The notes below the pieces were generated by a model, which worked only from the letters and a program-made list of their open reading frames with translations, had not been told where the DNA came from and did not search any database. A stretch of DNA of 64,000 nt from Schizochytrium sp. TIO01 (lineage: Eukaryota > Sar > Bigyra > Thraustochytrida > Thraustochytriidae). This document shows positions 1 through 64,000 of the stretch, piece after piece (position 1 is the stretch's first letter; each line of letters begins with the position of its first letter). A program made the position numbers and the translations under genes. The stretch covers positions 2,713,048-2,777,047 of the forward strand of contig SMSO01000031.1 in the NCBI GenBank assembly GCA_004764695.1, given 5' to 3'.

Positions 1-2
1 CA

Positions 3-254
3 CGAGCATCGCTGGATTGGCCTTCATCTTCGCCATCTCCAAGGAGTAGCCGCGGCCTGGTTCCAGAGATATCTGCTGAGCGTAAGTTTTCGCACAGTCT
101 TGAGGACCTCGAGCTCGAGGACCTCGAGGTCGCTGCTAAGGCCGCTGCTGTAGCCGCCAATGCTGCCAGTGCCACAGCTGCGCTACTGGCCGCCACGTAT
201 GCGGCCATTGACAGCGACATCGAGGTTTCCACCCAGCTTGAGCAATTGAATTGA
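3..254 (+). CDS. C-terminal end of an unidentified protein (5' partial)
   Basis: An open frame enters from the left edge and stops at TGA 252-254, giving about 83 residues. The second half is alanine-rich and helical-looking, with a short acidic Leu-Glu-Asp repeat (around 100-130), and its codons end mostly in C or G as in expressed genes here. No domain is recognisable. A competing reading in the next frame ends at TAG 47-49 after a short hydrophobic stretch whose codons are also C-rich at third positions, so the true gene end could be either. No upstream sequence is available to decide. Confidence 0.4.
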   Translation, partial: RASLDWPSSSPSPRSSRGLVPEISAERKFSHSLEDLELEDLEVAAKAAAVAANAASATAALLAATYAAIDSDIEVSTQLEQLN

Positions 255-310
255 TCTTCAATCTTGACAGAGTGAACGATCAATCATTCAATTGCAATTG
301 AATTCAATTG
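242..310. repeat. AATTG-rich inverted repeats at a gene 3' end
   Basis: GCAATTGAATTGATC (242-256) pairs imperfectly with 278-295, which has a 3-base insertion. Next to it CAATTGAATTCAATTG (295-310) is a perfect 16-bp palindrome. The first arm overlaps the stop codon of the partial CDS. It may be a 3'-end RNA hairpin or only AT-rich simple sequence. Confidence 0.6.
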
Positions 311-3300
311 ATTCTGAGCGATCGATGAATTGATTGTGTGAATTACGTATACGTCTTAGGTACCAAGGGGTAGTGTTATTGTAGGAGTACCTACTAGCAC
401 CTCTAAGGTTGCTGGGAAGAATGCGCGCGACGAATCACGAAATCAATTCATGCATCGCTACAGACTTTTCGTAAAAACCTAAAGTAGTACTTAGCATGAA
501 ATAGAGATGCGTACTCTATAGGATACATTTGGCATCTTGCGTGTTTGATGACATCTGTTTTCTTCCCCCGCTAATGACTCAAGGCCGGAAGTGATTGTCT
601 TTAATTAGATAAGTAGAGTCAAGAAAACTGTGTAAGCACACTAAAAAAAGAGAAAGCGGCCCGAGACCCAGCGCATGGACCAAGCCAAGCCACGGCTGAG
701 TTCATTTGTTGAATCGCCTCTGTAAATGAACTATCGAGTTCGCTAAAGTGGGCAATATGCAAGCGAGCAAGGATAAATATATCCACAAGACAGAAAGAAA
801 AGCATTTCTTTGAAAGCTGCTGCTTTCTGAGGTGGGGCCGTATGGTCATTGTGTACCGACACACCCTTGGGTTGCTATTGTCTACTTGTATAATGCTGGG
901 CATCCATTTATAAAATTGATATAAAGGTTATGGCTAATGGAGCAGCTCGCAGACTCTCGAAAGGCATGCTTGCGAAACCACATGCCTTGATGCTTATCGG
1001 TGCAAACTAGCACACATATGTGGCGGCAAGAGCGATTTCTTATGAGAGAAACCTTGGGGACACTTATCTGCAAGGGAGAGTGTGTACCAAAGCCCTCCCT
1101 GTTCATTGAATGCTGGAGCATATTGTGTTCATGCAGGATATCCTAGACAACGGCGTCCAAAGTGAATATGCAGCCTCGTAATGCACCATTCGCCCAACGC
1201 TCTCATTGCTGAGCTGGTGACTGAATTAGATACGTATAGAAGTCCGAATTGAAGTGTAGAACAGTAGATACAGCACTTGTATTATCACATTCACTTTTTC
1301 ATATTACATGGTAGTGAGAGAGGACAAGAAAGAACCCTGGTAAATTTACCATGCATGTACCAACAAAACCTTTATTTAGACAAACAAATTAGTCATTTGA
1401 CAAAGATTGCCTACCAAGAGTTTTGTATAAATCCAGGACGATGGCTACTCAAGGTGCTCGGAGCAAGCGCTCATCAAAAGGTTTGTGTAATCTAGTACAA
1501 TGACCCACTCCTTGAAGTGCACAAAGTAGCGTAGTTTAGAATTTCACGATTAAGCAAATCTACGAATCTATTAGATGACAGCAATGAACAATTATTAAAA
1601 CGGGGCCTAAATAATCTATGACTTGCGCATCGCTCTCTGTTCTAACGAGATCGCCAAGCAATCGGTACAAGCTGGTGCACAATGGAGCAAATGCTGATGA
1701 TTTCTAATAGGTTTTTAGAAGCTACAATTCTGTGAAAGCGATCGTAGAAAACAATGAGAACGCAGAGTTGTTGCGTTAACTTCGAAGAAAGTCAAGCTTG
1801 GTCTCTGAGTTCATCATACGGTTACTTAAATGAAAATCAAATGTCTTTTAACAATTTTGAGATGATCAACAATCGGCGAACGCTCCGCATCATTTATACA
1901 GAACTTTCCAGCAATTCGATTAAAAAAATAAACAAGTTTTACATGAAATATGTGATCACACGCAACAGCACTATGCACCATGTGTGCTAAGATAGCTTTC
2001 CAATAGTAAGAAAGGTTTCGATTGATGAAAGGAACATATTACAATCTTCTCAAAACCTTCTCTAGGAAAGTGTATTCAACTTAGTTGGCTATGTAAACTT
2101 TCACGGAATAAAGACCCTATCGCACCGAGATGCAGCATCGTCTAGGACATCGTGGCGCTTAGCCGTTGTGCTAACAGCAGGTACCTACTCCTGCGCTTTT
2201 ACTCTTCGACGAGACTCCTTTATTTCGCGAGGCTCTGATCCCTGGCCTGCTTGCCACATAAACGGCCATTCTTCGACTGGTACCGAGGCGGGCCTGGTCT
2301 CTCCCTTGCCAACCTTGAAAAGCAAGCCGAACTAAGGAGCGCGCGAGCCACTGGAATAGTTTTACTATGATGTTATGCAAGAGTCATGATGCAAGGTGAG
2401 TCCGAGACCAAAGGTTTTTCCGTATCAGGTTTTACCTATACTCAAAGCATCTCTAGAGCAGCCTTCTGTAGATCTCGTCTTCTCAGGGATCCGCAGAAGA
2501 AAGGTCGTACGGACGTGCGAGCCAGTCTCTGATCCTTTCCAAATATTCGCCGGGCAAGCACTCTTATCAGAGGCACTTCGCATATTCAAGTACCTGCCAG
2601 TGCGTGTGAACCTATCAACACGTGCGTGCGGTGGGTTACTGAGTAGGCAGGTAGTGTCATTTTGAGTCGACCTAATCGACTATCTGCTTTCTCATGTACC
2701 CACCTGCCTATGACTTCAAGTAGAACTGAAGACTGTTTAGGGCCAGTCAACGCTTTGGTTACTATGCCTAAGATCATCGTCGAAAATTAACCGAGTGTGC
2801 TGCTGCTCCATTTGTGTTGAAAAGGGGCCATTTCGATCGTGAAACTTCCTCGAACGCGCAGGATTATTTCTCTAGAGTCACAACACATGCCTAAACTTTT
2901 GGATGCGGCAGTGTTCCGCGAAGGAAGACGCCGCGGTCTTTTGCCTGAGGGTACCGATACCTAGGTACATAGGAAGAAGGAGTTTAAAGGGATGACATTT
3001 GGCACTGCCTACGAGGAAGTTGACAAAAGACCGTGCATGGAACTTACCATCTTACGCGAGGAAGTTCACAAGCGCATGAGCTTTCCAAAATAATCACGTC
3101 CTTATGCTAATGCTGTTACTCAAAGCTGCCGAAAATTACCTAGGTCCCCCTACAAAGGAATGAGGAGCAGGTGACCTTGGCCACAAGATCATAGAACTCT
3201 CTCTATCTATCGTTAAAGTCTCTGTACCTACAAATTCGTGGTGAACGACGACGCAGAGACAACTACCAAGATCTCGAACCTCGCTACTTCTTGAAAGGTC

Positions 3301-4020
3301 CGAGTACGAAAAAGACACTTGCGAAATGAACTTTATTATAAACAAGACGAACTTGGTACGCCTACAAAAGGTCGTGGCCATGTTCTGAAAGGACAGAGTG
3401 ATTTCACGAGTAGAAGCGATACCGCAACAGCACCAACTCATGCATGGTCTTTTTGTCATTTTAATATTTTTTTAAATCATAAAATGACGACTTGCCTCGG
3501 TTATTTGCCGAGGCTTTCCCCCCCTTTTCTTCTTATTGGAATTTAAGTTATTTTTCTTCGTGTCCTGGTTCTTTCTTCGTTTGACCAGGCTCGGAGCCGG
3601 AGTGCAGCTAACCGAACATGCCATTTGTGCGTTGCTCGTCTCTCCCACCACCGAACAGAAATACCAGACCGGGGATGCAGATAGTAGGTAGAGATCTTCA
3701 AGCTTGCCCAAAGTGCTGGTTCTATTGAAGATCAATCAATCTTATTAGAATAGGAAGCAAGCACTAGTACCTAATAGTACCTACTAGTACAGAGACCTTG
3801 TTAATCCTTAATAGGGCAAAGTGGCACGCGGTGACCTTGACCTTGCGAAGTGGAGCCTTCATCAGCAAACCTTGAAACTCAAGCTTTCTGTGTTCGGATA
3901 GCTGCCCCCCCCCCCCTTCCCTTACGGTGATTAAGTTGCAAAGATTGCAAGGGCTGGCTTGAGCCATCTACGATTATAGGTCGCACGCCTCGACGTCAAT
4001 AGACTCGTTGAGGAAAGGAG
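255..4020. other. Intergenic region without a convincing gene
   Basis: About 3.8 kb. Short open frames occur on both strands but none has recognisable motifs or a consistent codon pattern. The longest ATG-started one (1754-1990, 78 codons) is Asn/Ser-rich and looks like chance. The region contains many ACCTA/TAGTA words (around 380-405, 2180, 2955, 3765-3790) and a C12 homopolymer at 3905-3916. The last part should hold the promoter of the transporter starting at 4021. Confidence 0.5.
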
Positions 4021-5433
4021 ATGTCGCGAGCCAAAGAGTTTTTACAACATTCCAAGTCCGTGCTACGTCAGCGAGCCCACGATGTTTCTTTGCAAGAGGC
4101 CTCAGGTTCCCTTGGAGATCTAGGCACATTTTTGCCTCTTCTATTAAGTTTGGCAGCCTTTAAAGCAGTCTCTTTCGCTCCTGCGCTTTTCTGGGCTGGA
4201 CTTTACAATATGCTAACTGGGTTTCTGTGGAACTCGCCAATGCCCGTGCAGCCAATGAAGACAATTACAGCAGTGGTAGTGGCGTCAGGTGACACGAGCA
4301 TTCCAGGACTATCACCTGAAGAAACCATTGGCGCTGGTATCTCTGTAGCCGTTCTTGTTGTTATTCTTGGCGTTACAGGTCTTATCAATGTAGTCAACTT
4401 TATCGTACCACTCCCGGTTGTTAGGGGCCTACAGCTGGGCCTCGGCCTCGGAATGATGAAGAGCGGTCTTACAATGATCACGAAGCTCACTACAGCCTCT
4501 GAAGTGGACTGTGTTCTGCTTGCAGTCTTCTCAGCTCTAGGCGTTCTTGCAATGCATGCTTGGAATCTGGAAAATCGAGCTCCAACTGCCCTCATCCTCT
4601 CCATTATGGGGCTCATCATTGCAGCCGTAGAGGCCCGCCGATCAGACGGCACAGAAGTTGTCTTTCAGCCAGGCTGGCCTCCTTATATTGCTGTGGAATC
4701 CCTTACATGGAGTGATGTTTGGAATGGATTTTTGAAGGCTGGTCTTGCCCAGCTCCCGCTCACAACTCTGAACAGTATTGTATCTGTATGTGACTTGAAC
4801 AACAAGAAACTTTTCCCTGACGATGCCACAAAATACATCTCTCTACGCTCTGTGGCCTCCAGTGTAGGCTTCATGAACCTCTCAGGCCTCTGGTTTGGTG
4901 CCATGCCCATGTGCCACGGCGCAGGTGGGCTTGCAGCTCAGCACAGTTTTGGAGCCCGTACTGGAGCAGCCATTATTATTCTCGGTACAGTGAAAATGAT
5001 TCTTGCTATTCTTCTTGACAACAGTGCAGAGACGCTTTTGACTTTCTTTCCTAAGTCTATTTTGGGTGTTTTGCTGATGTTTGCTGGCCTGACACTTAGC
5101 TTAGCTGGACTTGATCTGTCTGGCCTTCCAGTTATTGCCAATCAAAGGCCCCATGATCCCAAAATTATTCTACTGGCAACTGCGGTGGTCACTCTTACGC
5201 TGAAGACTGGCTGGGGATTTCTCGCTGGTATTATTGTGTCTGTCTTTCACCATGGATTCGACCATGTTATTGAGTTTGTTAAACAGCGCTGGGAAGCTCG
5301 TAAGCACCGGAACCACGCCCAATCAGTATCGCGAGCTGAATCTTCCTCGAATGATGTAACAACTACTTTACCTGTTGAAAGAGAAAACCAAACAGCAGCT
5401 GTTCAAAGTGAAGATTCACTTTCTCGAGTCTAA
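4021..5433 (+). CDS. MOT1: MOT1-family molybdate transporter
   Basis: 470 residues, one exon, start ATG at 4021. The protein is strongly hydrophobic with about ten membrane segments. It carries the MOT1 hallmarks: GSLGDLGTFLP at residues 29-39 before the first helix, MPVQPMK at 74-80, and PMCHGAGGLA near 295-304 followed by a Phe-Gly-Ala-Arg-Thr-Gly segment. These are the conserved signatures of the MFS_MOT1 / sulfate-permease-like molybdate transporter family of plants, algae and oomycetes. It lacks the C-terminal STAS domain of true SulP sulfate transporters. The last 45 residues form a hydrophilic Ser/Asn/Glu-rich tail, presumably cytosolic. The family imports molybdate with high affinity for molybdenum-cofactor synthesis; plasma-membrane versus organellar location cannot be told. 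No close gene partner is visible. Confidence 0.93.
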   Translation: MSRAKEFLQHSKSVLRQRAHDVSLQEASGSLGDLGTFLPLLLSLAAFKAVSFAPALFWAGLYNMLTGFLWNSPMPVQPMKTITAVVVASGDTSIPGLSPEETIGAGISVAVLVVILGVTGLINVVNFIVPLPVVRGLQLGLGLGMMKSGLTMITKLTTASEVDCVLLAVFSALGVLAMHAWNLENRAPTALILSIMGLIIAAVEARRSDGTEVVFQPGWPPYIAVESLTWSDVWNGFLKAGLAQLPLTTLNSIVSVCDLNNKKLFPDDATKYISLRSVASSVGFMNLSGLWFGAMPMCHGAGGLAAQHSFGARTGAAIIILGTVKMILAILLDNSAETLLTFFPKSILGVLLMFAGLTLSLAGLDLSGLPVIANQRPHDPKIILLATAVVTLTLKTGWGFLAGIIVSVFHHGFDHVIEFVKQRWEARKHRNHAQSVSRAESSSNDVTTTLPVERENQTAAVQSEDSLSRV

Positions 5434-6159
5434 AGAGCATTGCACGCTTGAGCGTTGCGAACTTTTTAAATATCATGTAAAGCAATGACTACTTCCTTGA
5501 AAAATTATTTTCAGTTTTTTAATTTTGAAACAGTCTCCAATCCATCTATACATAATGCTTTAAAGCATCTTCAAATCTCAGAATTTTAACGTACACTTGC
5601 CACTGTTGATGGTACTTTCTGTTGGCTTCTTAGTTTTCAAGAAGAAGCTTAGTCAGCTCATCTTTAAGGTAAATCAGTCATTTGGATAGTGTGATAAAGC
5701 AAACTCTTCATGCTCTAGAGACTGGTTGTGCCTGCATGATTTCGTGGAAAGCAAACGCAATGAAGACTAGGTCAACATTTGATTGAATATTTTCTTTAAT
5801 GGATGTAGTTTACTTTTGTTGTTGCTGCTGATTTGCTTTAACTATAGTGACTGAAGTCGATGCTTACAGCAGCTTTTTACTAGGTCATAAAGTGATTATT
5901 TTTAAGTTAAGTTTTATGTATTTGAGACAGAACTTCTCGCACACTTTAAGATTGACCAGCCCTTTGAAATTAAAATATGTTAGTGTCCAGTCAAGAAACT
6001 CCAAGACGCATTCCTGATTGAAATACAAAATCGTTTACCCGCGCTCCCCACACATAAAAATCACAGTCTCTGGTATCAAGATCTTACAAGAGCTATTCCC
6101 TTTAATTTATAGCCTTTAACAAGTGTGTACTAGTCCCCGAAGACCATTGCGGGTCCCCT
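5434..6159. other. Intergenic: transporter 3' flank and upstream region of next gene
   Basis: About 0.7 kb, T-rich after the transporter stop. I see no ORF, RNA gene or repeat in it. Confidence 0.5.
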
Positions 6160-7377
6160 ATGAATGCTGTAGAGTCCAATGTAGACAAGCGAGTGGACGC
6201 CGCGAAGGACGAGCCTGTACTAGTAAGTATCAGCTTCAAGAATTGGGCGTCACCTTCACGGTAACGTAGTACTACTGTTCACTGCAGCCTTTCGCACAGA
6301 CTGCTTCACCAAAGCCTGTGCTTAGGTTTCATGTGTTTCTTTAATCACTTTACACCGCTATCCCATACTAGCATCCAATGTATGAATGCTTTGGCGAGAC
6401 TTAGCATCATAATTGATTTCATTCTACAGTCCGCGCTAGTTGGTTTGAGATCTACCTAAAACTATAGAACTCATTAAGCTTGCTCGTCATCCACTCTCAA
6501 CCTTTTACATATAACAATACTGTCAATCACATTGAGCGCAATGTCCATAATAGCTTGTTAGTGATGTCTAATCATATTGGCGTTCAATACCCAGTTGAAA
6601 GTTTGGTCGATTTCTGGCAGCAGCAGACTCGAAGTACGTGGTGGCTTGCTCACGAGTAGTCGGATTAGGGGCTCTGTTGATTCAAATCCTCTAGACAAGA
6701 TGTCTCAGCGTAGAAGTTCTAACACGCCGCAGTCGCCGAGCTTGGTGCCGTCGCCGCGCGCAATTAACGAGATCCGAGGGTGGAATGAACTCGATCTGTG
6801 CGAGGGCGGCTGCAAACGCAACGTGGACCCGACCGAAGAGGATGCTAACGCTGGGAATCTCCCCGTAGCTCCTCCGGCTTTCTGTCGTAATTCTAGCATT
6901 GATTCTACTGATGCCCCACGTTCTCGGCTCCGTTCGCACTCGAGCTTTACTCTCGAGAGTGTGGATGGTGGCAAAGACGTACGCATCGTTTCGCCCATGC
7001 GTGTGCATCGTGAGTCTGTAGTCCAGTCTGAATCCGAGCGCACAGTGCACATCGCATACAAGCAACTCCAAGTTTCCACGCACGCAGAAACCGGCCAAGT
7101 CTTCAAGACGTTTTTCACAACTTACGTGGTGCTTGATGCTGACACGTTCCAAGCTGATGGACAGCCCATTGAATCTGCTCAACGATCTGCTGAAGCAGCC
7201 CCGCGGCCGACCAGCTACACTTCTTATATGATTAGCCAAGCTGACGCGAGTGCTGAGGACCGGATTGTAACCAAGATGACCCAGTTTTATACTGAGGATG
7301 ACTCTCATACCAAGAAGGACCGCGTCATTGGAATTGGTGCTGAGGAGGAAGAGGAGAAAAAGACTGCGATCGCCTAG
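6160..7377 (+). CDS. Hypothetical Ser-rich protein, probable two-exon gene
   Basis: The long frame ends at TAG 7375-7377 but has no ATG before 6700. A better model uses ATG 6160, exon 1 6160-6222 (21 codons), a GTAAGT donor at 6223, a CTAAT branch-like site at 6568-6572 and an acceptor after CCCAG at 6594, keeping frame into 6595-7377: 281 residues. The simpler alternative is a 225-residue protein from ATG 6700 (starting MSQRRSSN). Visible features are a Ser/Pro/Arg-rich N-terminal half, a block near 7010-7140 predicted to be partly beta, and an acidic Glu run followed by Lys near the C-terminus. There are no membrane segments or known motifs, and I do not recognise the family. It converges on the stum-like gene. 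Confidence 0.6.
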
Positions 7378-8058
7378 ATGTTGAATCAAGGTTATAGCAA
7401 ACCTTGAGGTTAAAAAACCCTTGTAATGTCGCCTTGCAGCGCGGGGATGCTTGTCGCTCGCTCGCCAAGTTTGTTAATGTTCTTTGCTAAACTTTGCTTT
7501 GCTTAAAGCTGTCTTCTTTCACCCTTGTGCGACTATCTAGTAGACAAGGACTCGTGTGTGCGCTTGTCTACTAAGAAAAATAATAAGCTGTGGTACAGCC
7601 TGCCTTCACTTATGAATTCTTTGTTTGGGGAGACTAGTTAGTACCACAACCACGAGACTCATTCGCATTCGCGAGCGCTCCAATTTGTGGTAGTAAAATT
7701 TTATATAGATAACCTATGTTGTACTTTTATCACATGTGCTTGTGTCGCTTCTGCTATACCTAAATATATTGTTTTGTTTTTTCTAATGCTTAGTTGCTCA
7801 TCTGTATGAACATGGCAGAGAGACTTGAGGCTTGCCACACGTATATTTTAAAGTGGCTCGCTTCTGAGTAATAGAGATATTGTTACCGCTTGAAAGGATG
7901 ATGCGACGGACAAGTAGAACATGTAATGCCGATGTGTTTTGATATTGAAGTATGTTATTGTGCATAAGGGTTGGTGGTCGTAAAGGCAGTTGAATTTCTA
8001 CTTTTGTCAAAACAGGTCAAATGGTGGACCCTGCCTGCATAACCTACAACGTTTCCGT
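7378..8058. other. Convergent 3' intergenic region
   Basis: About 0.7 kb between two convergent genes, AT-rich toward 7690-7790, presumably holding both 3' UTRs. I see no further gene. Confidence 0.5.
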
Positions 8059-8794
8059 TTAGGAGGCATTGAGCACCATGACGACACCCCATGCAACCTA
8101 TTTATTCATGCGTTTGTTTGAAATTCCATTAGCAAGTGCCGGTGGATTTCCTCATGCATTAGTTAGTTTACTTATTCAGAAAATCGGCACAATCATGAAA
8201 AAAAACACTCCAACAATCACCTCCCCCTTCCCTAATTATACAGTCTCCCAACGCAAGCCTTGCTAGATGTGTAGGGTCCTTGTAGAACAGAGTCTACAAG
8301 CTATATATATATATATACATCCCTGCCTGGCCAGAGCTTCAGTATTCACAAAATATATCTCGGGAACTGTGTTTCGAACTTACCGCCCAAATCCAGCCAA
8401 CGAAAGGAATGACGAGCTGGAGAATACCGATGATGATGTCGGGTACAGAGTTGGAGAGGAATCCTGCGATGATGACACCTACGCCGAAGAGAAAGCAGTT
8501 GAGAATGCCGAGCACGATCTGCAGGAGCTTTCCATTGACATGTGGCACATCCACATTCTTGGTCCGCGCCAGAACGTCACCTAGGACACCCATGCTTGCG
8601 TCTTCGAACTGTTTGTTGAGTTCTTTCCGAAGCTTTTCAACTGTCCGCCGTGTCTCCGGGTCGAGCACAAAGCCAAACTGCTCCAAGCTGAGCTGCTGCT
8701 CCTGATGATGATGTCTCCGTCGCCTGTCGCGCCGCGACCAGAATCCGGGTTTGCTGGACTGCTGCCCCACCTTGGCGACGCTTTGAGAATCCCT
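8059..8794 (-). CDS. SPEC3/stum-like small membrane protein (last two exons; 5' end unresolved)
   Basis: Exon 8384-8794 (137 codons) is joined across an intron 8098-8383 to a terminal exon 8059-8097 encoding VAWGVVMVLNAS and TAA. The upstream exon codes for an Arg/His-rich basic stretch, a charged helix, then two hydrophobic segments with a Phe-Gly-Val-Gly-Val-Ile-Ile-Ala-Gly turn and the motif IIGILQLVIPFVGWIWA. Splicing turns the end into GWIWA-VAWG, which fits the C-terminal signature of the SPEC3/stum family (animal Stum is linked to mechanosensory neurons; protist roles are unknown). No in-frame ATG precedes the domain. A TAG at 8795-8797 preceded by a pyrimidine-rich tract shows that 8794 follows a splice acceptor, so an upstream exon is missing. 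The family call rests on motif pattern only. Confidence 0.65.
8098..8383 (-). other. Intron of the stum-like gene
   Basis: 286 nt, phase 0. The donor is GTAAGT (complement of 8378-8383) and the acceptor is TAG (8098-8100). A GCTAAT branch-like site lies at 8128-8133, about 31 nt before the acceptor. Reading through the donor instead gives a 14-residue tail with no family resemblance, while splicing restores the conserved C-terminus. Confidence 0.65.
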
Positions 8795-9304
8795 CTAAGT
8801 CCTATTCCTTTCCAGAGAATCAAAAGATAGTTAAGAAGAAGAAAAAATATCCTCGACAGTAAAACAGACGCAAATCAGAGGAACTTTTCCACTCACAGAC
8901 ACAGAGTAAGACAAACAGAGACGGTCAGTGAGACACAGATAACTAACCAACTAACTAGCTAACTGACTGACTGACTAGACAGTTAGAGGGAGCGTGACTG
9001 AGTGGAGTGAGCCAAACAAACAGATAGACGCTCTCAGAGAGGGAAAGCTTGCGCGAAAAAGAGAGAGAGATAGAGAGAGAGCCTGAGTACGCGAATGAGT
9101 GAGTAGTCAATCGGTTGGTGAGCACGAGGGCGTGCTGCTTTTCACAAGAGACAGAGGACAAGAACTCGCCAGGGGCTGTTTTTATGATCATAAAGAATGA
9201 AGAATAACGCAGGATCAGGGGGCGTGTTGGATGAATTTTATGAACTCTTTGTTTCAGGGTACTTTACTTCTCTCCTGAGCTTCTCTTTTCTTTCTCTCTC
9301 TTCA

Positions 9305-9351
9305 CTTTCTTCTTTCTTCTTTCTTTCTTTCTTTCTTTCTTCCTTTCTTTC
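9305..9351. repeat. (TTTC)n microsatellite
   Basis: A tract of TTTC units, slightly interrupted, in noncoding DNA. Confidence 0.9.
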
Positions 9352-9640
9352 GAGGTGTTTATTTATTTTAAAGCCACGGATCCTTGCTCTCCTGCTCTAG
9401 CTAGAGAAGTACGGAATTCTCTCTCTATCGATAGATCGATCGATCGGCCGGCCGACTGACTGACAGACCAACCTGTTGAACAGACTGGCTAGCTGAACGG
9501 CTGATCTGTATCGAGCGAGCGATTGATCGATTGATCGATTGGCTGACTTCTGGTTTCTTATTTCTTCGATGCCTTCTTACTTTTACTAGCAGTGAGATAG
9601 TTGGCTATAACGAGGAGTTCTCCGCTTCGTTCTTTCTTTT

Positions 9641-9710
9641 AAGTTCTTTCTTAAGTTCTTTCTGAAGTTCTTTCTTAAGTTCTTTCTGAAGTTCTTTCTG
9701 AAGTTCTCTG
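9641..9710. repeat. 12-bp tandem repeat AAGTTCTTTCT(T/G), about six copies
   Basis: Five full 12-bp units start at 9641, 9653, 9665, 9677 and 9689. They end in T, G, T, G, G, and a truncated sixth copy follows at 9701-9710. The near-perfect identity suggests recent amplification. Confidence 0.93.
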
Positions 9711-10267
9711 CTGTTAGTATTAGGTGTCACTTAGTTTCTTTCTCGCTGCTCTTTGGGATTCTTTGGGCCTTTCTTCCACCCTCTCCCGTCTCCTAGAGAG
9801 CCTCGCTCCGACTCCCGGTCCCTCGCACCGCCATCAAGCAGCAGCCGAGGCTCTGCCTGAGGCCTCCTTGCCTGCCCGCCTGCCCGCCTGCCCGCACCTC
9901 GAGAGTGGCGAGGGACTGGTTCGCCGATTGCTGTTTGTTTGTTTGTTTGACTGCCCTCTCAGACAGGCAAACTAAACTGCCTGACTGCCAGATCGAGTGG
10001 GGCACACGCAGAAGAACTAGCTCGCTCAAGGAGGGGGCTGCTTTGGGAGGGAGGTATCGACTCCCTAGCACCAGCGCGTGCTACTTCGCGCTGCTCTGCT
10101 TGGGCAAACTAGTAGCAGCAGCAGCATCCACTCGTTCACCCGCGCACTCACGCGCTCCTTCACTCGTTCGTTCATGCGCTGCAGACGTTCCCTTCGCTCG
10201 CACAAGGAGGCAGTTTAGCCTAGAAGGCCCCTAGGAGGCGCTACGGGGTGCACACCTTTGTGCACAA

Positions 10268-10297
10268 GATCGATCGATCGATCGATCGATATATATA
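10268..10297. repeat. (GATC)n followed by (AT)n
   Basis: About six GATC units (10268-10290) run into an AT run. The tract is self-complementary and next to the hairpin at 10317. Confidence 0.9.
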
Positions 10298-10316
10298 GAA
10301 GGAGACAGAGTACTTT

Positions 10317-10360
10317 AGTTCAATGGGTTCGAAGAAAGGAGGTATCGAACCCATTGAACT
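10317..10360. repeat. Perfect 16-bp inverted repeat with 12-nt loop
   Basis: AGTTCAATGGGTTCGA at 10317-10332 is exactly complementary to 10345-10360, separated by the purine-rich loop AGAAAGGAGGTA. It would form a stable hairpin in RNA from either strand. The GGTTCGA element resembles a tRNA T-loop, but no cloverleaf can be drawn around it. Confidence 0.92.
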
Positions 10361-10602
10361 GAGAACTTGCGATGCTCAAAGCTTGGATGAAGAAGACCTG
10401 ATGAGCTGATGGCAGAGAGATCGATCTCTGTGCCTGCCTTCAGAGGGCTGGGCCGCTTGTTGGGGAAACGAGATGCGATGCGATGCAGTGACTTGCGTGG
10501 CTGGGTTTGGGAATTTGGAGGGGCGTGATGGGCGGGCTTCTTGAGACTCAAGTTGGGAGAAGAATCTCTTTGTATTTATCTATCTATTATTCACGTCTAC
10601 GT

Positions 10603-10641
10603 TTTGTTTGTTTGTTTGTTTGTTTATTGTTTATTGTTTGT
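10603..10641. repeat. (TTTG)n microsatellite
   Basis: TTTG units with two TTTATTG interruptions, noncoding. Confidence 0.9.
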
Positions 10642-12416
10642 TTATGGTGTTTAGGTATCTATCTCCAGGTATTGTGTTAGAGCTTTCACCATTGTCTTCA
10701 ACTTCATTCAACTTCATTCAACTTCAATCACCTAAAGTTTTTCTTTCTCTGTGCCGGGGGAAAGGCACTGAGTGTCTTCCTTGCTTTGAAGGTCCCTTCT
10801 TTCTACAGAACTCGATTTAGAGCTCGAAGATAAGAAAGAAGAAACAACCTTGAATCGCGGGAGTGAGCAGGCCCAACTTACTTGTGGCCAATTCACAGAG
10901 ATCCAAGCTTCCACTGCCAAGCCCCAGGAGCCAGGAGCCAGGCACTGGGATAAGAAGAACAGGCAGGCTCCAATTGATTCATGCCTGTGTACCTATGTAT
11001 GCGAGTGTGTGTGTGTGTGCATGTATGTATTACCTAGCTTTGAAAGCTCGCTTGCCCAAACAAACGATCGTGCGTGTAGGTAGTAGGAACTACTTACCTA
11101 TTAGCTAGTGCCTGACTTTTCTCTTTTGGAGGTGGACAGGTTGTTCATAAAAAAGAGGTTCACGGCGCCAAATGGAATAGTTTCCGTGCCACTGATACGC
11201 TGAGCTGCTGAGGAGAAGGAGCAGACGGACTGCAAGCACCACTCGATCAGGTTTACAGGCCTTGGGTTCCCGGACGTGGAGGCTCACCTGACAATCTTGA
11301 ATTTTACCGGAAAGTAGCCATCAACAAGCTTCATGCAATGGAGGTGCTCTTGTTGCGGCATCGTTTCAGGATTACTTACTCAGTGATTATGTAGCAACTA
11401 GGTACCCACCATCTCGAAGCGTGTGCAAAAACCAGCATGCGCGTCTTCGGCACTTGGACTCAAGAGGGGTTCATCATCTCGCCATGCTTCGTAGCGGCAG
11501 GTTTCGCAGCCGCGTTAGTCACTCGCTCCTGGTGATAGGTAGGTAGCTAGCCCAACCGATCAGCCCATGCAGCGGCTCGAGTTAACCACACCACACTCAC
11601 AACACGAGGTTCGTTTCGGCCTCGAAAGGGAGGCGCAACTGGTTTGCATACCTCACGACTGCAGTGAATCCTCATTTGCCTATCTATGAATTGATCATCA
11701 TCGTTCCTCCTCGTTGAGTTGACATCCTCAAGATGGCTGATAAACTCGAGCTAGCTACCAAGGCAGCAAGTTCGCAAATTGCTTGAATACAGTGTACAGG
11801 AACTTGTGACTCAGGCAGTCTTGATCATGTAGCAAATTTGAGAGTCGCTGCTGCCATTGTACATAAAACGCCAGAAAAGCGGAAAATCGCCCCAATCTGC
11901 ATGATTTTCACGGTCCGCTCCGGGGTTGGACAAGTCTGGCCCCAGCGTTCTCGGGGCCACTGGAAATTATACCTTCTGCTCCCAAGTCGCGCATAATGAA
12001 TACTGCATATCCTCAAGTTGGGAAGGTCTTCAACAACAGATAATCTTTTTTTATTTTTTCGACTGGGTGCTTCTTAGCTTTTTAGTTTTTTTAGTTTTCT
12101 GTAGTAGAAAAGTGTCACGGGTACTACACTTAAAGCAACATTAGTTTCTGTTTTGTTTTAATTTTTTACTCTAGGTTCAAGGTCTTGCTGTTACTACGAC
12201 TATAATGTGGATTGGTGACATCTTCCTAATCTGAAGCTCGCAGTTTCTTTGTCTCAAGATAGATAGTTATTTGAGCAACCATCCGAAAGAAATTTTTTGT
12301 TTTTAAATTAATATATATGATAGATATACTTTTTAATTAAAATATAGTGCTTGTGAGGCTATCTCTTTTTGTCCCAAACTTGAATACTGGTAGTACAGTA
12401 CTACGCAAAATGCTAC

Positions 12417-12674
12417 CTAAGATGCGCCATGACCTAGCCAAAAAGGAAAGGGACCTGCTCTGTAAGATTGACAAGAGGATTTACAGCTAATGTCTGTAGG
12501 CGGCGACTCAGGTTCCGAGATATCGTCAACTACTTCAAGTTCTGCAGAATTAATGCCAGGTGGCTCTGATTCGACATTTTCCCGGAAGAAGCCAAAACAG
12601 CTAAGTGATTCATTGGGTCTCATAGCTGTCGCGTGATCATGCTGTGCAGTGGTGTTAGGGCACCAAGCAAACAT
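12417..12674 (-). CDS. Possible small hypothetical protein or exon (85 residues)
   Basis: The frame starts with ATG at 12674 and ends at TAG. Its composition looks protein-like (Ser/Pro/Glu-rich, one cluster of acidic residues near 12520), unlike surrounding AT-rich DNA. No motif is recognised. A GTAAAT at 12485-12490 could be a donor, making this a first exon rather than a complete gene. It could also be a chance ORF. Confidence 0.3.
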   Translation of the reverse strand: MFAWCPNTTAQHDHATAMRPNESLSCFGFFRENVESEPPGINSAELEVVDDISEPESPPTDISCKSSCQSYRAGPFPFWLGHGAS

Positions 12675-13029
12675 GATTTTGCGGATGAACTCTTTTCTTA
12701 AACTTTTTTTTTTTTCTTTTTTAAAAATTAAAAATATTTTTTAAATAAAAATAACAATAGTGATAAAAGAAGTCCCACTGAAGCTGGCGAACGATGGTAG
12801 GAAATCAAAAATGATCATTTTATAGGTAATTACAGGATCAAATATTTCGTTGACAGTAGAAAAGGGTGGATAAATATACCATTGGTTCATGTAAAAAATC
12901 GAAACGATTATCATACCGGCTGGTCATTGAAGCTGAGAAGAAATATAAGTGTTGAACACTGATTGTTGTGAATGACATGGTTCTCAATTTTAACCGAGTT
13001 TTCTACAGTTCCAAATACGCCTAGAGATC
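12675..13029. other. AT-rich intergenic spacer
   Basis: Contains T- and A-homopolymer runs (12705-12760) and the 3' flank of the giant Ig-protein gene. No gene is seen. Confidence 0.5.
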
Positions 13030-16000
13030 TTAGACAATCTGCATTTCAATATCTTCTTGGTTGTTTTGCATTCGAGAATGCTCTTGGTTCGTCTTTTCTA
13101 CAGAAACGGCACCTCCTATCGAGGTTGTCTCACTTCTCTTTGCGGCTCGTCGAGATATGACTGAAGTTGGTCGATACGGCGGACCCCTAGTTTTGTCACC
13201 TCTTGTACTACTCTTCGACAAAACTTTAGATGGTCCAGACTCATATTCGACGCGGTTGTCATTCTGCACATTGATAACTGAGGATGATGTTTCCTCAATG
13301 GACTTGACGGAATCAGCCACAGATGTATCCGCGTGGGAACCCGAGGACAACTTGGGTGGAGTAAGTTCCGCATGATACCGTGAAAGTACTGAAGAACTTC
13401 GTCGAACCCGGAGAGATGAAAGCTTCTCATTTATCGGCGTGGTTATGTGTCCAATTGGTTTGGGGGGCTCTGCCGCCTGAAGTAGAGTCATGCCTGGATT
13501 ATCTAATTCAACTTTCTCCGTCGTTTGATTTACATAAACATCCACACCATGACGAAAGTGCATGTGGTCTTTCAAAGCTTTACACCACCGCACCTGCTCC
13601 TCAGGTGATGTTGCAAAGGTCAAGGACTGCAGCTTTTCTGTGTGCTTGCGATCCCAAAACTTAATCGTTACTAACTTGGAGGCAGACCCCTGGACTTCGG
13701 CAACACGAGACAGTTTTATAGAGCGAAGTTTTCCAGCATAATGATGAGCGCCATCTTTGGCTTTCACCATTGTCTCAAAAATAGCCAGCTCGTCTCTTTC
13801 CGGAAATAACGTGCCATAAACACTGCTTTTGTCGACCTCAAGACGGACCCAGCCTTCGCAAGCTACACGATAACCTACTGCGCCGGATAAAGTACCAACA
13901 ATAAGGCCTTGGACTCCCGATACAGAGGTTACCGAGGTACCAGAGGAAGAGCATGTCGATACACTTGGTTCTTCGTCAATAACCATGCCTGGGAGGCTAC
14001 TTGCAATGCTGTCCGTGGACACCCCACTCTGAGGGCTCTTTACAGATTGAGGAGAAGACATTAATTTGTACAGAAGACCTGTAGATTTTGACGCATTTGG
14101 TGAAGCGATGGATGCCAGCTCAATGACAACGCGTTCATCCTTGTTAGGCTTCGTGTTATTCTGTACAGAACGTCCACATTGTAAACGTGCGCCGGTACTC
14201 TCCGCAATAGCTTCAGCCCACTCCATAGCGGCATGCTGCGTGTCGCACATGAACTCGACACGTTGAAGACCCATGGAGCGGTCACGAGGCTGGTTTCGAG
14301 CATAGCGATGACGCACGTGCGGGTAGTCTAGAGCATCAACTGCTTCCTCATCAAGAGAAGAACGCGTGCTCATACCGTCTTCGATATCAGCATACCCATG
14401 TTGAGCTTCCCGCTCTTGCAGGCGATACAGTAAGTCAAATCGCCACCCCCCATGTTTTGCTGATTTCTTCCCTTTAACCAAGACAGCCTCTACATGGCGT
14501 AAGTTAAGTCGGCCAAGCTCTTGTGGCCTTAGCAGGTGAGATTTGGAGTTTCCCTCTGACCATGCTTCAGTATCATTGTTATAGTAAAATATATCAAGAC
14601 CTTGTTTTGAAGCGTACCAGTGTTGCCAAATTTGTTGACCATTATAACCATTCTCAGAACGCTTCCATAACCAACCGAAGGGGAATCCTTTCTTTGCATT
14701 CTGCATGGAAGATAATTTAAGTGGGTTCAAACTTGGACCAAAACGAGCACTGTTGTTCATAAGCAATTGAAGATTTGTTTCGTCACGTATTTGCCTATAC
14801 TTGTGACGAGCATAGCCAACCAAGGCGCTCGTTAAACAACATGTGAAAAGAAGACCAAATATGAAGCCTGGCCAAAATACACTCTTCTTCACGATCTGAG
14901 TGATGGTATTAGTGGCGCCACTCGTGTCGTCGTCTGAAGAATCTGCCATGTTTGATATTGGGATCCACTGTGTAGGTATGCAAGTCCCTTGAGATGTCAT
15001 ACGTGCGTCCCCACTACACTCTGTACATGCCTCTCCGGAGTACCCAGCTTGGCAAACACAGCGCCCTAGCCCTGTGTGACATACCCCGTGCCCTGAACAA
15101 TTCAAAGGACACCACAAAACAGCTTCGGGTAAAACGCAGTCTGATGGGCAACAACCTTTATCTGTGCAGCGTTCTCCAACTTCGCAGACGTCGTTGCCAC
15201 AATAACCGACAGCCAAAGTCGTGGCACTAGACACGTTGAGAACAGACTTAAGAACAGTTGTCCAGGTGCTCTGATTCGAGATTCGAAGCCAAGGCATCAT
15301 ACTCGATGGAGCAAGCTCAACTTTTGCGTTGACAGTCAGGATATCGCCAGATAATGATCCTTCATTGCTGAGAATCCGTCTCTCCTTAGTAGTTGTGGTA
15401 CTCACTTCAGCTGAGATGAGCGACCACGACACATTTCGTGGCATATTTGTTGTTAATTCCTCGATAAGAGATACTTCAACATCCAAACGTTGCTGGTCTT
15501 CGCGAAGCGACGCCTCGAGAGTACTTGAATACAAGCCAATAATGCTAACAGAAGCAGAACAGGAGCTGCCAGTTCCGTCGCATATACCACAACGATCTAG
15601 CAGTCCGCTCAAGCAGCACAAACCTTCAGCATCGAGCAAAGTTTCGCAGCATTTGCCCTGAGCATCAATTGTAATCCCAGCGCCATTGCAAGTTCCACAT
15701 GCATCGATACTGCCACTTGCGCAGCAGCTTCCTTCAAAATCAAGTACGCCAGTCGAACAGCATGTACCTTGAGCAGTTAATGTGGCACTTGACAAATCAC
15801 AGCAACCACCGTTGATGTCCAGTACTTGTTCATCCCCTATACATATAGTTTCGTTAGTAGTTTCAGAGCAATCTTCGCCGGACCAGCCTTTATCACAAAC
15901 ACAAGTTGAAGCAGCCGCATTGTCACATCTCCCATGAGGACCACAGTTGGTTTGACATGTTTCCACACAGCTCGAAGAACAAGTTTGTACAGCGTACGGC

Positions 16001-19000
16001 TTTGTCAAATTTGCGCAAGCAAGGTCAGCGGTAACTTCTCCATAGCGATTTACGCACAGAACATCTCGTTCTTGCTGCATTAAGGAGCAAGAACCAACAA
16101 TATCAACAGTTGTTGCTGTGCAATTCCTCCATGCACCGATACTCCAATAATACCAGACACCAATTGATCTGTAAGGCAATTGGCTAGTGGAAGATATCAC
16201 CGTTCCAGGAACACATGCTTGCGTTAAATTTGGGCGACTTGTGGAGCTACAAGTAGAAGATGATTCACCTGTTGAATATGTAATACATTCTGCGCTTCGC
16301 TGTGCTATATTTGTCGTGCGGTCGCAAACCCAGTCACTGACTGACCAAACATCTGTACACAAAGAAGTAGACAGAATATCTGATGAGAGTGTTGATACGC
16401 TATCGCATTTTGGTGTTCCTAGTAGATAGCCTGAAGCTCTCTCAAAGCACATATTGGGCGCGCTACGATACCATACAGGAGAGCATGAATTTGACGATGC
16501 TCCCGTCACGACGCTCATGAAACGCATTGTGGCGTCTAAGCATCCGGTGCTACAAATTTGTGTTGTTTCAGGAGTTGCACTGCTACAGCGAGATGTACTA
16601 ACTATAGAGCTACCTGCATCAATACAGTTTACAGTTCTAGTTCGTTCAGTACCACAAATTTGAGAAGCACAGAAAGCAGCTTGATCAAGATCTTCACCTA
16701 AGCTCCATGAACTTACATTCCAGTGAGTGGAAAGGCTACTGCACTCTTCTACCTGTTCAGAGGTACAAGGAATTTTCGATACAGGAAGGGGTGAAAATTT
16801 AAGGCACTTAGAAATATCATGCTCAATTTCCATCCAAGCATAGCTTTCGCTCCCATAGGATGCAAAGGCAGCTCCAATCCCGTAACCAACGCAACGAACA
16901 TTTCTATTTTGCTGAGGTTCTGATGAGCAATCACAGTCATTTGAACTGATGGATTCAAAATGATACGGTAAGACAACCTCAATTTGGTCTGACTGTGTTG
17001 TAGTCTGAGTGTCTGCCCCTATGACTACCTGTAGATTCCCAAGACCTGGTTCAGTTCGTTCATCTACTGCCCACTGGTATAAAACTTGTTTCTCATCTGA
17101 GCTCGAGCTAGAACCTTGCAATTTTTCCAGTGTAGTTGAGATTACTGTGGTAGATGTTTCGTTTAAGCTGTTTGCCACATTTTCAAAAGAGAGGCGGACT
17201 GGTGTTGAGCCACCTCCCGGAAGGTAGCCCTTGACAGTGATGATTACAAGGTGCTCATAGTAGCCTCCTTTAATGAAAGGAGCCAAAACTGGAGCTACTG
17301 GACTAATAAATGTCACATCTAGAACATTGAGATATGTACGTATTGTTGTTGTTGCGCCGTCATTGTCAGTTACAGCAAGAACAAAGGCATACAGACCAAC
17401 AACAGGCTCAGTTACGCGAACGATTGAGGTGTTGCTACCAACCAGAGCAACACTCTCTGCAGCCTCTACTGAGCCATCAACAGAAGCAAGCGACCAACGA
17501 TAGCTTACAATCGATCCACCTGAGTCAATATCATAAGATGCTCTGCCATCGAGTTGTGCTGGGTAGCTTTCAAGACTCACCGTTGCATTTGGAGCCACGG
17601 CTACTGGGGCAGTATTGACAACAACTGTCACCTCATCAGAATTTGTACACCCATAAGCTCCTGTGACTGTAAGTCGAAAAATATATTCCCCGGCGACAGT
17701 CATTCCAAGCACCCCAGTTGTTCCATTAGTCGGCGAGGTGAGTTGCACACGGCCTGATTCAAGTGTAGGATGAGACACAACTTCCCACGAATACTTGATT
17801 GCATTCTTTGAAGCAGATGCATACAATTGCGTATATGTCCTTGGTAGAGTCACAGAGTGTCGAGGTGAGGACCCTGCGGCATCTGCTGCCGCAGTTGGGC
17901 CTTCATTGACATCTAGCCTAGCAGCTGAAGATCTGTATGCACCAGCTACATTGGTGGCAATGAAGGCATAGTAGCCTTCATTCGAATTATCCGGATCAGC
18001 AATTTTGAATATAGGATCTGTGGTTTGCCACGCTGCAGTTGAAGTGAATATTGAACTAGCCTCAGAGTATGTTGAACTAAAGTACCAAGCATAATGGATT
18101 GGAGATGTCCCAGAAATATTCACCTCTTGTTCAAATACATTTCCTGGGCATGCAGTCCGCAAAGTGTCAGGCCAGGTACTCGCATCTTCTAAAGTCGGAA
18201 CCTTTGTCACATTAACGTCAATTGCCACTGAACTGGTCATGCCCAGACTATTGCTGACTACACAATAATAGGAACCTGCGGCTGAATTATGAATATCATT
18301 AAGAAGCAATATACATGGTACATTTGCTTCCGTACAATTCGAAGGAGTTTGACGATACGCGTCACCATCAATAATCACAGCTTGTGTTATATCGGATGAC
18401 TCTTCATACTTGTACCATTGAAATGTCAAAGGCTCTAGTCCAGAAGCTACAACGCTAAGTGAAAGATCGTCACCTGGATTTGTCTCAACGCTAGTGTTTG
18501 TGGCTTTAGGTTCTTGCTCTGTGATTCGTGGTGAATCGAAGACTCCGAGACTAGCCCATCTTGACTGTGCGCAGTCTGCTTCGTTGCAGGCATTGCATGA
18601 ATATAAACCCTCGTCCACATTACTAGAGTTTATGATAGTCATCACAATGTCACTAAGCCCAGCGTTGGTTTGATAAGTTCCAATAGCATCACTAAACATA
18701 GACGAGTTCCTCATTTCAATTGCTTCAATATCTGCGCCGAGGGACTCGGTGTAGTACCAAGTTACTGTGAAAGGTGGTGTTCCAGAAGTAAGCTCACATT
18801 GGAAGGAGCTATTATACGTAGGTAAGCGTGTCATGTCCTCAGGTGTACTAGCATTGATGATCGGAGGAAGAACAACAGTAACTTCAAGAGCTTCCGAAAT
18901 AGCACCTTGAGGTTTCGCCGAATTTTTAACTCTACAGGTATAAGAACCAGTATGAGTAGTACTCACAGCATCCGTAATCAATAGCTGTGACGTGTAATCA

Positions 19001-22000
19001 TCCTCGGAGCTAAGAGCGTAACTAGATGTCCCCGAAACGTTGTCTGTAGCTGCGTCTTCCAATACATCTAGTGCAGATCCGTCTTTAAGCCACGTGAATG
19101 TTAAAGGTGTTGAACCAGAACCTTTGCAAATCAATTGAGCCGTGCCACCCGTCAAAATACGACCATCAGTTGGCACCATCGTTACCGAGTCTATCTGTGC
19201 AGGTGCATTCACAGCAATTGTAATAGGAATAGACGTATCACTTCCAAGTCGATTGGAGACGCGTACGAAAATAGATCCTTCCTCACTGGGTGCGAATTTG
19301 AAACTTGGGGAATTCCCAGTCTGGCTTACAGCACCATTCAGGTACCATGTGTAATTTAAGGGCGCGATACCTGAAGCTAGAACTGTTAGATTTACCTGTT
19401 GCAACGGATCGACAGTCAATGAACCACCTTCAGCAATGGGTGACATACTTAAAATTGTAGGTGGATCGCGAACTGACAACTTTCCAACAGTTTTAGAAGC
19501 TGAGCCAGCCGAATTGGTGGCATAGCATATATAGATTCCTTCATCATTCTGGCTCACATTGGTCAGAGCTAAAGTAAAACCGGTTTGGCCGGATACAATA
19601 GTACTACTTGTTGAAGAGGAGCTGGATTTATGCCTCCAGGTGACGGACTTAACAGCAGGATCCGCAGTTACATTGCACGAAAAGGATACGTTTGCGCCAG
19701 GGTCTACAGTTTTGGTCACTTCGCTGGAAATAATTACGGGGGGATCATTTACTGTTACGCTTACAAAGTCGCTCGATACATTTCCAAGATAATTTTCGAC
19801 GGAAAGTAAATAAACCCCTTGCTCTGATTCTTTAATGTCTTGAATCTGTAGAATGCTTTCAAAATAGGCCAGTGATGTTACATTTTCTTGCATCACCACA
19901 TCTGAGCCACCAACCCCTCGACGATACCACTTGTAAGTCATTGGAGGCGCTCCTGATACTGTGCACGAGAGTGTTGCCGTCTTGGACGGATCAGCTGTTA
20001 CATTGATTGGCTGGTTAATGATTTCTGGTGCTCGCGCAATGTGAAGGTTGGCAGCATCACTTAGCACACCTGTCACGGAATTCAGATGATTTGTTGCTCG
20101 GCAGTCATAACTTCCTTCATCCGCAGTCGTAACATTGAGCAGTACTAGCGTGCTGAGGGTGGCACTAGCACTGTCAATGTCTATCCCATCTTTTCGCCAC
20201 TGATACGACATTGGCGTTGCGCCAGCCACTACTACAGTAAAACTAACATTCGAATTCGGCTCAGCAAAAACGTCCAAAGGACTCAAAACAATAGTGGGCG
20301 GGTCATTCACGTCAAGACGCATGGCACTTGATATTGCCTCCCCTATGTCACTTAAAACTTGGCAATAGTAGTTTCCCTCATCGCTTGTTGCTACATTGGA
20401 GATTACCAACTGACTGCTGGTATCATCTGAAGTCACCGCTCCTTTCTCAACTTCCGTGAGATTCCCAGAGTCATTGTCACCATCTTGAAGCCATGTGAAA
20501 GAAAGGGGACCAGTTCCATTAGCCTCGCACTTTAGTGTTATCGTGCCACCAGGATCAACTTTCTTAGTTGTGTTGGAGGTAGGGGAAACTATTTGAGGAG
20601 GATCATTCACGGTTAGCATAACATTCACAGACTGAGTAACATTCAGATAATTGTACACAGTTACCGAATAAAGTCCCTCATTTACTTCTTCTGCTGCTTC
20701 AAATGTAAGGTTGGCCAGTGTATAATTATTTTCACTTATATAATCACCGTCCTTCATCCACAGATATGCCAGAGGCCTTGCTCCAATTGCCTCTACAGTA
20801 AACACTGCTCGCTCTCCCGGATTTACAGTTAGAGATTGAGGCTGGGTTATGATAATCGGAGGTGTGTTGACAACAATCTCGAGACTCTCACTTTCCGCTG
20901 ATCCTGCTCCATTAGTGGCAACGCATGTATAATCACCAGCATGCTGCGTTGCAGTAATATTAGTGAAAACGTGAGTTTGCGCTTCAGACACAACAACACC
21001 ATTCAGCTCAATTGCATAAGTAACATTTTCTCCAACCGAGTCGCATGCAAGTGTAAAGTTTTCAGTTGAACTTTCATTTACACCGTTTTCTAAAACGCTC
21101 GCGGGGCTTACAGAGATTGTTACATTCGATGGAATATCCATGATATCTAGATATGTCGCATTAGAGGTGGCATTGTTGACCATATTTCCTACTATACATC
21201 GGTAGTTTCCCTGATCTGCCTCTGTCAAGTTATTAATATTGAGCTTGAAGTATGTTGCATCAATCTCGTTTCCAGAAGTCGCAGCTGCTCTAGAGTATTG
21301 TGTCCATGTAGTTGAGCCTTCGACCTGTCTCTCCCAGTATACTTCCATAGGAAAGGAGCCTGTAGCCGAGCACAAAAGTGACGTATTCAGGCCTGGTACA
21401 CCTATTGTTGGCTTTGGATCAGATGCAATAACCACTGGATTATAGACATTAACGAATGCTGTGTTGCTCCTCACCGATGATACCTTATTGGAGGCAATAC
21501 ATGTATAGTTTCCTTGATCTGTTTCTGCAACACTTGAGTATCTTAGAACAGCATCAGTTGACGTTAAAGTCGTGTTTCCAAACATCCATCTATACGTAAT
21601 GGGAGTGGATCCAGACGCAGTACAATTCAGCACTATATTTTCTCCAGGAATTAAATCAAGGTTTGTTAGGTTTTGGTCTATCGTAGGGGCAAATAAAACT
21701 TCAATAGACTTTGTTGCACATGCTGCTAGTCCTAAGCTGTCCGTAACTCGAAGACTGTATTCGAAAGTCCCGGGAACACCTAGGCTACTGATCTTTGTAG
21801 TTGCGGAGTTTGGAGAAGAAATTTGACCTGCACTTGACGAAGCTCCACTAGGACTATCTACCAGAGTCCACAAGTATGAAGATATTGTTGAGCCATATAG
21901 TGCCTTTGAAGCAGATCCTGTCAGCTCAACTTGACTAGCTGGGTATGCCACACTCGTGGTGGAGTTTCCAACATCAATTTGAGGTAGACCAGCGTCTACA

Positions 22001-23706
22001 TACACGAGCTGAGTTCCAATGACGACGGACGTGTCAGTGGAAGCACTAGCCTCAAACACGTAGCGACCTCTCTGGCTCAATGTTAACGGAAGAAGATATC
22101 CACCATCTACTGATTCCGAACTGGGGAGATCTGACGGAATTCGAGCTACTTCTGTCCAGCTTACAGTCTGGCTCCGCCAAGACTCCCCAAGATCTAATAG
22201 AAAGATATGTTCTACAGTCAAAGTAGCATTTGTTCCAGTTAGTAGCTCACTTGTCGAAGGACCCGCAGTAAGACTAAAGTTACACATGGGAGTAACATAT
22301 AGCTCTTCACTACTTAAATCGAAATTGTCTGGGCAATTACCATCGAGCCCGACAATCCACTCATATTCGTTTCCTGAGCTGGATGCCGAAAGTGTGACTG
22401 ATGCATCACTCAAATCCAACGATGCCAAAGAATCTGCCAGAGCTTTTGCTGAAGCTGTGACGGGGACTATAGTGGACGAATTTGAGTTTTCTAGCATTAT
22501 TTGGAAGCTGCCATCGAGCAAAGAAAGACCAACTGTTGTGGTGACGGTTTTAAGTGTTAGCCCAGGTGTCGCTGAGCTAGATAGCCACGGTGTGAGCAAG
22601 GGCATGTCTCCAGCTTCGCCGAATGTCACTTTCCATGTCCAACCGCTGGAAGACTTTGTTACCACAAGCTGAAGGCCAATATCGGTTAGACTACGCAAAG
22701 CAGCTTGCACTTGATTAGCTGATGAACTTAGATTAAGCGAAGTGGAATTTTCGTCCTCAAAGCCAAGAGAAAAAGAGCCTGTAAAACTTGAACGGTTGTT
22801 TGCTGTTGCATATGTAGATCCAATACTCGCACCAAGTACGATAGTTTCTGCCGAAGCTCCAATATCAGAGCCACCAAGGTTTGTTGAATTCACACGTGCC
22901 TGCGCACCAACCACCCCTTCAGCTAGAACAACTCTGTATACATAGCCCGCGGGTTCGCTGGTGACTGTACGAACCACACTTTCTACTGAGTCTTCGCCAA
23001 GAGCATTTTCAAAAGCTGTTCTTAAAGCATTTGCATTTGCATTGTAATTTAGTGTAGTTTTTGGAAGAGACCAAGAACAACCCCAAACTGTTCCGGTTGG
23101 GCCGTTTATTGTTGGGCCTGTATAATCCTGGTCCAGCTGAATGACTGAAGAATAGCAACCATCACATTCACTAAATGAAACGCGATATGTCTGCCGATCT
23201 TGCCCAGAAACAGATGAATTTTTCGATACACGAACAGGGTATCCTTCATATACGCCAGCTTCCTGCCATACTTGAGTTGTGTCTTCATTATTAGACACAA
23301 ATACACTGATTTGATTCGCGCTATTTGGTACTGGAGCATAATATACTGTGCCTGGCAATTGTACATCGAATTGGCAAAATTCAAGGTCCCATGTGCCACG
23401 AGATGCATTGATAGATATATCGATTACCTGGTGACTCCAAAGACGTACTTCTTGAATTTCTTTCACATTTTCAGTAGCACTACCCTCGGCTTTTATACGA
23501 TATGTATTTGTTGGTCTCTGAATAATACGTTGCGCAAATAAACTCCCATTATAAGTTTCGTCAGAACAGTATTCGGCTGAGTATGAGCTCGCAAATGTTC
23601 GATCAATGCAAGAACTCATAAGGACGATGGTGAATAAACTCAAAATGATGAATAACGATGAGTTATGCTGGCCCAGAATTACTCTTCTCATATTTGATTT
23701 CTTCAT
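13030..23706 (-). CDS. Giant single-pass membrane protein with PKD, Ig-like, TSP1/EGF-like and two PH-like domains
   Basis: 3558 residues in a single 10.7-kb exon, start ATG at 23706. Order: signal peptide (about 1-40); three repeats of roughly 90 residues (about 190-500) ending in a Trp-x-Val-x-Phe-like strand; one PKD-like domain (about 565-665); thirteen Ig-like domains (about 672-1935), most with the Asp/Glu-x-Gly-x-Tyr signature before strand F; two PKD-like domains (about 1940-2150); a Cys/Trp/Ser-rich TSP1-like region (about 2249-2560); EGF-like CxxxCxxxGxC modules (about 2582-2612 and 2867-2898) flanking repeated 'CGxCxGxG' Cys motifs; one membrane helix (about 2942-2965); and two PH-like domains (about 3007-3171 and 3282-3384), each ending in a Trp-containing helix. 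Many NxS/T sites lie in the ectodomain. It probably acts at the cell surface in adhesion or sensing, with the tail binding phosphoinositides; that role is inferred. No kinase or phosphatase domain is seen. Confidence 0.88.
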   Translation of the reverse strand: MKKSNMRRVILGQHNSSLFIILSLFTIVLMSSCIDRTFASSYSAEYCSDETYNGSLFAQRIIQRPTNTYRIKAEGSATENVKEIQEVRLWSHQVIDISINASRGTWDLEFCQFDVQLPGTVYYAPVPNSANQISVFVSNNEDTTQVWQEAGVYEGYPVRVSKNSSVSGQDRQTYRVSFSECDGCYSSVIQLDQDYTGPTINGPTGTVWGCSWSLPKTTLNYNANANALRTAFENALGEDSVESVVRTVTSEPAGYVYRVVLAEGVVGAQARVNSTNLGGSDIGASAETIVLGASIGSTYATANNRSSFTGSFSLGFEDENSTSLNLSSSANQVQAALRSLTDIGLQLVVTKSSSGWTWKVTFGEAGDMPLLTPWLSSSATPGLTLKTVTTTVGLSLLDGSFQIMLENSNSSTIVPVTASAKALADSLASLDLSDASVTLSASSSGNEYEWIVGLDGNCPDNFDLSSEELYVTPMCNFSLTAGPSTSELLTGTNATLTVEHIFLLDLGESWRSQTVSWTEVARIPSDLPSSESVDGGYLLPLTLSQRGRYVFEASASTDTSVVIGTQLVYVDAGLPQIDVGNSTTSVAYPASQVELTGSASKALYGSTISSYLWTLVDSPSGASSSAGQISSPNSATTKISSLGVPGTFEYSLRVTDSLGLAACATKSIEVLFAPTIDQNLTNLDLIPGENIVLNCTASGSTPITYRWMFGNTTLTSTDAVLRYSSVAETDQGNYTCIASNKVSSVRSNTAFVNVYNPVVIASDPKPTIGVPGLNTSLLCSATGSFPMEVYWERQVEGSTTWTQYSRAAATSGNEIDATYFKLNINNLTEADQGNYRCIVGNMVNNATSNATYLDIMDIPSNVTISVSPASVLENGVNESSTENFTLACDSVGENVTYAIELNGVVVSEAQTHVFTNITATQHAGDYTCVATNGAGSAESESLEIVVNTPPIIITQPQSLTVNPGERAVFTVEAIGARPLAYLWMKDGDYISENNYTLANLTFEAAEEVNEGLYSVTVYNYLNVTQSVNVMLTVNDPPQIVSPTSNTTKKVDPGGTITLKCEANGTGPLSFTWLQDGDNDSGNLTEVEKGAVTSDDTSSQLVISNVATSDEGNYYCQVLSDIGEAISSAMRLDVNDPPTIVLSPLDVFAEPNSNVSFTVVVAGATPMSYQWRKDGIDIDSASATLSTLVLLNVTTADEGSYDCRATNHLNSVTGVLSDAANLHIARAPEIINQPINVTADPSKTATLSCTVSGAPPMTYKWYRRGVGGSDVVMQENVTSLAYFESILQIQDIKESEQGVYLLSVENYLGNVSSDFVSVTVNDPPVIISSEVTKTVDPGANVSFSCNVTADPAVKSVTWRHKSSSSSTSSTIVSGQTGFTLALTNVSQNDEGIYICYATNSAGSASKTVGKLSVRDPPTILSMSPIAEGGSLTVDPLQQVNLTVLASGIAPLNYTWYLNGAVSQTGNSPSFKFAPSEEGSIFVRVSNRLGSDTSIPITIAVNAPAQIDSVTMVPTDGRILTGGTAQLICKGSGSTPLTFTWLKDGSALDVLEDAATDNVSGTSSYALSSEDDYTSQLLITDAVSTTHTGSYTCRVKNSAKPQGAISEALEVTVVLPPIINASTPEDMTRLPTYNSSFQCELTSGTPPFTVTWYYTESLGADIEAIEMRNSSMFSDAIGTYQTNAGLSDIVMTIINSSNVDEGLYSCNACNEADCAQSRWASLGVFDSPRITEQEPKATNTSVETNPGDDLSLSVVASGLEPLTFQWYKYEESSDITQAVIIDGDAYRQTPSNCTEANVPCILLLNDIHNSAAGSYYCVVSNSLGMTSSVAIDVNVTKVPTLEDASTWPDTLRTACPGNVFEQEVNISGTSPIHYAWYFSSTYSEASSIFTSTAAWQTTDPIFKIADPDNSNEGYYAFIATNVAGAYRSSAARLDVNEGPTAAADAAGSSPRHSVTLPRTYTQLYASASKNAIKYSWEVVSHPTLESGRVQLTSPTNGTTGVLGMTVAGEYIFRLTVTGAYGCTNSDEVTVVVNTAPVAVAPNATVSLESYPAQLDGRASYDIDSGGSIVSYRWSLASVDGSVEAAESVALVGSNTSIVRVTEPVVGLYAFVLAVTDNDGATTTIRTYLNVLDVTFISPVAPVLAPFIKGGYYEHLVIITVKGYLPGGGSTPVRLSFENVANSLNETSTTVISTTLEKLQGSSSSSDEKQVLYQWAVDERTEPGLGNLQVVIGADTQTTTQSDQIEVVLPYHFESISSNDCDCSSEPQQNRNVRCVGYGIGAAFASYGSESYAWMEIEHDISKCLKFSPLPVSKIPCTSEQVEECSSLSTHWNVSSWSLGEDLDQAAFCASQICGTERTRTVNCIDAGSSIVSTSRCSSATPETTQICSTGCLDATMRFMSVVTGASSNSCSPVWYRSAPNMCFERASGYLLGTPKCDSVSTLSSDILSTSLCTDVWSVSDWVCDRTTNIAQRSAECITYSTGESSSTCSSTSRPNLTQACVPGTVISSTSQLPYRSIGVWYYWSIGAWRNCTATTVDIVGSCSLMQQERDVLCVNRYGEVTADLACANLTKPYAVQTCSSSCVETCQTNCGPHGRCDNAAASTCVCDKGWSGEDCSETTNETICIGDEQVLDINGGCCDLSSATLTAQGTCCSTGVLDFEGSCCASGSIDACGTCNGAGITIDAQGKCCETLLDAEGLCCLSGLLDRCGICDGTGSSCSASVSIIGLYSSTLEASLREDQQRLDVEVSLIEELTTNMPRNVSWSLISAEVSTTTTKERRILSNEGSLSGDILTVNAKVELAPSSMMPWLRISNQSTWTTVLKSVLNVSSATTLAVGYCGNDVCEVGERCTDKGCCPSDCVLPEAVLWCPLNCSGHGVCHTGLGRCVCQAGYSGEACTECSGDARMTSQGTCIPTQWIPISNMADSSDDDTSGATNTITQIVKKSVFWPGFIFGLLFTCCLTSALVGYARHKYRQIRDETNLQLLMNNSARFGPSLNPLKLSSMQNAKKGFPFGWLWKRSENGYNGQQIWQHWYASKQGLDIFYYNNDTEAWSEGNSKSHLLRPQELGRLNLRHVEAVLVKGKKSAKHGGWRFDLLYRLQEREAQHGYADIEDGMSTRSSLDEEAVDALDYPHVRHRYARNQPRDRSMGLQRVEFMCDTQHAAMEWAEAIAESTGARLQCGRSVQNNTKPNKDERVVIELASIASPNASKSTGLLYKLMSSPQSVKSPQSGVSTDSIASSLPGMVIDEEPSVSTCSSSGTSVTSVSGVQGLIVGTLSGAVGYRVACEGWVRLEVDKSSVYGTLFPERDELAIFETMVKAKDGAHHYAGKLRSIKLSRVAEVQGSASKLVTIKFWDRKHTEKLQSLTFATSPEEQVRWCKALKDHMHFRHGVDVYVNQTTEKVELDNPGMTLLQAAEPPKPIGHITTPINEKLSSLRVRRSSSVLSRYHAELTPPKLSSGSHADTSVADSVKSIEETSSSVINVQNDNRVEYESGPSKVLSKSSTRGDKTRGPPYRPTSVISRRAAKRSETTSIGGAVSVEKTNQEHSRMQNNQEDIEMQIV

Positions 23707-24629
23707 TGTGTATTAGCTTTCGCTATGTAGCAGAGCCAAAGTTAAGCGAACTAATCTCACGGTTGTGTTTTAAAGTAAGGTTTGGCTCCCTGGGCCAGCA
23801 AGCCTTAGGAGAGAGCTTCGAGCTCCCTTACGAAGCTGTTTTCCTTTGAGTTTCGAAGGCTCGTTGGGTATCCAAGCAATCGAAATATGCATTCACGCTA
23901 CGTGCAGCGTGGCAGCAGTCAGCCGGCCTAACTCTACCCGCTGAAAGAACTTGTACCTTTTAGATTTGCTGGGCTCTCTCGGGGAGTCCCATTGACCGCC
24001 AAATTAGCATAAATAGCACAATCTAATATAGTTACTCCATCAGCTAGTGAATACTCTACATCCTCTCACTTGTCCAGTAGACCTGCTGCTGACTTAAAAT
24101 TTAAAAATAATAAAAATTAAAAACTAATTTGCAACAATGAACATTGCCACTTCAACTTTCTTTCAAGAATTATTTTTTTGATCAGGCTTCGGAACTTTTC
24201 TTCAATAAACTCTGGCTTGTTTGCTTATTATCAAAATTATAGAGTTCTGTGACTGTCAGCGTGGTAGCACAGGGCACAGTTGGAGCGCTTTCGGGACTCA
24301 GAACATATGACGGTTACAAGGTGTGCACTCCGCTCGTAACGATAGGTTGGCCTAGCTATGAGCATTACAAGTGCAAATGAGTCTTTGAAATGGGAGAATT
24401 TGTTACAGAAGTTCACCGGACGAGAGCGTCTCAATGAAGTAGAGCAGGCAGTAGAGAGAAATGAGGAAAATTGGGATTGCAGATCTCTTCCTGTAAATTG
24501 AGTTTCGAGTTTTCGAGACTTTTTAACCTCAAGCTACTGACCGCGTGCAATATAGAGGGGTAATGGATTTAATTAAAAAGAACAAATTTTAGAGAAAATA
24601 TAACTGATTGATTTTGACTATTTTTTTAA
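23707..24629. other. Spacer between the two giant genes
   Basis: 0.9 kb holding the 5' flank of the Ig-protein gene and the 3' flank of the HECT gene. AT-rich at 24090-24180 and 24560-24625. No gene is seen. Confidence 0.5.
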
Positions 24630-27600
24630 CTACTCTAGCCCAGAAAATGCTTGAGCGTCATGCTCATCAAAGTCTTCCATTGTATTACAATTGTTCGCCG
24701 CGTATAGAAGTTTCTCATAACAGACCTCCTTACTTGAGTATTCTGGTAGTCCAAGTGTGAAAAAACATGTCTGACTCTGCGGTAGCATACCATCAGAAGA
24801 TGCCATAGCTTTACCATCTGCTTCCTCATCATTGTCTTGCTTTCGTATCAGAGGGATGATCTTGAAGCTCATGGGAAATTTATCCACAGATGAAGGAAGG
24901 CGGGAACGTGCACAAACAAAATTGACGAACTTGGACCTTTCTTCCTGAGTCATGTCTTCTAAAGCACGCCAAAAGTTAACAACGTGAGGAGCCTCTGGGT
25001 CTACATCCTCGTAGATTGTGGCACGTTTCAGTAATTCAATATCAATCTCTGGTGCACCACAAATAAGCTTTTCCAGCTCCTCTGGAGTAAATAAAATGAA
25101 GTTTCTGGTGGGCAAGATCTCTTCTAAGCCTTGCATAAAAGTTGTAACAGGAGCAGCAGCAGTTAGAACAGATTGTCGAACAATCTCTTCGACAACAGTG
25201 AACCGAGCTTCAAACGGAATCTTACTAGGTTTCCCGTGATGTGTAATCACTGACCCGGCCGGTAAATTATGTTTCGCATCACCTAACCGATCAAGTAAAA
25301 GCTCGCTCCATGCGGCGTCTTCATCATCCCATTGCTCGCGAGAAAGAGACTCAATCTGCCTGAGAGAGCGGGTGGTAAAACTATCAATTTCATGGAGTTC
25401 GCGCCATCCAATAGGAAGTCCCACTAATGGTCTCCAAATAATATGTGCTAAACAAAGGCCAATATGAATACTATGTCTTGTCGCAACGCCTAATAGTCTT
25501 CCCAGAAATTTGATACATCGTTCACTTCCTGCCGCACCACTTGGCCATTTAGCCTCCCCATCTGACCTGCCTGAACATTTTCTACTTGTAAAGGTGCCAG
25601 AAGAGATTTTATTGCCAGTATTCTGTACTTCTTCATCCTCTTCGTCTTCCAATTGATGGCGGAGAGGTGTAAAAACCATCCTATCTGCATTTGCAAGAGC
25701 ACCATCTGCAGCATTAGGACAGGGTACAAGAATTTGGAGAGGGCCTGCTGCTTCTTCCTCGATTGCAATTTGAAAAACTGCGCGGTAAGGACCTCCATGG
25801 TCATCAACTCCTTCGCTTTCAAATTTAACAAAGAAACAGCGTTGCTGAGTTGCATCTTGAATGTGAGAGTATGCACGACGAAGCTTTCGAGCAGGCCAGC
25901 TTTCCATCCCTGTTTTGACCATGATTTGCCCAAACACGGACGTCTGCAAACGATCATGCTCTTCCAGAGCTGCAAGACGCTGGTCTCCTGCAATAATTCG
26001 ATTCACTCGGACTGATGGAAAATCTGGGGGTGCATCGTATTCGTCAGCAGCCGGAATGGTAGGAGTAGTAGTCCGCGCAATGCAAGCATTCCAGTATTCG
26101 AGTTTCGTCCTGGTAAATATTAGCGAACGGCCGTAGGCTAAGAGGCCTGCAACTTGCATTTTGCGGCACGCTAATCTACTCTGCTCCCCATCGCCACTCC
26201 GGTGATCAGAGGCAAATACTATCTGTCCTGGGTCCGAGACAGTGGTCTCTAAATTTACAAGCTCGAATATTTTTCGGATGCGAATGTTGATAGTCAACAA
26301 TATAATAAATCGAGCAATGAGGCGCTGAGGGCCAAGGCCTATCAATCGGCGCATGGTTTGGCTTGCTGTTTCGGCATGCTGCATCTCTTTCACTAAGCTA
26401 ATAAGCTGCAAGTGCTCAGGCTCGCAAGCGTATCTATCACACAGAACATTCACAACTAGTACAAGCTCCCGATCTAGGGCATCTGTCCATACATCATTAC
26501 GTCCCTGAAGAGCATTGACCAAGTCGTCAGGTGTAAACGTGGAAGGGAGCATGCTATGAGCTTCTTTCATAGTTTGTAATTCCTTATGTTGATCATCTTC
26601 AAGCCATACCTTTTTGTCTTTGACAAGTGAGCGCAACTCAGCAGGAGGCCAAAATAAAGCTTCGTCTGAGCCGTCAACGCAGTACCATAAGGCGCCATTT
26701 CTGGCTCCTAATATTGTCACTGGCCCCCGGGGCGAGTTCAAGCGATCGCCTACTTGAACATTCCCAAGACTAGCAACCGAGGCAGCTGCACAAGCACCTG
26801 CGCTAATATGAATGTGCACTGGAATACGACCTAACGACCACACAGTTCGCATTGAGCCAATTGAGTCATTTGTATTCTCCCAAACTGAAAACAACTCATC
26901 TCTCCACGTAAGCGGGATCTCGTCCGCCGAAGGACGAGGTGCGAGAATCTCACGGAACATGTTGACGGTTTGAGAATATTCGAAAACCATCGAGGCCTCT
27001 GGTTCTTCATTGTACTCAAGAGATCGCGTCTTTTCCATCGTTATTTTATCATGAACCTTTGACATTCCAAAACAGGGATACAATTTGATGTCCTCAGATG
27101 GGATCCGTTTTCTGCGACCCAATCGACACTTTTGGCGTAGTTGGTCGTAAGCTAGTCCAAGATCAACAATGACCTGCTTATCTCCACTCTGGTAATCCTG
27201 GAAATCCTTGAAAAAGTAAAGGCGTCCGCGGTCCATGTCAAGAAGAACGCCTACAACGTCGTTTACAGCATAGAAAGAACCATACAGTTGCTCGCCATCA
27301 GGGCTGTGGGTAGCACGATAGTTAACAAAACCAAAACCGTCACCCCAGCCTTCGCCGCGTGCTTCATTACCTGGCCGCAGGCGTGGCGAGTCATCTTGCG
27401 ACGGGTGTCGATCAGTCACTCCAATAAGGGTGCTACCCCATTGCATACCCATCACCCGGGCCTCCCAGTAGTGCATCCCCCGAGAGTAGCCCTCTGCTCC
27501 CAGCACATGAGACCTTTTCCCAGCATCTGGGCCAACGCCAACGTACTCAGCACTTAGACAGTCCGCAGAGACATGAATTCCTGGGCCTGCAGTAGTAGGG

Positions 27601-30600
27601 TCCAATCTCACAAGTTGGTGTGAGGAGAACGCAAACTTGCCTTGCATGTCAAATAAGTTATCAGCCTGCGATTCTTGTTGTTGATTCTTTGACTCGTCAG
27701 AAGCGTCTTTTAAAGAAAATTTAGTAAAGTTCTCAGGAGGCACTGTTGTGGCTTTAGTTGTTGAAGATGCAATTCCCTTTTCGAAAAACTCATACTTAAC
27801 TTCACTCGCAGAACGAGATGTCACTTTACACCACCCTTCCAAAAGTCCATCAACCCAGTTTCCTTCAAAAACGGTCCCAGAAGCCTCTTTAAGAATGCCT
27901 GGACCAGATCGACGGCCGAGCTTCCAAGAACCGTCAAATCGGACAAGAGAACCTGATTCACTTCGGTTAGTGTACCTCTTCAGTTCAGAAAAGTGCACTG
28001 TGCCTTGTCCGTGTTTCAAGCCAAGGCAAAGGATAGAGACATTCGCGCGAGCTGATATTGCAATTGCGGGAAAAAGAGCATTATCAAAAAGACACTCGGT
28101 ACCTCGCCGCAAGGCACTGCGATCGCACAAAGCAACTTCTTTGTCGTTAATGAATATAGACACGCGTCCATGGTCTGAATCTAGTTCCAGCGATATTTTA
28201 TCCCCGTCACGGAGAGGGTCTTTCAGCAATGCTTTATTGCGCCCTTTAAACCATGACAACCCACTCGACGAGATGCCCCAAGAATGTTCCGTTGCGCCGA
28301 GATGGTCGCGTAGCGGTGTACCCTTTGCACAAAGTCCAAACGAGACGTCATCCCGCTGCAATGACCCTGCTGACCCTTTCACTTGGAATTCCCACATGTA
28401 AACACCACTGTTGGGTTCCCAAACTCCTTCAGCATCGAGGGTAAACAATGCAGCCTCGACATCACCGCCCTGACTATTATTTGATTGATCAGGGTTTGGA
28501 GTGGTGCAGATAGCACAACACGAATGGTCTAGTTGATTTAAGAAAGTACAGGCCGGACATGCCCAGGTAGCAGGCTCCATTGCATGAGGCATACTATCGT
28601 TCTCCAGGGATTGCTCTTCAGCCTCGTCGTTGTTCGAGCTACTTTGCAAAACTGGATACCAACGGCCAGTTTCAAGAATAACTGTACTCCACGTTGAAAC
28701 TGTAGGCCGCTGGTCAAGCACAAATGGAGGAAACGTACTTTGCAGATGCAAGATGTCGCATGTTGCTCGGATAAGTTGCCCTTCTTCATCAAGACTGAGG
28801 TAAGCTGGAGCAGAACGAGCGACCGCCCGCATCGTGGGTGCGTCTTCAGAAAGCACATGCCAGTGCGGGAGCTTTCTTGAAGTTTTCCAAGTCCCCTCCA
28901 ACTCGCCATTGGATTCATGGCCCTCAAACATTAAGTTTGAAAGCCAACGACGGCTTTCGTTCTCAGCAAGAACCACTTGAGTGACGTAAATCTCAAAGTT
29001 ATGTGAGGAAGCATCTATATGGCCTTCAACCTTACACCAGACATTTTTATCATGTTCAGTACACTCAAAGTGGCCCACAAGTTTGCAATCGCCAGTCAAG
29101 CGAAGATACAGGTGCATAGGAAGGTGAGCAGTTTGGAAATCCATAGGTACCGCGACTTGCCTCAATAGGGATATTTCCTCGAGATCCCAAAGGATTACCC
29201 CTGAGAACTTTGTTTTAGAAATAAGGTAATGAAGCGATGGTTCTATCCGTTCGTATAGAGCTGTCTGCAACTTTAGGGACCCAGTGTCTGATTCAGATTG
29301 TTTTGAAAGACAACTTTCATGATCTTCTGAAAACGATGTTATCCGAGCACCAGAGCGAAGTATACCTACATGCTTGTGATGCAGTGCCTCAATGAGCATA
29401 TGCACAGATGACAATATCTCCTTCGGGGGTTTAACATGGGGAGAATCGTTGCATTCAGTATCTGTATTCAAAACATTATTGCTCAAAGAATTTGTATCAT
29501 GGGTGAAGTCCCAGTAAGAATAAAGTTCACTCAGGGCAAGGATGGGCTCCGCCGTTTCACACTCCATACCGGGTCTCTCTGTTTTTATGGTTTGCACATT
29601 GCTACCAAGAGATAGAAGGTGCCTACTTATCTCCTTCGCCTGCTCCCCACTCATGGCACGTTTCCAAAGGCAAAGTCGACCAATTGAACCATCAAATGAA
29701 GCTCCGACTGGGCTGCCAACTTCACGAATACCAAGAGCGCTTTGCGATGACTTGGAACAGATGGAGCCCCGAAGGACATCATTTTCATAAGCAAGGATGT
29801 GAACAATTTCCTGAGTCTGGATGTTTGACCTCAACCCTGGTCTGGGCTTTGAACGAGCAGTGCGCTGATAAAGGCTCTTGGGTGTTGTGCGCTCTTTACT
29901 ATGCGATATTTTATGAAATTGAAGATAGGCTTCTACACCCATCGTGTTCATCTGGAACACCCCATCTGACAAATAACTCTCAACATCATCTTCGTCATGC
30001 GTCCAATTGGATTCTGCCTCTGCGTTGTCATCTCCCACTTCACTTTCGTCTTCAGTGCTATATTCTTCACCCTCAGCGTCCAAAGTGGAATAACTGTCTT
30101 TCTTGTATCCCTTTAGATTTTTCTGGCTTCCACCTTTTTCATCTGTTTTAGGCATGCAACCCATATGATGATGCAAAAACATCTTATTCATCGCATCGGT
30201 TTCTGGATAGTCTGCACATACTAGAGTGAGTTTCGTCCAAGGTTGCACTTCTTCGCCTTCTTTAGGTGCTGGCAATGTGAACCCAAAGCTGGAAATCTTC
30301 CCATCGCTGAAACGAATACCAAGCTTATTGGACGTTAAAATAATCTGCAATGAAGATGAACTAGATGAATCACCAAGAATAATGCGCGGTTCTGCTCCTA
30401 ATTCAGAGTGCTGATTATCCTTTCCAGGTGGGTGCCGGATCCAAAAACTAGCTGTCCAGGGAGGTTGGAGTGAATCCAAGGCTTCTCCATTCACGTCTCT
30501 GAGCTCCATAAATCCAGACTGAGTCAGCTCTAATTGCGAGGATTTCATTGCCGTAGTTTCAGAAGGCAACAATGCCTTATACTGTTCGACTTTAGCGACA

Positions 30601-33600
30601 AATTGAAGTAGTTCTTTACAAAAGAGCGAAGGCCCGGGGCTTGCCCCATCCCTTCGTCGTAAAAGACGATTAATCAGAGCAAGTAATCGAGACCATGGGA
30701 GAGCCTGTATCATAGTGTATAAACTGTTAATACGAGTGGCACCATTTTCAATGGATGCTGCCGCATCCAGGAAATCGGAGAGCATACTAAGTGCAGATAT
30801 TTTAATACGAACAGAGGGCGAACGAAGAGCCAAGAGCCAGGTCGTGAAAAGGGTCAAATGTAACTCACTTCCTAAAGGAGCCACGCTCAGAAGCTGGCGC
30901 GTTGCCCAGTCTACAAACCATAGCATTGACTCACTGCTTTCCACTGCAGAGAATGAATCATCGCGAACCTGCTGAGTATCAGCTGAAAACTCTGCTGATG
31001 CAGCCCTTCTTAGAGTTTGCTTCACGCATAATAGAAGCTCCGCGACGAAACTTTTACTTCGTGATATACACGTGGACGAGAATTCATAAATACTTTTAGG
31101 AATATTCCAAAGGCAAGCCTTTGCATCGCCTGTAATAGAACGTAGGCAATCATGTGCATAAAGGGGGAATTTTTGGAAGCTTTCTGAAACAAGAAGTTGA
31201 ACTAACTTTGCACGCTGTGTTTCGTTTATGAAAGCGTTAAAGGAGCCTCCTTCGACGATCAGGATACGAAGGATAACTACTCTAGCTTGCAAAACGCTGA
31301 GAACCTCTGCTAAATAACGAAACTCCTCATAAAGGTCTGCTAGAGAATACTTCTCTAGTAAATGACAATAAGATGCACGTGAGTCAGCACTTGGGCCCCA
31401 GTGTCGCTGAGAGGCGCGCTGTAGCTCTGAGTGCATCCTGTTCTTTTCGTTTCGATACTTGGACCCAGATCGGCGTCCTCCAATATGTACCTTTCCTTCC
31501 AAGCCTTGCCCACGGTTGTCCCAACCTGTATACGATGAAATTGAGCTAGCAGAGGCGAGTTCGTTCTCGTCAACATTACGATCTAGGTTATCCATTTCAA
31601 GGTAGTCATCTTCTCCTGGACAGACATGAGGTGTTTCTTCCTTGTTTCCAGATGATGCAGAGATAGCAGCAGCAGCAGCAGCAGCAGCAGTAGGAGCTGG
31701 ATTCTCAGAACCCCTGCTATCTGTACCGCCAGATTCATTTTGTGCATCGTCTGTAACCCCACTGGTGATTTCACTTCGTGACACCTCCTCTGGTTCATCA
31801 TCGATGCTATAACTAGGTTCCTCTGCCTCTTCTTCACTTTGTTCATCTTGACTCCTTGACATTGCTAGTGCAATTCGCTCATCAAGCAAGTCACCATGTG
31901 TGCAAATATATGAAATCGCTGCTGTGACATCGAGACCATTTCGCTGCAATGCAAACTCTGCCCAGCGGCGGGGGAAACCCATGTCCATTAATGTTAATAC
32001 ACTTTCTGCAGGAACTGCGACTCGCCTCGACGAATTGCTATTTTCTCCAGCCATACGTCTGCTCCGACGAGGTGCAAGGTCAGCTGCAGCGCCGGATTGT
32101 GCTTGATGGTTAGAAGAAAGCTCTATACTATCAAGTGCGATTTCATCTGCGTTAGATTGAATCCCGAGTTCATCAAGAGATTGAACACTTTCTGCGGTCT
32201 TACTTCCATCCTGCATTGTTTGGGACCCTTGCATTGAATTCCGGCCTCGAGAGAGTTCGTCGAGTAGAATGGTGAGTCGCTCTGACAAAACATTCAAATC
32301 TGGGATGCGGAAAAGTGGAATTTTCCTAAAAGCAAGATCGAGCATTACTGAGAGGTTTCTCTCTGGAAAATAACTCAATGTTGCAGACGCTGAGTCTATA
32401 CTTTGCAAGGGTCTGTCTTCTAGATTTTTAGTCTTCTGCGATTTTTGAAAGCTCAAATTAGCCAAGGCTTGAATTCCCAACAGCTGAGCTAAGGCTTTTT
32501 GATAACACAAGGAAGTCTTAACTTGACTTTCCAGTTTGGGGCGAAGAACATAGTCATTTTCAGCATCTTGAATCTTAACCCATGCAGCTTGAGAGAGGGT
32601 TGCATCTTGTTTATCTTCAACGTTATTTTCATGAAAGCTTTCTAATTGAATCCATAGACCCACTCTCTGCGAGGCAGTAACCACAAGGGAAGACTTCTTC
32701 TCTTCTGGATCGAAAAGTGGGTTCAAATTTCCAATGACTGCAGCTGCATCGTCAGGAGCATCCCGTACATTGATTGTCTTAGGGGCTGTCGAAAATAGTT
32801 CGAAGTCGCGTCTCCAAGAGCTTGTTAGCCATGATCCATAAGGCAGTGACTCTTGCGAAAAATGCTGTAAAGCCTTCAACAAACCACTATCTGTATTTAG
32901 ACGAACAGCATTTATATCTTGGCGCAGATAGACATGGTCTGCACCGATATGGATAAGCTGTTTATCAAAATTGATGGTCTTAGTTGAGCGATTCTCAAAG
33001 CGTCGCCAAACCTCAAGTTTTTCTAAATCACTGAGATCTTTTGAACCACCGCTCTGTGTCCATGCAAGCTGATAGAATGCTGAAGAAGTAGTATTCATTT
33101 CAATGATGAAGTGCATAGGGTCAAAAGCATGGACTGGGGCACCAGGCATAAGTTTCAATACTGTTCCTGAAATCACTGCCAAAGCAGCGTTACAAAAAGC
33201 AAATGTTTTGGCTTGCCCCCCATCTAGCTCGCGCCCTGAAGCGTGAGAATCTATCGTTGCCGTATCACCTTCATCCAGGCCGCTGCTAACCGAGGTGGCG
33301 GGAGTTGAAGCTTCGCCCTCTCCTGCAGATGTAAGAATCGCTGAGCCTGCATCAATAGCATGCTCAAGCAGACTATGAATTGTGCTCTTCCAATGCGAGA
33401 ACCTTTGAAGTTTTCTCAATGTCCGAATAGCTTCAATGCTTTGTAGAAGTTTTGACTCCTGCAGAGATGAATTACAGCTTGCATAAAAGCCTCCTGCCGC
33501 GATCTCAAGTAAGAACTCGCCTATATTATGAACCTCGTTATCCTCCAGATGGACTTCGCTAGGATTTATCAAAGGTAGCATGCCGCGAAAGATGCGGAAT

Positions 33601-36600
33601 ATATTCTGCTGAACAGAATCAGGTCCATTCTGCGCAAGGGAGCAAAGAATCGAAAGCCACTCAGGCGAACTGATTCGCCGATGACACGATGGAGTTGTAC
33701 AGGTAGACAAAACCACCGATGTGATTTCCTCCATATGTAAGACCGCATCGTCTTGCATGTCTGGTAAAAATGCCTTCGTTTCAAAACTACGGTTTTCTGG
33801 GAGAAAGGTCACCTTTTCAGAATCATCAGCAGGCTCTGGTGCGTCACGTGGATTGTTATTTTGCTCCTGTTCTTCTTTCGACTCTGTGAAAATCTCAGCT
33901 GCTGAACAAAGTTCATGCAGGAGCAGATTAAAAACAGACGCATTTAAGGATTGCGGCCCCGAGCGCACATGACTGAGCAGCATTGGATGCATGTCTTTGG
34001 AAACACTTGAATTTGTCACTGGTCGAGAAGCAGCAACTTGTGAACAAAGTAGATAAAATGTTTTCATAGCTGCACGTCCGACAAGTTGATTCGCAACGTT
34101 GGTTTGTACATCTTGGTCAGACATCTTCTTTGGGCCATCAATTTGACTATCTTCACCAATCGCTTCTCGGGTTGAGTCCATGATGCGATGCAGAGTCTCT
34201 AAAAGACTTGTTCTTGCTAAAAGCTCATGATCGACCGGGGCAAGTTTAACTCCTAAAGTATCAAGAATTGCCAAATGAAGACTTGCTGCATGGTAAGGAG
34301 GAAAGACAGAACTCGCTTGAAGTAGCTCAGCTAGTGATCTGCCAAGCGCTGCAAACCCTGCCGCAACCGACATTTGAGATTCAACCCCACTAGCACCTAG
34401 ATCGGTAAGATAATGCCACGGTTTCTGATTCGTAGATGTAGATTCGTCCTGCCAGTTTCTCAAAGCACTTGAGACAGGAAGCAAAGCTGCCGCGTATAAA
34501 GGCAACGTGTGAATAGACAGTGGCATGTTTGACAGTGTCGCCGCAAGTGCACGAAAGCCTCTTTCCCTCATACTTGCACATAAACGAAGTCTAATGAAGC
34601 GGTCATGCAAACGCCCAATAGTAACTTCATTAGGAGAAAGAATATCATGAATGAAACTGACCACTTGTGATACAACATCCTGGAACGTTGCATACGCCCG
34701 AGAGGCCGCACTGCTAAGTAAAGATTGACCTAATGACCATGAAGAACGGATTGACGAAGAACCCAGTGACCTTGATCTTGCAAGAAAGCGAGAGCGACCC
34801 ATTTCCTGAAATGAGGGCACAGAAGATGTTGGAGTAAGCGTTGGTGGCGAACCAAGTTTTGACTGAAGATGTGAAGCCGTAGAGGAGAGATTTGATGTTG
34901 ATCGGCTTGAGGGAAGCATAGATTGAAAAGACAAAGGTAATCCCAATGACTCCCTAAACGCAGCAAGTGCTGCAGCAGGAGCATTGATTTCTTCATCAGA
35001 GGGAGAAATTGCAGGCTCAAAGTCAAACAAGAAGCGCACTGCTTGCTTGATACTATGCAAGAACGTTCCTCCTGAGTTCAGGCCTTGCGTAGAGGTGGAT
35101 GATTTCATCTGACGAACAATCCAAGCTCTTGTCTCGTGTGCTGAGCGCCAAATAGCAACGAGATCTGGATGAGGACGCACTTGCACTTCTTTGCTAGATG
35201 GATGCTCTGCTAGGTCGTGCGCCATCTGCATGGCTACGTTCAGCCAACCGGTGTGGTGGAGCATTGCAGCAACGATTCCCAGAGTCACTCGTGAGATATC
35301 GTCATCATAAGCTGCCCCGTCCTTAGGGTATTGGTGCAGGTTTAGGTGGCGTGAAAGCCATTGATGCAAATGGCGAGCAGCACCTCTATTGCTGATAATA
35401 TCCACTACTCCATCTGGCAATGCAGAGTGTTTGGCTGTGTGCTGATCTTCGATCACGGGCAACAAACTCTTATCTCTAACATCATGATGCGATGCAAGTG
35501 AAGTCTGCCATGCAACGCGACCCTGCAGATCATGTAGCAAGCATCCATCCGACCTAAGACCATGCATGAGTAAATTAGAATTGCACCATTTCATTAACTC
35601 TGGGGCATCAAGAAGCGATGCATCATTGGTTGAAGAGCTCTTATTGCTTGGTTTATCATTCTCCAAGTCAGTATCTTGAGATTCATTTGTAAAAGTAGAT
35701 GTAGGAAGAGAGTCGCCGTGTAGGCCATTCACATTTCCAGGAGTGTATTGAGGCAAGCCAACACTGATGGGCTTGGAAACGATAAGTGCTGAACATACTT
35801 TGCCTAGAGCTGCGCTGGTCAGCATTGTTAGATTGCATACCTTGTCAGTATCTGAACAACCCAGCTGCGCTCTTTGAATGATTTGTAAATGTTTACAAAC
35901 ACGCTCCACCCAGTTGAGGTTTGTTAATGGCCAGAGCAAAATCCATGCGATGGGAAACGTGAGAACAGAATCTAGTAGCTTAATTCCTCGGTGATGTTGA
36001 TATGCAGAGCTCACATGCACGAGGATCGTCTCCATAACCTCCTCCACGAAAAGGTTTTTCGCTACAGTCTTATTCAATTGCGACCTTAGTTTACTGTTGT
36101 TCAACATCCAATGGCCATGTGATGGCTCACCATCGGTGTATGCTACAAGCTGGGCAGTGTCACCCTCTTCATATGTGCAGATGGCAGGATAAATGAGGCC
36201 ATCGTCGGAGTGCTTGAACACTTCAGGAAGCGGGAAAAGACCAATGATCCGGCCTGAACCTCCATGGGTTCCAGTGCTGTTCGCATCTGCAATTTCCAGT
36301 GTCTGGGCATTCGTGTCAAGCGTCAAAAGTACTGTAGAGCCACTTGAGAATGTGTTTGTAGAACAAACCCCGCGCTGTGTAGCTTTAGCATTGTGATAAA
36401 TATCACCTCCTAGAAGAAAACCAAAACTCTTCTTATCATTTCCAATAAAAGAGTCCAAACGCATCCCTTTACCACCAATGCCAACGAACATGTGAGAATT
36501 TCCATTACATCGGATGATTTTCACTTTCCACGAATGCGTTCCTGATCGATTCGCATAGCCTACATTCGACAGAACAGTTCCCCAATGTTTATTTTTGCGG

Positions 36601-39600
36601 TGAATCACAGTGCGACCATCTCTACGGACTTCAACGAAGCGAGAAGCAAACTTTGTGCTTAGTTCCACACCATGAACATCAACGTGCGCTGCCGCAAACT
36701 GGGATGGTCCTGAGGTTGTCATATCCACAACAATTGGATCGCTCCACCATGCTTCGACCGATATTTGTTCATCTCCATGCTCACTAGAATTAGATTGAGG
36801 CTGATCAGATGACGAGTTGTCATCAAGGCTTGTCATTGTAATATTCGATGCTGACCGCAGCCTCGTCAGTTGAAATCCTCTCCATAAAAAATTCTGAATA
36901 AGATGCATAGAAGTTGGAGAACTAATATTTTCTGCAGTTTCACCCCAAACCTGACTCTGTATGAAAGAAAGGACAATACGCAAAAGTTTGAGCCCTGCTT
37001 CCTGCTTCAATGAAGAATTGGATAAGACATTTCCTTTTCTTTGCCCCAAATCATTTGTGATACCACGTAACGTGATGTAAACAAGTTGCACAAGGTCCTT
37101 GTGCAGGGAAGCATGTTGTTTTGCATGACGTATATGTTGTTGCGAGTTAGTGGTAGAGTCGAGATGACTTTCTTCAGCAGTTTCTGCCTTGATCTCATGA
37201 GTTGGACGTGTAGTGGTTTCAGTATCTCCAACGAAGTCTTCTTCTGTAGATTCGATGCTAAACTCTCCTGACTGAACACGGGCAGCCAAATCAGTGTAGA
37301 GTTCTACCACTCGCTCGCTAGGTAAAGCTCTTACAAGAATAACCTCATTTTGATTGAGGCCACAGTCTCCAAGCCACTGAGATGGAGCAACCTGCTGCAT
37401 GTAGCGAACAACCTTTCTCTTGGTAATTACATTGTCGCTGCCAAGGTTTAAATTTGCAGCAGTCGCAACCGCACTAGTAGACATTGATGACTGACTAGGA
37501 TGAAGGGATACGCGTACAAAATCAACTGACCAGCGCAGGTTTCCAGAGAGGGGTCCAGAAACTTGGCTGAGAGCCTCGCGGCGGCTTAATTCAGATGTCC
37601 AGTTTGTACGACCGGTGCTGCTCTTGGAAGCACTGGGGACTAATTGCAAGGCTTCGGCTAAACGATTAGGATGCATCACAAGGTTGTCACACAAAAGTGA
37701 AAGAAGATACTCCCGATCCTTGTCCGCACGAGGTACTAGGGAAGAACCAGTACTATGGGAAGAAGTAGCTGTTTGGCTGAAACTACCACGAAGAAATAGT
37801 TGAGTCAACACCCCTCGCCGGTCTGTTGGGTGTGCGTAGAAGATACCAAAGCCTTCTCCGAGACACCTCAAAGCACCTTCTCGCAGCTCTGAAGAAGCAG
37901 AACCGCCAAGAATTTTACTTCGGTCAACAATGTCAAGAAGAGAGGACCTCAGCTTAATCACATTGGGGATTCCGGATTCTGATGCCGTCGTATGAATATG
38001 TTGAGGAGGTAGGCCAAGCCCCACAGAAGCTGGGTTTAGTTTTTGTGCTGAAAGAGCTTCGAGATTATCTTTCATCATTTGCAACACTGAGATTAGCATC
38101 CAGGTTACTGTAGTTTCTTCATCACAGTCATCATCGTGATTCATACTCGCAGACCTGGGTTTCCGACCCGTGTTTCTTTCCCTGCATGTTTCGAGGTCTT
38201 GAACAAGCTGTCGAACAAGAGACTGGAGAAGCAAAAACGTATGTACATGAGGCTGGACACTGCTAGTTGGAGCATCCAAAGAAATACCAGCGTCCAAAAG
38301 ATCCTTTTGAGACGAGACGAACTCCCGTGTCATCCGAAGAAGGCTTCCAAGGGTGTGTAGAAAAGTGCGAGCAATATTCTGCCTGGCCTTTTTTAGACGC
38401 ACGATTATGTTCTGATTACCTTCACGCTGATTCATTGAATGAGTAATTTTCTCTGCATACTCGAGAATGCTCTGTGAAAAGTTGGGGGTTGATCCTGTGG
38501 AGTGGGAGGTTTCCTTTTCATTGCTATGTCGTTCTACAGGAGCCGCCGAGTGAGTATCACGTTGAAGAGATTCTTTGAGCATATATGGAATGAAAGTAGT
38601 GTCCATTCTTGCTTCTCCCATTATTTTAAAGCAATTGTGAAGTTCCAATAATTCATCACCAGAGCGGTGAAGGTATCGCCCCTCTGCCTCATCTGCACGG
38701 AGTCTGAAGAGCAAAATCTTTCGCAAAGATTCATCAAGTTCAAATACTCGTCCACCTCTATTTTGTAGTTCTCGAGCACCAAGACTTCGTTTCCAACAAC
38801 GAATTTCCGCGAGGTGGCCCTGAAACTGATTCATCACAAGAGGTTTCATTGACACTTCGGACTCTTCGTGATTGTTGGTTTTGGTTGTATCTAGCTCGTT
38901 CTCCGGTATTTGCCAGCGCGGTTGAGCACCAATAACCCAAATGCCTCGTCGTGCTTCAAGTTTTGTATTCCAAAAGCTGTCAAGTATAAAACGCGACTCA
39001 TTTGTTGGAGTCGCCAAATCACCTTGTGAGGCGTCGCTGTCACTCTGCAGCCTTCGTTTGCGGGTGTCGGTATTCACCATTGACCCGTCTACGACTATAC
39101 AAACAGAAGGTCTGCGGTAAGATCTTGCATAGACGGCAACACGGATATGATGCCATTTACCCGGGATGATTACTGCTTTCTGGGACCATGTTGATGATTC
39201 ACTATATTGAAGTTGAGTAAAGAGGTAGCCATCTCCAACAAGACCAACTCTTGTGCACGGGTACGACGACTTACTTAATTCGAGGTCTGTTCTAGAGAAA
39301 AGTGTATAGATTTGCGCTGCACTTTCTGGTGTTCCGTATAATTCAGGCTCCCAGCATATCATAGCTTCAAAAGTAAAGTCTTCGCTAAGTTTTAAGACAG
39401 AGCTATATCCCGGATCATCGACTAGAATTGCACTGGAAACAGCATCGCCACGCGGGATATAAAAACATGCAGGTTCAACAACAGCTGCGAGTGGATAAAG
39501 AGAAGTACCAAATGGAAGGCTTGCATCAGCGGGATTGTGTGTAGAAGGATTATACCATGTTTGAAGAATTGAAGACAGATTCACATTAAATGTGATTTCA

Positions 39601-41915
39601 GGAGATGTTTTCAGCTCGAAGCTGTTGCGGAAGGAGGCTGCAGGTATGACGCTTGCAGGAAGTATTTCCTCCTCCGAGTAAAAAGAGAACGCGATTGCGC
39701 TAGATCCAAGTGCAAAACCACCTTGCCTGGTTTTGGGGTCCACCCAGCAAAGGATTCTGATGTGTTCACCCTCTGCAAGCTTTGGTGGTTCCAAAACTCC
39801 TAATTCTTGTCCAGCATATTTAACAATACCCGTGTCCAACGAGATCCCCCATGTACCTGAGCTTTCTCCCAGGCCACTAAAGTTTTGCTGATTAGCAGAA
39901 TCAAAGTCGCAATCCACTGCAACCCAGCCGATCATACAATTCTGAGTATCCCTAGAGACTACTGTCTCCCATGCAAATCGAGCGTTTACATCTGTTTCTG
40001 GGATAACAGTAATATTATTGAATGAAACAGCTGCACATGGCAACCCAACAATACTAACCTCTGGAGAATTTCGTGGGGGAAGGAGAACTTTATTACCACT
40101 TCGATACCCACGATGTAGATAGAACGCATGATCCAGGTTGTGTTCTTGGGCAAGAAAGCAGTCAAGACAAAGGTCAAAGCTCTCGCACTCGGCACATTCG
40201 AATCGACTGCCTACAAGAGGCCCACCGTGAGCGCACGCGTCACAACGGTAGTCTCGGTGTTCCACGGTAGATCGTGAGTCTGAGTCAAGAAGGATAGTTC
40301 TAGAAAGTGTGATACTGAGCCTCTTCTGGTCCAATAACACAGACCGGCCATAAAGCAATGATAAACTCACTCCGGGAGGTTCAGAGTCATAAAAGTCTAA
40401 CTCTTGCTCTTTACTGTACGTACGTTTGAGGTCTTCTCCGTCGTGCTCCTCGTATTGGCTTTCCCCATAGGCTGCATGAATCAACCTGGAGGATTTATTT
40501 ACAGCACTTGCCCTCACCCTCCGTGAGGAGGTAGACTGGGCTTCATTTCGGTTTGGTTTCTGAATATTCATGTTTCTTACATGATTTCTCGCCGAAACTG
40601 AAGATGATGCGTTAGGAGGAAGCGGTTGTGTCGTCACCTTTTCAGTCCCTGGCATTGACAATAATGACACGTCAGCCTTAGAGGATTGTGTACTTTCTTC
40701 AGAATCAGCGTATGACGAGGTCGGTCTGGGGATAAATCCTAATCGCATAAACGCACTATGATCATCGGATAAGTCGTCATCTTCTTCCAATTCTTCCAAT
40801 ACAAGTTCATCGGATGGAATTATAGCGCCAAGCTTGATAAGTTCTTCAAGAGTCATTTCCCGTCGGAGGTCTGCAAGCGCTTGTGTTGGGGTTGGGATCG
40901 ACACTTGCGCCAGTGCTTTCAATTCCTGCTCGAGAACGGGATGGGTTTCTGCAAATACGACACCTTCATCAGACTTCACTTCCCGCAAGTAGATAAAGAG
41001 ACCAAGCAGACATTTTGCTGCAATAAGGTAGGCTACAAGCGAGTGTCTTATAGATGCGGTTTCGTAGAGTGCTGCGAGCGTTTCCTGCAACTCAACCATA
41101 CCTGCTGGATTCAATTCATGCAGGAAAGAGTTTCTCCTTTTGCTTTTTCTTCTTCTCCTAGCTGACCTTGCTCCTGGTGCGTCGAATAAAGGATATCTGA
41201 GTAGCGCTCGATGTAGTACAATGTCTCCCTCAAGCAACAATTGCGTCAGCACAGACTGCAATACGCACCGCCGCAGGGTGAACTCTCTGCCCGAGGAGGA
41301 TTTTTTCCCAATCATTTGGGGCTGGGAAGATCTCTCGCGTTCACCATAATTTATATATACCTCGGCAAGCTTCATTTTCAAGCCATCAACCACTTGCTTT
41401 GCAAAAGCTGGTCCACCGTATGCTACCCCCAGCTCTTCCGTGGCACGATCCACAGCCTCCTCGCCCAGCAACGCAAAAACGTCTGCGTCTCTGGGAGGTT
41501 CTGCAGTGATGCTGTCTTTCATATTATTCATTTTTGTTGAGGTAGTAGTGTCTTTGGAGTTTTGGACATCGTTGCAACTCTGGTTTTCGAAATTCCCGTT
41601 GCGCCGCTTTAGGTGCGGGTCTTGCTGCGAAGCCCTGGCCAACGCTTGAACTTTGTTCGGACTCAGGGCGCGGGCCACAGGACTGAACCTTGCTAGGGCT
41701 GCTAGGTCATGTGCCAGGCGTTGTACTTGTGCATCTTCGTCGCTGTCTAGATCGTCACTCGGATCGTTCTGGGCAGCATCTTCGTCTTCATCGTCTTCTT
41801 CGCACTGGGGCCACATTGATCCCGGAGCGGGAGTCAAACCAGCTAGTTCTGCTGCAGAAGAAGGTGGCAGATCTTCTCCGCCACGGACCTCGAGGTCCTT
41901 GGCGGGCTCCCCCAT
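24630..41915 (-). CDS. Giant HECT-type E3 ubiquitin ligase (HECTD4/HERC-like mosaic)
   Basis: 5761 residues in one 17.3-kb exon, ATG at 41915. Order: acidic N-terminus; ZZ zinc finger (about 553-601, CxxC...CxxC...CxxC plus His pair); SPRY-like (about 640-760); ConA/LamG-like (about 842-1055); SPRY (about 1745-1890); long helical low-similarity regions; UBA (about 3303-3344, MGFPRRWAE); second ConA/LamG-like (about 3819-4080); RanBP2-type zinc finger (about 4450-4473, WACPACTF...CCAIC); SPRY (about 4498-4600); MORN-like pair (about 4651-4695); SPRY (about 4758-4915); HECT (about 5318-5761). The catalytic cysteine is Cys5717 in TCFFTLGLPEYSS, 44 residues from the C-terminus as usual for HECT. 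It should accept ubiquitin from an E2 and pass it to substrates recognised by the SPRY and zinc-finger modules. No RCC1 repeats are seen, which separates it from HERC1/2. Confidence 0.92.
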   Translation of the reverse strand: MGEPAKDLEVRGGEDLPPSSAAELAGLTPAPGSMWPQCEEDDEDEDAAQNDPSDDLDSDEDAQVQRLAHDLAALARFSPVARALSPNKVQALARASQQDPHLKRRNGNFENQSCNDVQNSKDTTTSTKMNNMKDSITAEPPRDADVFALLGEEAVDRATEELGVAYGGPAFAKQVVDGLKMKLAEVYINYGERERSSQPQMIGKKSSSGREFTLRRCVLQSVLTQLLLEGDIVLHRALLRYPLFDAPGARSARRRRKSKRRNSFLHELNPAGMVELQETLAALYETASIRHSLVAYLIAAKCLLGLFIYLREVKSDEGVVFAETHPVLEQELKALAQVSIPTPTQALADLRREMTLEELIKLGAIIPSDELVLEELEEDDDLSDDHSAFMRLGFIPRPTSSYADSEESTQSSKADVSLLSMPGTEKVTTQPLPPNASSSVSARNHVRNMNIQKPNRNEAQSTSSRRVRASAVNKSSRLIHAAYGESQYEEHDGEDLKRTYSKEQELDFYDSEPPGVSLSLLYGRSVLLDQKRLSITLSRTILLDSDSRSTVEHRDYRCDACAHGGPLVGSRFECAECESFDLCLDCFLAQEHNLDHAFYLHRGYRSGNKVLLPPRNSPEVSIVGLPCAAVSFNNITVIPETDVNARFAWETVVSRDTQNCMIGWVAVDCDFDSANQQNFSGLGESSGTWGISLDTGIVKYAGQELGVLEPPKLAEGEHIRILCWVDPKTRQGGFALGSSAIAFSFYSEEEILPASVIPAASFRNSFELKTSPEITFNVNLSSILQTWYNPSTHNPADASLPFGTSLYPLAAVVEPACFYIPRGDAVSSAILVDDPGYSSVLKLSEDFTFEAMICWEPELYGTPESAAQIYTLFSRTDLELSKSSYPCTRVGLVGDGYLFTQLQYSESSTWSQKAVIIPGKWHHIRVAVYARSYRRPSVCIVVDGSMVNTDTRKRRLQSDSDASQGDLATPTNESRFILDSFWNTKLEARRGIWVIGAQPRWQIPENELDTTKTNNHEESEVSMKPLVMNQFQGHLAEIRCWKRSLGARELQNRGGRVFELDESLRKILLFRLRADEAEGRYLHRSGDELLELHNCFKIMGEARMDTTFIPYMLKESLQRDTHSAAPVERHSNEKETSHSTGSTPNFSQSILEYAEKITHSMNQREGNQNIIVRLKKARQNIARTFLHTLGSLLRMTREFVSSQKDLLDAGISLDAPTSSVQPHVHTFLLLQSLVRQLVQDLETCRERNTGRKPRSASMNHDDDCDEETTVTWMLISVLQMMKDNLEALSAQKLNPASVGLGLPPQHIHTTASESGIPNVIKLRSSLLDIVDRSKILGGSASSELREGALRCLGEGFGIFYAHPTDRRGVLTQLFLRGSFSQTATSSHSTGSSLVPRADKDREYLLSLLCDNLVMHPNRLAEALQLVPSASKSSTGRTNWTSELSRREALSQVSGPLSGNLRWSVDFVRVSLHPSQSSMSTSAVATAANLNLGSDNVITKRKVVRYMQQVAPSQWLGDCGLNQNEVILVRALPSERVVELYTDLAARVQSGEFSIESTEEDFVGDTETTTRPTHEIKAETAEESHLDSTTNSQQHIRHAKQHASLHKDLVQLVYITLRGITNDLGQRKGNVLSNSSLKQEAGLKLLRIVLSFIQSQVWGETAENISSPTSMHLIQNFLWRGFQLTRLRSASNITMTSLDDNSSSDQPQSNSSEHGDEQISVEAWWSDPIVVDMTTSGPSQFAAAHVDVHGVELSTKFASRFVEVRRDGRTVIHRKNKHWGTVLSNVGYANRSGTHSWKVKIIRCNGNSHMFVGIGGKGMRLDSFIGNDKKSFGFLLGGDIYHNAKATQRGVCSTNTFSSGSTVLLTLDTNAQTLEIADANSTGTHGGSGRIIGLFPLPEVFKHSDDGLIYPAICTYEEGDTAQLVAYTDGEPSHGHWMLNNSKLRSQLNKTVAKNLFVEEVMETILVHVSSAYQHHRGIKLLDSVLTFPIAWILLWPLTNLNWVERVCKHLQIIQRAQLGCSDTDKVCNLTMLTSAALGKVCSALIVSKPISVGLPQYTPGNVNGLHGDSLPTSTFTNESQDTDLENDKPSNKSSSTNDASLLDAPELMKWCNSNLLMHGLRSDGCLLHDLQGRVAWQTSLASHHDVRDKSLLPVIEDQHTAKHSALPDGVVDIISNRGAARHLHQWLSRHLNLHQYPKDGAAYDDDISRVTLGIVAAMLHHTGWLNVAMQMAHDLAEHPSSKEVQVRPHPDLVAIWRSAHETRAWIVRQMKSSTSTQGLNSGGTFLHSIKQAVRFLFDFEPAISPSDEEINAPAAALAAFRESLGLPLSFQSMLPSSRSTSNLSSTASHLQSKLGSPPTLTPTSSVPSFQEMGRSRFLARSRSLGSSSIRSSWSLGQSLLSSAASRAYATFQDVVSQVVSFIHDILSPNEVTIGRLHDRFIRLRLCASMRERGFRALAATLSNMPLSIHTLPLYAAALLPVSSALRNWQDESTSTNQKPWHYLTDLGASGVESQMSVAAGFAALGRSLAELLQASSVFPPYHAASLHLAILDTLGVKLAPVDHELLARTSLLETLHRIMDSTREAIGEDSQIDGPKKMSDQDVQTNVANQLVGRAAMKTFYLLCSQVAASRPVTNSSVSKDMHPMLLSHVRSGPQSLNASVFNLLLHELCSAAEIFTESKEEQEQNNNPRDAPEPADDSEKVTFLPENRSFETKAFLPDMQDDAVLHMEEITSVVLSTCTTPSCHRRISSPEWLSILCSLAQNGPDSVQQNIFRIFRGMLPLINPSEVHLEDNEVHNIGEFLLEIAAGGFYASCNSSLQESKLLQSIEAIRTLRKLQRFSHWKSTIHSLLEHAIDAGSAILTSAGEGEASTPATSVSSGLDEGDTATIDSHASGRELDGGQAKTFAFCNAALAVISGTVLKLMPGAPVHAFDPMHFIIEMNTTSSAFYQLAWTQSGGSKDLSDLEKLEVWRRFENRSTKTINFDKQLIHIGADHVYLRQDINAVRLNTDSGLLKALQHFSQESLPYGSWLTSSWRRDFELFSTAPKTINVRDAPDDAAAVIGNLNPLFDPEEKKSSLVVTASQRVGLWIQLESFHENNVEDKQDATLSQAAWVKIQDAENDYVLRPKLESQVKTSLCYQKALAQLLGIQALANLSFQKSQKTKNLEDRPLQSIDSASATLSYFPERNLSVMLDLAFRKIPLFRIPDLNVLSERLTILLDELSRGRNSMQGSQTMQDGSKTAESVQSLDELGIQSNADEIALDSIELSSNHQAQSGAAADLAPRRSRRMAGENSNSSRRVAVPAESVLTLMDMGFPRRWAEFALQRNGLDVTAAISYICTHGDLLDERIALAMSRSQDEQSEEEAEEPSYSIDDEPEEVSRSEITSGVTDDAQNESGGTDSRGSENPAPTAAAAAAAAISASSGNKEETPHVCPGEDDYLEMDNLDRNVDENELASASSISSYTGWDNRGQGLEGKVHIGGRRSGSKYRNEKNRMHSELQRASQRHWGPSADSRASYCHLLEKYSLADLYEEFRYLAEVLSVLQARVVILRILIVEGGSFNAFINETQRAKLVQLLVSESFQKFPLYAHDCLRSITGDAKACLWNIPKSIYEFSSTCISRSKSFVAELLLCVKQTLRRAASAEFSADTQQVRDDSFSAVESSESMLWFVDWATRQLLSVAPLGSELHLTLFTTWLLALRSPSVRIKISALSMLSDFLDAAASIENGATRINSLYTMIQALPWSRLLALINRLLRRRDGASPGPSLFCKELLQFVAKVEQYKALLPSETTAMKSSQLELTQSGFMELRDVNGEALDSLQPPWTASFWIRHPPGKDNQHSELGAEPRIILGDSSSSSSLQIILTSNKLGIRFSDGKISSFGFTLPAPKEGEEVQPWTKLTLVCADYPETDAMNKMFLHHHMGCMPKTDEKGGSQKNLKGYKKDSYSTLDAEGEEYSTEDESEVGDDNAEAESNWTHDEDDVESYLSDGVFQMNTMGVEAYLQFHKISHSKERTTPKSLYQRTARSKPRPGLRSNIQTQEIVHILAYENDVLRGSICSKSSQSALGIREVGSPVGASFDGSIGRLCLWKRAMSGEQAKEISRHLLSLGSNVQTIKTERPGMECETAEPILALSELYSYWDFTHDTNSLSNNVLNTDTECNDSPHVKPPKEILSSVHMLIEALHHKHVGILRSGARITSFSEDHESCLSKQSESDTGSLKLQTALYERIEPSLHYLISKTKFSGVILWDLEEISLLRQVAVPMDFQTAHLPMHLYLRLTGDCKLVGHFECTEHDKNVWCKVEGHIDASSHNFEIYVTQVVLAENESRRWLSNLMFEGHESNGELEGTWKTSRKLPHWHVLSEDAPTMRAVARSAPAYLSLDEEGQLIRATCDILHLQSTFPPFVLDQRPTVSTWSTVILETGRWYPVLQSSSNNDEAEEQSLENDSMPHAMEPATWACPACTFLNQLDHSCCAICTTPNPDQSNNSQGGDVEAALFTLDAEGVWEPNSGVYMWEFQVKGSAGSLQRDDVSFGLCAKGTPLRDHLGATEHSWGISSSGLSWFKGRNKALLKDPLRDGDKISLELDSDHGRVSIFINDKEVALCDRSALRRGTECLFDNALFPAIAISARANVSILCLGLKHGQGTVHFSELKRYTNRSESGSLVRFDGSWKLGRRSGPGILKEASGTVFEGNWVDGLLEGWCKVTSRSASEVKYEFFEKGIASSTTKATTVPPENFTKFSLKDASDESKNQQQESQADNLFDMQGKFAFSSHQLVRLDPTTAGPGIHVSADCLSAEYVGVGPDAGKRSHVLGAEGYSRGMHYWEARVMGMQWGSTLIGVTDRHPSQDDSPRLRPGNEARGEGWGDGFGFVNYRATHSPDGEQLYGSFYAVNDVVGVLLDMDRGRLYFFKDFQDYQSGDKQVIVDLGLAYDQLRQKCRLGRRKRIPSEDIKLYPCFGMSKVHDKITMEKTRSLEYNEEPEASMVFEYSQTVNMFREILAPRPSADEIPLTWRDELFSVWENTNDSIGSMRTVWSLGRIPVHIHISAGACAAASVASLGNVQVGDRLNSPRGPVTILGARNGALWYCVDGSDEALFWPPAELRSLVKDKKVWLEDDQHKELQTMKEAHSMLPSTFTPDDLVNALQGRNDVWTDALDRELVLVVNVLCDRYACEPEHLQLISLVKEMQHAETASQTMRRLIGLGPQRLIARFIILLTINIRIRKIFELVNLETTVSDPGQIVFASDHRSGDGEQSRLACRKMQVAGLLAYGRSLIFTRTKLEYWNACIARTTTPTIPAADEYDAPPDFPSVRVNRIIAGDQRLAALEEHDRLQTSVFGQIMVKTGMESWPARKLRRAYSHIQDATQQRCFFVKFESEGVDDHGGPYRAVFQIAIEEEAAGPLQILVPCPNAADGALANADRMVFTPLRHQLEDEEDEEVQNTGNKISSGTFTSRKCSGRSDGEAKWPSGAAGSERCIKFLGRLLGVATRHSIHIGLCLAHIIWRPLVGLPIGWRELHEIDSFTTRSLRQIESLSREQWDDEDAAWSELLLDRLGDAKHNLPAGSVITHHGKPSKIPFEARFTVVEEIVRQSVLTAAAPVTTFMQGLEEILPTRNFILFTPEELEKLICGAPEIDIELLKRATIYEDVDPEAPHVVNFWRALEDMTQEERSKFVNFVCARSRLPSSVDKFPMSFKIIPLIRKQDNDEEADGKAMASSDGMLPQSQTCFFTLGLPEYSSKEVCYEKLLYAANNCNTMEDFDEHDAQAFSGLE
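31664..31690. repeat. (CAG)n trinucleotide run coding poly-Ala in the HECT gene
   Basis: About eight consecutive AGC/CAG units read on the minus strand as GCT Ala codons, in a low-complexity acidic linker downstream of the UBA domain. Likely length-variable. Confidence 0.85.
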
Positions 41916-42859
41916 ACCGCTCTCGAGGCTCTGCAGGGAGTTTCAAACCTTTCTTTAGCGTTGAACGGGTTTTGGGCTTCGCTCGACTTTGATTTGGTCT
42001 CGTTCCTCCTTGGGGATCTATCTTACTACTATGCTGGTGTTTCTTTGTGTTATCTTTTCATCTCTGTGTAAGTATGCCTATAAGGTATCTACTACTCTCT
42101 CCTCTTTTTATTGAGTATTGTTGGAGTTGATCAATCAACAAAGACTAAGTTCTCGTTATGCATTGAGGCTATCCCACTGTTTGGCAAGCCTTTTCAGTCA
42201 ATCTATAGCCGCAGGCAGCAGGCACCTGCTAATCTCTCCCTATCCATGGCTTTATCTCCGAGCGATCGCAATTTGGGAGGGTGCTCTCGGAGGTTGATCC
42301 GCGTCAGCATACTTATAGTGTGAGGGTGAATTATCTTTTAGGTTCCTCCTCTTCGTTCTACCTATCTCTTCGTAGTTCCTCAAACTCGCTCCTACTCCTA
42401 CTAGCTCTAATTAGTTACTACGGTAATTAACCAGAATATCTTTTCCTCACCGCAGGGATTTTTTTTTTAAATTCTAAAAGAATAGAATCAGTAGTAGATG
42501 ATTACGGAAAACCTCTAGCAAAGAAGGCAATTTTGGGAACTGAGAGAAAAAAAATCTTTGTCATATGCGGAATTAGTCACACAAGAATATATTTCGAAAC
42601 ATTGCAAGGTGTTTAAAGTTGGAATTCTGCTATTAGCGTGGCAGTTGGCTTCTCTATGCACTTCTTCAGTTTTCATAGCTATAGATAGGGTGCGTTCAAC
42701 CAAAGAACTTGAAGGTAGCATACAAAACTTAAAACGCGCGAAGTCTCTCGCTTTCCATCTGTAGAGAACCTTAGATAACTTTAAGTTCTTGAGATGCATT
42801 TTAGATTTAAATTCGAAAGTGCATGCTCCATTGTGTGGAAAGAAGGCCAGAGTCTTGGT
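41916..42859. other. HECT gene upstream region
   Basis: 0.9 kb with the promoter side of the HECT gene and the 3' flank of the next minus-strand gene. Rich in CTACT/CCTACT words at 42080-42420 and a T9 run near 42462. No gene is seen. Confidence 0.5.
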
Positions 42860-43495
42860 TTATGCCTGTTTTTCTTCGAACTGGGGCATTTCTTGATTTT
42901 TGGCTTGTGTTTTATACTCCCGAAGTAGCCTTGATAAAATCATGAGTGGACTTTGGGATTCGAAGGTCACTGCAGAACGAGGGGAACCTGATTCTTCACT
43001 TCCAGAGTCTGACGATGATTCGTCACTGCTAGATGGTTCGCTGTCAGATTCTTCATCAGAGTCATCCTGAAATACTTCGCTTTTGTTATCTCCCTGATCA
43101 TCAGCATTGTCTTCATGAAATCCACCTTTTAAGTTCTTTTTCCTGCTCTTCTTAAGAAAATCAGCATTTGCAAGCTTGTACTCTGCGAGTAGTTTGTCCA
43201 ATGCAAAATGAAGAGCTTCATTGAGCTCGCCTTGCAAGTTTGCATATTGTGGAAGGGCTTCCATTGCTTCTCCAAGTGAGCCTAAGCAACGTTTTAAAGT
43301 CGGCGCTATTGTAGCAACCAAAAGCTACAAAACTTGCGCCCTGAAGGGAAAGTTCTGATTGTCCCCTGACTGCTCCTTTCTCAGCGGCACGGGCTGAATC
43401 CAAGACCAGGACCTCCCGCGACTTTACGCACCTTGCGTGTTGATGCTGAGCGATGCAACCATGCGCTGTGCAACAAGGCCTGGCGCTTTCCAATG
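42860..43495 (-). CDS. Small acidic hypothetical protein, probably spliced; start unresolved
   Basis: The C-terminal exon (42860-43281) encodes a charged helical segment, a Lys-rich patch, a long Asp/Glu/Ser-rich run (about 42975-43075) and a basic helical C-terminus ending QFEEKQA. The open frame's first codon is TTG and a TAG lies just upstream, so it begins at a splice acceptor. A plausible join is donor GTGCGT at 43431 to acceptor CTTAG at 43282 (intron 150 nt, phase 1), adding an upstream exon 43432-43495 in frame. That exon is itself preceded by an ACTAAC branch-like site near 43546 and a CAG acceptor. The minimal alternative starts at ATG 43264. The family is not recognised; the acidic Ser tract suggests a CK2 substrate or chaperone-like protein, but this is weak. 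Confidence 0.5.
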
Positions 43496-43871
43496 CTGAC
43501 AATGACTTCAAGTTCTTGCCCTCATGTTCATCTCAGTAGTACTTTGTTAGTCATTTCCATAGTAGTAGGTATACCTGGCATTAAGATGCGTCACAGTTCC
43601 TCAACGGATAGCCTGAATTGTAAGACCTTGAGTAGGAGACCTCCTACTTCTAGTTCTACGACAGAGATTAACGAGTAGTGACCATATAGATAGACGGAGC
43701 ATGTATGGAGAATATTTTTAAGCAAGCAAGCAAGCTAAGGATAACTACTAACACTATAGGTGCTTGCATGTGCAAAGTGCCTATCTGGTTGGACTGACTA
43801 TTCTCTGGTTTCTGACTACGAGTTTAGCAAAGAGTGCCACAGTAGAAACCAATGTCGATACAAAATTTAAC
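43496..43871. other. Divergent promoter region
   Basis: 376 bases between two divergent genes. It contains an ACTAAC site on each strand and TAGTAGTA words (43553-43567). It could also hide first exons of one or both genes: a minus-strand GTATAC donor near 43575 and a plus-strand acceptor near 43825. Confidence 0.45.
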
Positions 43872-46127
43872 ATGAGTCAAGAGATTGCAGAACTGTATCT
43901 TGAAACCTTTGAAGGATTGCGAGACATTCTTGGTCTAGAAAACAGAGCTGAGGCAGATTTGGAGGTTTCAAATGGAACTCGCTTGGACCTTTATGAGCCA
44001 AACCATCATTCGGATTGGGATGAAGCCGCGCATCTCGTGAGCGAAGCTCTCCGCGATGGTGTACGGACATCTTTTGTCCAATCTCTCAAGAAGGTGTACC
44101 GACAACGGAAATCTGATCATTCGGTTAATGATTTTCAACTTAATAGTAGCGGCGCTCCCTCCGGACTTCTGAGCTCTCCAACATCCTCTGCGACTCTTGT
44201 TGGAGTTGGTAGTCTTCAAAGACTTAGCCTTCACCGCGAAGGAAGTGCTCGCATCACTCTTGACACCGTTGGTCTACCAAGTGTTTCAGAAAAGCATAGC
44301 CTTCAAGAAGGCAGCAATGCAAAGGTAGAGGACTCTTTACAAAGTACTATGTCCTTGGATGACTCTCAGAATTTTTTAAATCGTCTACGATCCAGTGACC
44401 CGCGTCGACTTACACGAGAGTCTTCAAAAAACAGTCTTCTCGGTGCTAACAGCCGAGATACAGTCAGTGAAACGCCAGAAGCTAGGGAGTCTCGCGTACT
44501 TCAACAAAGGCAACTCACGCTGAAAAGGTTTGTCAATGGTGCTAATGTCACTCTCGCCAAGGTTATTGCTATACACGATCGTATTAGTCACTCTATGAAA
44601 GGGGTCGCCACAATTGAGGTCTCCCGATTTACTTCAGCTGTTGCTTTGGAAGTTACAACTGTGAATAGTAGCTCGCGAAGACGCTCAACTCTTTTGCAGC
44701 AACAACAACAGCTGCAACGGAATGAAGGTTCCATGAAAAATCGAAAGCCACTTCCAAATTTCTCAAGTAGTGGCGACCTCATCGGACAAAATCGGAGCCG
44801 AACTAATCTCTTAGAAACTGCTGGGTCGAGTTCAAATCTTGAGAGGCAACCAAGCAGTTCAATGGTTTCCAACACAGCTCCAACAGGCGTAAGTCGAGAA
44901 GTGATGGATCCTCTTATGTTTGATCTTTTAAACGCATACGAAGAACCATTGCTAGAAGGTGCTGAGTCAAGTCAGGTTGTTCAAACCGTCAAGCGGCGTT
45001 CTGTTATCAAAACTCCTGAAATTGTCTCAAGTTCATTATCTTATCGTCAACGTCGGGTTCTTCCTCTTAGACTTGTGGACTATCGGCAGTTATTGTTTCA
45101 AATGAGCCGCGCATGCTCATGCGGTGTTCGAGATCGCGTGGCTTTGTTTTTCAAGCTCTATGGTGAGAAGGGGGAAATATTAATTGATGGCTTGTGTGCC
45201 TTACTATACCTTGGGGATCGAATCATTGCAACATCTCTGCGAGACGCTGAGCGATTTATTAGATCTCTTGACCAGGACGGAGATAATTCTGTTACTTTGG
45301 ATGAGTTTCAAAATGCAATTGAGAGAAACCCTTTCATTTTGGAAAACATTGTCCGTGCGCATGTTTCCGTTCAGGAATCCTCTGAACTTCATCAACAAGC
45401 GCTTCGAGCATTTGTTCACCGCACTAGCCTCTCTTGGGCTGGGATGTGCGAGTTGTGGACTTCGCTTAATCAATTATTAAAACAAGTTCATCAACATCAG
45501 CAAATGATGCAAAATTTGAGTATACAAGAGGGTTTAGCAGCTCCCTATGAAGGAAACGTACCAACGCTATTGCGTCCATCCTCATCATTCTCACGCGCTA
45601 CATTTGGTACGTTTGAATCAACGACAAGAAAGTCAACCAGTACTAAGATGCAACCACAAAATGAAAACCTGGAGGACGATGACGAGAGAGTTTTGGTATC
45701 AAGAGAGAATTTTGAGACACAGTTGTGCGCGATGCTCCGTCCACCTGAGCCTGACGATGCGCAATTAGTCAGTGATTTAAGTGGGTGCTTTCTAGGTCGG
45801 GTACGACCTGGCTATGTAGACGTAAGAGCGTTTGTTTCAGCGCTCGGAGCTACTCTTGGAGAGCTCAATGTTGGAATTTCAGACTGTCATTACAAGGCGA
45901 AGTTGTACTTCAGCCTTCATAACCTGGACAATGATGGCGTCCTAACTCGCGAAGAAATATATCGAATGCTTTTTACAAGCAGCACAAATTTGGGAAGGAA
46001 AATCCTCCAAGCTGCTTCTATTTTACGCGACCTCGACGCAGATGGGGATGGAACTATTTCTCAAGAGGAGTTCCTGCGAGCTGCGCAGAAAGATCCTCGG
46101 TTCCTTGGTTTTTTCCAACAGTTCTAA
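43872..46127 (+). CDS. EF-hand calcium-binding protein
   Basis: 751 residues from ATG 43872. The open frame extends 36 codons further upstream without an ATG, so a spliced first exon ending at an acceptor near 43825 (TTTAG) is possible. The N-terminal two thirds are Ser/Arg-rich and low-complexity with a short Gln run (LLQQQQQLQ, near 44695-44715). Three EF-hand loops are clear: DQDGDNSVTLDE (about 467-478), NLDNDGVLTREE (about 684-695) and DADGDGTISQEE (about 722-733), all with acidic residues at positions 1/3/5 or their substitutes and Glu at 12. No kinase, oxidase or membrane domain is present. It probably works as a Ca2+ sensor or adaptor; the family is not identified. It is convergent with cytochrome c. 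Confidence 0.85.
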   Translation: MSQEIAELYLETFEGLRDILGLENRAEADLEVSNGTRLDLYEPNHHSDWDEAAHLVSEALRDGVRTSFVQSLKKVYRQRKSDHSVNDFQLNSSGAPSGLLSSPTSSATLVGVGSLQRLSLHREGSARITLDTVGLPSVSEKHSLQEGSNAKVEDSLQSTMSLDDSQNFLNRLRSSDPRRLTRESSKNSLLGANSRDTVSETPEARESRVLQQRQLTLKRFVNGANVTLAKVIAIHDRISHSMKGVATIEVSRFTSAVALEVTTVNSSSRRRSTLLQQQQQLQRNEGSMKNRKPLPNFSSSGDLIGQNRSRTNLLETAGSSSNLERQPSSSMVSNTAPTGVSREVMDPLMFDLLNAYEEPLLEGAESSQVVQTVKRRSVIKTPEIVSSSLSYRQRRVLPLRLVDYRQLLFQMSRACSCGVRDRVALFFKLYGEKGEILIDGLCALLYLGDRIIATSLRDAERFIRSLDQDGDNSVTLDEFQNAIERNPFILENIVRAHVSVQESSELHQQALRAFVHRTSLSWAGMCELWTSLNQLLKQVHQHQQMMQNLSIQEGLAAPYEGNVPTLLRPSSSFSRATFGTFESTTRKSTSTKMQPQNENLEDDDERVLVSRENFETQLCAMLRPPEPDDAQLVSDLSGCFLGRVRPGYVDVRAFVSALGATLGELNVGISDCHYKAKLYFSLHNLDNDGVLTREEIYRMLFTSSTNLGRKILQAASILRDLDADGDGTISQEEFLRAAQKDPRFLGFFQQF

Positions 46128-46388
46128 GTATTACAACCATTTTTTCTTTTCATGTAATCAGAAGACATCTAGATTCGTCGCTTTAAGCTTTCGATTGGAA
46201 CAAGGCAAGGCGATTTAATATACAAGGGTAACCAAGGAAGAAAGAGAAAGATTAAACAGAGAAAAGAGGTAAAGAAACGAACAGGACTTCAAAAATGAAA
46301 ACATGAAAATACGTGACCTGGAAAACATTTTTTTTTTTTTGCTCAGTGCAGCGGTGCTATCAAGGTCGCGAAACCTGTATTCAAACAC

Positions 46389-46849
46389 TTAAGCGGTGGC
46401 CTCCTTGAGGTACTCGATGAGGTCCTTGCGCTCCTTCTCCTTCTTGATGCCGGCGAAGACCATCTTGGTACCCGGGATGTACTTCTTGGGGGCAAGGAGG
46501 TAGTCGAAGAGGGTCTCGTCGTTCCTGTAAAATTAAAAGAGTTTTAGACAAAACACCGTTAGTCATGATTGTCGTAGGCATTTGAAATGGAAGCAAGCAC
46601 AAACCACCTGAGGAATTTATATTTTTTTCAAAATTCGACAGATGCCAACAAGGGATATACAAATAACACTTACCAGACGATGCCAGAGTTCTTGTTGGCG
46701 TCAGAGTACTGGAAGCCGTCGGCCTGGCCAGACTGGCGACCGAAGAAGCCGCTGAGGTTGGGGCCCTGCTTGTGGGCGCCACCAGCCTCCACAGTGTGGC
46801 ACTGGGAGCACTTGGTCTTGAAGATCTTAGCACCCTTCTCGGCGGACAT
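46389..46849 (-). CDS. CYCS: Cytochrome c (mitochondrial, soluble)
   Basis: Two exons (46674-46849 and 46389-46524) give 103 residues from ATG 46849 to TAA. The haem site CSQCH lies near residues 14-18, and other hallmarks are [18 protein letters not shown], the [11 protein letters not shown] block carrying the Met axial ligand, and the MVFAGIKK segment. Length and motifs are those of standard mitochondrial cytochrome c, which carries electrons from complex III to complex IV in the intermembrane space. Codon use is extreme: almost all third positions are C or G and no sense codon ends in A, unlike the neighbours, as expected for high expression. A TATATAA lies only a few bases before the ATG. 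The intron falls in the conserved Trp codon. Confidence 0.98.
46525..46673 (-). other. Cytochrome c intron
   Basis: 149 nt, phase 2, interrupting the Trp codon. The donor is GTAAGT, a perfect ACTAAC branch site lies at 46558-46563, and the acceptor TTACAG is about 34 nt beyond it. It is the best-supported intron in the window and defines the local splice consensus. Confidence 0.97.
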
Positions 46850-47500
46850 TTTGATTTATATAAGACTGGACTAACAAGTTAAACTGAGTAGTTGGCACGT
46901 TCAAATAGAAACCAGATACAAAGGTATGTATCAACATTATCCGCTACCAAGTTAGTCATCACCCTTTTTTTTTGATTAAACATAATAAAGCACATCGAGA
47001 CACAACACGTGTCTCTAAATATCGGTCCATCCACACATTCTGCTGCAATGTCAAAGGAAAAACCTCGTTTCTCTTCTCCCTAACCATACTACTACGCGCT
47101 GCACTCTCCAACCTGTTTGCAAGACCCTGCAAGTTGCGATGACAAATTGAGTCTACCCCAGCCACTCGTCAAGTTGAGGAAAACAGGAGAAGAACTCAAA
47201 GCAATCGATCGAGTTGCTGCAGTGAAGCCAGACAACAATCAGGCAGGCCCACGCTACTGTGCAGCGGCGACTATACTACAATGGCTTAAGTCTAGTCGAG
47301 AATAACAACCCATCGATATTCTTCTCAAGGCCCTGCGCAAGTGGAGGCTTTCGAAGGGTTGGCAAGCCGAGGCGAAGCTATCTGCCTGACACTTCAGGTG
47401 AAACCCTAGAGGTCCCTAGCTAGCACCACTGTTTTTCTCTGGAGACGCTCATCCGCGAGTTTGAAACCAAGAGCTTTGCACGCAGCCAAGATTGCAGGCA

Positions 47501-47542
47501 GGCAGGCTCACAGGCAGGAGGGGGAGGCAGGCTCACAGGCAG
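47501..47542. repeat. Duplicated 17-mer GGCAGGCTCACAGGCAG
   Basis: Two exact copies at 47501-47517 and 47526-47542, period 25, in a (GGCA)-rich stretch. Confidence 0.9.
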
Positions 47543-47764
47543 CAACCCCTGCTCAGGGTTGCATCGTGTCGTCGAGCCGGTCGTGTCGGGTGTAAGCGAC
47601 GTACCTTGGATGTGACTGGAGTTGCTTGTCTGCTGCAGCGAGTTTGCAGCGCCAGCGCCTCTCAGCACCTTCCTCCCCTCACCTGCTTTTACGCATGTCA
47701 CCAACTCGAGGGTCATCTGAGTGTTTGCTGCGGTGCGGTGTAAGGCTAGAGTAAGGCATATGTG

Positions 47765-47796
47765 ACCCCTATATAGGGGTCTCTCTCTCTCTCTCT
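47765..47796. repeat. 16-bp perfect palindrome followed by (CT)n
   Basis: ACCCCTATATAGGGGT at 47765-47780 is fully self-complementary. A CT dinucleotide tract runs straight on from it to 47796. It could be a promoter-like element since it contains TATATA, but no gene is placed next to it. Confidence 0.85.
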
Positions 47797-49621
47797 TTGG
47801 CTGCGCCTTGCTTTTCAAAGAAGAAGGAAATTTTCTTTTCTTTTTCTTTTTCCTTTGTGCAGAGGAGCTCAGAGGAAGACCTCAACATTTGTTGCTAATA
47901 GCGCCCTCACAAGCTTCCGTTCCAGTGGAGGACAGAATCATTTGAGATTACTGGAGTGTCGTCAGTGTTGTTTTATTTTTGAGAAGGGTAACTTTGGTAT
48001 AGAGGGGAGAGAGAGCTGCAGAGCCTCTAATTAGAGCAAACTCGCCGATTGGGAGACTCGCCTCCACTGGCGACTCCTAGTCAGTGAACCTCCTCTGTGG
48101 CAGGAGCTGGAAGACAGCGCCGCTGAGGGATTAAAGAAAACAGCTACTGGTAAGTAGGTACATCATGAAACAAAGTACTTTAGGAAAACAAACAAGCAAG
48201 AGGATTATGTTAGAAGTTGAAAAATTGCACAGGCTTAGCCTGTCTCAATACTGAAATCCCTAGCGCTACGAGGGGCTCAGAGAAAATGCTCAAAACAAGA
48301 AGAAGTGAGAAAGAGTTCTTTTCAACAGCGTAATAGCCGTAGGAGAGATAAGATAGCACAGGCGGAAGACTTTTTGATAAAAATCGAAGTACCTGTTATC
48401 ATAACAATTCAATTTCACTTTAGCTTAAAAGAAAAAAGAAGTTGATATCAAAGTACATAGAGCACACTAAGCAAAAAACATTCTATTTTCAAAGGTCCTA
48501 TTACTCCCAGGGAGGAGGGAGATGACGAGGACGATGATGCCTGCTAATGATTACATACATACTCCCTTCAAGTTCTTCTACTACAACGATGTGATGTCGA
48601 TGATGCGGTGCCTCGGCCCGCTCATTTATTTCTCACCTAATTTGCTTCTGATTTGCGTCATGCGTCATGCTGCCTTTTCCGCCGCTCAGGCTGCGGCTTT
48701 CGGGGTCTTGCGAGCTCATCGTCGCCTGGGCGAAGGCAGGCAGGCGGGCGGGCGCGCATTGACTGCTTGCGCTGTGGCACTTCAAGTTCGCTCGCGCTTT
48801 CTTTCTCTTTGGGCACAGTCTTCAAAATCTCTTTGTCCACATCTTTCCTAGGCTGCTTTATAAGCCTAATAAACAGTAGTAGTTGCTGGAGCGCAAAGGA
48901 TTCATCAAATAAACCAAAGGAGCGAGGCAGCTAGAGACGCTCAGAAAGCACACGAAGCAGCAGCTCTGCATTCATTCAGTCTTCAAGTTGGCTGCCTTAA
49001 GGCTGTGTCTTGGCGACCCTGCGGCGCCTGAGTTGACACGGTGCTCGGGGAAAAGGACTTGTGCCTTGTCTTTTACCCTCCTTTACTTGTAAGTCAGGGA
49101 TCCGGAATATAGTGGTTGATTGCAGTGCTGACTCTCCGCTACCGTAGGCCTTAGGTAGCCATAGCTCGAGCGTCGCGAGAATCCATCTTTCGATCAAGAA
49201 CTAAGGCAGGAAAGGAAATGAATGAAGGCCTCCTGCGATTGTGCGGTCATCCGCGGAGTCTCTTGCCGCGGAGCAAGCAAGCCTCGCAGGGCTTAAGTGG
49301 GGTCCACGGGCGGCGGCAACGAGTCCGAAATACTTTGTGAAGAAAGCAAACGCAGGCTAGATGCTAGATGTGGCGAGAACTCCTTCAGGACCTTGACGCC
49401 GAGGTCTTTCTTTCTGCAACAAAGACTGATGTGATAATTCTCAACCCTGACAAGCGATGCCGCTCTACTTACTTACCTCTGGAGTTACTACTTACTGCTT
49501 CTGTCGGGACTCCAGAGCATTACATTTCCATCCTTGGAGACTGTAATGTATCCATGTAAATCGTGATCGAAGTTGACAAGCAGGCCAAACCAAGCACGAG
49601 CCGCAATGCTGCACAACAAAC

Positions 49622-49637
49622 AGATAGATAGATAGAT
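49622..49637. repeat. (GATA)n microsatellite
   Basis: Four GATA units in noncoding DNA. Confidence 0.85.
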
Positions 49638-51186
49638 ATCTTGCAGCCTGGGGACCGCTTTGGCAAGCTTTTATGGCTTGAACAAGACATGATCCTGCGT
49701 TTATCTCAAAGAGCCACGCGCAATCTGCACAGGCTGCTTAACCTCGAATCAATCTTTCGCAACGGGAGAGCTGCTCGGGAGGTTCTTTTCGGATGTGTGG
49801 CTCACCTTGCTTGGGGGTTCCTGTAATATCTGCTTCTCAATTGATATTTACTACCACATGTTGGAAACACCCTCACATCTATTACCAGAAAAGGAATTTC
49901 CGTCCGCGATAGGTTCACAGACCGCGCAGGTCGTAGCACGCGCAGGAACCACTATTTTAAAGACTGCGCAACTCGGCCCTGCCTGAAAAGAAATATTTTA
50001 TACTCATTAGGAAATACGTAGTCAATTAATAGCACTAATTTGTATAGGCCTACCTAACAGTAGTACTATATGAATATTTTTTAAGAATTGAGGTAGTCCT
50101 GGCAGTAGACCTTGGAGTTGATGGAGTCATCACCATTCTACTTTTGAGATTCGTCTGCTTTTACCTATAGGTAGTTCGGTATTGTCTTTTCGAAAATGAT
50201 AATGAGAAAAACACTGTCAGGTTCAACTTAGTTGCTAACTCTTTGCATGACATGTTGTGTTTTGTAATCTATTCTGCGAACTCGAGACTTGAACTAGCAG
50301 CCGAGATAGTGTGACAAACTTCATTGGGAAGGACGCAAGGTTATCAAATGTATAGCGGGAGGATTGATTTGTGAATTTGTTTACCTGATAATCTGATAAT
50401 CGCTACAAGAGAGGCTGCCTTTTCTTTATTAAAGGTACCACTACTACCACTTGCAAAGGAACTTACTCCGAGGGACGATGAGAGGTGATGCGTGGTTGGT
50501 AGAGGGATTTTTGCGCCTGGCATTAAAACATTTCGCATCAGGTGGTACCTTGTATTGCTGATATACAATGGAGTGATTATTTTGGCTTGAGTCTTTACCC
50601 AAGTTCAAAGACTGATAGTAGTTCTATCTGAGAGCTGATCTGCCTTGACTCGAATTTCTACCCAACTAGTTAGTGAAAACTCATTTGCGTTAATGAGTAG
50701 TTGCCACGTAGTACAGGAGCATGTAGTATGCAAACTTTCAATTCAAACTAGGGGAAAGTTCCTCGGTGAGAGAGTGATTATTACGAGGAACCAAAGTTCC
50801 ACCTGCTTACAACTGCACAAATAAGAAGCACACGGCGTCATACTAGTTTTGCCGAGTTGGTCAAGAGAATTCATTGTAGACTTTCCAACGATGTTATTAG
50901 ACAAAACACTGTTTTCTTCTGCTTCAGCAACAGAGAAATAGGTTTGCTTAACTTCCGTGGGGTCTTCTGTCTTGGATGAATAATCAAAATCTACAGCTTA
51001 TAAAAATTATTTAAATGTACGCAAAATGTGGTCTTATCCACTTTCATTTACGTTCTGTGTACTACGAATAAATAAATTACAGAATTGAATTTGGGTATCT
51101 ACTAGAGTCAACCACAACGACCACAGTCAAGGTTGCAGACTTTAATATATGCACTAAATCGAATCAGCAATACGACATAAAACTGA

Positions 51187-52248
51187 TTAACGTTCTTCAA
51201 AATGTGATACACTTGATGGAGAATCAGGTGTCAAATGTCTGAGGAACTTATCTGAGCGTGCCGTGACATGGACCGACAATTTTAGAAGAATTGAATAGAT
51301 TTTGCCCATCACAAAGGGGAGAGCGACATCGCAAGTGAGGAAAACACTTGCTAACAAACCTAACACTATTGGATTAATAAGCCACAAACAATACGCTGCA
51401 TGGAGCACCTCTTCCCATCGAGACTCGCGTTTAAGACGAAGACCTGTGTACCCGTGTACTCGCACCAAACGAACAAGCATTTTGACAGGCAATTTACTAG
51501 GTTTCCATACGATCCTTGTCATTGGAGCTGCGTTTGCATCTCCGGGTGCAGAACCAGCAAAATGTTGATTATGTGTTGACCGTCGCGTACTCCGTACAAG
51601 TAGTTGCGAGCACGCCTCATCAGCACGGGCACGACGGCTCAGGATGCACCCTTGTATAAAATCCGCGATAATTCCAGCCGCACGTCTCCTTCGCTGCAAG
51701 TAAACGAGGTCCTGATCGGAGACTAATAAAAATTTAAGGGCCTCTTGGGAAGCTGCCGTGGCATTCGGACCCATGCATTGCCACAGGCACAGCTCGAACA
51801 GCGTTGGGTGAGGGCTTATTGCCCGGAGTACAGCATCAGTTCTTGCTCTGCGTCGCAGGAGTCGCTGGGCCTCAGTTTCTGCCGGCCAGGATCCTGTTTT
51901 ACAGAGCAGCTTGTGCCCCCATCGCGCAAGCTTATTGTTGAGTTTCTCCCAGGTTTGAAACGCCACCGTGGTATGCCTCAGGGTACGGGACAAGAATGTT
52001 GGGCTCGTGACTCTAGACTCCATCACCATATTTTCCAAAGTTCTCCGCGCCGCTTTAGCACGACGTTGTCTCTTTAAGAGCTATTGCCCAAGTAAAGGTT
52101 GTAGTGGCCAGTCTCGTAGACCTCCTGCTCCTTGAGGCCGTAAATCAGCGCTTAGCTCCAAGCCCTGAAGAATGTCTGCAAGAGCCAGACGACAAGTGTT
52201 GAACTTGTGAACAGCTTGAAAATGGTTATCAAGCTCGTACGTCAGCAT
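51187..52248 (-). pseudogene. Unknown membrane-protein frame interrupted by an in-frame TAG
   Basis: From ATG 52248 a coding-like frame of 55 codons reaches TAG at 52081-52083 and then continues in the same frame for 297 codons to a stop at 51187. Both halves share residue and codon style. The downstream part has no ATG until 52029. Features: a basic Arg-rich N-terminal half, several amphipathic helices with RRRR clusters, and a hydrophobic region at about 51303-51395 that could form one or two membrane helices. A short intron removing the TAG would need a non-consensus donor and would break the frame. TAG is an ordinary stop in neighbouring genes, so this is a disrupted gene, a sequencing error, read-through, or a shorter gene with a hidden first exon. 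Family unknown. Confidence 0.5.
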
Positions 52249-53160
52249 CCATCGTCAGCAAGGGGGCAATGAGCACAACGTTTTGTATTGAGTGATTGAT
52301 GCCATTATGTAGCGTTTCATAAAAATAGCTTGAAAACTTGTAGACTACACCTTCACCCATTGTCATGAACGACCAGTTTTCTTTTTTGAGTACCTAGTAG
52401 CTGTTTTAATAGTAGTATACAATTGCAAATAGTAGTATCCCCAGTTTCTCCAGGATTCCTAGCTATAGACCACGCCAACACTCAAAACGAGCTAAATGTA
52501 GACGGTAATTTTCATATGCTTACATCAACCTAGTACGTGGTACATATAGGCAATGCTTTTGTTAAGAAAAATACATTGCCATGCCTAGCTGAAAGCAACC
52601 AAATTCTGCACTGCCAACGTAGAAAGTTAGTTAAATTCTTTGTAGCAATGATATAATATCTTTGTCTCAGTGAAAATAAACAGAATGTTGTAGCTCTACC
52701 TTCTGCTATTAATGTTTTCATCCATCTCGCAAATCTTTGTTTGCCCTGACAATGTAATTTATGCACTTTTTTTTTAATGAGGTGGAATCTAGAAGATCTA
52801 CAATTTGTGTTCGCACAAATTAAGGCCTATCCGCCTTCTTAAATTTCAGATTGTTTTACAAGCAAATATCAAACAATATCAGAACTCAAGTTTGGCAGCT
52901 TTTTCAAGATGTCTGGATCACTCTTAGTCCTACGATCTTGGTCATTTGCCTTTGCTCCTTCTATACGCATTTGTTTTTGGTCTCACTAAACGTTACCAGA
53001 TAGTACTATGTTTTATTGTTAACTACGTGTCTATAGAATTTAGTTAGCACTTCACATATGACAGACAACCCGAATAGAGACACGGCATGCAGGCAAACTT
53101 GAACAAAGTAGATTGCTCGGGTGACGGATAAGAAACGCAGCTTTGATTCGAGCAAGTACG
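52249..53160. other. Intergenic region upstream of the Rab escort protein gene
   Basis: 0.9 kb, AT-rich, with TAGTAGTA words at 52390-52440 and a T9 run near 52765. No gene is seen. Confidence 0.5.
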
Positions 53161-55071
53161 ATGAAGCTAGGCGACGAAGTTTGCAATGAGCTGTATGATA
53201 CTATTGTGATTGGCACTGGCCTCAGTGAAGCTGCAGCAGCCTGTGCTTTGACACTGGACGATCCAGAGAAAAAGATCTTGGTCTTGGATCCGGCAAGTTA
53301 CTACGGTGGCCTCGAAGCAACTGTCCAGGCACGCGACCTTGAAGAACCTGAGGAAGAAACAAGACCCAAAGTTTTCGGATGGGAAATTTTAAATCGCAAC
53401 GGTGACCTTGGTTCTGAAGCTCGACGCTTCAACTTTGACCTTCGCCCTCGTCTCGTTTTATGCCGAGGACAAGTTGTAGACGCTCTCGTACGTTCGGGTG
53501 TGTCCAATTATCTACAGTTTCAGAGCCTTGATGATGCGCTTTTTCTCGATGCGGATGGGATTGTCATGAGAGTCCCGTGCTCTAAAGCTGCTGTTTTCAA
53601 GTCAAAGGATCTTGGGATGGGTGAAAAGCGTCAGCTCATGCGCTTTCTTCAATACTGCATGGATGCCACCACGAAGGAGCGCGCGGGAGGTCAAGCTGAC
53701 GCACTTAAGTTTCGTAATGAAGAAAGCTTGAATCAAGGGCGGTCCTTGGCGCGCCCGCAGAATAAGAAAGAAGCGGCATTGGACTCTGTTGATAATGATG
53801 CAGACTTCGCAAGTTTTCTTCAAGGTTCATGTGGTTTGTCTCCGCGACTTGCCGCCGCTATTCTATATGCAGTAGCCCTTCTCCCAGATAAGCAAACTGT
53901 GACTGTAAGTGAAGGTATGCGTCGAGTACAAAAATACCTTGCCGGACTTGGTCGCTTTGGTGTAACTGCTTTTCTTTGTCCCATGTATGGAACTGCAGAA
54001 CTAGCTCAAGCCTTTGGGCGGCTTGGTTCTGTGCATGGAGGTATTTTTGTCTTGCGCCAATCCATCAAAGAACTCGTACCGGGGGAAGAAACCGAGACCG
54101 ACGCTGATACCAAATCCGATACACCTAGTAGTCAGAATATTGAAAACAAAAAGACTGTAGTCCAAGTGCACTTGGAGAACGGCGAAGTTGTACGCGCACG
54201 AAATGTCATTGCTGCTCAGTATGCATTACCGACGAATATCACAAATGGACCATCAAGTGGAGACCAAGACATTTTATCAACTAGTTTTGAGATACGTCGC
54301 ATCTGTGTATTCAACGCGCCGATTCTCTCCCTCATCGCAAATCTTGATAAAGAACAGCTTACCAAACTTCTTGATGCCAGTGCAGTGTGCGGTCACCCTC
54401 CTGAAAAACGAGCTTTTCCTCCCATGGCACGGTCTCTTATGGTGATTGCTCCTGGTAATCATAATTTTGCCAATGATACTTGCGTGCATGCCATTCAATT
54501 GGATAGCACTGCCGAGGCGGCTGCTCCGGGCTTCTTTGTGCTTCACTTGACTACGGTTGCACAGAGCATAACAGAAGGACGCGAGATTCTTGCGAAAGTA
54601 CTGAGTGAGTTGACAGCAAGAGCCCAGTCTTGCTATGCTGCATTCAAATGTTCGGATTCGGCTTCAGCACAAGTTCAACTACAGTGGGAAATTGAGCTTG
54701 CACGACCTTTGTCCGTAGGAAATTCCTCCACCGCTCAATCTTGCGATGCAGAAAGCACGGCAAAGAACTTACCTCCGGGTGTACTTGTTATCCCGCCTCA
54801 GGGACATGGCGTAGACACCGAAGATTTTCTTGTTGCCGCGGAGACTGTTTTTCGTGAGGTGCGCTCAGCAACTATAGAGCGTCCCTTCTTACCCGCAGAA
54901 GCCGAGCGCGAGGTTCGAAACCCATACGCTGTCGCAAGCGGTGATGATGATGGTGTTGCTGACTTTGTTAAGCGCGTCCGTGTTCCCCAGCCTGTGGACT
55001 TGCGCTGGTTCACTTACTTGGACGGAAAACTCAGCTCCTCTGGTGCTTCTGTCAGCCTCAGCATGCACTGA
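53161..55071 (+). CDS. CHM: Rab escort protein (REP/choroideremia homologue, GDI superfamily)
   Basis: 636 residues, single exon, start at the first in-frame ATG 53161. The Rossmann-like signature IGTGLSEA lies at 17-24 and the SYYGG motif at 46-50. RRFNFDLRPRLVLCRG near 88-105 is the GDI/REP Rab-binding block, followed by VPCSKAAVFKSKDLGM and, near 275-297, MYGTAELAQAFGRLGSVHGG. REP presents newly made Rab GTPases to geranylgeranyl transferase II and delivers them to membranes. The length (over 600) and inserted acidic linkers (Asp/Thr-rich near 54090-54130) fit REP better than the roughly 450-residue GDI. No C-terminal prenylation motif is present. A Rab GDI paralogue is the main alternative. 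Confidence 0.9.
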   Translation: MKLGDEVCNELYDTIVIGTGLSEAAAACALTLDDPEKKILVLDPASYYGGLEATVQARDLEEPEEETRPKVFGWEILNRNGDLGSEARRFNFDLRPRLVLCRGQVVDALVRSGVSNYLQFQSLDDALFLDADGIVMRVPCSKAAVFKSKDLGMGEKRQLMRFLQYCMDATTKERAGGQADALKFRNEESLNQGRSLARPQNKKEAALDSVDNDADFASFLQGSCGLSPRLAAAILYAVALLPDKQTVTVSEGMRRVQKYLAGLGRFGVTAFLCPMYGTAELAQAFGRLGSVHGGIFVLRQSIKELVPGEETETDADTKSDTPSSQNIENKKTVVQVHLENGEVVRARNVIAAQYALPTNITNGPSSGDQDILSTSFEIRRICVFNAPILSLIANLDKEQLTKLLDASAVCGHPPEKRAFPPMARSLMVIAPGNHNFANDTCVHAIQLDSTAEAAAPGFFVLHLTTVAQSITEGREILAKVLSELTARAQSCYAAFKCSDSASAQVQLQWEIELARPLSVGNSSTAQSCDAESTAKNLPPGVLVIPPQGHGVDTEDFLVAAETVFREVRSATIERPFLPAEAEREVRNPYAVASGDDDGVADFVKRVRVPQPVDLRWFTYLDGKLSSSGASVSLSMH

Positions 55072-56280
55072 CATACTATGCTGCTTCCTTGTCCTACTAG
55101 ATAGGTCATCGTTCAAGTAAGTTGTCGCAACTCACTAGTAGCTTCACTCTCGCCACTATTTAAGAGCATAATTCCTATTTTTGTGCTGACTCAGCAAAAA
55201 CTTCTGAGCTGATGTTGGTCTACCTTGTGTCGCCCTTAACGCCACCAAATGATCAAATTTGGCGCTTCGATGTCCTCCTCGAAATTTCTAACACATGTGT
55301 CGGCGAGTTGAACTAGTGGGAAGCCTCCGCACGAATGGGCTCTCGTGCAGGCGCGCCGCTTGTTTGCTCGTAACCATAGGCTGCTAGCATGATGCACCCG
55401 AGCACATCCCCCCACGAAGCGTGCTAAGCCCGTGCCACGATGGAAGAGCGCTCTCAGAAAGCTCCCTTTCAACTGTAAACTATGTAGAAGTTTTTCTTTT
55501 ACAAAGGCGAACTTCTTTTCGTTTCTTTCCTCAACAAATACCGCTAGGCCTGGCTAGAATTAAAAATGCTCATACCTAGCATCTAACAATAAGAAAAAAG
55601 TAGAGAAAAGCAATAAGCGAGAAGCGAAACTAAAGGAAGAAGAGCTGGTTGAGCTGACTCATAGTGAGGGTTTCATTGCTCAAGGCCGAGGGATGCAACT
55701 TATAGTTGGTATTCGAGCTGCGACTCCTGCTCCGAAAGAAACAGCAACTGCATCACCTAGCTGCGAAAAGACATGAGATGATTGAGGCCAACGCGTGAGC
55801 ACTTTTACGTCAGCTTGCGTTGAGGAAGCCCCGGAGAAATCAGGCGAACTGATCATACTACCTACTGCCAAGAGAGTTCATAAAGTGAAGTGAAAAGATG
55901 TCTGCTTGCTGTTTCGTCTTATTATTCTCCCAACTGAACTTGAAGCCCTTACGCTCCCTCCATGCATTCCTGACAGCGTTTCTAATTAGCGTTTCTTCAC
56001 GCTATATTTTCCTATCATCTGCGAGTCATCAAGTCGAGCGTCTCTTCTTTTCTTTTTCTTTTTTTTAAATAGCCGAAGTGAAACGTAAGTGCTGACTACT
56101 ACTACTCCTCCTACTGGGTTATATACAAAGTGAAGAGATCGGCGCGAATGAGGAATTGCAAAGTCCTCTTCTTCCCCAGCAAAACCTGAATGATATAGAA
56201 TGTTGATACATGTACAACACAGTGCCTGAGTTTGACAATCAACGCAGAGTATTTAACAACTTAAGATTCAATAAGGTATT
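55072..56280. other. Intergenic region
   Basis: 1.2 kb, AT-rich in places (55480-55640, 56030-56070), with short frames on the minus strand that lack motifs. No gene is supported. Confidence 0.5.
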
Positions 56281-57066
56281 ATGACTCAGGACATCAGCGA
56301 GGTTCGCAAGGTATCAAGTCGAAATCGCTTGGGCGGCAAACTTAGGAGCACATTCAAGAGCAAGCTGACACGGAAAAGGAAAGACTCATACAGCAGTAGC
56401 AGTACCAGTGGGTCACCCAACTCAGGACCTTCTTCAAGGAAAAGCTATATAAAAGACGTGTTTCATCACGATGAACCTCAAATCGAGATTGACAATTTAT
56501 CACTGCCGTCGTTCGTAAGTACAAGTACGAAGAGCTCCTCGACAAATATTTTCGCCAATTTTGCGCAGAAGTCAAAGAAAGGCGCTTCAAGCAAGAGCGG
56601 CAAAACATGGCGCAAGATTAAAAATTCAAAGTCTCTCTTTACGTCTGCATCCCAACAAGGTTCTCGCCAAAAGGACACACGCACGTCTTCACATAAGAAA
56701 GTAGCTCAAAAGACAACAATTTCGCGAAATGCCTCGGCTTTTGGCAAAGACCCACATTCGCCAGAAGATAATGTTAACATACCTACCCCAGAGATTAAAG
56801 ACCCTGGAAATGAAGCCCCCCGAGAAACGAGGCTAAATGCAACAGATGTTGGAGGCGAAGACTACGAAAAGTATTTCGATGAAGTTTATGAAAAACGCAC
56901 AACTCAGTTTGCTCAAGCTTTCCCAGGTATTCCTATTGGAACTACACGGAGTGAGTTTTATCAACAGGCCACTCGTAATGGAGTTCCATACAATTATTTA
57001 GACCCTTTCATTCGACAACGAGTTCTCGACGAACGCAAGATGTACTATTTTCCCGACCTCTTCTGA
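56281..57066 (+). CDS. Hypothetical basic Ser/Lys-rich protein
   Basis: 261 residues, ATG 56281 to TGA. The first 170 residues are Ser-, Lys- and Arg-rich low complexity with many SxS and KxK patterns, probably disordered and possibly a phosphorylation target. The C-terminal 70 residues look folded: an acidic Glu-Asp-Tyr-Glu-Lys-Tyr-Phe-Asp stretch, a helix with Phe-Ala-Gln-Ala-Phe-Pro, then a Gly-Val-Pro-Tyr-Asn-Tyr-Leu-Asp-Pro-Phe-like segment, ending in YYFPDLF. I do not recognise the family. There is no signal peptide or membrane segment. Confidence 0.75.
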   Translation: MTQDISEVRKVSSRNRLGGKLRSTFKSKLTRKRKDSYSSSSTSGSPNSGPSSRKSYIKDVFHHDEPQIEIDNLSLPSFVSTSTKSSSTNIFANFAQKSKKGASSKSGKTWRKIKNSKSLFTSASQQGSRQKDTRTSSHKKVAQKTTISRNASAFGKDPHSPEDNVNIPTPEIKDPGNEAPRETRLNATDVGGEDYEKYFDEVYEKRTTQFAQAFPGIPIGTTRSEFYQQATRNGVPYNYLDPFIRQRVLDERKMYYFPDLF

Positions 57067-58133
57067 CATCATTGAAAATCAACCAATGTGACGACAACCA
57101 CATCTCCTTGTAACATACTAAGCACCATGTTTCACGTTCATACAAGTCTTCCTTAGGCCACATCCACTGGCGTTTCACTGATTCTACTCTTTTTGCAGAG
57201 ACTCCAATGATGTTTATCAGCCAGCTGGCATGGTCATGTACCATAATATTCTTGCGAGATTCGACTCAGCTTTCCTATATGTTACATCTCTGACTCCAGT
57301 CCAAGCTTAATATTCCATTCCCCACTTCCGTTTAGGCGCAATGACTCGATTGCGCCTGTAATTGACGCCTTGAAAAGGAATACCTAGTACTAGGCACAGG
57401 AGCTCCAACGTGGATCAGGAATACAGCCCAAATTAGTTATACCCTACCATTTTTTTAAAAACTCTAGGCCCGATAAAGAAATAGTACTGCCTACTTTGGG
57501 TGAAAGGTCTATACGAAACGAAACTTACCACGCAGCTCTTTTCTTTGTAAAGATTTTTTTTAATTAATAAAGAAAAAAAAATTAAAGCACTAGCTAGTAG
57601 TAGATCGTACCTATCAATTAGCGGCAAAAGCCACGAATGCAAAACAATAGCAACGCAATCCTCGAACTTCAAGCTTTGGCCGACTGGGAGGCTGGCCGCA
57701 ACTCCCGATTTTCCTCGCCTGTCTCGGCGGCCTTGTGTTGGACTTCTGAAGCTATAAAGTGCAGCGAGAGGCGCCTTTACACCTCCGCCTGCGGCGCACG
57801 ATCTCCAGCACTGGGTTGATTCATCCAACCGACTGGCCTCCTGGCTCTGTTTCTTTCTCTCTCTCTCAGATTTCTTTTTAACTGTTTGACTGCCTTGCTT
57901 TTCCTTTTCACAGCTCGTTTGTCACACAAGACTAGGCCAAGCTCTCTATTAGTTGGAGCTGGGTGAAGCGTTGTTGCTGCGCCTGGAAATACGGTGTCTT
58001 CCCAGATTTTATTCATCTTTCTGGTTTCGTCGTCGAGGCCAGCTATTCCTAATTTGGGTTTCTATTTGCTTTTCCTGATTGAAATTTGTGATTGAGCGAT
58101 CTTCATCATTGGATTAATAAAAGTTTAGGCAAG
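57067..58133. other. Upstream region of the cotransporter gene
   Basis: 1.07 kb with a perfect 12-bp palindrome CCTAGTACTAGG at 57383-57394 and AT-rich DNA at 57545-57590. TTTAG at 58125-58129, just before the ATG, resembles a splice acceptor, so a 5'-UTR intron is possible. Confidence 0.45.
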
Positions 58134-61100
58134 ATGGCGGAATCCGTGCAGAGGACATCGAGCTTCATGTGGTCTGCTGAAGCTCGGCCTACTGACCGTG
58201 TCACAGAATATGGAGATGGCGGCGGCGTGGGTGGTGGCACCATGTCACGGCTGCGTCGAGGCATTTTCCACAATCAGCGTCAACGGCAGAAAAGAGACAA
58301 TGTCACAGAAGACACCGGCAAAGGCAAACTTGGCATGATTGAAGGTGTCTTCTTTCGTGTCTTGACAAATCTTTTTGGTGTCATTCTCTTTTTGCGTTTA
58401 GGGTGGCTTACAGCATATGCGGGAATCGGCCTTGCAATTCTCGTTGTACTTTTATCTTCATCACTAACACTCACAACAGCACTCTCATTAAGTGCAATCT
58501 GTACCAACGGCAAGGTGGCTGCTGGTGGAGCGTACTATCTCATTAGTCGTGCACTCGGCCCCGAGTTTGGTGCCAGTATCGGCGTGCTCTTCTACGTTGC
58601 CACGGCTGTTTCTATTTCTCTTTACCTGCTGGGATTCGCTGAAACTGTGGTTAACCAGATTGGCACTACAATTATCAACGAGGATTGGGATTTACGATTT
58701 ATTGCTTTCCTGGGTCTCATCTTTTGCCAGATGGTTTGTCTTGTTGGCGTTTCAGTTGTGGTCAAGGTTGAAAAGATCATGCTTTTCATCGTAATTATTG
58801 CTGTCTGCCTTTTCGTCATTGGCGTTTTCATTGGCCCGGATAGCACTCCTAACCAGTATGGTTTTGTTGGTCTACAAAGCGGTCTCAACACTGAATCTGA
58901 TTTTCCTGGTGCGTCAACACCAGTTCCTTCAGATCTGACTTATCTTGCAATCGAAGGTCTCACGAAAGCATCCCAGTGTATCACCTCATCAAGTGACCTC
59001 TTGCGTTCTGAATACGGCAATGTCAACCTTGGTATTACGCTTTCTGTGTTTTTCCCTGCTGTCACGGGTATTTTGGCCGGTGCTAACATCTCTGGTGACC
59101 TAAAGAACCCGTCATACGCAATTCCAACTGGTACAGTAATCGCAATTATACTTGGTGCTTTCATTTATATCATCCTCGTGGTTATTTTCGGTGCTTCTTT
59201 TGAGCGAGTCACCGTCAGTGGAGCTACATTCGCGCACAATACAACAGACACAGATGGCGCCACTGTAATGATGTTCAATTGTCAATTCAGTGGTCTTTTT
59301 CACGATTCGACGCTTATTGCAATGACTTCTGTATCTCCTGGATTCGTGTTTTTTGGTATCTACGCTGCCTCATTATCCTCCGGACTTGCCTCTCTTCTTG
59401 GAGCACCGCGCATTCTTCAAGCTCTAGCTAAAGATCGTCTGTTCTCTACCTTTGATCCACTCGCGAAGGGTTATGGCCCCAGCGACGAGCCGCTGCGTGC
59501 CTACGCCGTCACATTTATCATCGCTGCTCTTTGCATCCTGACTGGTGACATTAACTCTGTGGCGCCCCTGATCACCACATTTTTTCTGGCATCATACTCA
59601 ATGGTAAACTACGCTTGCTTTTCGGCTGAGGAGTCAAATTCGCCAGGATGGCGTCCCACGTTCCGGTATTTTGATAAGTGGTTGGCCTTTCTTGGTGCGC
59701 TTGGCTGCATCACAGTTATGCTTTTTCTCTCAGCTATTACCGGATTTGTTACATTCACGATTGGTCTTGGTCTCTACAAGTACGTTGAAGTCTCCGTGCG
59801 AGAAGGCTTGGGCTCTGCATCCAACTGGGGTCCACACAAAGAGTCAGCGGAGTACAATACAGCGTTAGATTCCGTTCTACTTCTCGAGGAGCACACTGAT
59901 CCTAGCGCGTTTTCTAGTGCTGTAGCTGCAAGTAATCAGTCTGCAACCCAAAATTTGAAACGACGCTCTGGAGCCTCTGCACGCCACAGTGTTGAGCCCA
60001 CCTCTGCTACCTCGCATACAGAGATTGAGCTCAGTGGAGTGCAAAAGTCTGGCACTCTCGATGATGACTATACGGTTGACGTTGGACCCGGACTAGAGGA
60101 TGAGATGGACGATACTCTTGATCGAGACGACCATCACGAGACGGGCGGCAGCTTCATGGCTCACGACTCGCAATTTGATACAACTCATGTCAAAAACTAT
60201 CGCCCCCAATGTCTCGTGCTTTCTGGGCCGCCACGCCAACGTCCAGCACTTGCTCTCTTTGTAGCTGGTTTGCGCAAGGCACGTGGTGTGACTGTGTTTG
60301 GAGACATTCTAGTGGGAGATCTCTCCGATCCTAGTCTCTTGCGATTGCGCAATATGCGGGCAAAGGTATCCTATGTGTCTCAATTTGGAATTAAGGCATT
60401 CAATGACGTTATCATTGCGCCATCCTTCCGCACTGGCTGCCGTTCTCTCATGCAAGTTTCAGGCCTTGGCCGTCGCATGCGTGTCAACACTGTTGTTATG
60501 GGCTTTTTAGATGAGTGGAGAACCCCCATGAGTGAGCGCTTGAAGGGCCTTGGCGTGAGTGATGATCAGCATTTTGATGCAGACCATGGCCATGCACCAA
60601 CACGCCAGGGTCATGGCCATCAAGTTCACGAAGACTTGGACTTTTCGCCGCCCCCTAGTGTTGCTGATTATGTGGGTGTAATTGGTGATGCCTTTGATCT
60701 CGGCCTTGGCGTGGCTATCCTTCGCGGTGAGCTCGATCTTTTGCGTAGTGAATATCTAACGCAAACAGTCCAAACTGAGATGGACCGGGTGCTTTCACTT
60801 GGCCTTGCATCTGCAGGGCCTCGATTTGCTTCTCAGAACGGAGCTTACCAAAACCCGAACTACACTGATGTAAATGAGTACCTGGAGCGCTACGAACCAA
60901 ACGCACAAACCCGTGCACATCAGCGCACCGAAAGTATAGACCTTGATGAAGATCGCGCCCACCATTCTTCTGACGGCACAACCGCAAATGCGGATATGGA
61001 TGGAACTCCAACTCTTGAAAGTGAGAACTCCGCTGCCCATACGTCATCAGCAAGGCCTGTAGCTGGTGTTGGCTCCGTATCAAATGGCCAGGACCGTGTG

Positions 61101-61802
61101 TCTTCAGTGCCAGTTGGTCGTAAATCGGCAAAGCGGATCGACGTATGGTGGCTTGTTGACGACGGTGGATTGACGATCATGTTGCCCCATATTTTGCGCC
61201 AGGCATCATCACCTCCCTGGGTGGGATGTAAACTTCGCGTCATGGCAATCGGAGCAAGTGAGGAAGAGGCTCGAACTGAAGAAAAGGCTATGGAGCAACT
61301 TCTCACTAAACTGCGAATTCCAGCAGAGGTCAGCATCGTCGCTCTAAACGATTTCGATGCGAAAGCTCAACAAGAGCGATCTGGAGATCGTGCTGAATTT
61401 AGTATGAAGGCTGACGATGATCGCCGCGACTCCCGCCTTGATTCGCTGGACAATGTTGCACTCGATTATGATGACAGTGAATATACTGCACAAAACGGAG
61501 AGGAACATGATGGTATGGCTGATGTTGATGCCGGGGATATCCAACACCAGCTCTATCGTGCATACAGTAGCATGGAAGGCCATGAGAACACCACAAGGCA
61601 GTCGACCTACGAAAAAGTTGGAAAATTAATTGCAAGGTTCTCCGCGGATGCTCTCATTGTTTTTGTATCTTTGCCCGTCCCACCAATGTCTTTGGATCCT
61701 GAGGAGTACATGAAATGGCTTGACCTTTTATCTAAGGATTGTGCTCCTCCTGTTCTCATGGTCCGTGGCTCTCAGCGTGACGTTGTTACTACAATTTCAT
61801 AA
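58134..61802 (+). CDS. Cation-chloride cotransporter (SLC12 family, KCC-like)
   Basis: 1222 residues, one exon. The frame opens at TTG 58092 but the first ATG is 58134. An N-terminal cytosolic segment leads into a twelve-helix amino-acid-permease-type core with family hallmarks: GVFFRVLTNLFGVILFLRL near 71, NGKVAAGGAYYLISRALGPEFG near 125-146, and FFPAVTGILAGANISGDL near 307-324. The long cytosolic C-terminal SLC12 domain begins with RPQCLVLSGPP near 690 and ends VRGSQRDVVTTIS. The family moves Cl- with K+ (and Na+ in NKCC) to control cell volume and ions. The C-terminal domain contains an unusual His/Asp-rich insert (60555-60640) and Asp/Glu-rich runs. KCC versus NKCC cannot be settled by eye. 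Confidence 0.93.
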   Translation: MAESVQRTSSFMWSAEARPTDRVTEYGDGGGVGGGTMSRLRRGIFHNQRQRQKRDNVTEDTGKGKLGMIEGVFFRVLTNLFGVILFLRLGWLTAYAGIGLAILVVLLSSSLTLTTALSLSAICTNGKVAAGGAYYLISRALGPEFGASIGVLFYVATAVSISLYLLGFAETVVNQIGTTIINEDWDLRFIAFLGLIFCQMVCLVGVSVVVKVEKIMLFIVIIAVCLFVIGVFIGPDSTPNQYGFVGLQSGLNTESDFPGASTPVPSDLTYLAIEGLTKASQCITSSSDLLRSEYGNVNLGITLSVFFPAVTGILAGANISGDLKNPSYAIPTGTVIAIILGAFIYIILVVIFGASFERVTVSGATFAHNTTDTDGATVMMFNCQFSGLFHDSTLIAMTSVSPGFVFFGIYAASLSSGLASLLGAPRILQALAKDRLFSTFDPLAKGYGPSDEPLRAYAVTFIIAALCILTGDINSVAPLITTFFLASYSMVNYACFSAEESNSPGWRPTFRYFDKWLAFLGALGCITVMLFLSAITGFVTFTIGLGLYKYVEVSVREGLGSASNWGPHKESAEYNTALDSVLLLEEHTDPSAFSSAVAASNQSATQNLKRRSGASARHSVEPTSATSHTEIELSGVQKSGTLDDDYTVDVGPGLEDEMDDTLDRDDHHETGGSFMAHDSQFDTTHVKNYRPQCLVLSGPPRQRPALALFVAGLRKARGVTVFGDILVGDLSDPSLLRLRNMRAKVSYVSQFGIKAFNDVIIAPSFRTGCRSLMQVSGLGRRMRVNTVVMGFLDEWRTPMSERLKGLGVSDDQHFDADHGHAPTRQGHGHQVHEDLDFSPPPSVADYVGVIGDAFDLGLGVAILRGELDLLRSEYLTQTVQTEMDRVLSLGLASAGPRFASQNGAYQNPNYTDVNEYLERYEPNAQTRAHQRTESIDLDEDRAHHSSDGTTANADMDGTPTLESENSAAHTSSARPVAGVGSVSNGQDRVSSVPVGRKSAKRIDVWWLVDDGGLTIMLPHILRQASSPPWVGCKLRVMAIGASEEEARTEEKAMEQLLTKLRIPAEVSIVALNDFDAKAQQERSGDRAEFSMKADDDRRDSRLDSLDNVALDYDDSEYTAQNGEEHDGMADVDAGDIQHQLYRAYSSMEGHENTTRQSTYEKVGKLIARFSADALIVFVSLPVPPMSLDPEEYMKWLDLLSKDCAPPVLMVRGSQRDVVTTIS

Positions 61803-62410
61803 GTTTTACTTTAGTCGAAACAAGTATAGTGTAGATCTAGTTTCTTCTTTCCTTCCCTGCCTTCCCACCAGGGTTTGAATATTCTAAACTTTTAATCTTT
61901 AAACAGATATATGCATTTCTAATGTGTTTCATACCATTTTCTACGCACATACCCCGTGTCGTCAAAACTATGTATGTCAAGACCAATTGTCAATTAAAAG
62001 CTGCTGTGCTTGTCTCAAGATGGTGTTTTACTATTTATTCAAAAGGATATCATTTACCGCTTTCTTGTAGTATACATCGAACCTTTTGAGTTTAACCTGA
62101 ATGCAATTAGGAAATTTTCTTCCCCCTCTCTTTCGAAATCAATACGCTTCACACGGCAAGATAGTACTCCTCCTCAAAAAGCAAAAACAAAATTGCTAAT
62201 ACCATGGTAACAAGACTCATAGGCCAATCTATTGCATGGTGTCACTTTATAATTAGATACTACTTTACCAGAAATACTAATACTTGGCCCTGCTTTTTAT
62301 GATTTGGCATAGTTGCAACAAAGTCAATTCGCATGCCATGCCCTACCGCTGCGTGCAAGCTAGTAGGAGATATTGGGTTAGCCTGTTGTAACCCTACTAT
62401 AGTGCGCGTG
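61803..62410. other. Intergenic spacer
   Basis: 0.6 kb containing the cotransporter 3' flank and the upstream region of the zinc-ribbon gene. I see no gene. Confidence 0.45.
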
Positions 62411-63919
62411 ATGTTTGCAAAAGTAAGCGAAACCTTTGCTCGCAAGGAGGTGGCTAAGACCCCTGCGAGACGATGCTTAACCACCAAGAGGCCACCACCA
62501 AGATCTTACTTTCTCAGAAGCCTTCCACCACCGCCTGTCCCTCGTATGTCGTCTAAGACTACCAAGACAAAGTCAGGTCAGGCCCCTACTTCGTCATCAA
62601 TCAAAGCAGGCCCAAAGAGGGCTCACAAGACTGTGCCGCCTCACAACAATTCTAAACAAGCTCCATCCTCTACTTCACAAAGTTCTTACGCTGTACCCGT
62701 ATCTCATCTTAGAGTGTCCCAACCTGTGAAGAAGCACCCTAACGGACGTAGTGAAGGAGACACAAATAACATTGACCTAGCCCCGCCATTGGCCAAGAAT
62801 CATGTGGGTAATTCTGAACATTATGATAAATTTTCGAAGAACGTTGACACTGAGGGAACAGAGGAAACTCTTGAAACGCTTGAGGCCAATCTTGCAGCTA
62901 TCAACGAAGCTGTATCAAACCTGCTTCATGATGTAGACTCAATGTCTATCGAAGATTCTAGTGAAGAGTTTTCGAAAGTGCGACTAGAAATTCTGAGAGA
63001 TGCTGAACTGTGCAAGGAAGAATCTCAGCGTATTCAGACTGAGCTCGGCCAAATGCAAAATCTCAAGCCTTTCACTTCTGCCAGAGACGCCTCGCTCCAA
63101 TCAGGAAAAATGACTACGGAAGCACATCGCTCAGCTCCTGGTGAAACATCAAGGGCTATTCACTTTGCAAAGAACCAGACTTTAAAAGGAAGCTACCTAA
63201 ATTCTATTCGAAGTGTTCAAGAAAAGGCGCTTTTTAAAGGTAGATCTTCATTTCAGAAAGCATCTGAGGCTTTCAAGTATTCACAAAACAGTAGCTCTTT
63301 ATCTCAGCAAAGCCACGTTAAACCATACTCTGGAAACACAGGGGGTCGTAACATGAATGCAGGCCAAAATAACGATATTGATAGCCATTGTAGACAAACG
63401 AACACTGCCAATGTGTCATCACCACAAATTCCACCAGACAAACGTATTACTATAGATCTAGGAAACATGTCCATTACCATTGACCCGAAGAACAATGAAG
63501 ATTCCTACCCTTTGCCCAACTCTGGCTCGTCATATCCAACGCGTGTCGCTGTCGAAACAAGCGCTGCAAGTATTCCTCGGGAAGAGAGACGGGTTGGGGG
63601 TGCAACAACGTCAAAGTACTTCCCGCCTCCAGATAAAGGGGATTCTCACATGGACCACGAAAAGCCAAGGGCAAAAGAAGTTGGCAATAGCGAGGTTGTG
63701 AGGGCATTAGATGAATTTGGAGAACCTTACCGAGCACATGGAGGTGAGTATGTTCTACAAGAGTGCCCGTTTTGCCATGCTACCTATGGCGACCCTTCCA
63801 ACATGTACAAGCTATATGTGCATTCAACAATTGGAATGTTTAAATGTTTTAGGTGTGGCGCTGCGGGAGGGTTCAACAAACTCAAGGCAAAGTTCCAGGA
63901 AAAGAAGCGTCTTTATTGA
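62411..63919 (+). CDS. Putative mitochondrial primase-type zinc-ribbon protein (Twinkle-like N-terminus?)
   Basis: Two starts are possible: ATG 62333 and ATG 62411. The second gives an Arg/Lys/Ser-rich, acid-poor N-terminus (MFAKVSETFARKEVAKTPARR...) typical of a mitochondrial presequence. A long low-complexity Ser/Lys/Gln region with a short coiled-coil-like acidic stretch (62845-63060) follows. Near the end, CPFC and CFRC, separated by about 20 residues, form a CxxC...CxxC zinc ribbon like those of DnaG-type primases and the Twinkle/T7 gp4 N-terminus. The frame stops at TGA 63917-63919, but ACTAAC (63924-63929) and TTGTAG (acceptor at 63960) just downstream look like an intron 3' end. The helicase part could therefore lie outside the window. 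No clean GT donor is visible. Assignment is tentative. Confidence 0.5.
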   Translation: MFAKVSETFARKEVAKTPARRCLTTKRPPPRSYFLRSLPPPPVPRMSSKTTKTKSGQAPTSSSIKAGPKRAHKTVPPHNNSKQAPSSTSQSSYAVPVSHLRVSQPVKKHPNGRSEGDTNNIDLAPPLAKNHVGNSEHYDKFSKNVDTEGTEETLETLEANLAAINEAVSNLLHDVDSMSIEDSSEEFSKVRLEILRDAELCKEESQRIQTELGQMQNLKPFTSARDASLQSGKMTTEAHRSAPGETSRAIHFAKNQTLKGSYLNSIRSVQEKALFKGRSSFQKASEAFKYSQNSSSLSQQSHVKPYSGNTGGRNMNAGQNNDIDSHCRQTNTANVSSPQIPPDKRITIDLGNMSITIDPKNNEDSYPLPNSGSSYPTRVAVETSAASIPREERRVGGATTSKYFPPPDKGDSHMDHEKPRAKEVGNSEVVRALDEFGEPYRAHGGEYVLQECPFCHATYGDPSNMYKLYVHSTIGMFKCFRCGAAGGFNKLKAKFQEKKRLY

Positions 63920-64000
63920 AGCAACTAACTTGTCTGAGCAGTTGCTTTATGCTGTTGTAGATTATATCGTACCTTTTCAAAAGACCACCTTCGCCGATTG

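Follow-up and report, generated by a model that had tools for sequence, protein, structure and literature searches.

A giant single-frame protein of Schizochytrium sp. TIO01 with an Ig/PKD ectodomain and a PH-type cytosolic tail, a candidate surface adhesion or recognition glycoprotein

A stretch of 64,000 nucleotides from the genome of Schizochytrium sp. TIO01 (contig SMSO01000031.1; hereafter the window) was found to carry a gene for a predicted membrane protein of 3558 residues, in which long arrays of Ig-like and PKD domains outside the cell are joined by a cysteine-rich stalk and a single helix to a PH-type tail inside. A surface role in adhesion or sensing would be the best reading of this domain content. 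We propose, with somewhat more confidence than doubt, a giant type I surface glycoprotein for adhesion or recognition, whose extracellular rod is tethered to cytosolic partners.

The open reading frame (ORF) is uninterrupted from 13030 to 23706 (minus strand, as for all coordinates of this protein given below) and comprises 3558 codons from the ATG, corresponding to ~381 kDa without glycosylation. The initial annotation had described a single-exon ORF of about 3.5k residues, and the unbroken frame agrees with this at exactly these coordinates. Between 12500 and 24500 no second ATG-started ORF of at least 150 aa lies beside it. The open frame and paralogues that overlap both ends of the protein in the same order (see below) support the prediction of one gene. 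A second giant single ORF of 5761 aa adjoins it (24630-41915, minus strand); it has ZZ, SPRY and UBA-like matches and a C-terminal HECT match and is a predicted HECT ubiquitin ligase. Further ORFs of the window, all on the plus strand, encode a molybdate transporter (MFS_MOT1, 470 aa, 4021-5433), a protein of 751 aa with C-terminal EF-hand pairs (43872-46127), a protein of 636 aa matching GDP dissociation inhibitors of the Rab GDI/escort type (PF00996, 53161-55071) and an SLC12-type cation-chloride transporter of 1222 aa (58134-61802).

The protein is predicted to be a type I membrane protein with a signal peptide, a single transmembrane helix and an extracellular N terminus. The putative signal peptide covers residues 1-40 (23587..23706), with a hydrophobic segment at 16-34 and a cleavage site placed by inference. 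Besides this segment, one transmembrane stretch stands out by hydrophobicity (residues 2948-2966, within a helix of residues ~2941-2966; 14809..14886), as the single helix of the initial annotation required, and is followed by a basic juxtamembrane stretch with a net charge of +6 over 40 residues. A weak third hydrophobic segment (2095-2113) sits within a PKD domain. Only the outside part is enriched in N-glycosylation sequons (63 versus 36 ± 5 in shuffled sequences; inside, 5 versus 4.2 ± 1.8), which fits the predicted topology. The ectodomain is very acidic (pI 4.3). This acidity, the many sequons and the lack of a recognised ligand-binding domain would also suit a structural coat or scale glycoprotein, with the rod as passive spacer or part of an envelope and the tail as mere anchor, and the Ig and PKD arrays may have a structural role only, for example in a cell coat. 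The PH-like domains and the 550-residue tail exceed what an anchor needs, though, and we consider a coat protein quite unlikely.

The N-terminal head of the mature protein (residues 41-580; 21967..23586) has no recognised fold. It gave nothing above the Pfam cut-off, no PDB match by sequence and no match to viral contigs; internal repeats were spotted in it by eye. The ~540-residue head is, as far as these comparisons reach, novel. It is followed by a first K319L-like PKD domain (residues 584-669; 21700..21957; Pfam E = 1e-11), and two more lie behind the Ig array (residues 1951-2030 and 2039-2127; 17326..17856; Pfam). With the whole protein as query, Pfam returned K319L-like_PKD with E = 2e-27, in three copies, and PKD_4 with E = 2e-6, so that the PKD modules assigned earlier are borne out.

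Between the first and the second PKD domain, residues 674-1919 (17950..21687) form 13 Ig-like repeats, as counted with a profile made from the protein's own repeats. Pfam matched the whole protein with Ig_3 (E = 6e-114, 12 stretches) and I-set (E = 1e-99); the self-profile recovered 13 units, repeats 3 and 9 only partially. The Ig arrays of the initial annotation are thus confirmed. Its designation of the ectodomain as "animal-type" turned out to be too strong. Multi-domain PDB matches were led by DSCAM (E = 3e-37) and titin, in a database rich in animal Ig domains. When two repeats were compared singly with the PDB, a tail protein and an Ig-like domain protein outranked titin and contactin: one repeat matched the Ig-like domain protein with E = 2.6e-25, the tail protein with 5.7e-25 and titin with 6.5e-23, and the other gave 7e-13 and 4e-10 for the top two and 3e-7 for titin. 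Both top product names recur in phage records; the first PDB chain is listed without organism. Further, a tblastn search with a 481-residue Ig stretch revealed arrays of ~30% identity over 96-100% of the query in 211 phage records and of 25-30% identity in seven plasmid records. A search of bacterial genomes with the Ig stretch yielded 24 pattern matches and no relative, in a scan that demands exact short peptides and does not imply absence. No near-match to phage DNA was found. Given the ranking of the single repeats, which match phage/bacterial-type Ig better than solved animal Ig, and the phage arrays at ~30% identity, an animal type is not established, and the ectodomain should not, on present comparisons, be called so.

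The part between the PKD domains and the membrane is a putative stalk rich in cysteine. Residues 2245-2590 (15937..16974) are TSP1-like (PF19030, TSP1_ADAMTS; E = 4e-6, three stretches, with the stalk as sole query), with the best copy at residues 2521-2578 (24.4 bits in the genome scan). An EGF-like module (residues 2584-2615; 15862..15957) carrying a CVCDKGWSGEDC motif scored 21.0 bits with EGF_Teneurin, below the cut-off of 24.3, and a second one (residues 2866-2896; 15019..15111) scored 28.7 bits, above it; over the whole protein EGF_Teneurin matched two stretches with E = 1e-6. TSP1-like and EGF-like modules, both of which had been assigned from the sequence before, are accordingly present. 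Between the two EGF-like modules lie a Cys-rich module with [DN][AR]CGxC motifs (residues 2620-2720; 15547..15849) and a region with the cysteine motif CGNxxCExGE (residues 2834-2862; 15121..15207). Against PDB sequences the stalk gave weak rows only (Reelin, E = 0.014).

Both cysteine motifs recur in two further proteins of the same genome, which was the sole genome covered by the search for relatives (64 Mb, 37 contigs). The first, C34 (ORF of 2341 aa), has both motifs, one transmembrane segment and a PH end that is above the cut-off for PF00169 (39.6 bits); it aligns with the giant protein with E = 4e-16. It has Pro-Thr repeats, K319L-like PKD and one PH-like domain, and no Ig array. The second, C31 (ORF of 1319 aa), likewise has both motifs, one transmembrane segment, no Ig array and one PH-like domain, the latter recognised only by a profile of four rows, which in the PDB matched PH domains best (dynamin-2, E = 0.0055). 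Pairwise BLAST of the PH ends of the three proteins gave no meaningful alignment, and their homology is therefore argued from profile, order and fold. The three proteins are, by predicted architecture, a family with common TSP1/Cys-rich/transmembrane/PH ends and differing heads; in C34 and C31, too, a TSP1-like or Cys-rich stretch is followed by CGNxxCExGE, the transmembrane segment and the PH-type end. Since the stalk-helix-PH end is kept and the outer heads are swapped, the end is probably a coupling device and the head a specificity device.

A third paralogue shares the opposite end. The C3 ORF (1150 aa; L007:657-4109, minus strand) repeats the head together with a single PKD and a pair of Ig domains, followed by several hydrophobic segments; the genome yielded no other relative of this multi-pass end. 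C3 and the giant protein align over 853 residues with 47% identity, from the head through the PKD to the second Ig domain (49% in the head), while four-fold sites are 30% identical, which is near random, and synonymous sites are saturated. The protein identity set against the near-random four-fold sites argues that the head/PKD/two-Ig part was kept by selection. Moreover, the retention of the head on a different, multi-pass anchor suggests that it has a specific function, which speaks against a passive coat protein. Scans of the genome with Ig_3 and I-set revealed at least three Ig-bearing ORFs, namely the giant ORF, C3 and an ORF on C36 (605 aa; L018:562-2379, plus strand), the last with a single Ig domain behind a hydrophobic segment. 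PH domains occur often in the genome, with at least 98 matches; these domain counts are lower bounds. Contig C4 of the genome also encodes a PUFA synthase of the PfaA type, which fits a thraustochytrid.

The cytosolic part had been annotated with two PH-like domains and no enzyme. Indeed, Pfam finds no catalytic domain in the tail. Of the two PH-like domains the second held up well and the first less firmly. PH2 (residues ~3279-3395; 13522..13872) gave no PF00169 row in Pfam and only 13.5 bits with SIN1_PH, below the cut-off. In an AlphaFold2 model of residues 2990-3410 (overall mean pLDDT 48), residues ~3279-3390 form seven strands and a C-terminal helix with a pLDDT of 60-86, and Foldseek with the tail model retrieved PH domains and DH/PH modules (best E = 1.1e-4). 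VIA-align, whose rows take in PH2 and say nothing on PH1, matched it best to the PH domain of ARAP3 (Z 13.0, rmsd 1.7 Å, 92 aligned residues) and also to that of TAPP1 (Z 12.3, rmsd 1.8 over 91). In the predicted structure PH2 is thus confirmed as a PH superfold domain, not as a member of PF00169. PH1 (residues ~3007-3175; 14182..14688) has an insert of ~50 residues before the last strand. Intact, it had no match in Pfam; with the insert removed it scored 22.5 bits with PF00169 (E = 1.7e-4; cut-off 25.1). A separate model of PH1 was of poor quality (mean pLDDT 41), and the Foldseek rows were weak (best E = 0.3), the top ones being mostly PH. PH1 is a probable PH domain. The Ser/Thr-rich C-terminal end (residues 3396-3558; 13033..13521; 24% S+T, net charge +2) is probably disordered.

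If the tail signalled, the initial annotation held, it would do so through lipid binding or adaptors. A signalling receptor of the first kind, in which a ligand outside alters the clustering of the tails and binding of phosphoinositides by the PH domains recruits or orients signalling complexes, would be in keeping with the basic juxtamembrane stretch and with the lipid-binding PH domains of ARAP3, TAPP1 and DAPP1 among the closest structural matches of PH2. The PTB and FERM F3 modules, which bind proteins, share the superfold and are also among the VIA-align matches, and a common fold shows no function. The β1-β2 loop of PH2 is very short, and the K-Xn-[K/R]-X-R motif is absent from PH1 and PH2, although they may bind in a non-canonical way. 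Since neither domain has the canonical 3-phosphoinositide motif, signalling via lipid binding is not indicated by the sequence, and we regard such a receptor as unlikely.

PH domains are frequent in trafficking proteins, which would favour a receptor for the capture of nutrients or particles, with endocytosis directed by the PH-like domains. Pfam recognised no carbohydrate-binding module in the protein, and no endocytic motif was spotted by eye in the tail; we hold a capture receptor to be very unlikely, even though the ectoplasmic net is described as touching and digesting food particles (PMC12221091). For the adhesion or recognition protein that we prefer, the following mode of action is conceivable. 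The head and the β-sandwich rod of Ig and PKD domains would reach outward to attach to a substrate, to a second cell or to a copy of the protein itself. The disulphide-rich TSP1/Cys-rich/EGF stalk and the single helix would hold the protein in the membrane, as the sequence and the paralogues suggest. Inside, PH2 and probably PH1 may act as modules for protein docking or weak membrane apposition and may link the rod with partners in the cortex or in trafficking. A plausible site of action would be substrate attachment at settlement or the ectoplasmic net. Labyrinthulomycetes attach via a unique organelle, and a published protein search, as far as described there, gave only candidates (PMC12221091). 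This settlement proteome of A. limacinum names other candidates for the ectoplasmic net, and its main text is silent on Ig, EGF and PH proteins, which counts against a role in adhesion or in the net (PMC12221091).

Literature searches on thraustochytrid Ig or PH receptors returned no report. A receptor family with a common stalk/helix/PH end and varied heads offers specific targets for tagging and deletion, and it bears on the question whether non-animal lineages evolved Ig adhesion rods independently. We tentatively suggest, though we think it rather doubtful, that a class of adhesion receptors particular to thraustochytrids arose by domain shuffling, in which swappable heads, with Ig rods possibly derived from bacteria or phages, were combined with a stalk, helix and PH-type tail that stayed conserved, as a counterpart of the animal IgCAMs at the cell surface or ectoplasmic net. 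Among non-animal protists, Ig domains have been reported before: Acanthamoeba encodes adhesion-type Ig proteins of the I-set with a weakly predicted transmembrane segment (PMC4053784); the main text of that study gives neither a PH tail nor such a stalk for them. The likeness to the Ig arrays of bacterial and phage tail and decoration proteins is confined to the Ig part, and no relation of the head, stalk, transmembrane helix or PH domains was found. The KIAA0319-like protein (AAVR) is matched in the PKD region by two tandem K319L-like PKD domains (E = 7e-10); no further feature of it was recognised, and the Ig array and the PH tail are extra here. With the animal IgCAMs (DSCAM, contactin, Robo) and the arrays of titin the protein has in common tandem I-set/Ig_3 repeats, and, as in DSCAM and Robo, a type I topology; by prediction, the tandem Ig/I-set domains lie outside and are combined with a signal peptide and a single transmembrane helix. 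Unlike the IgCAMs, the Schizochytrium protein adds PKD and TSP1 modules, a novel head and cytosolic PH-like domains to this plan.
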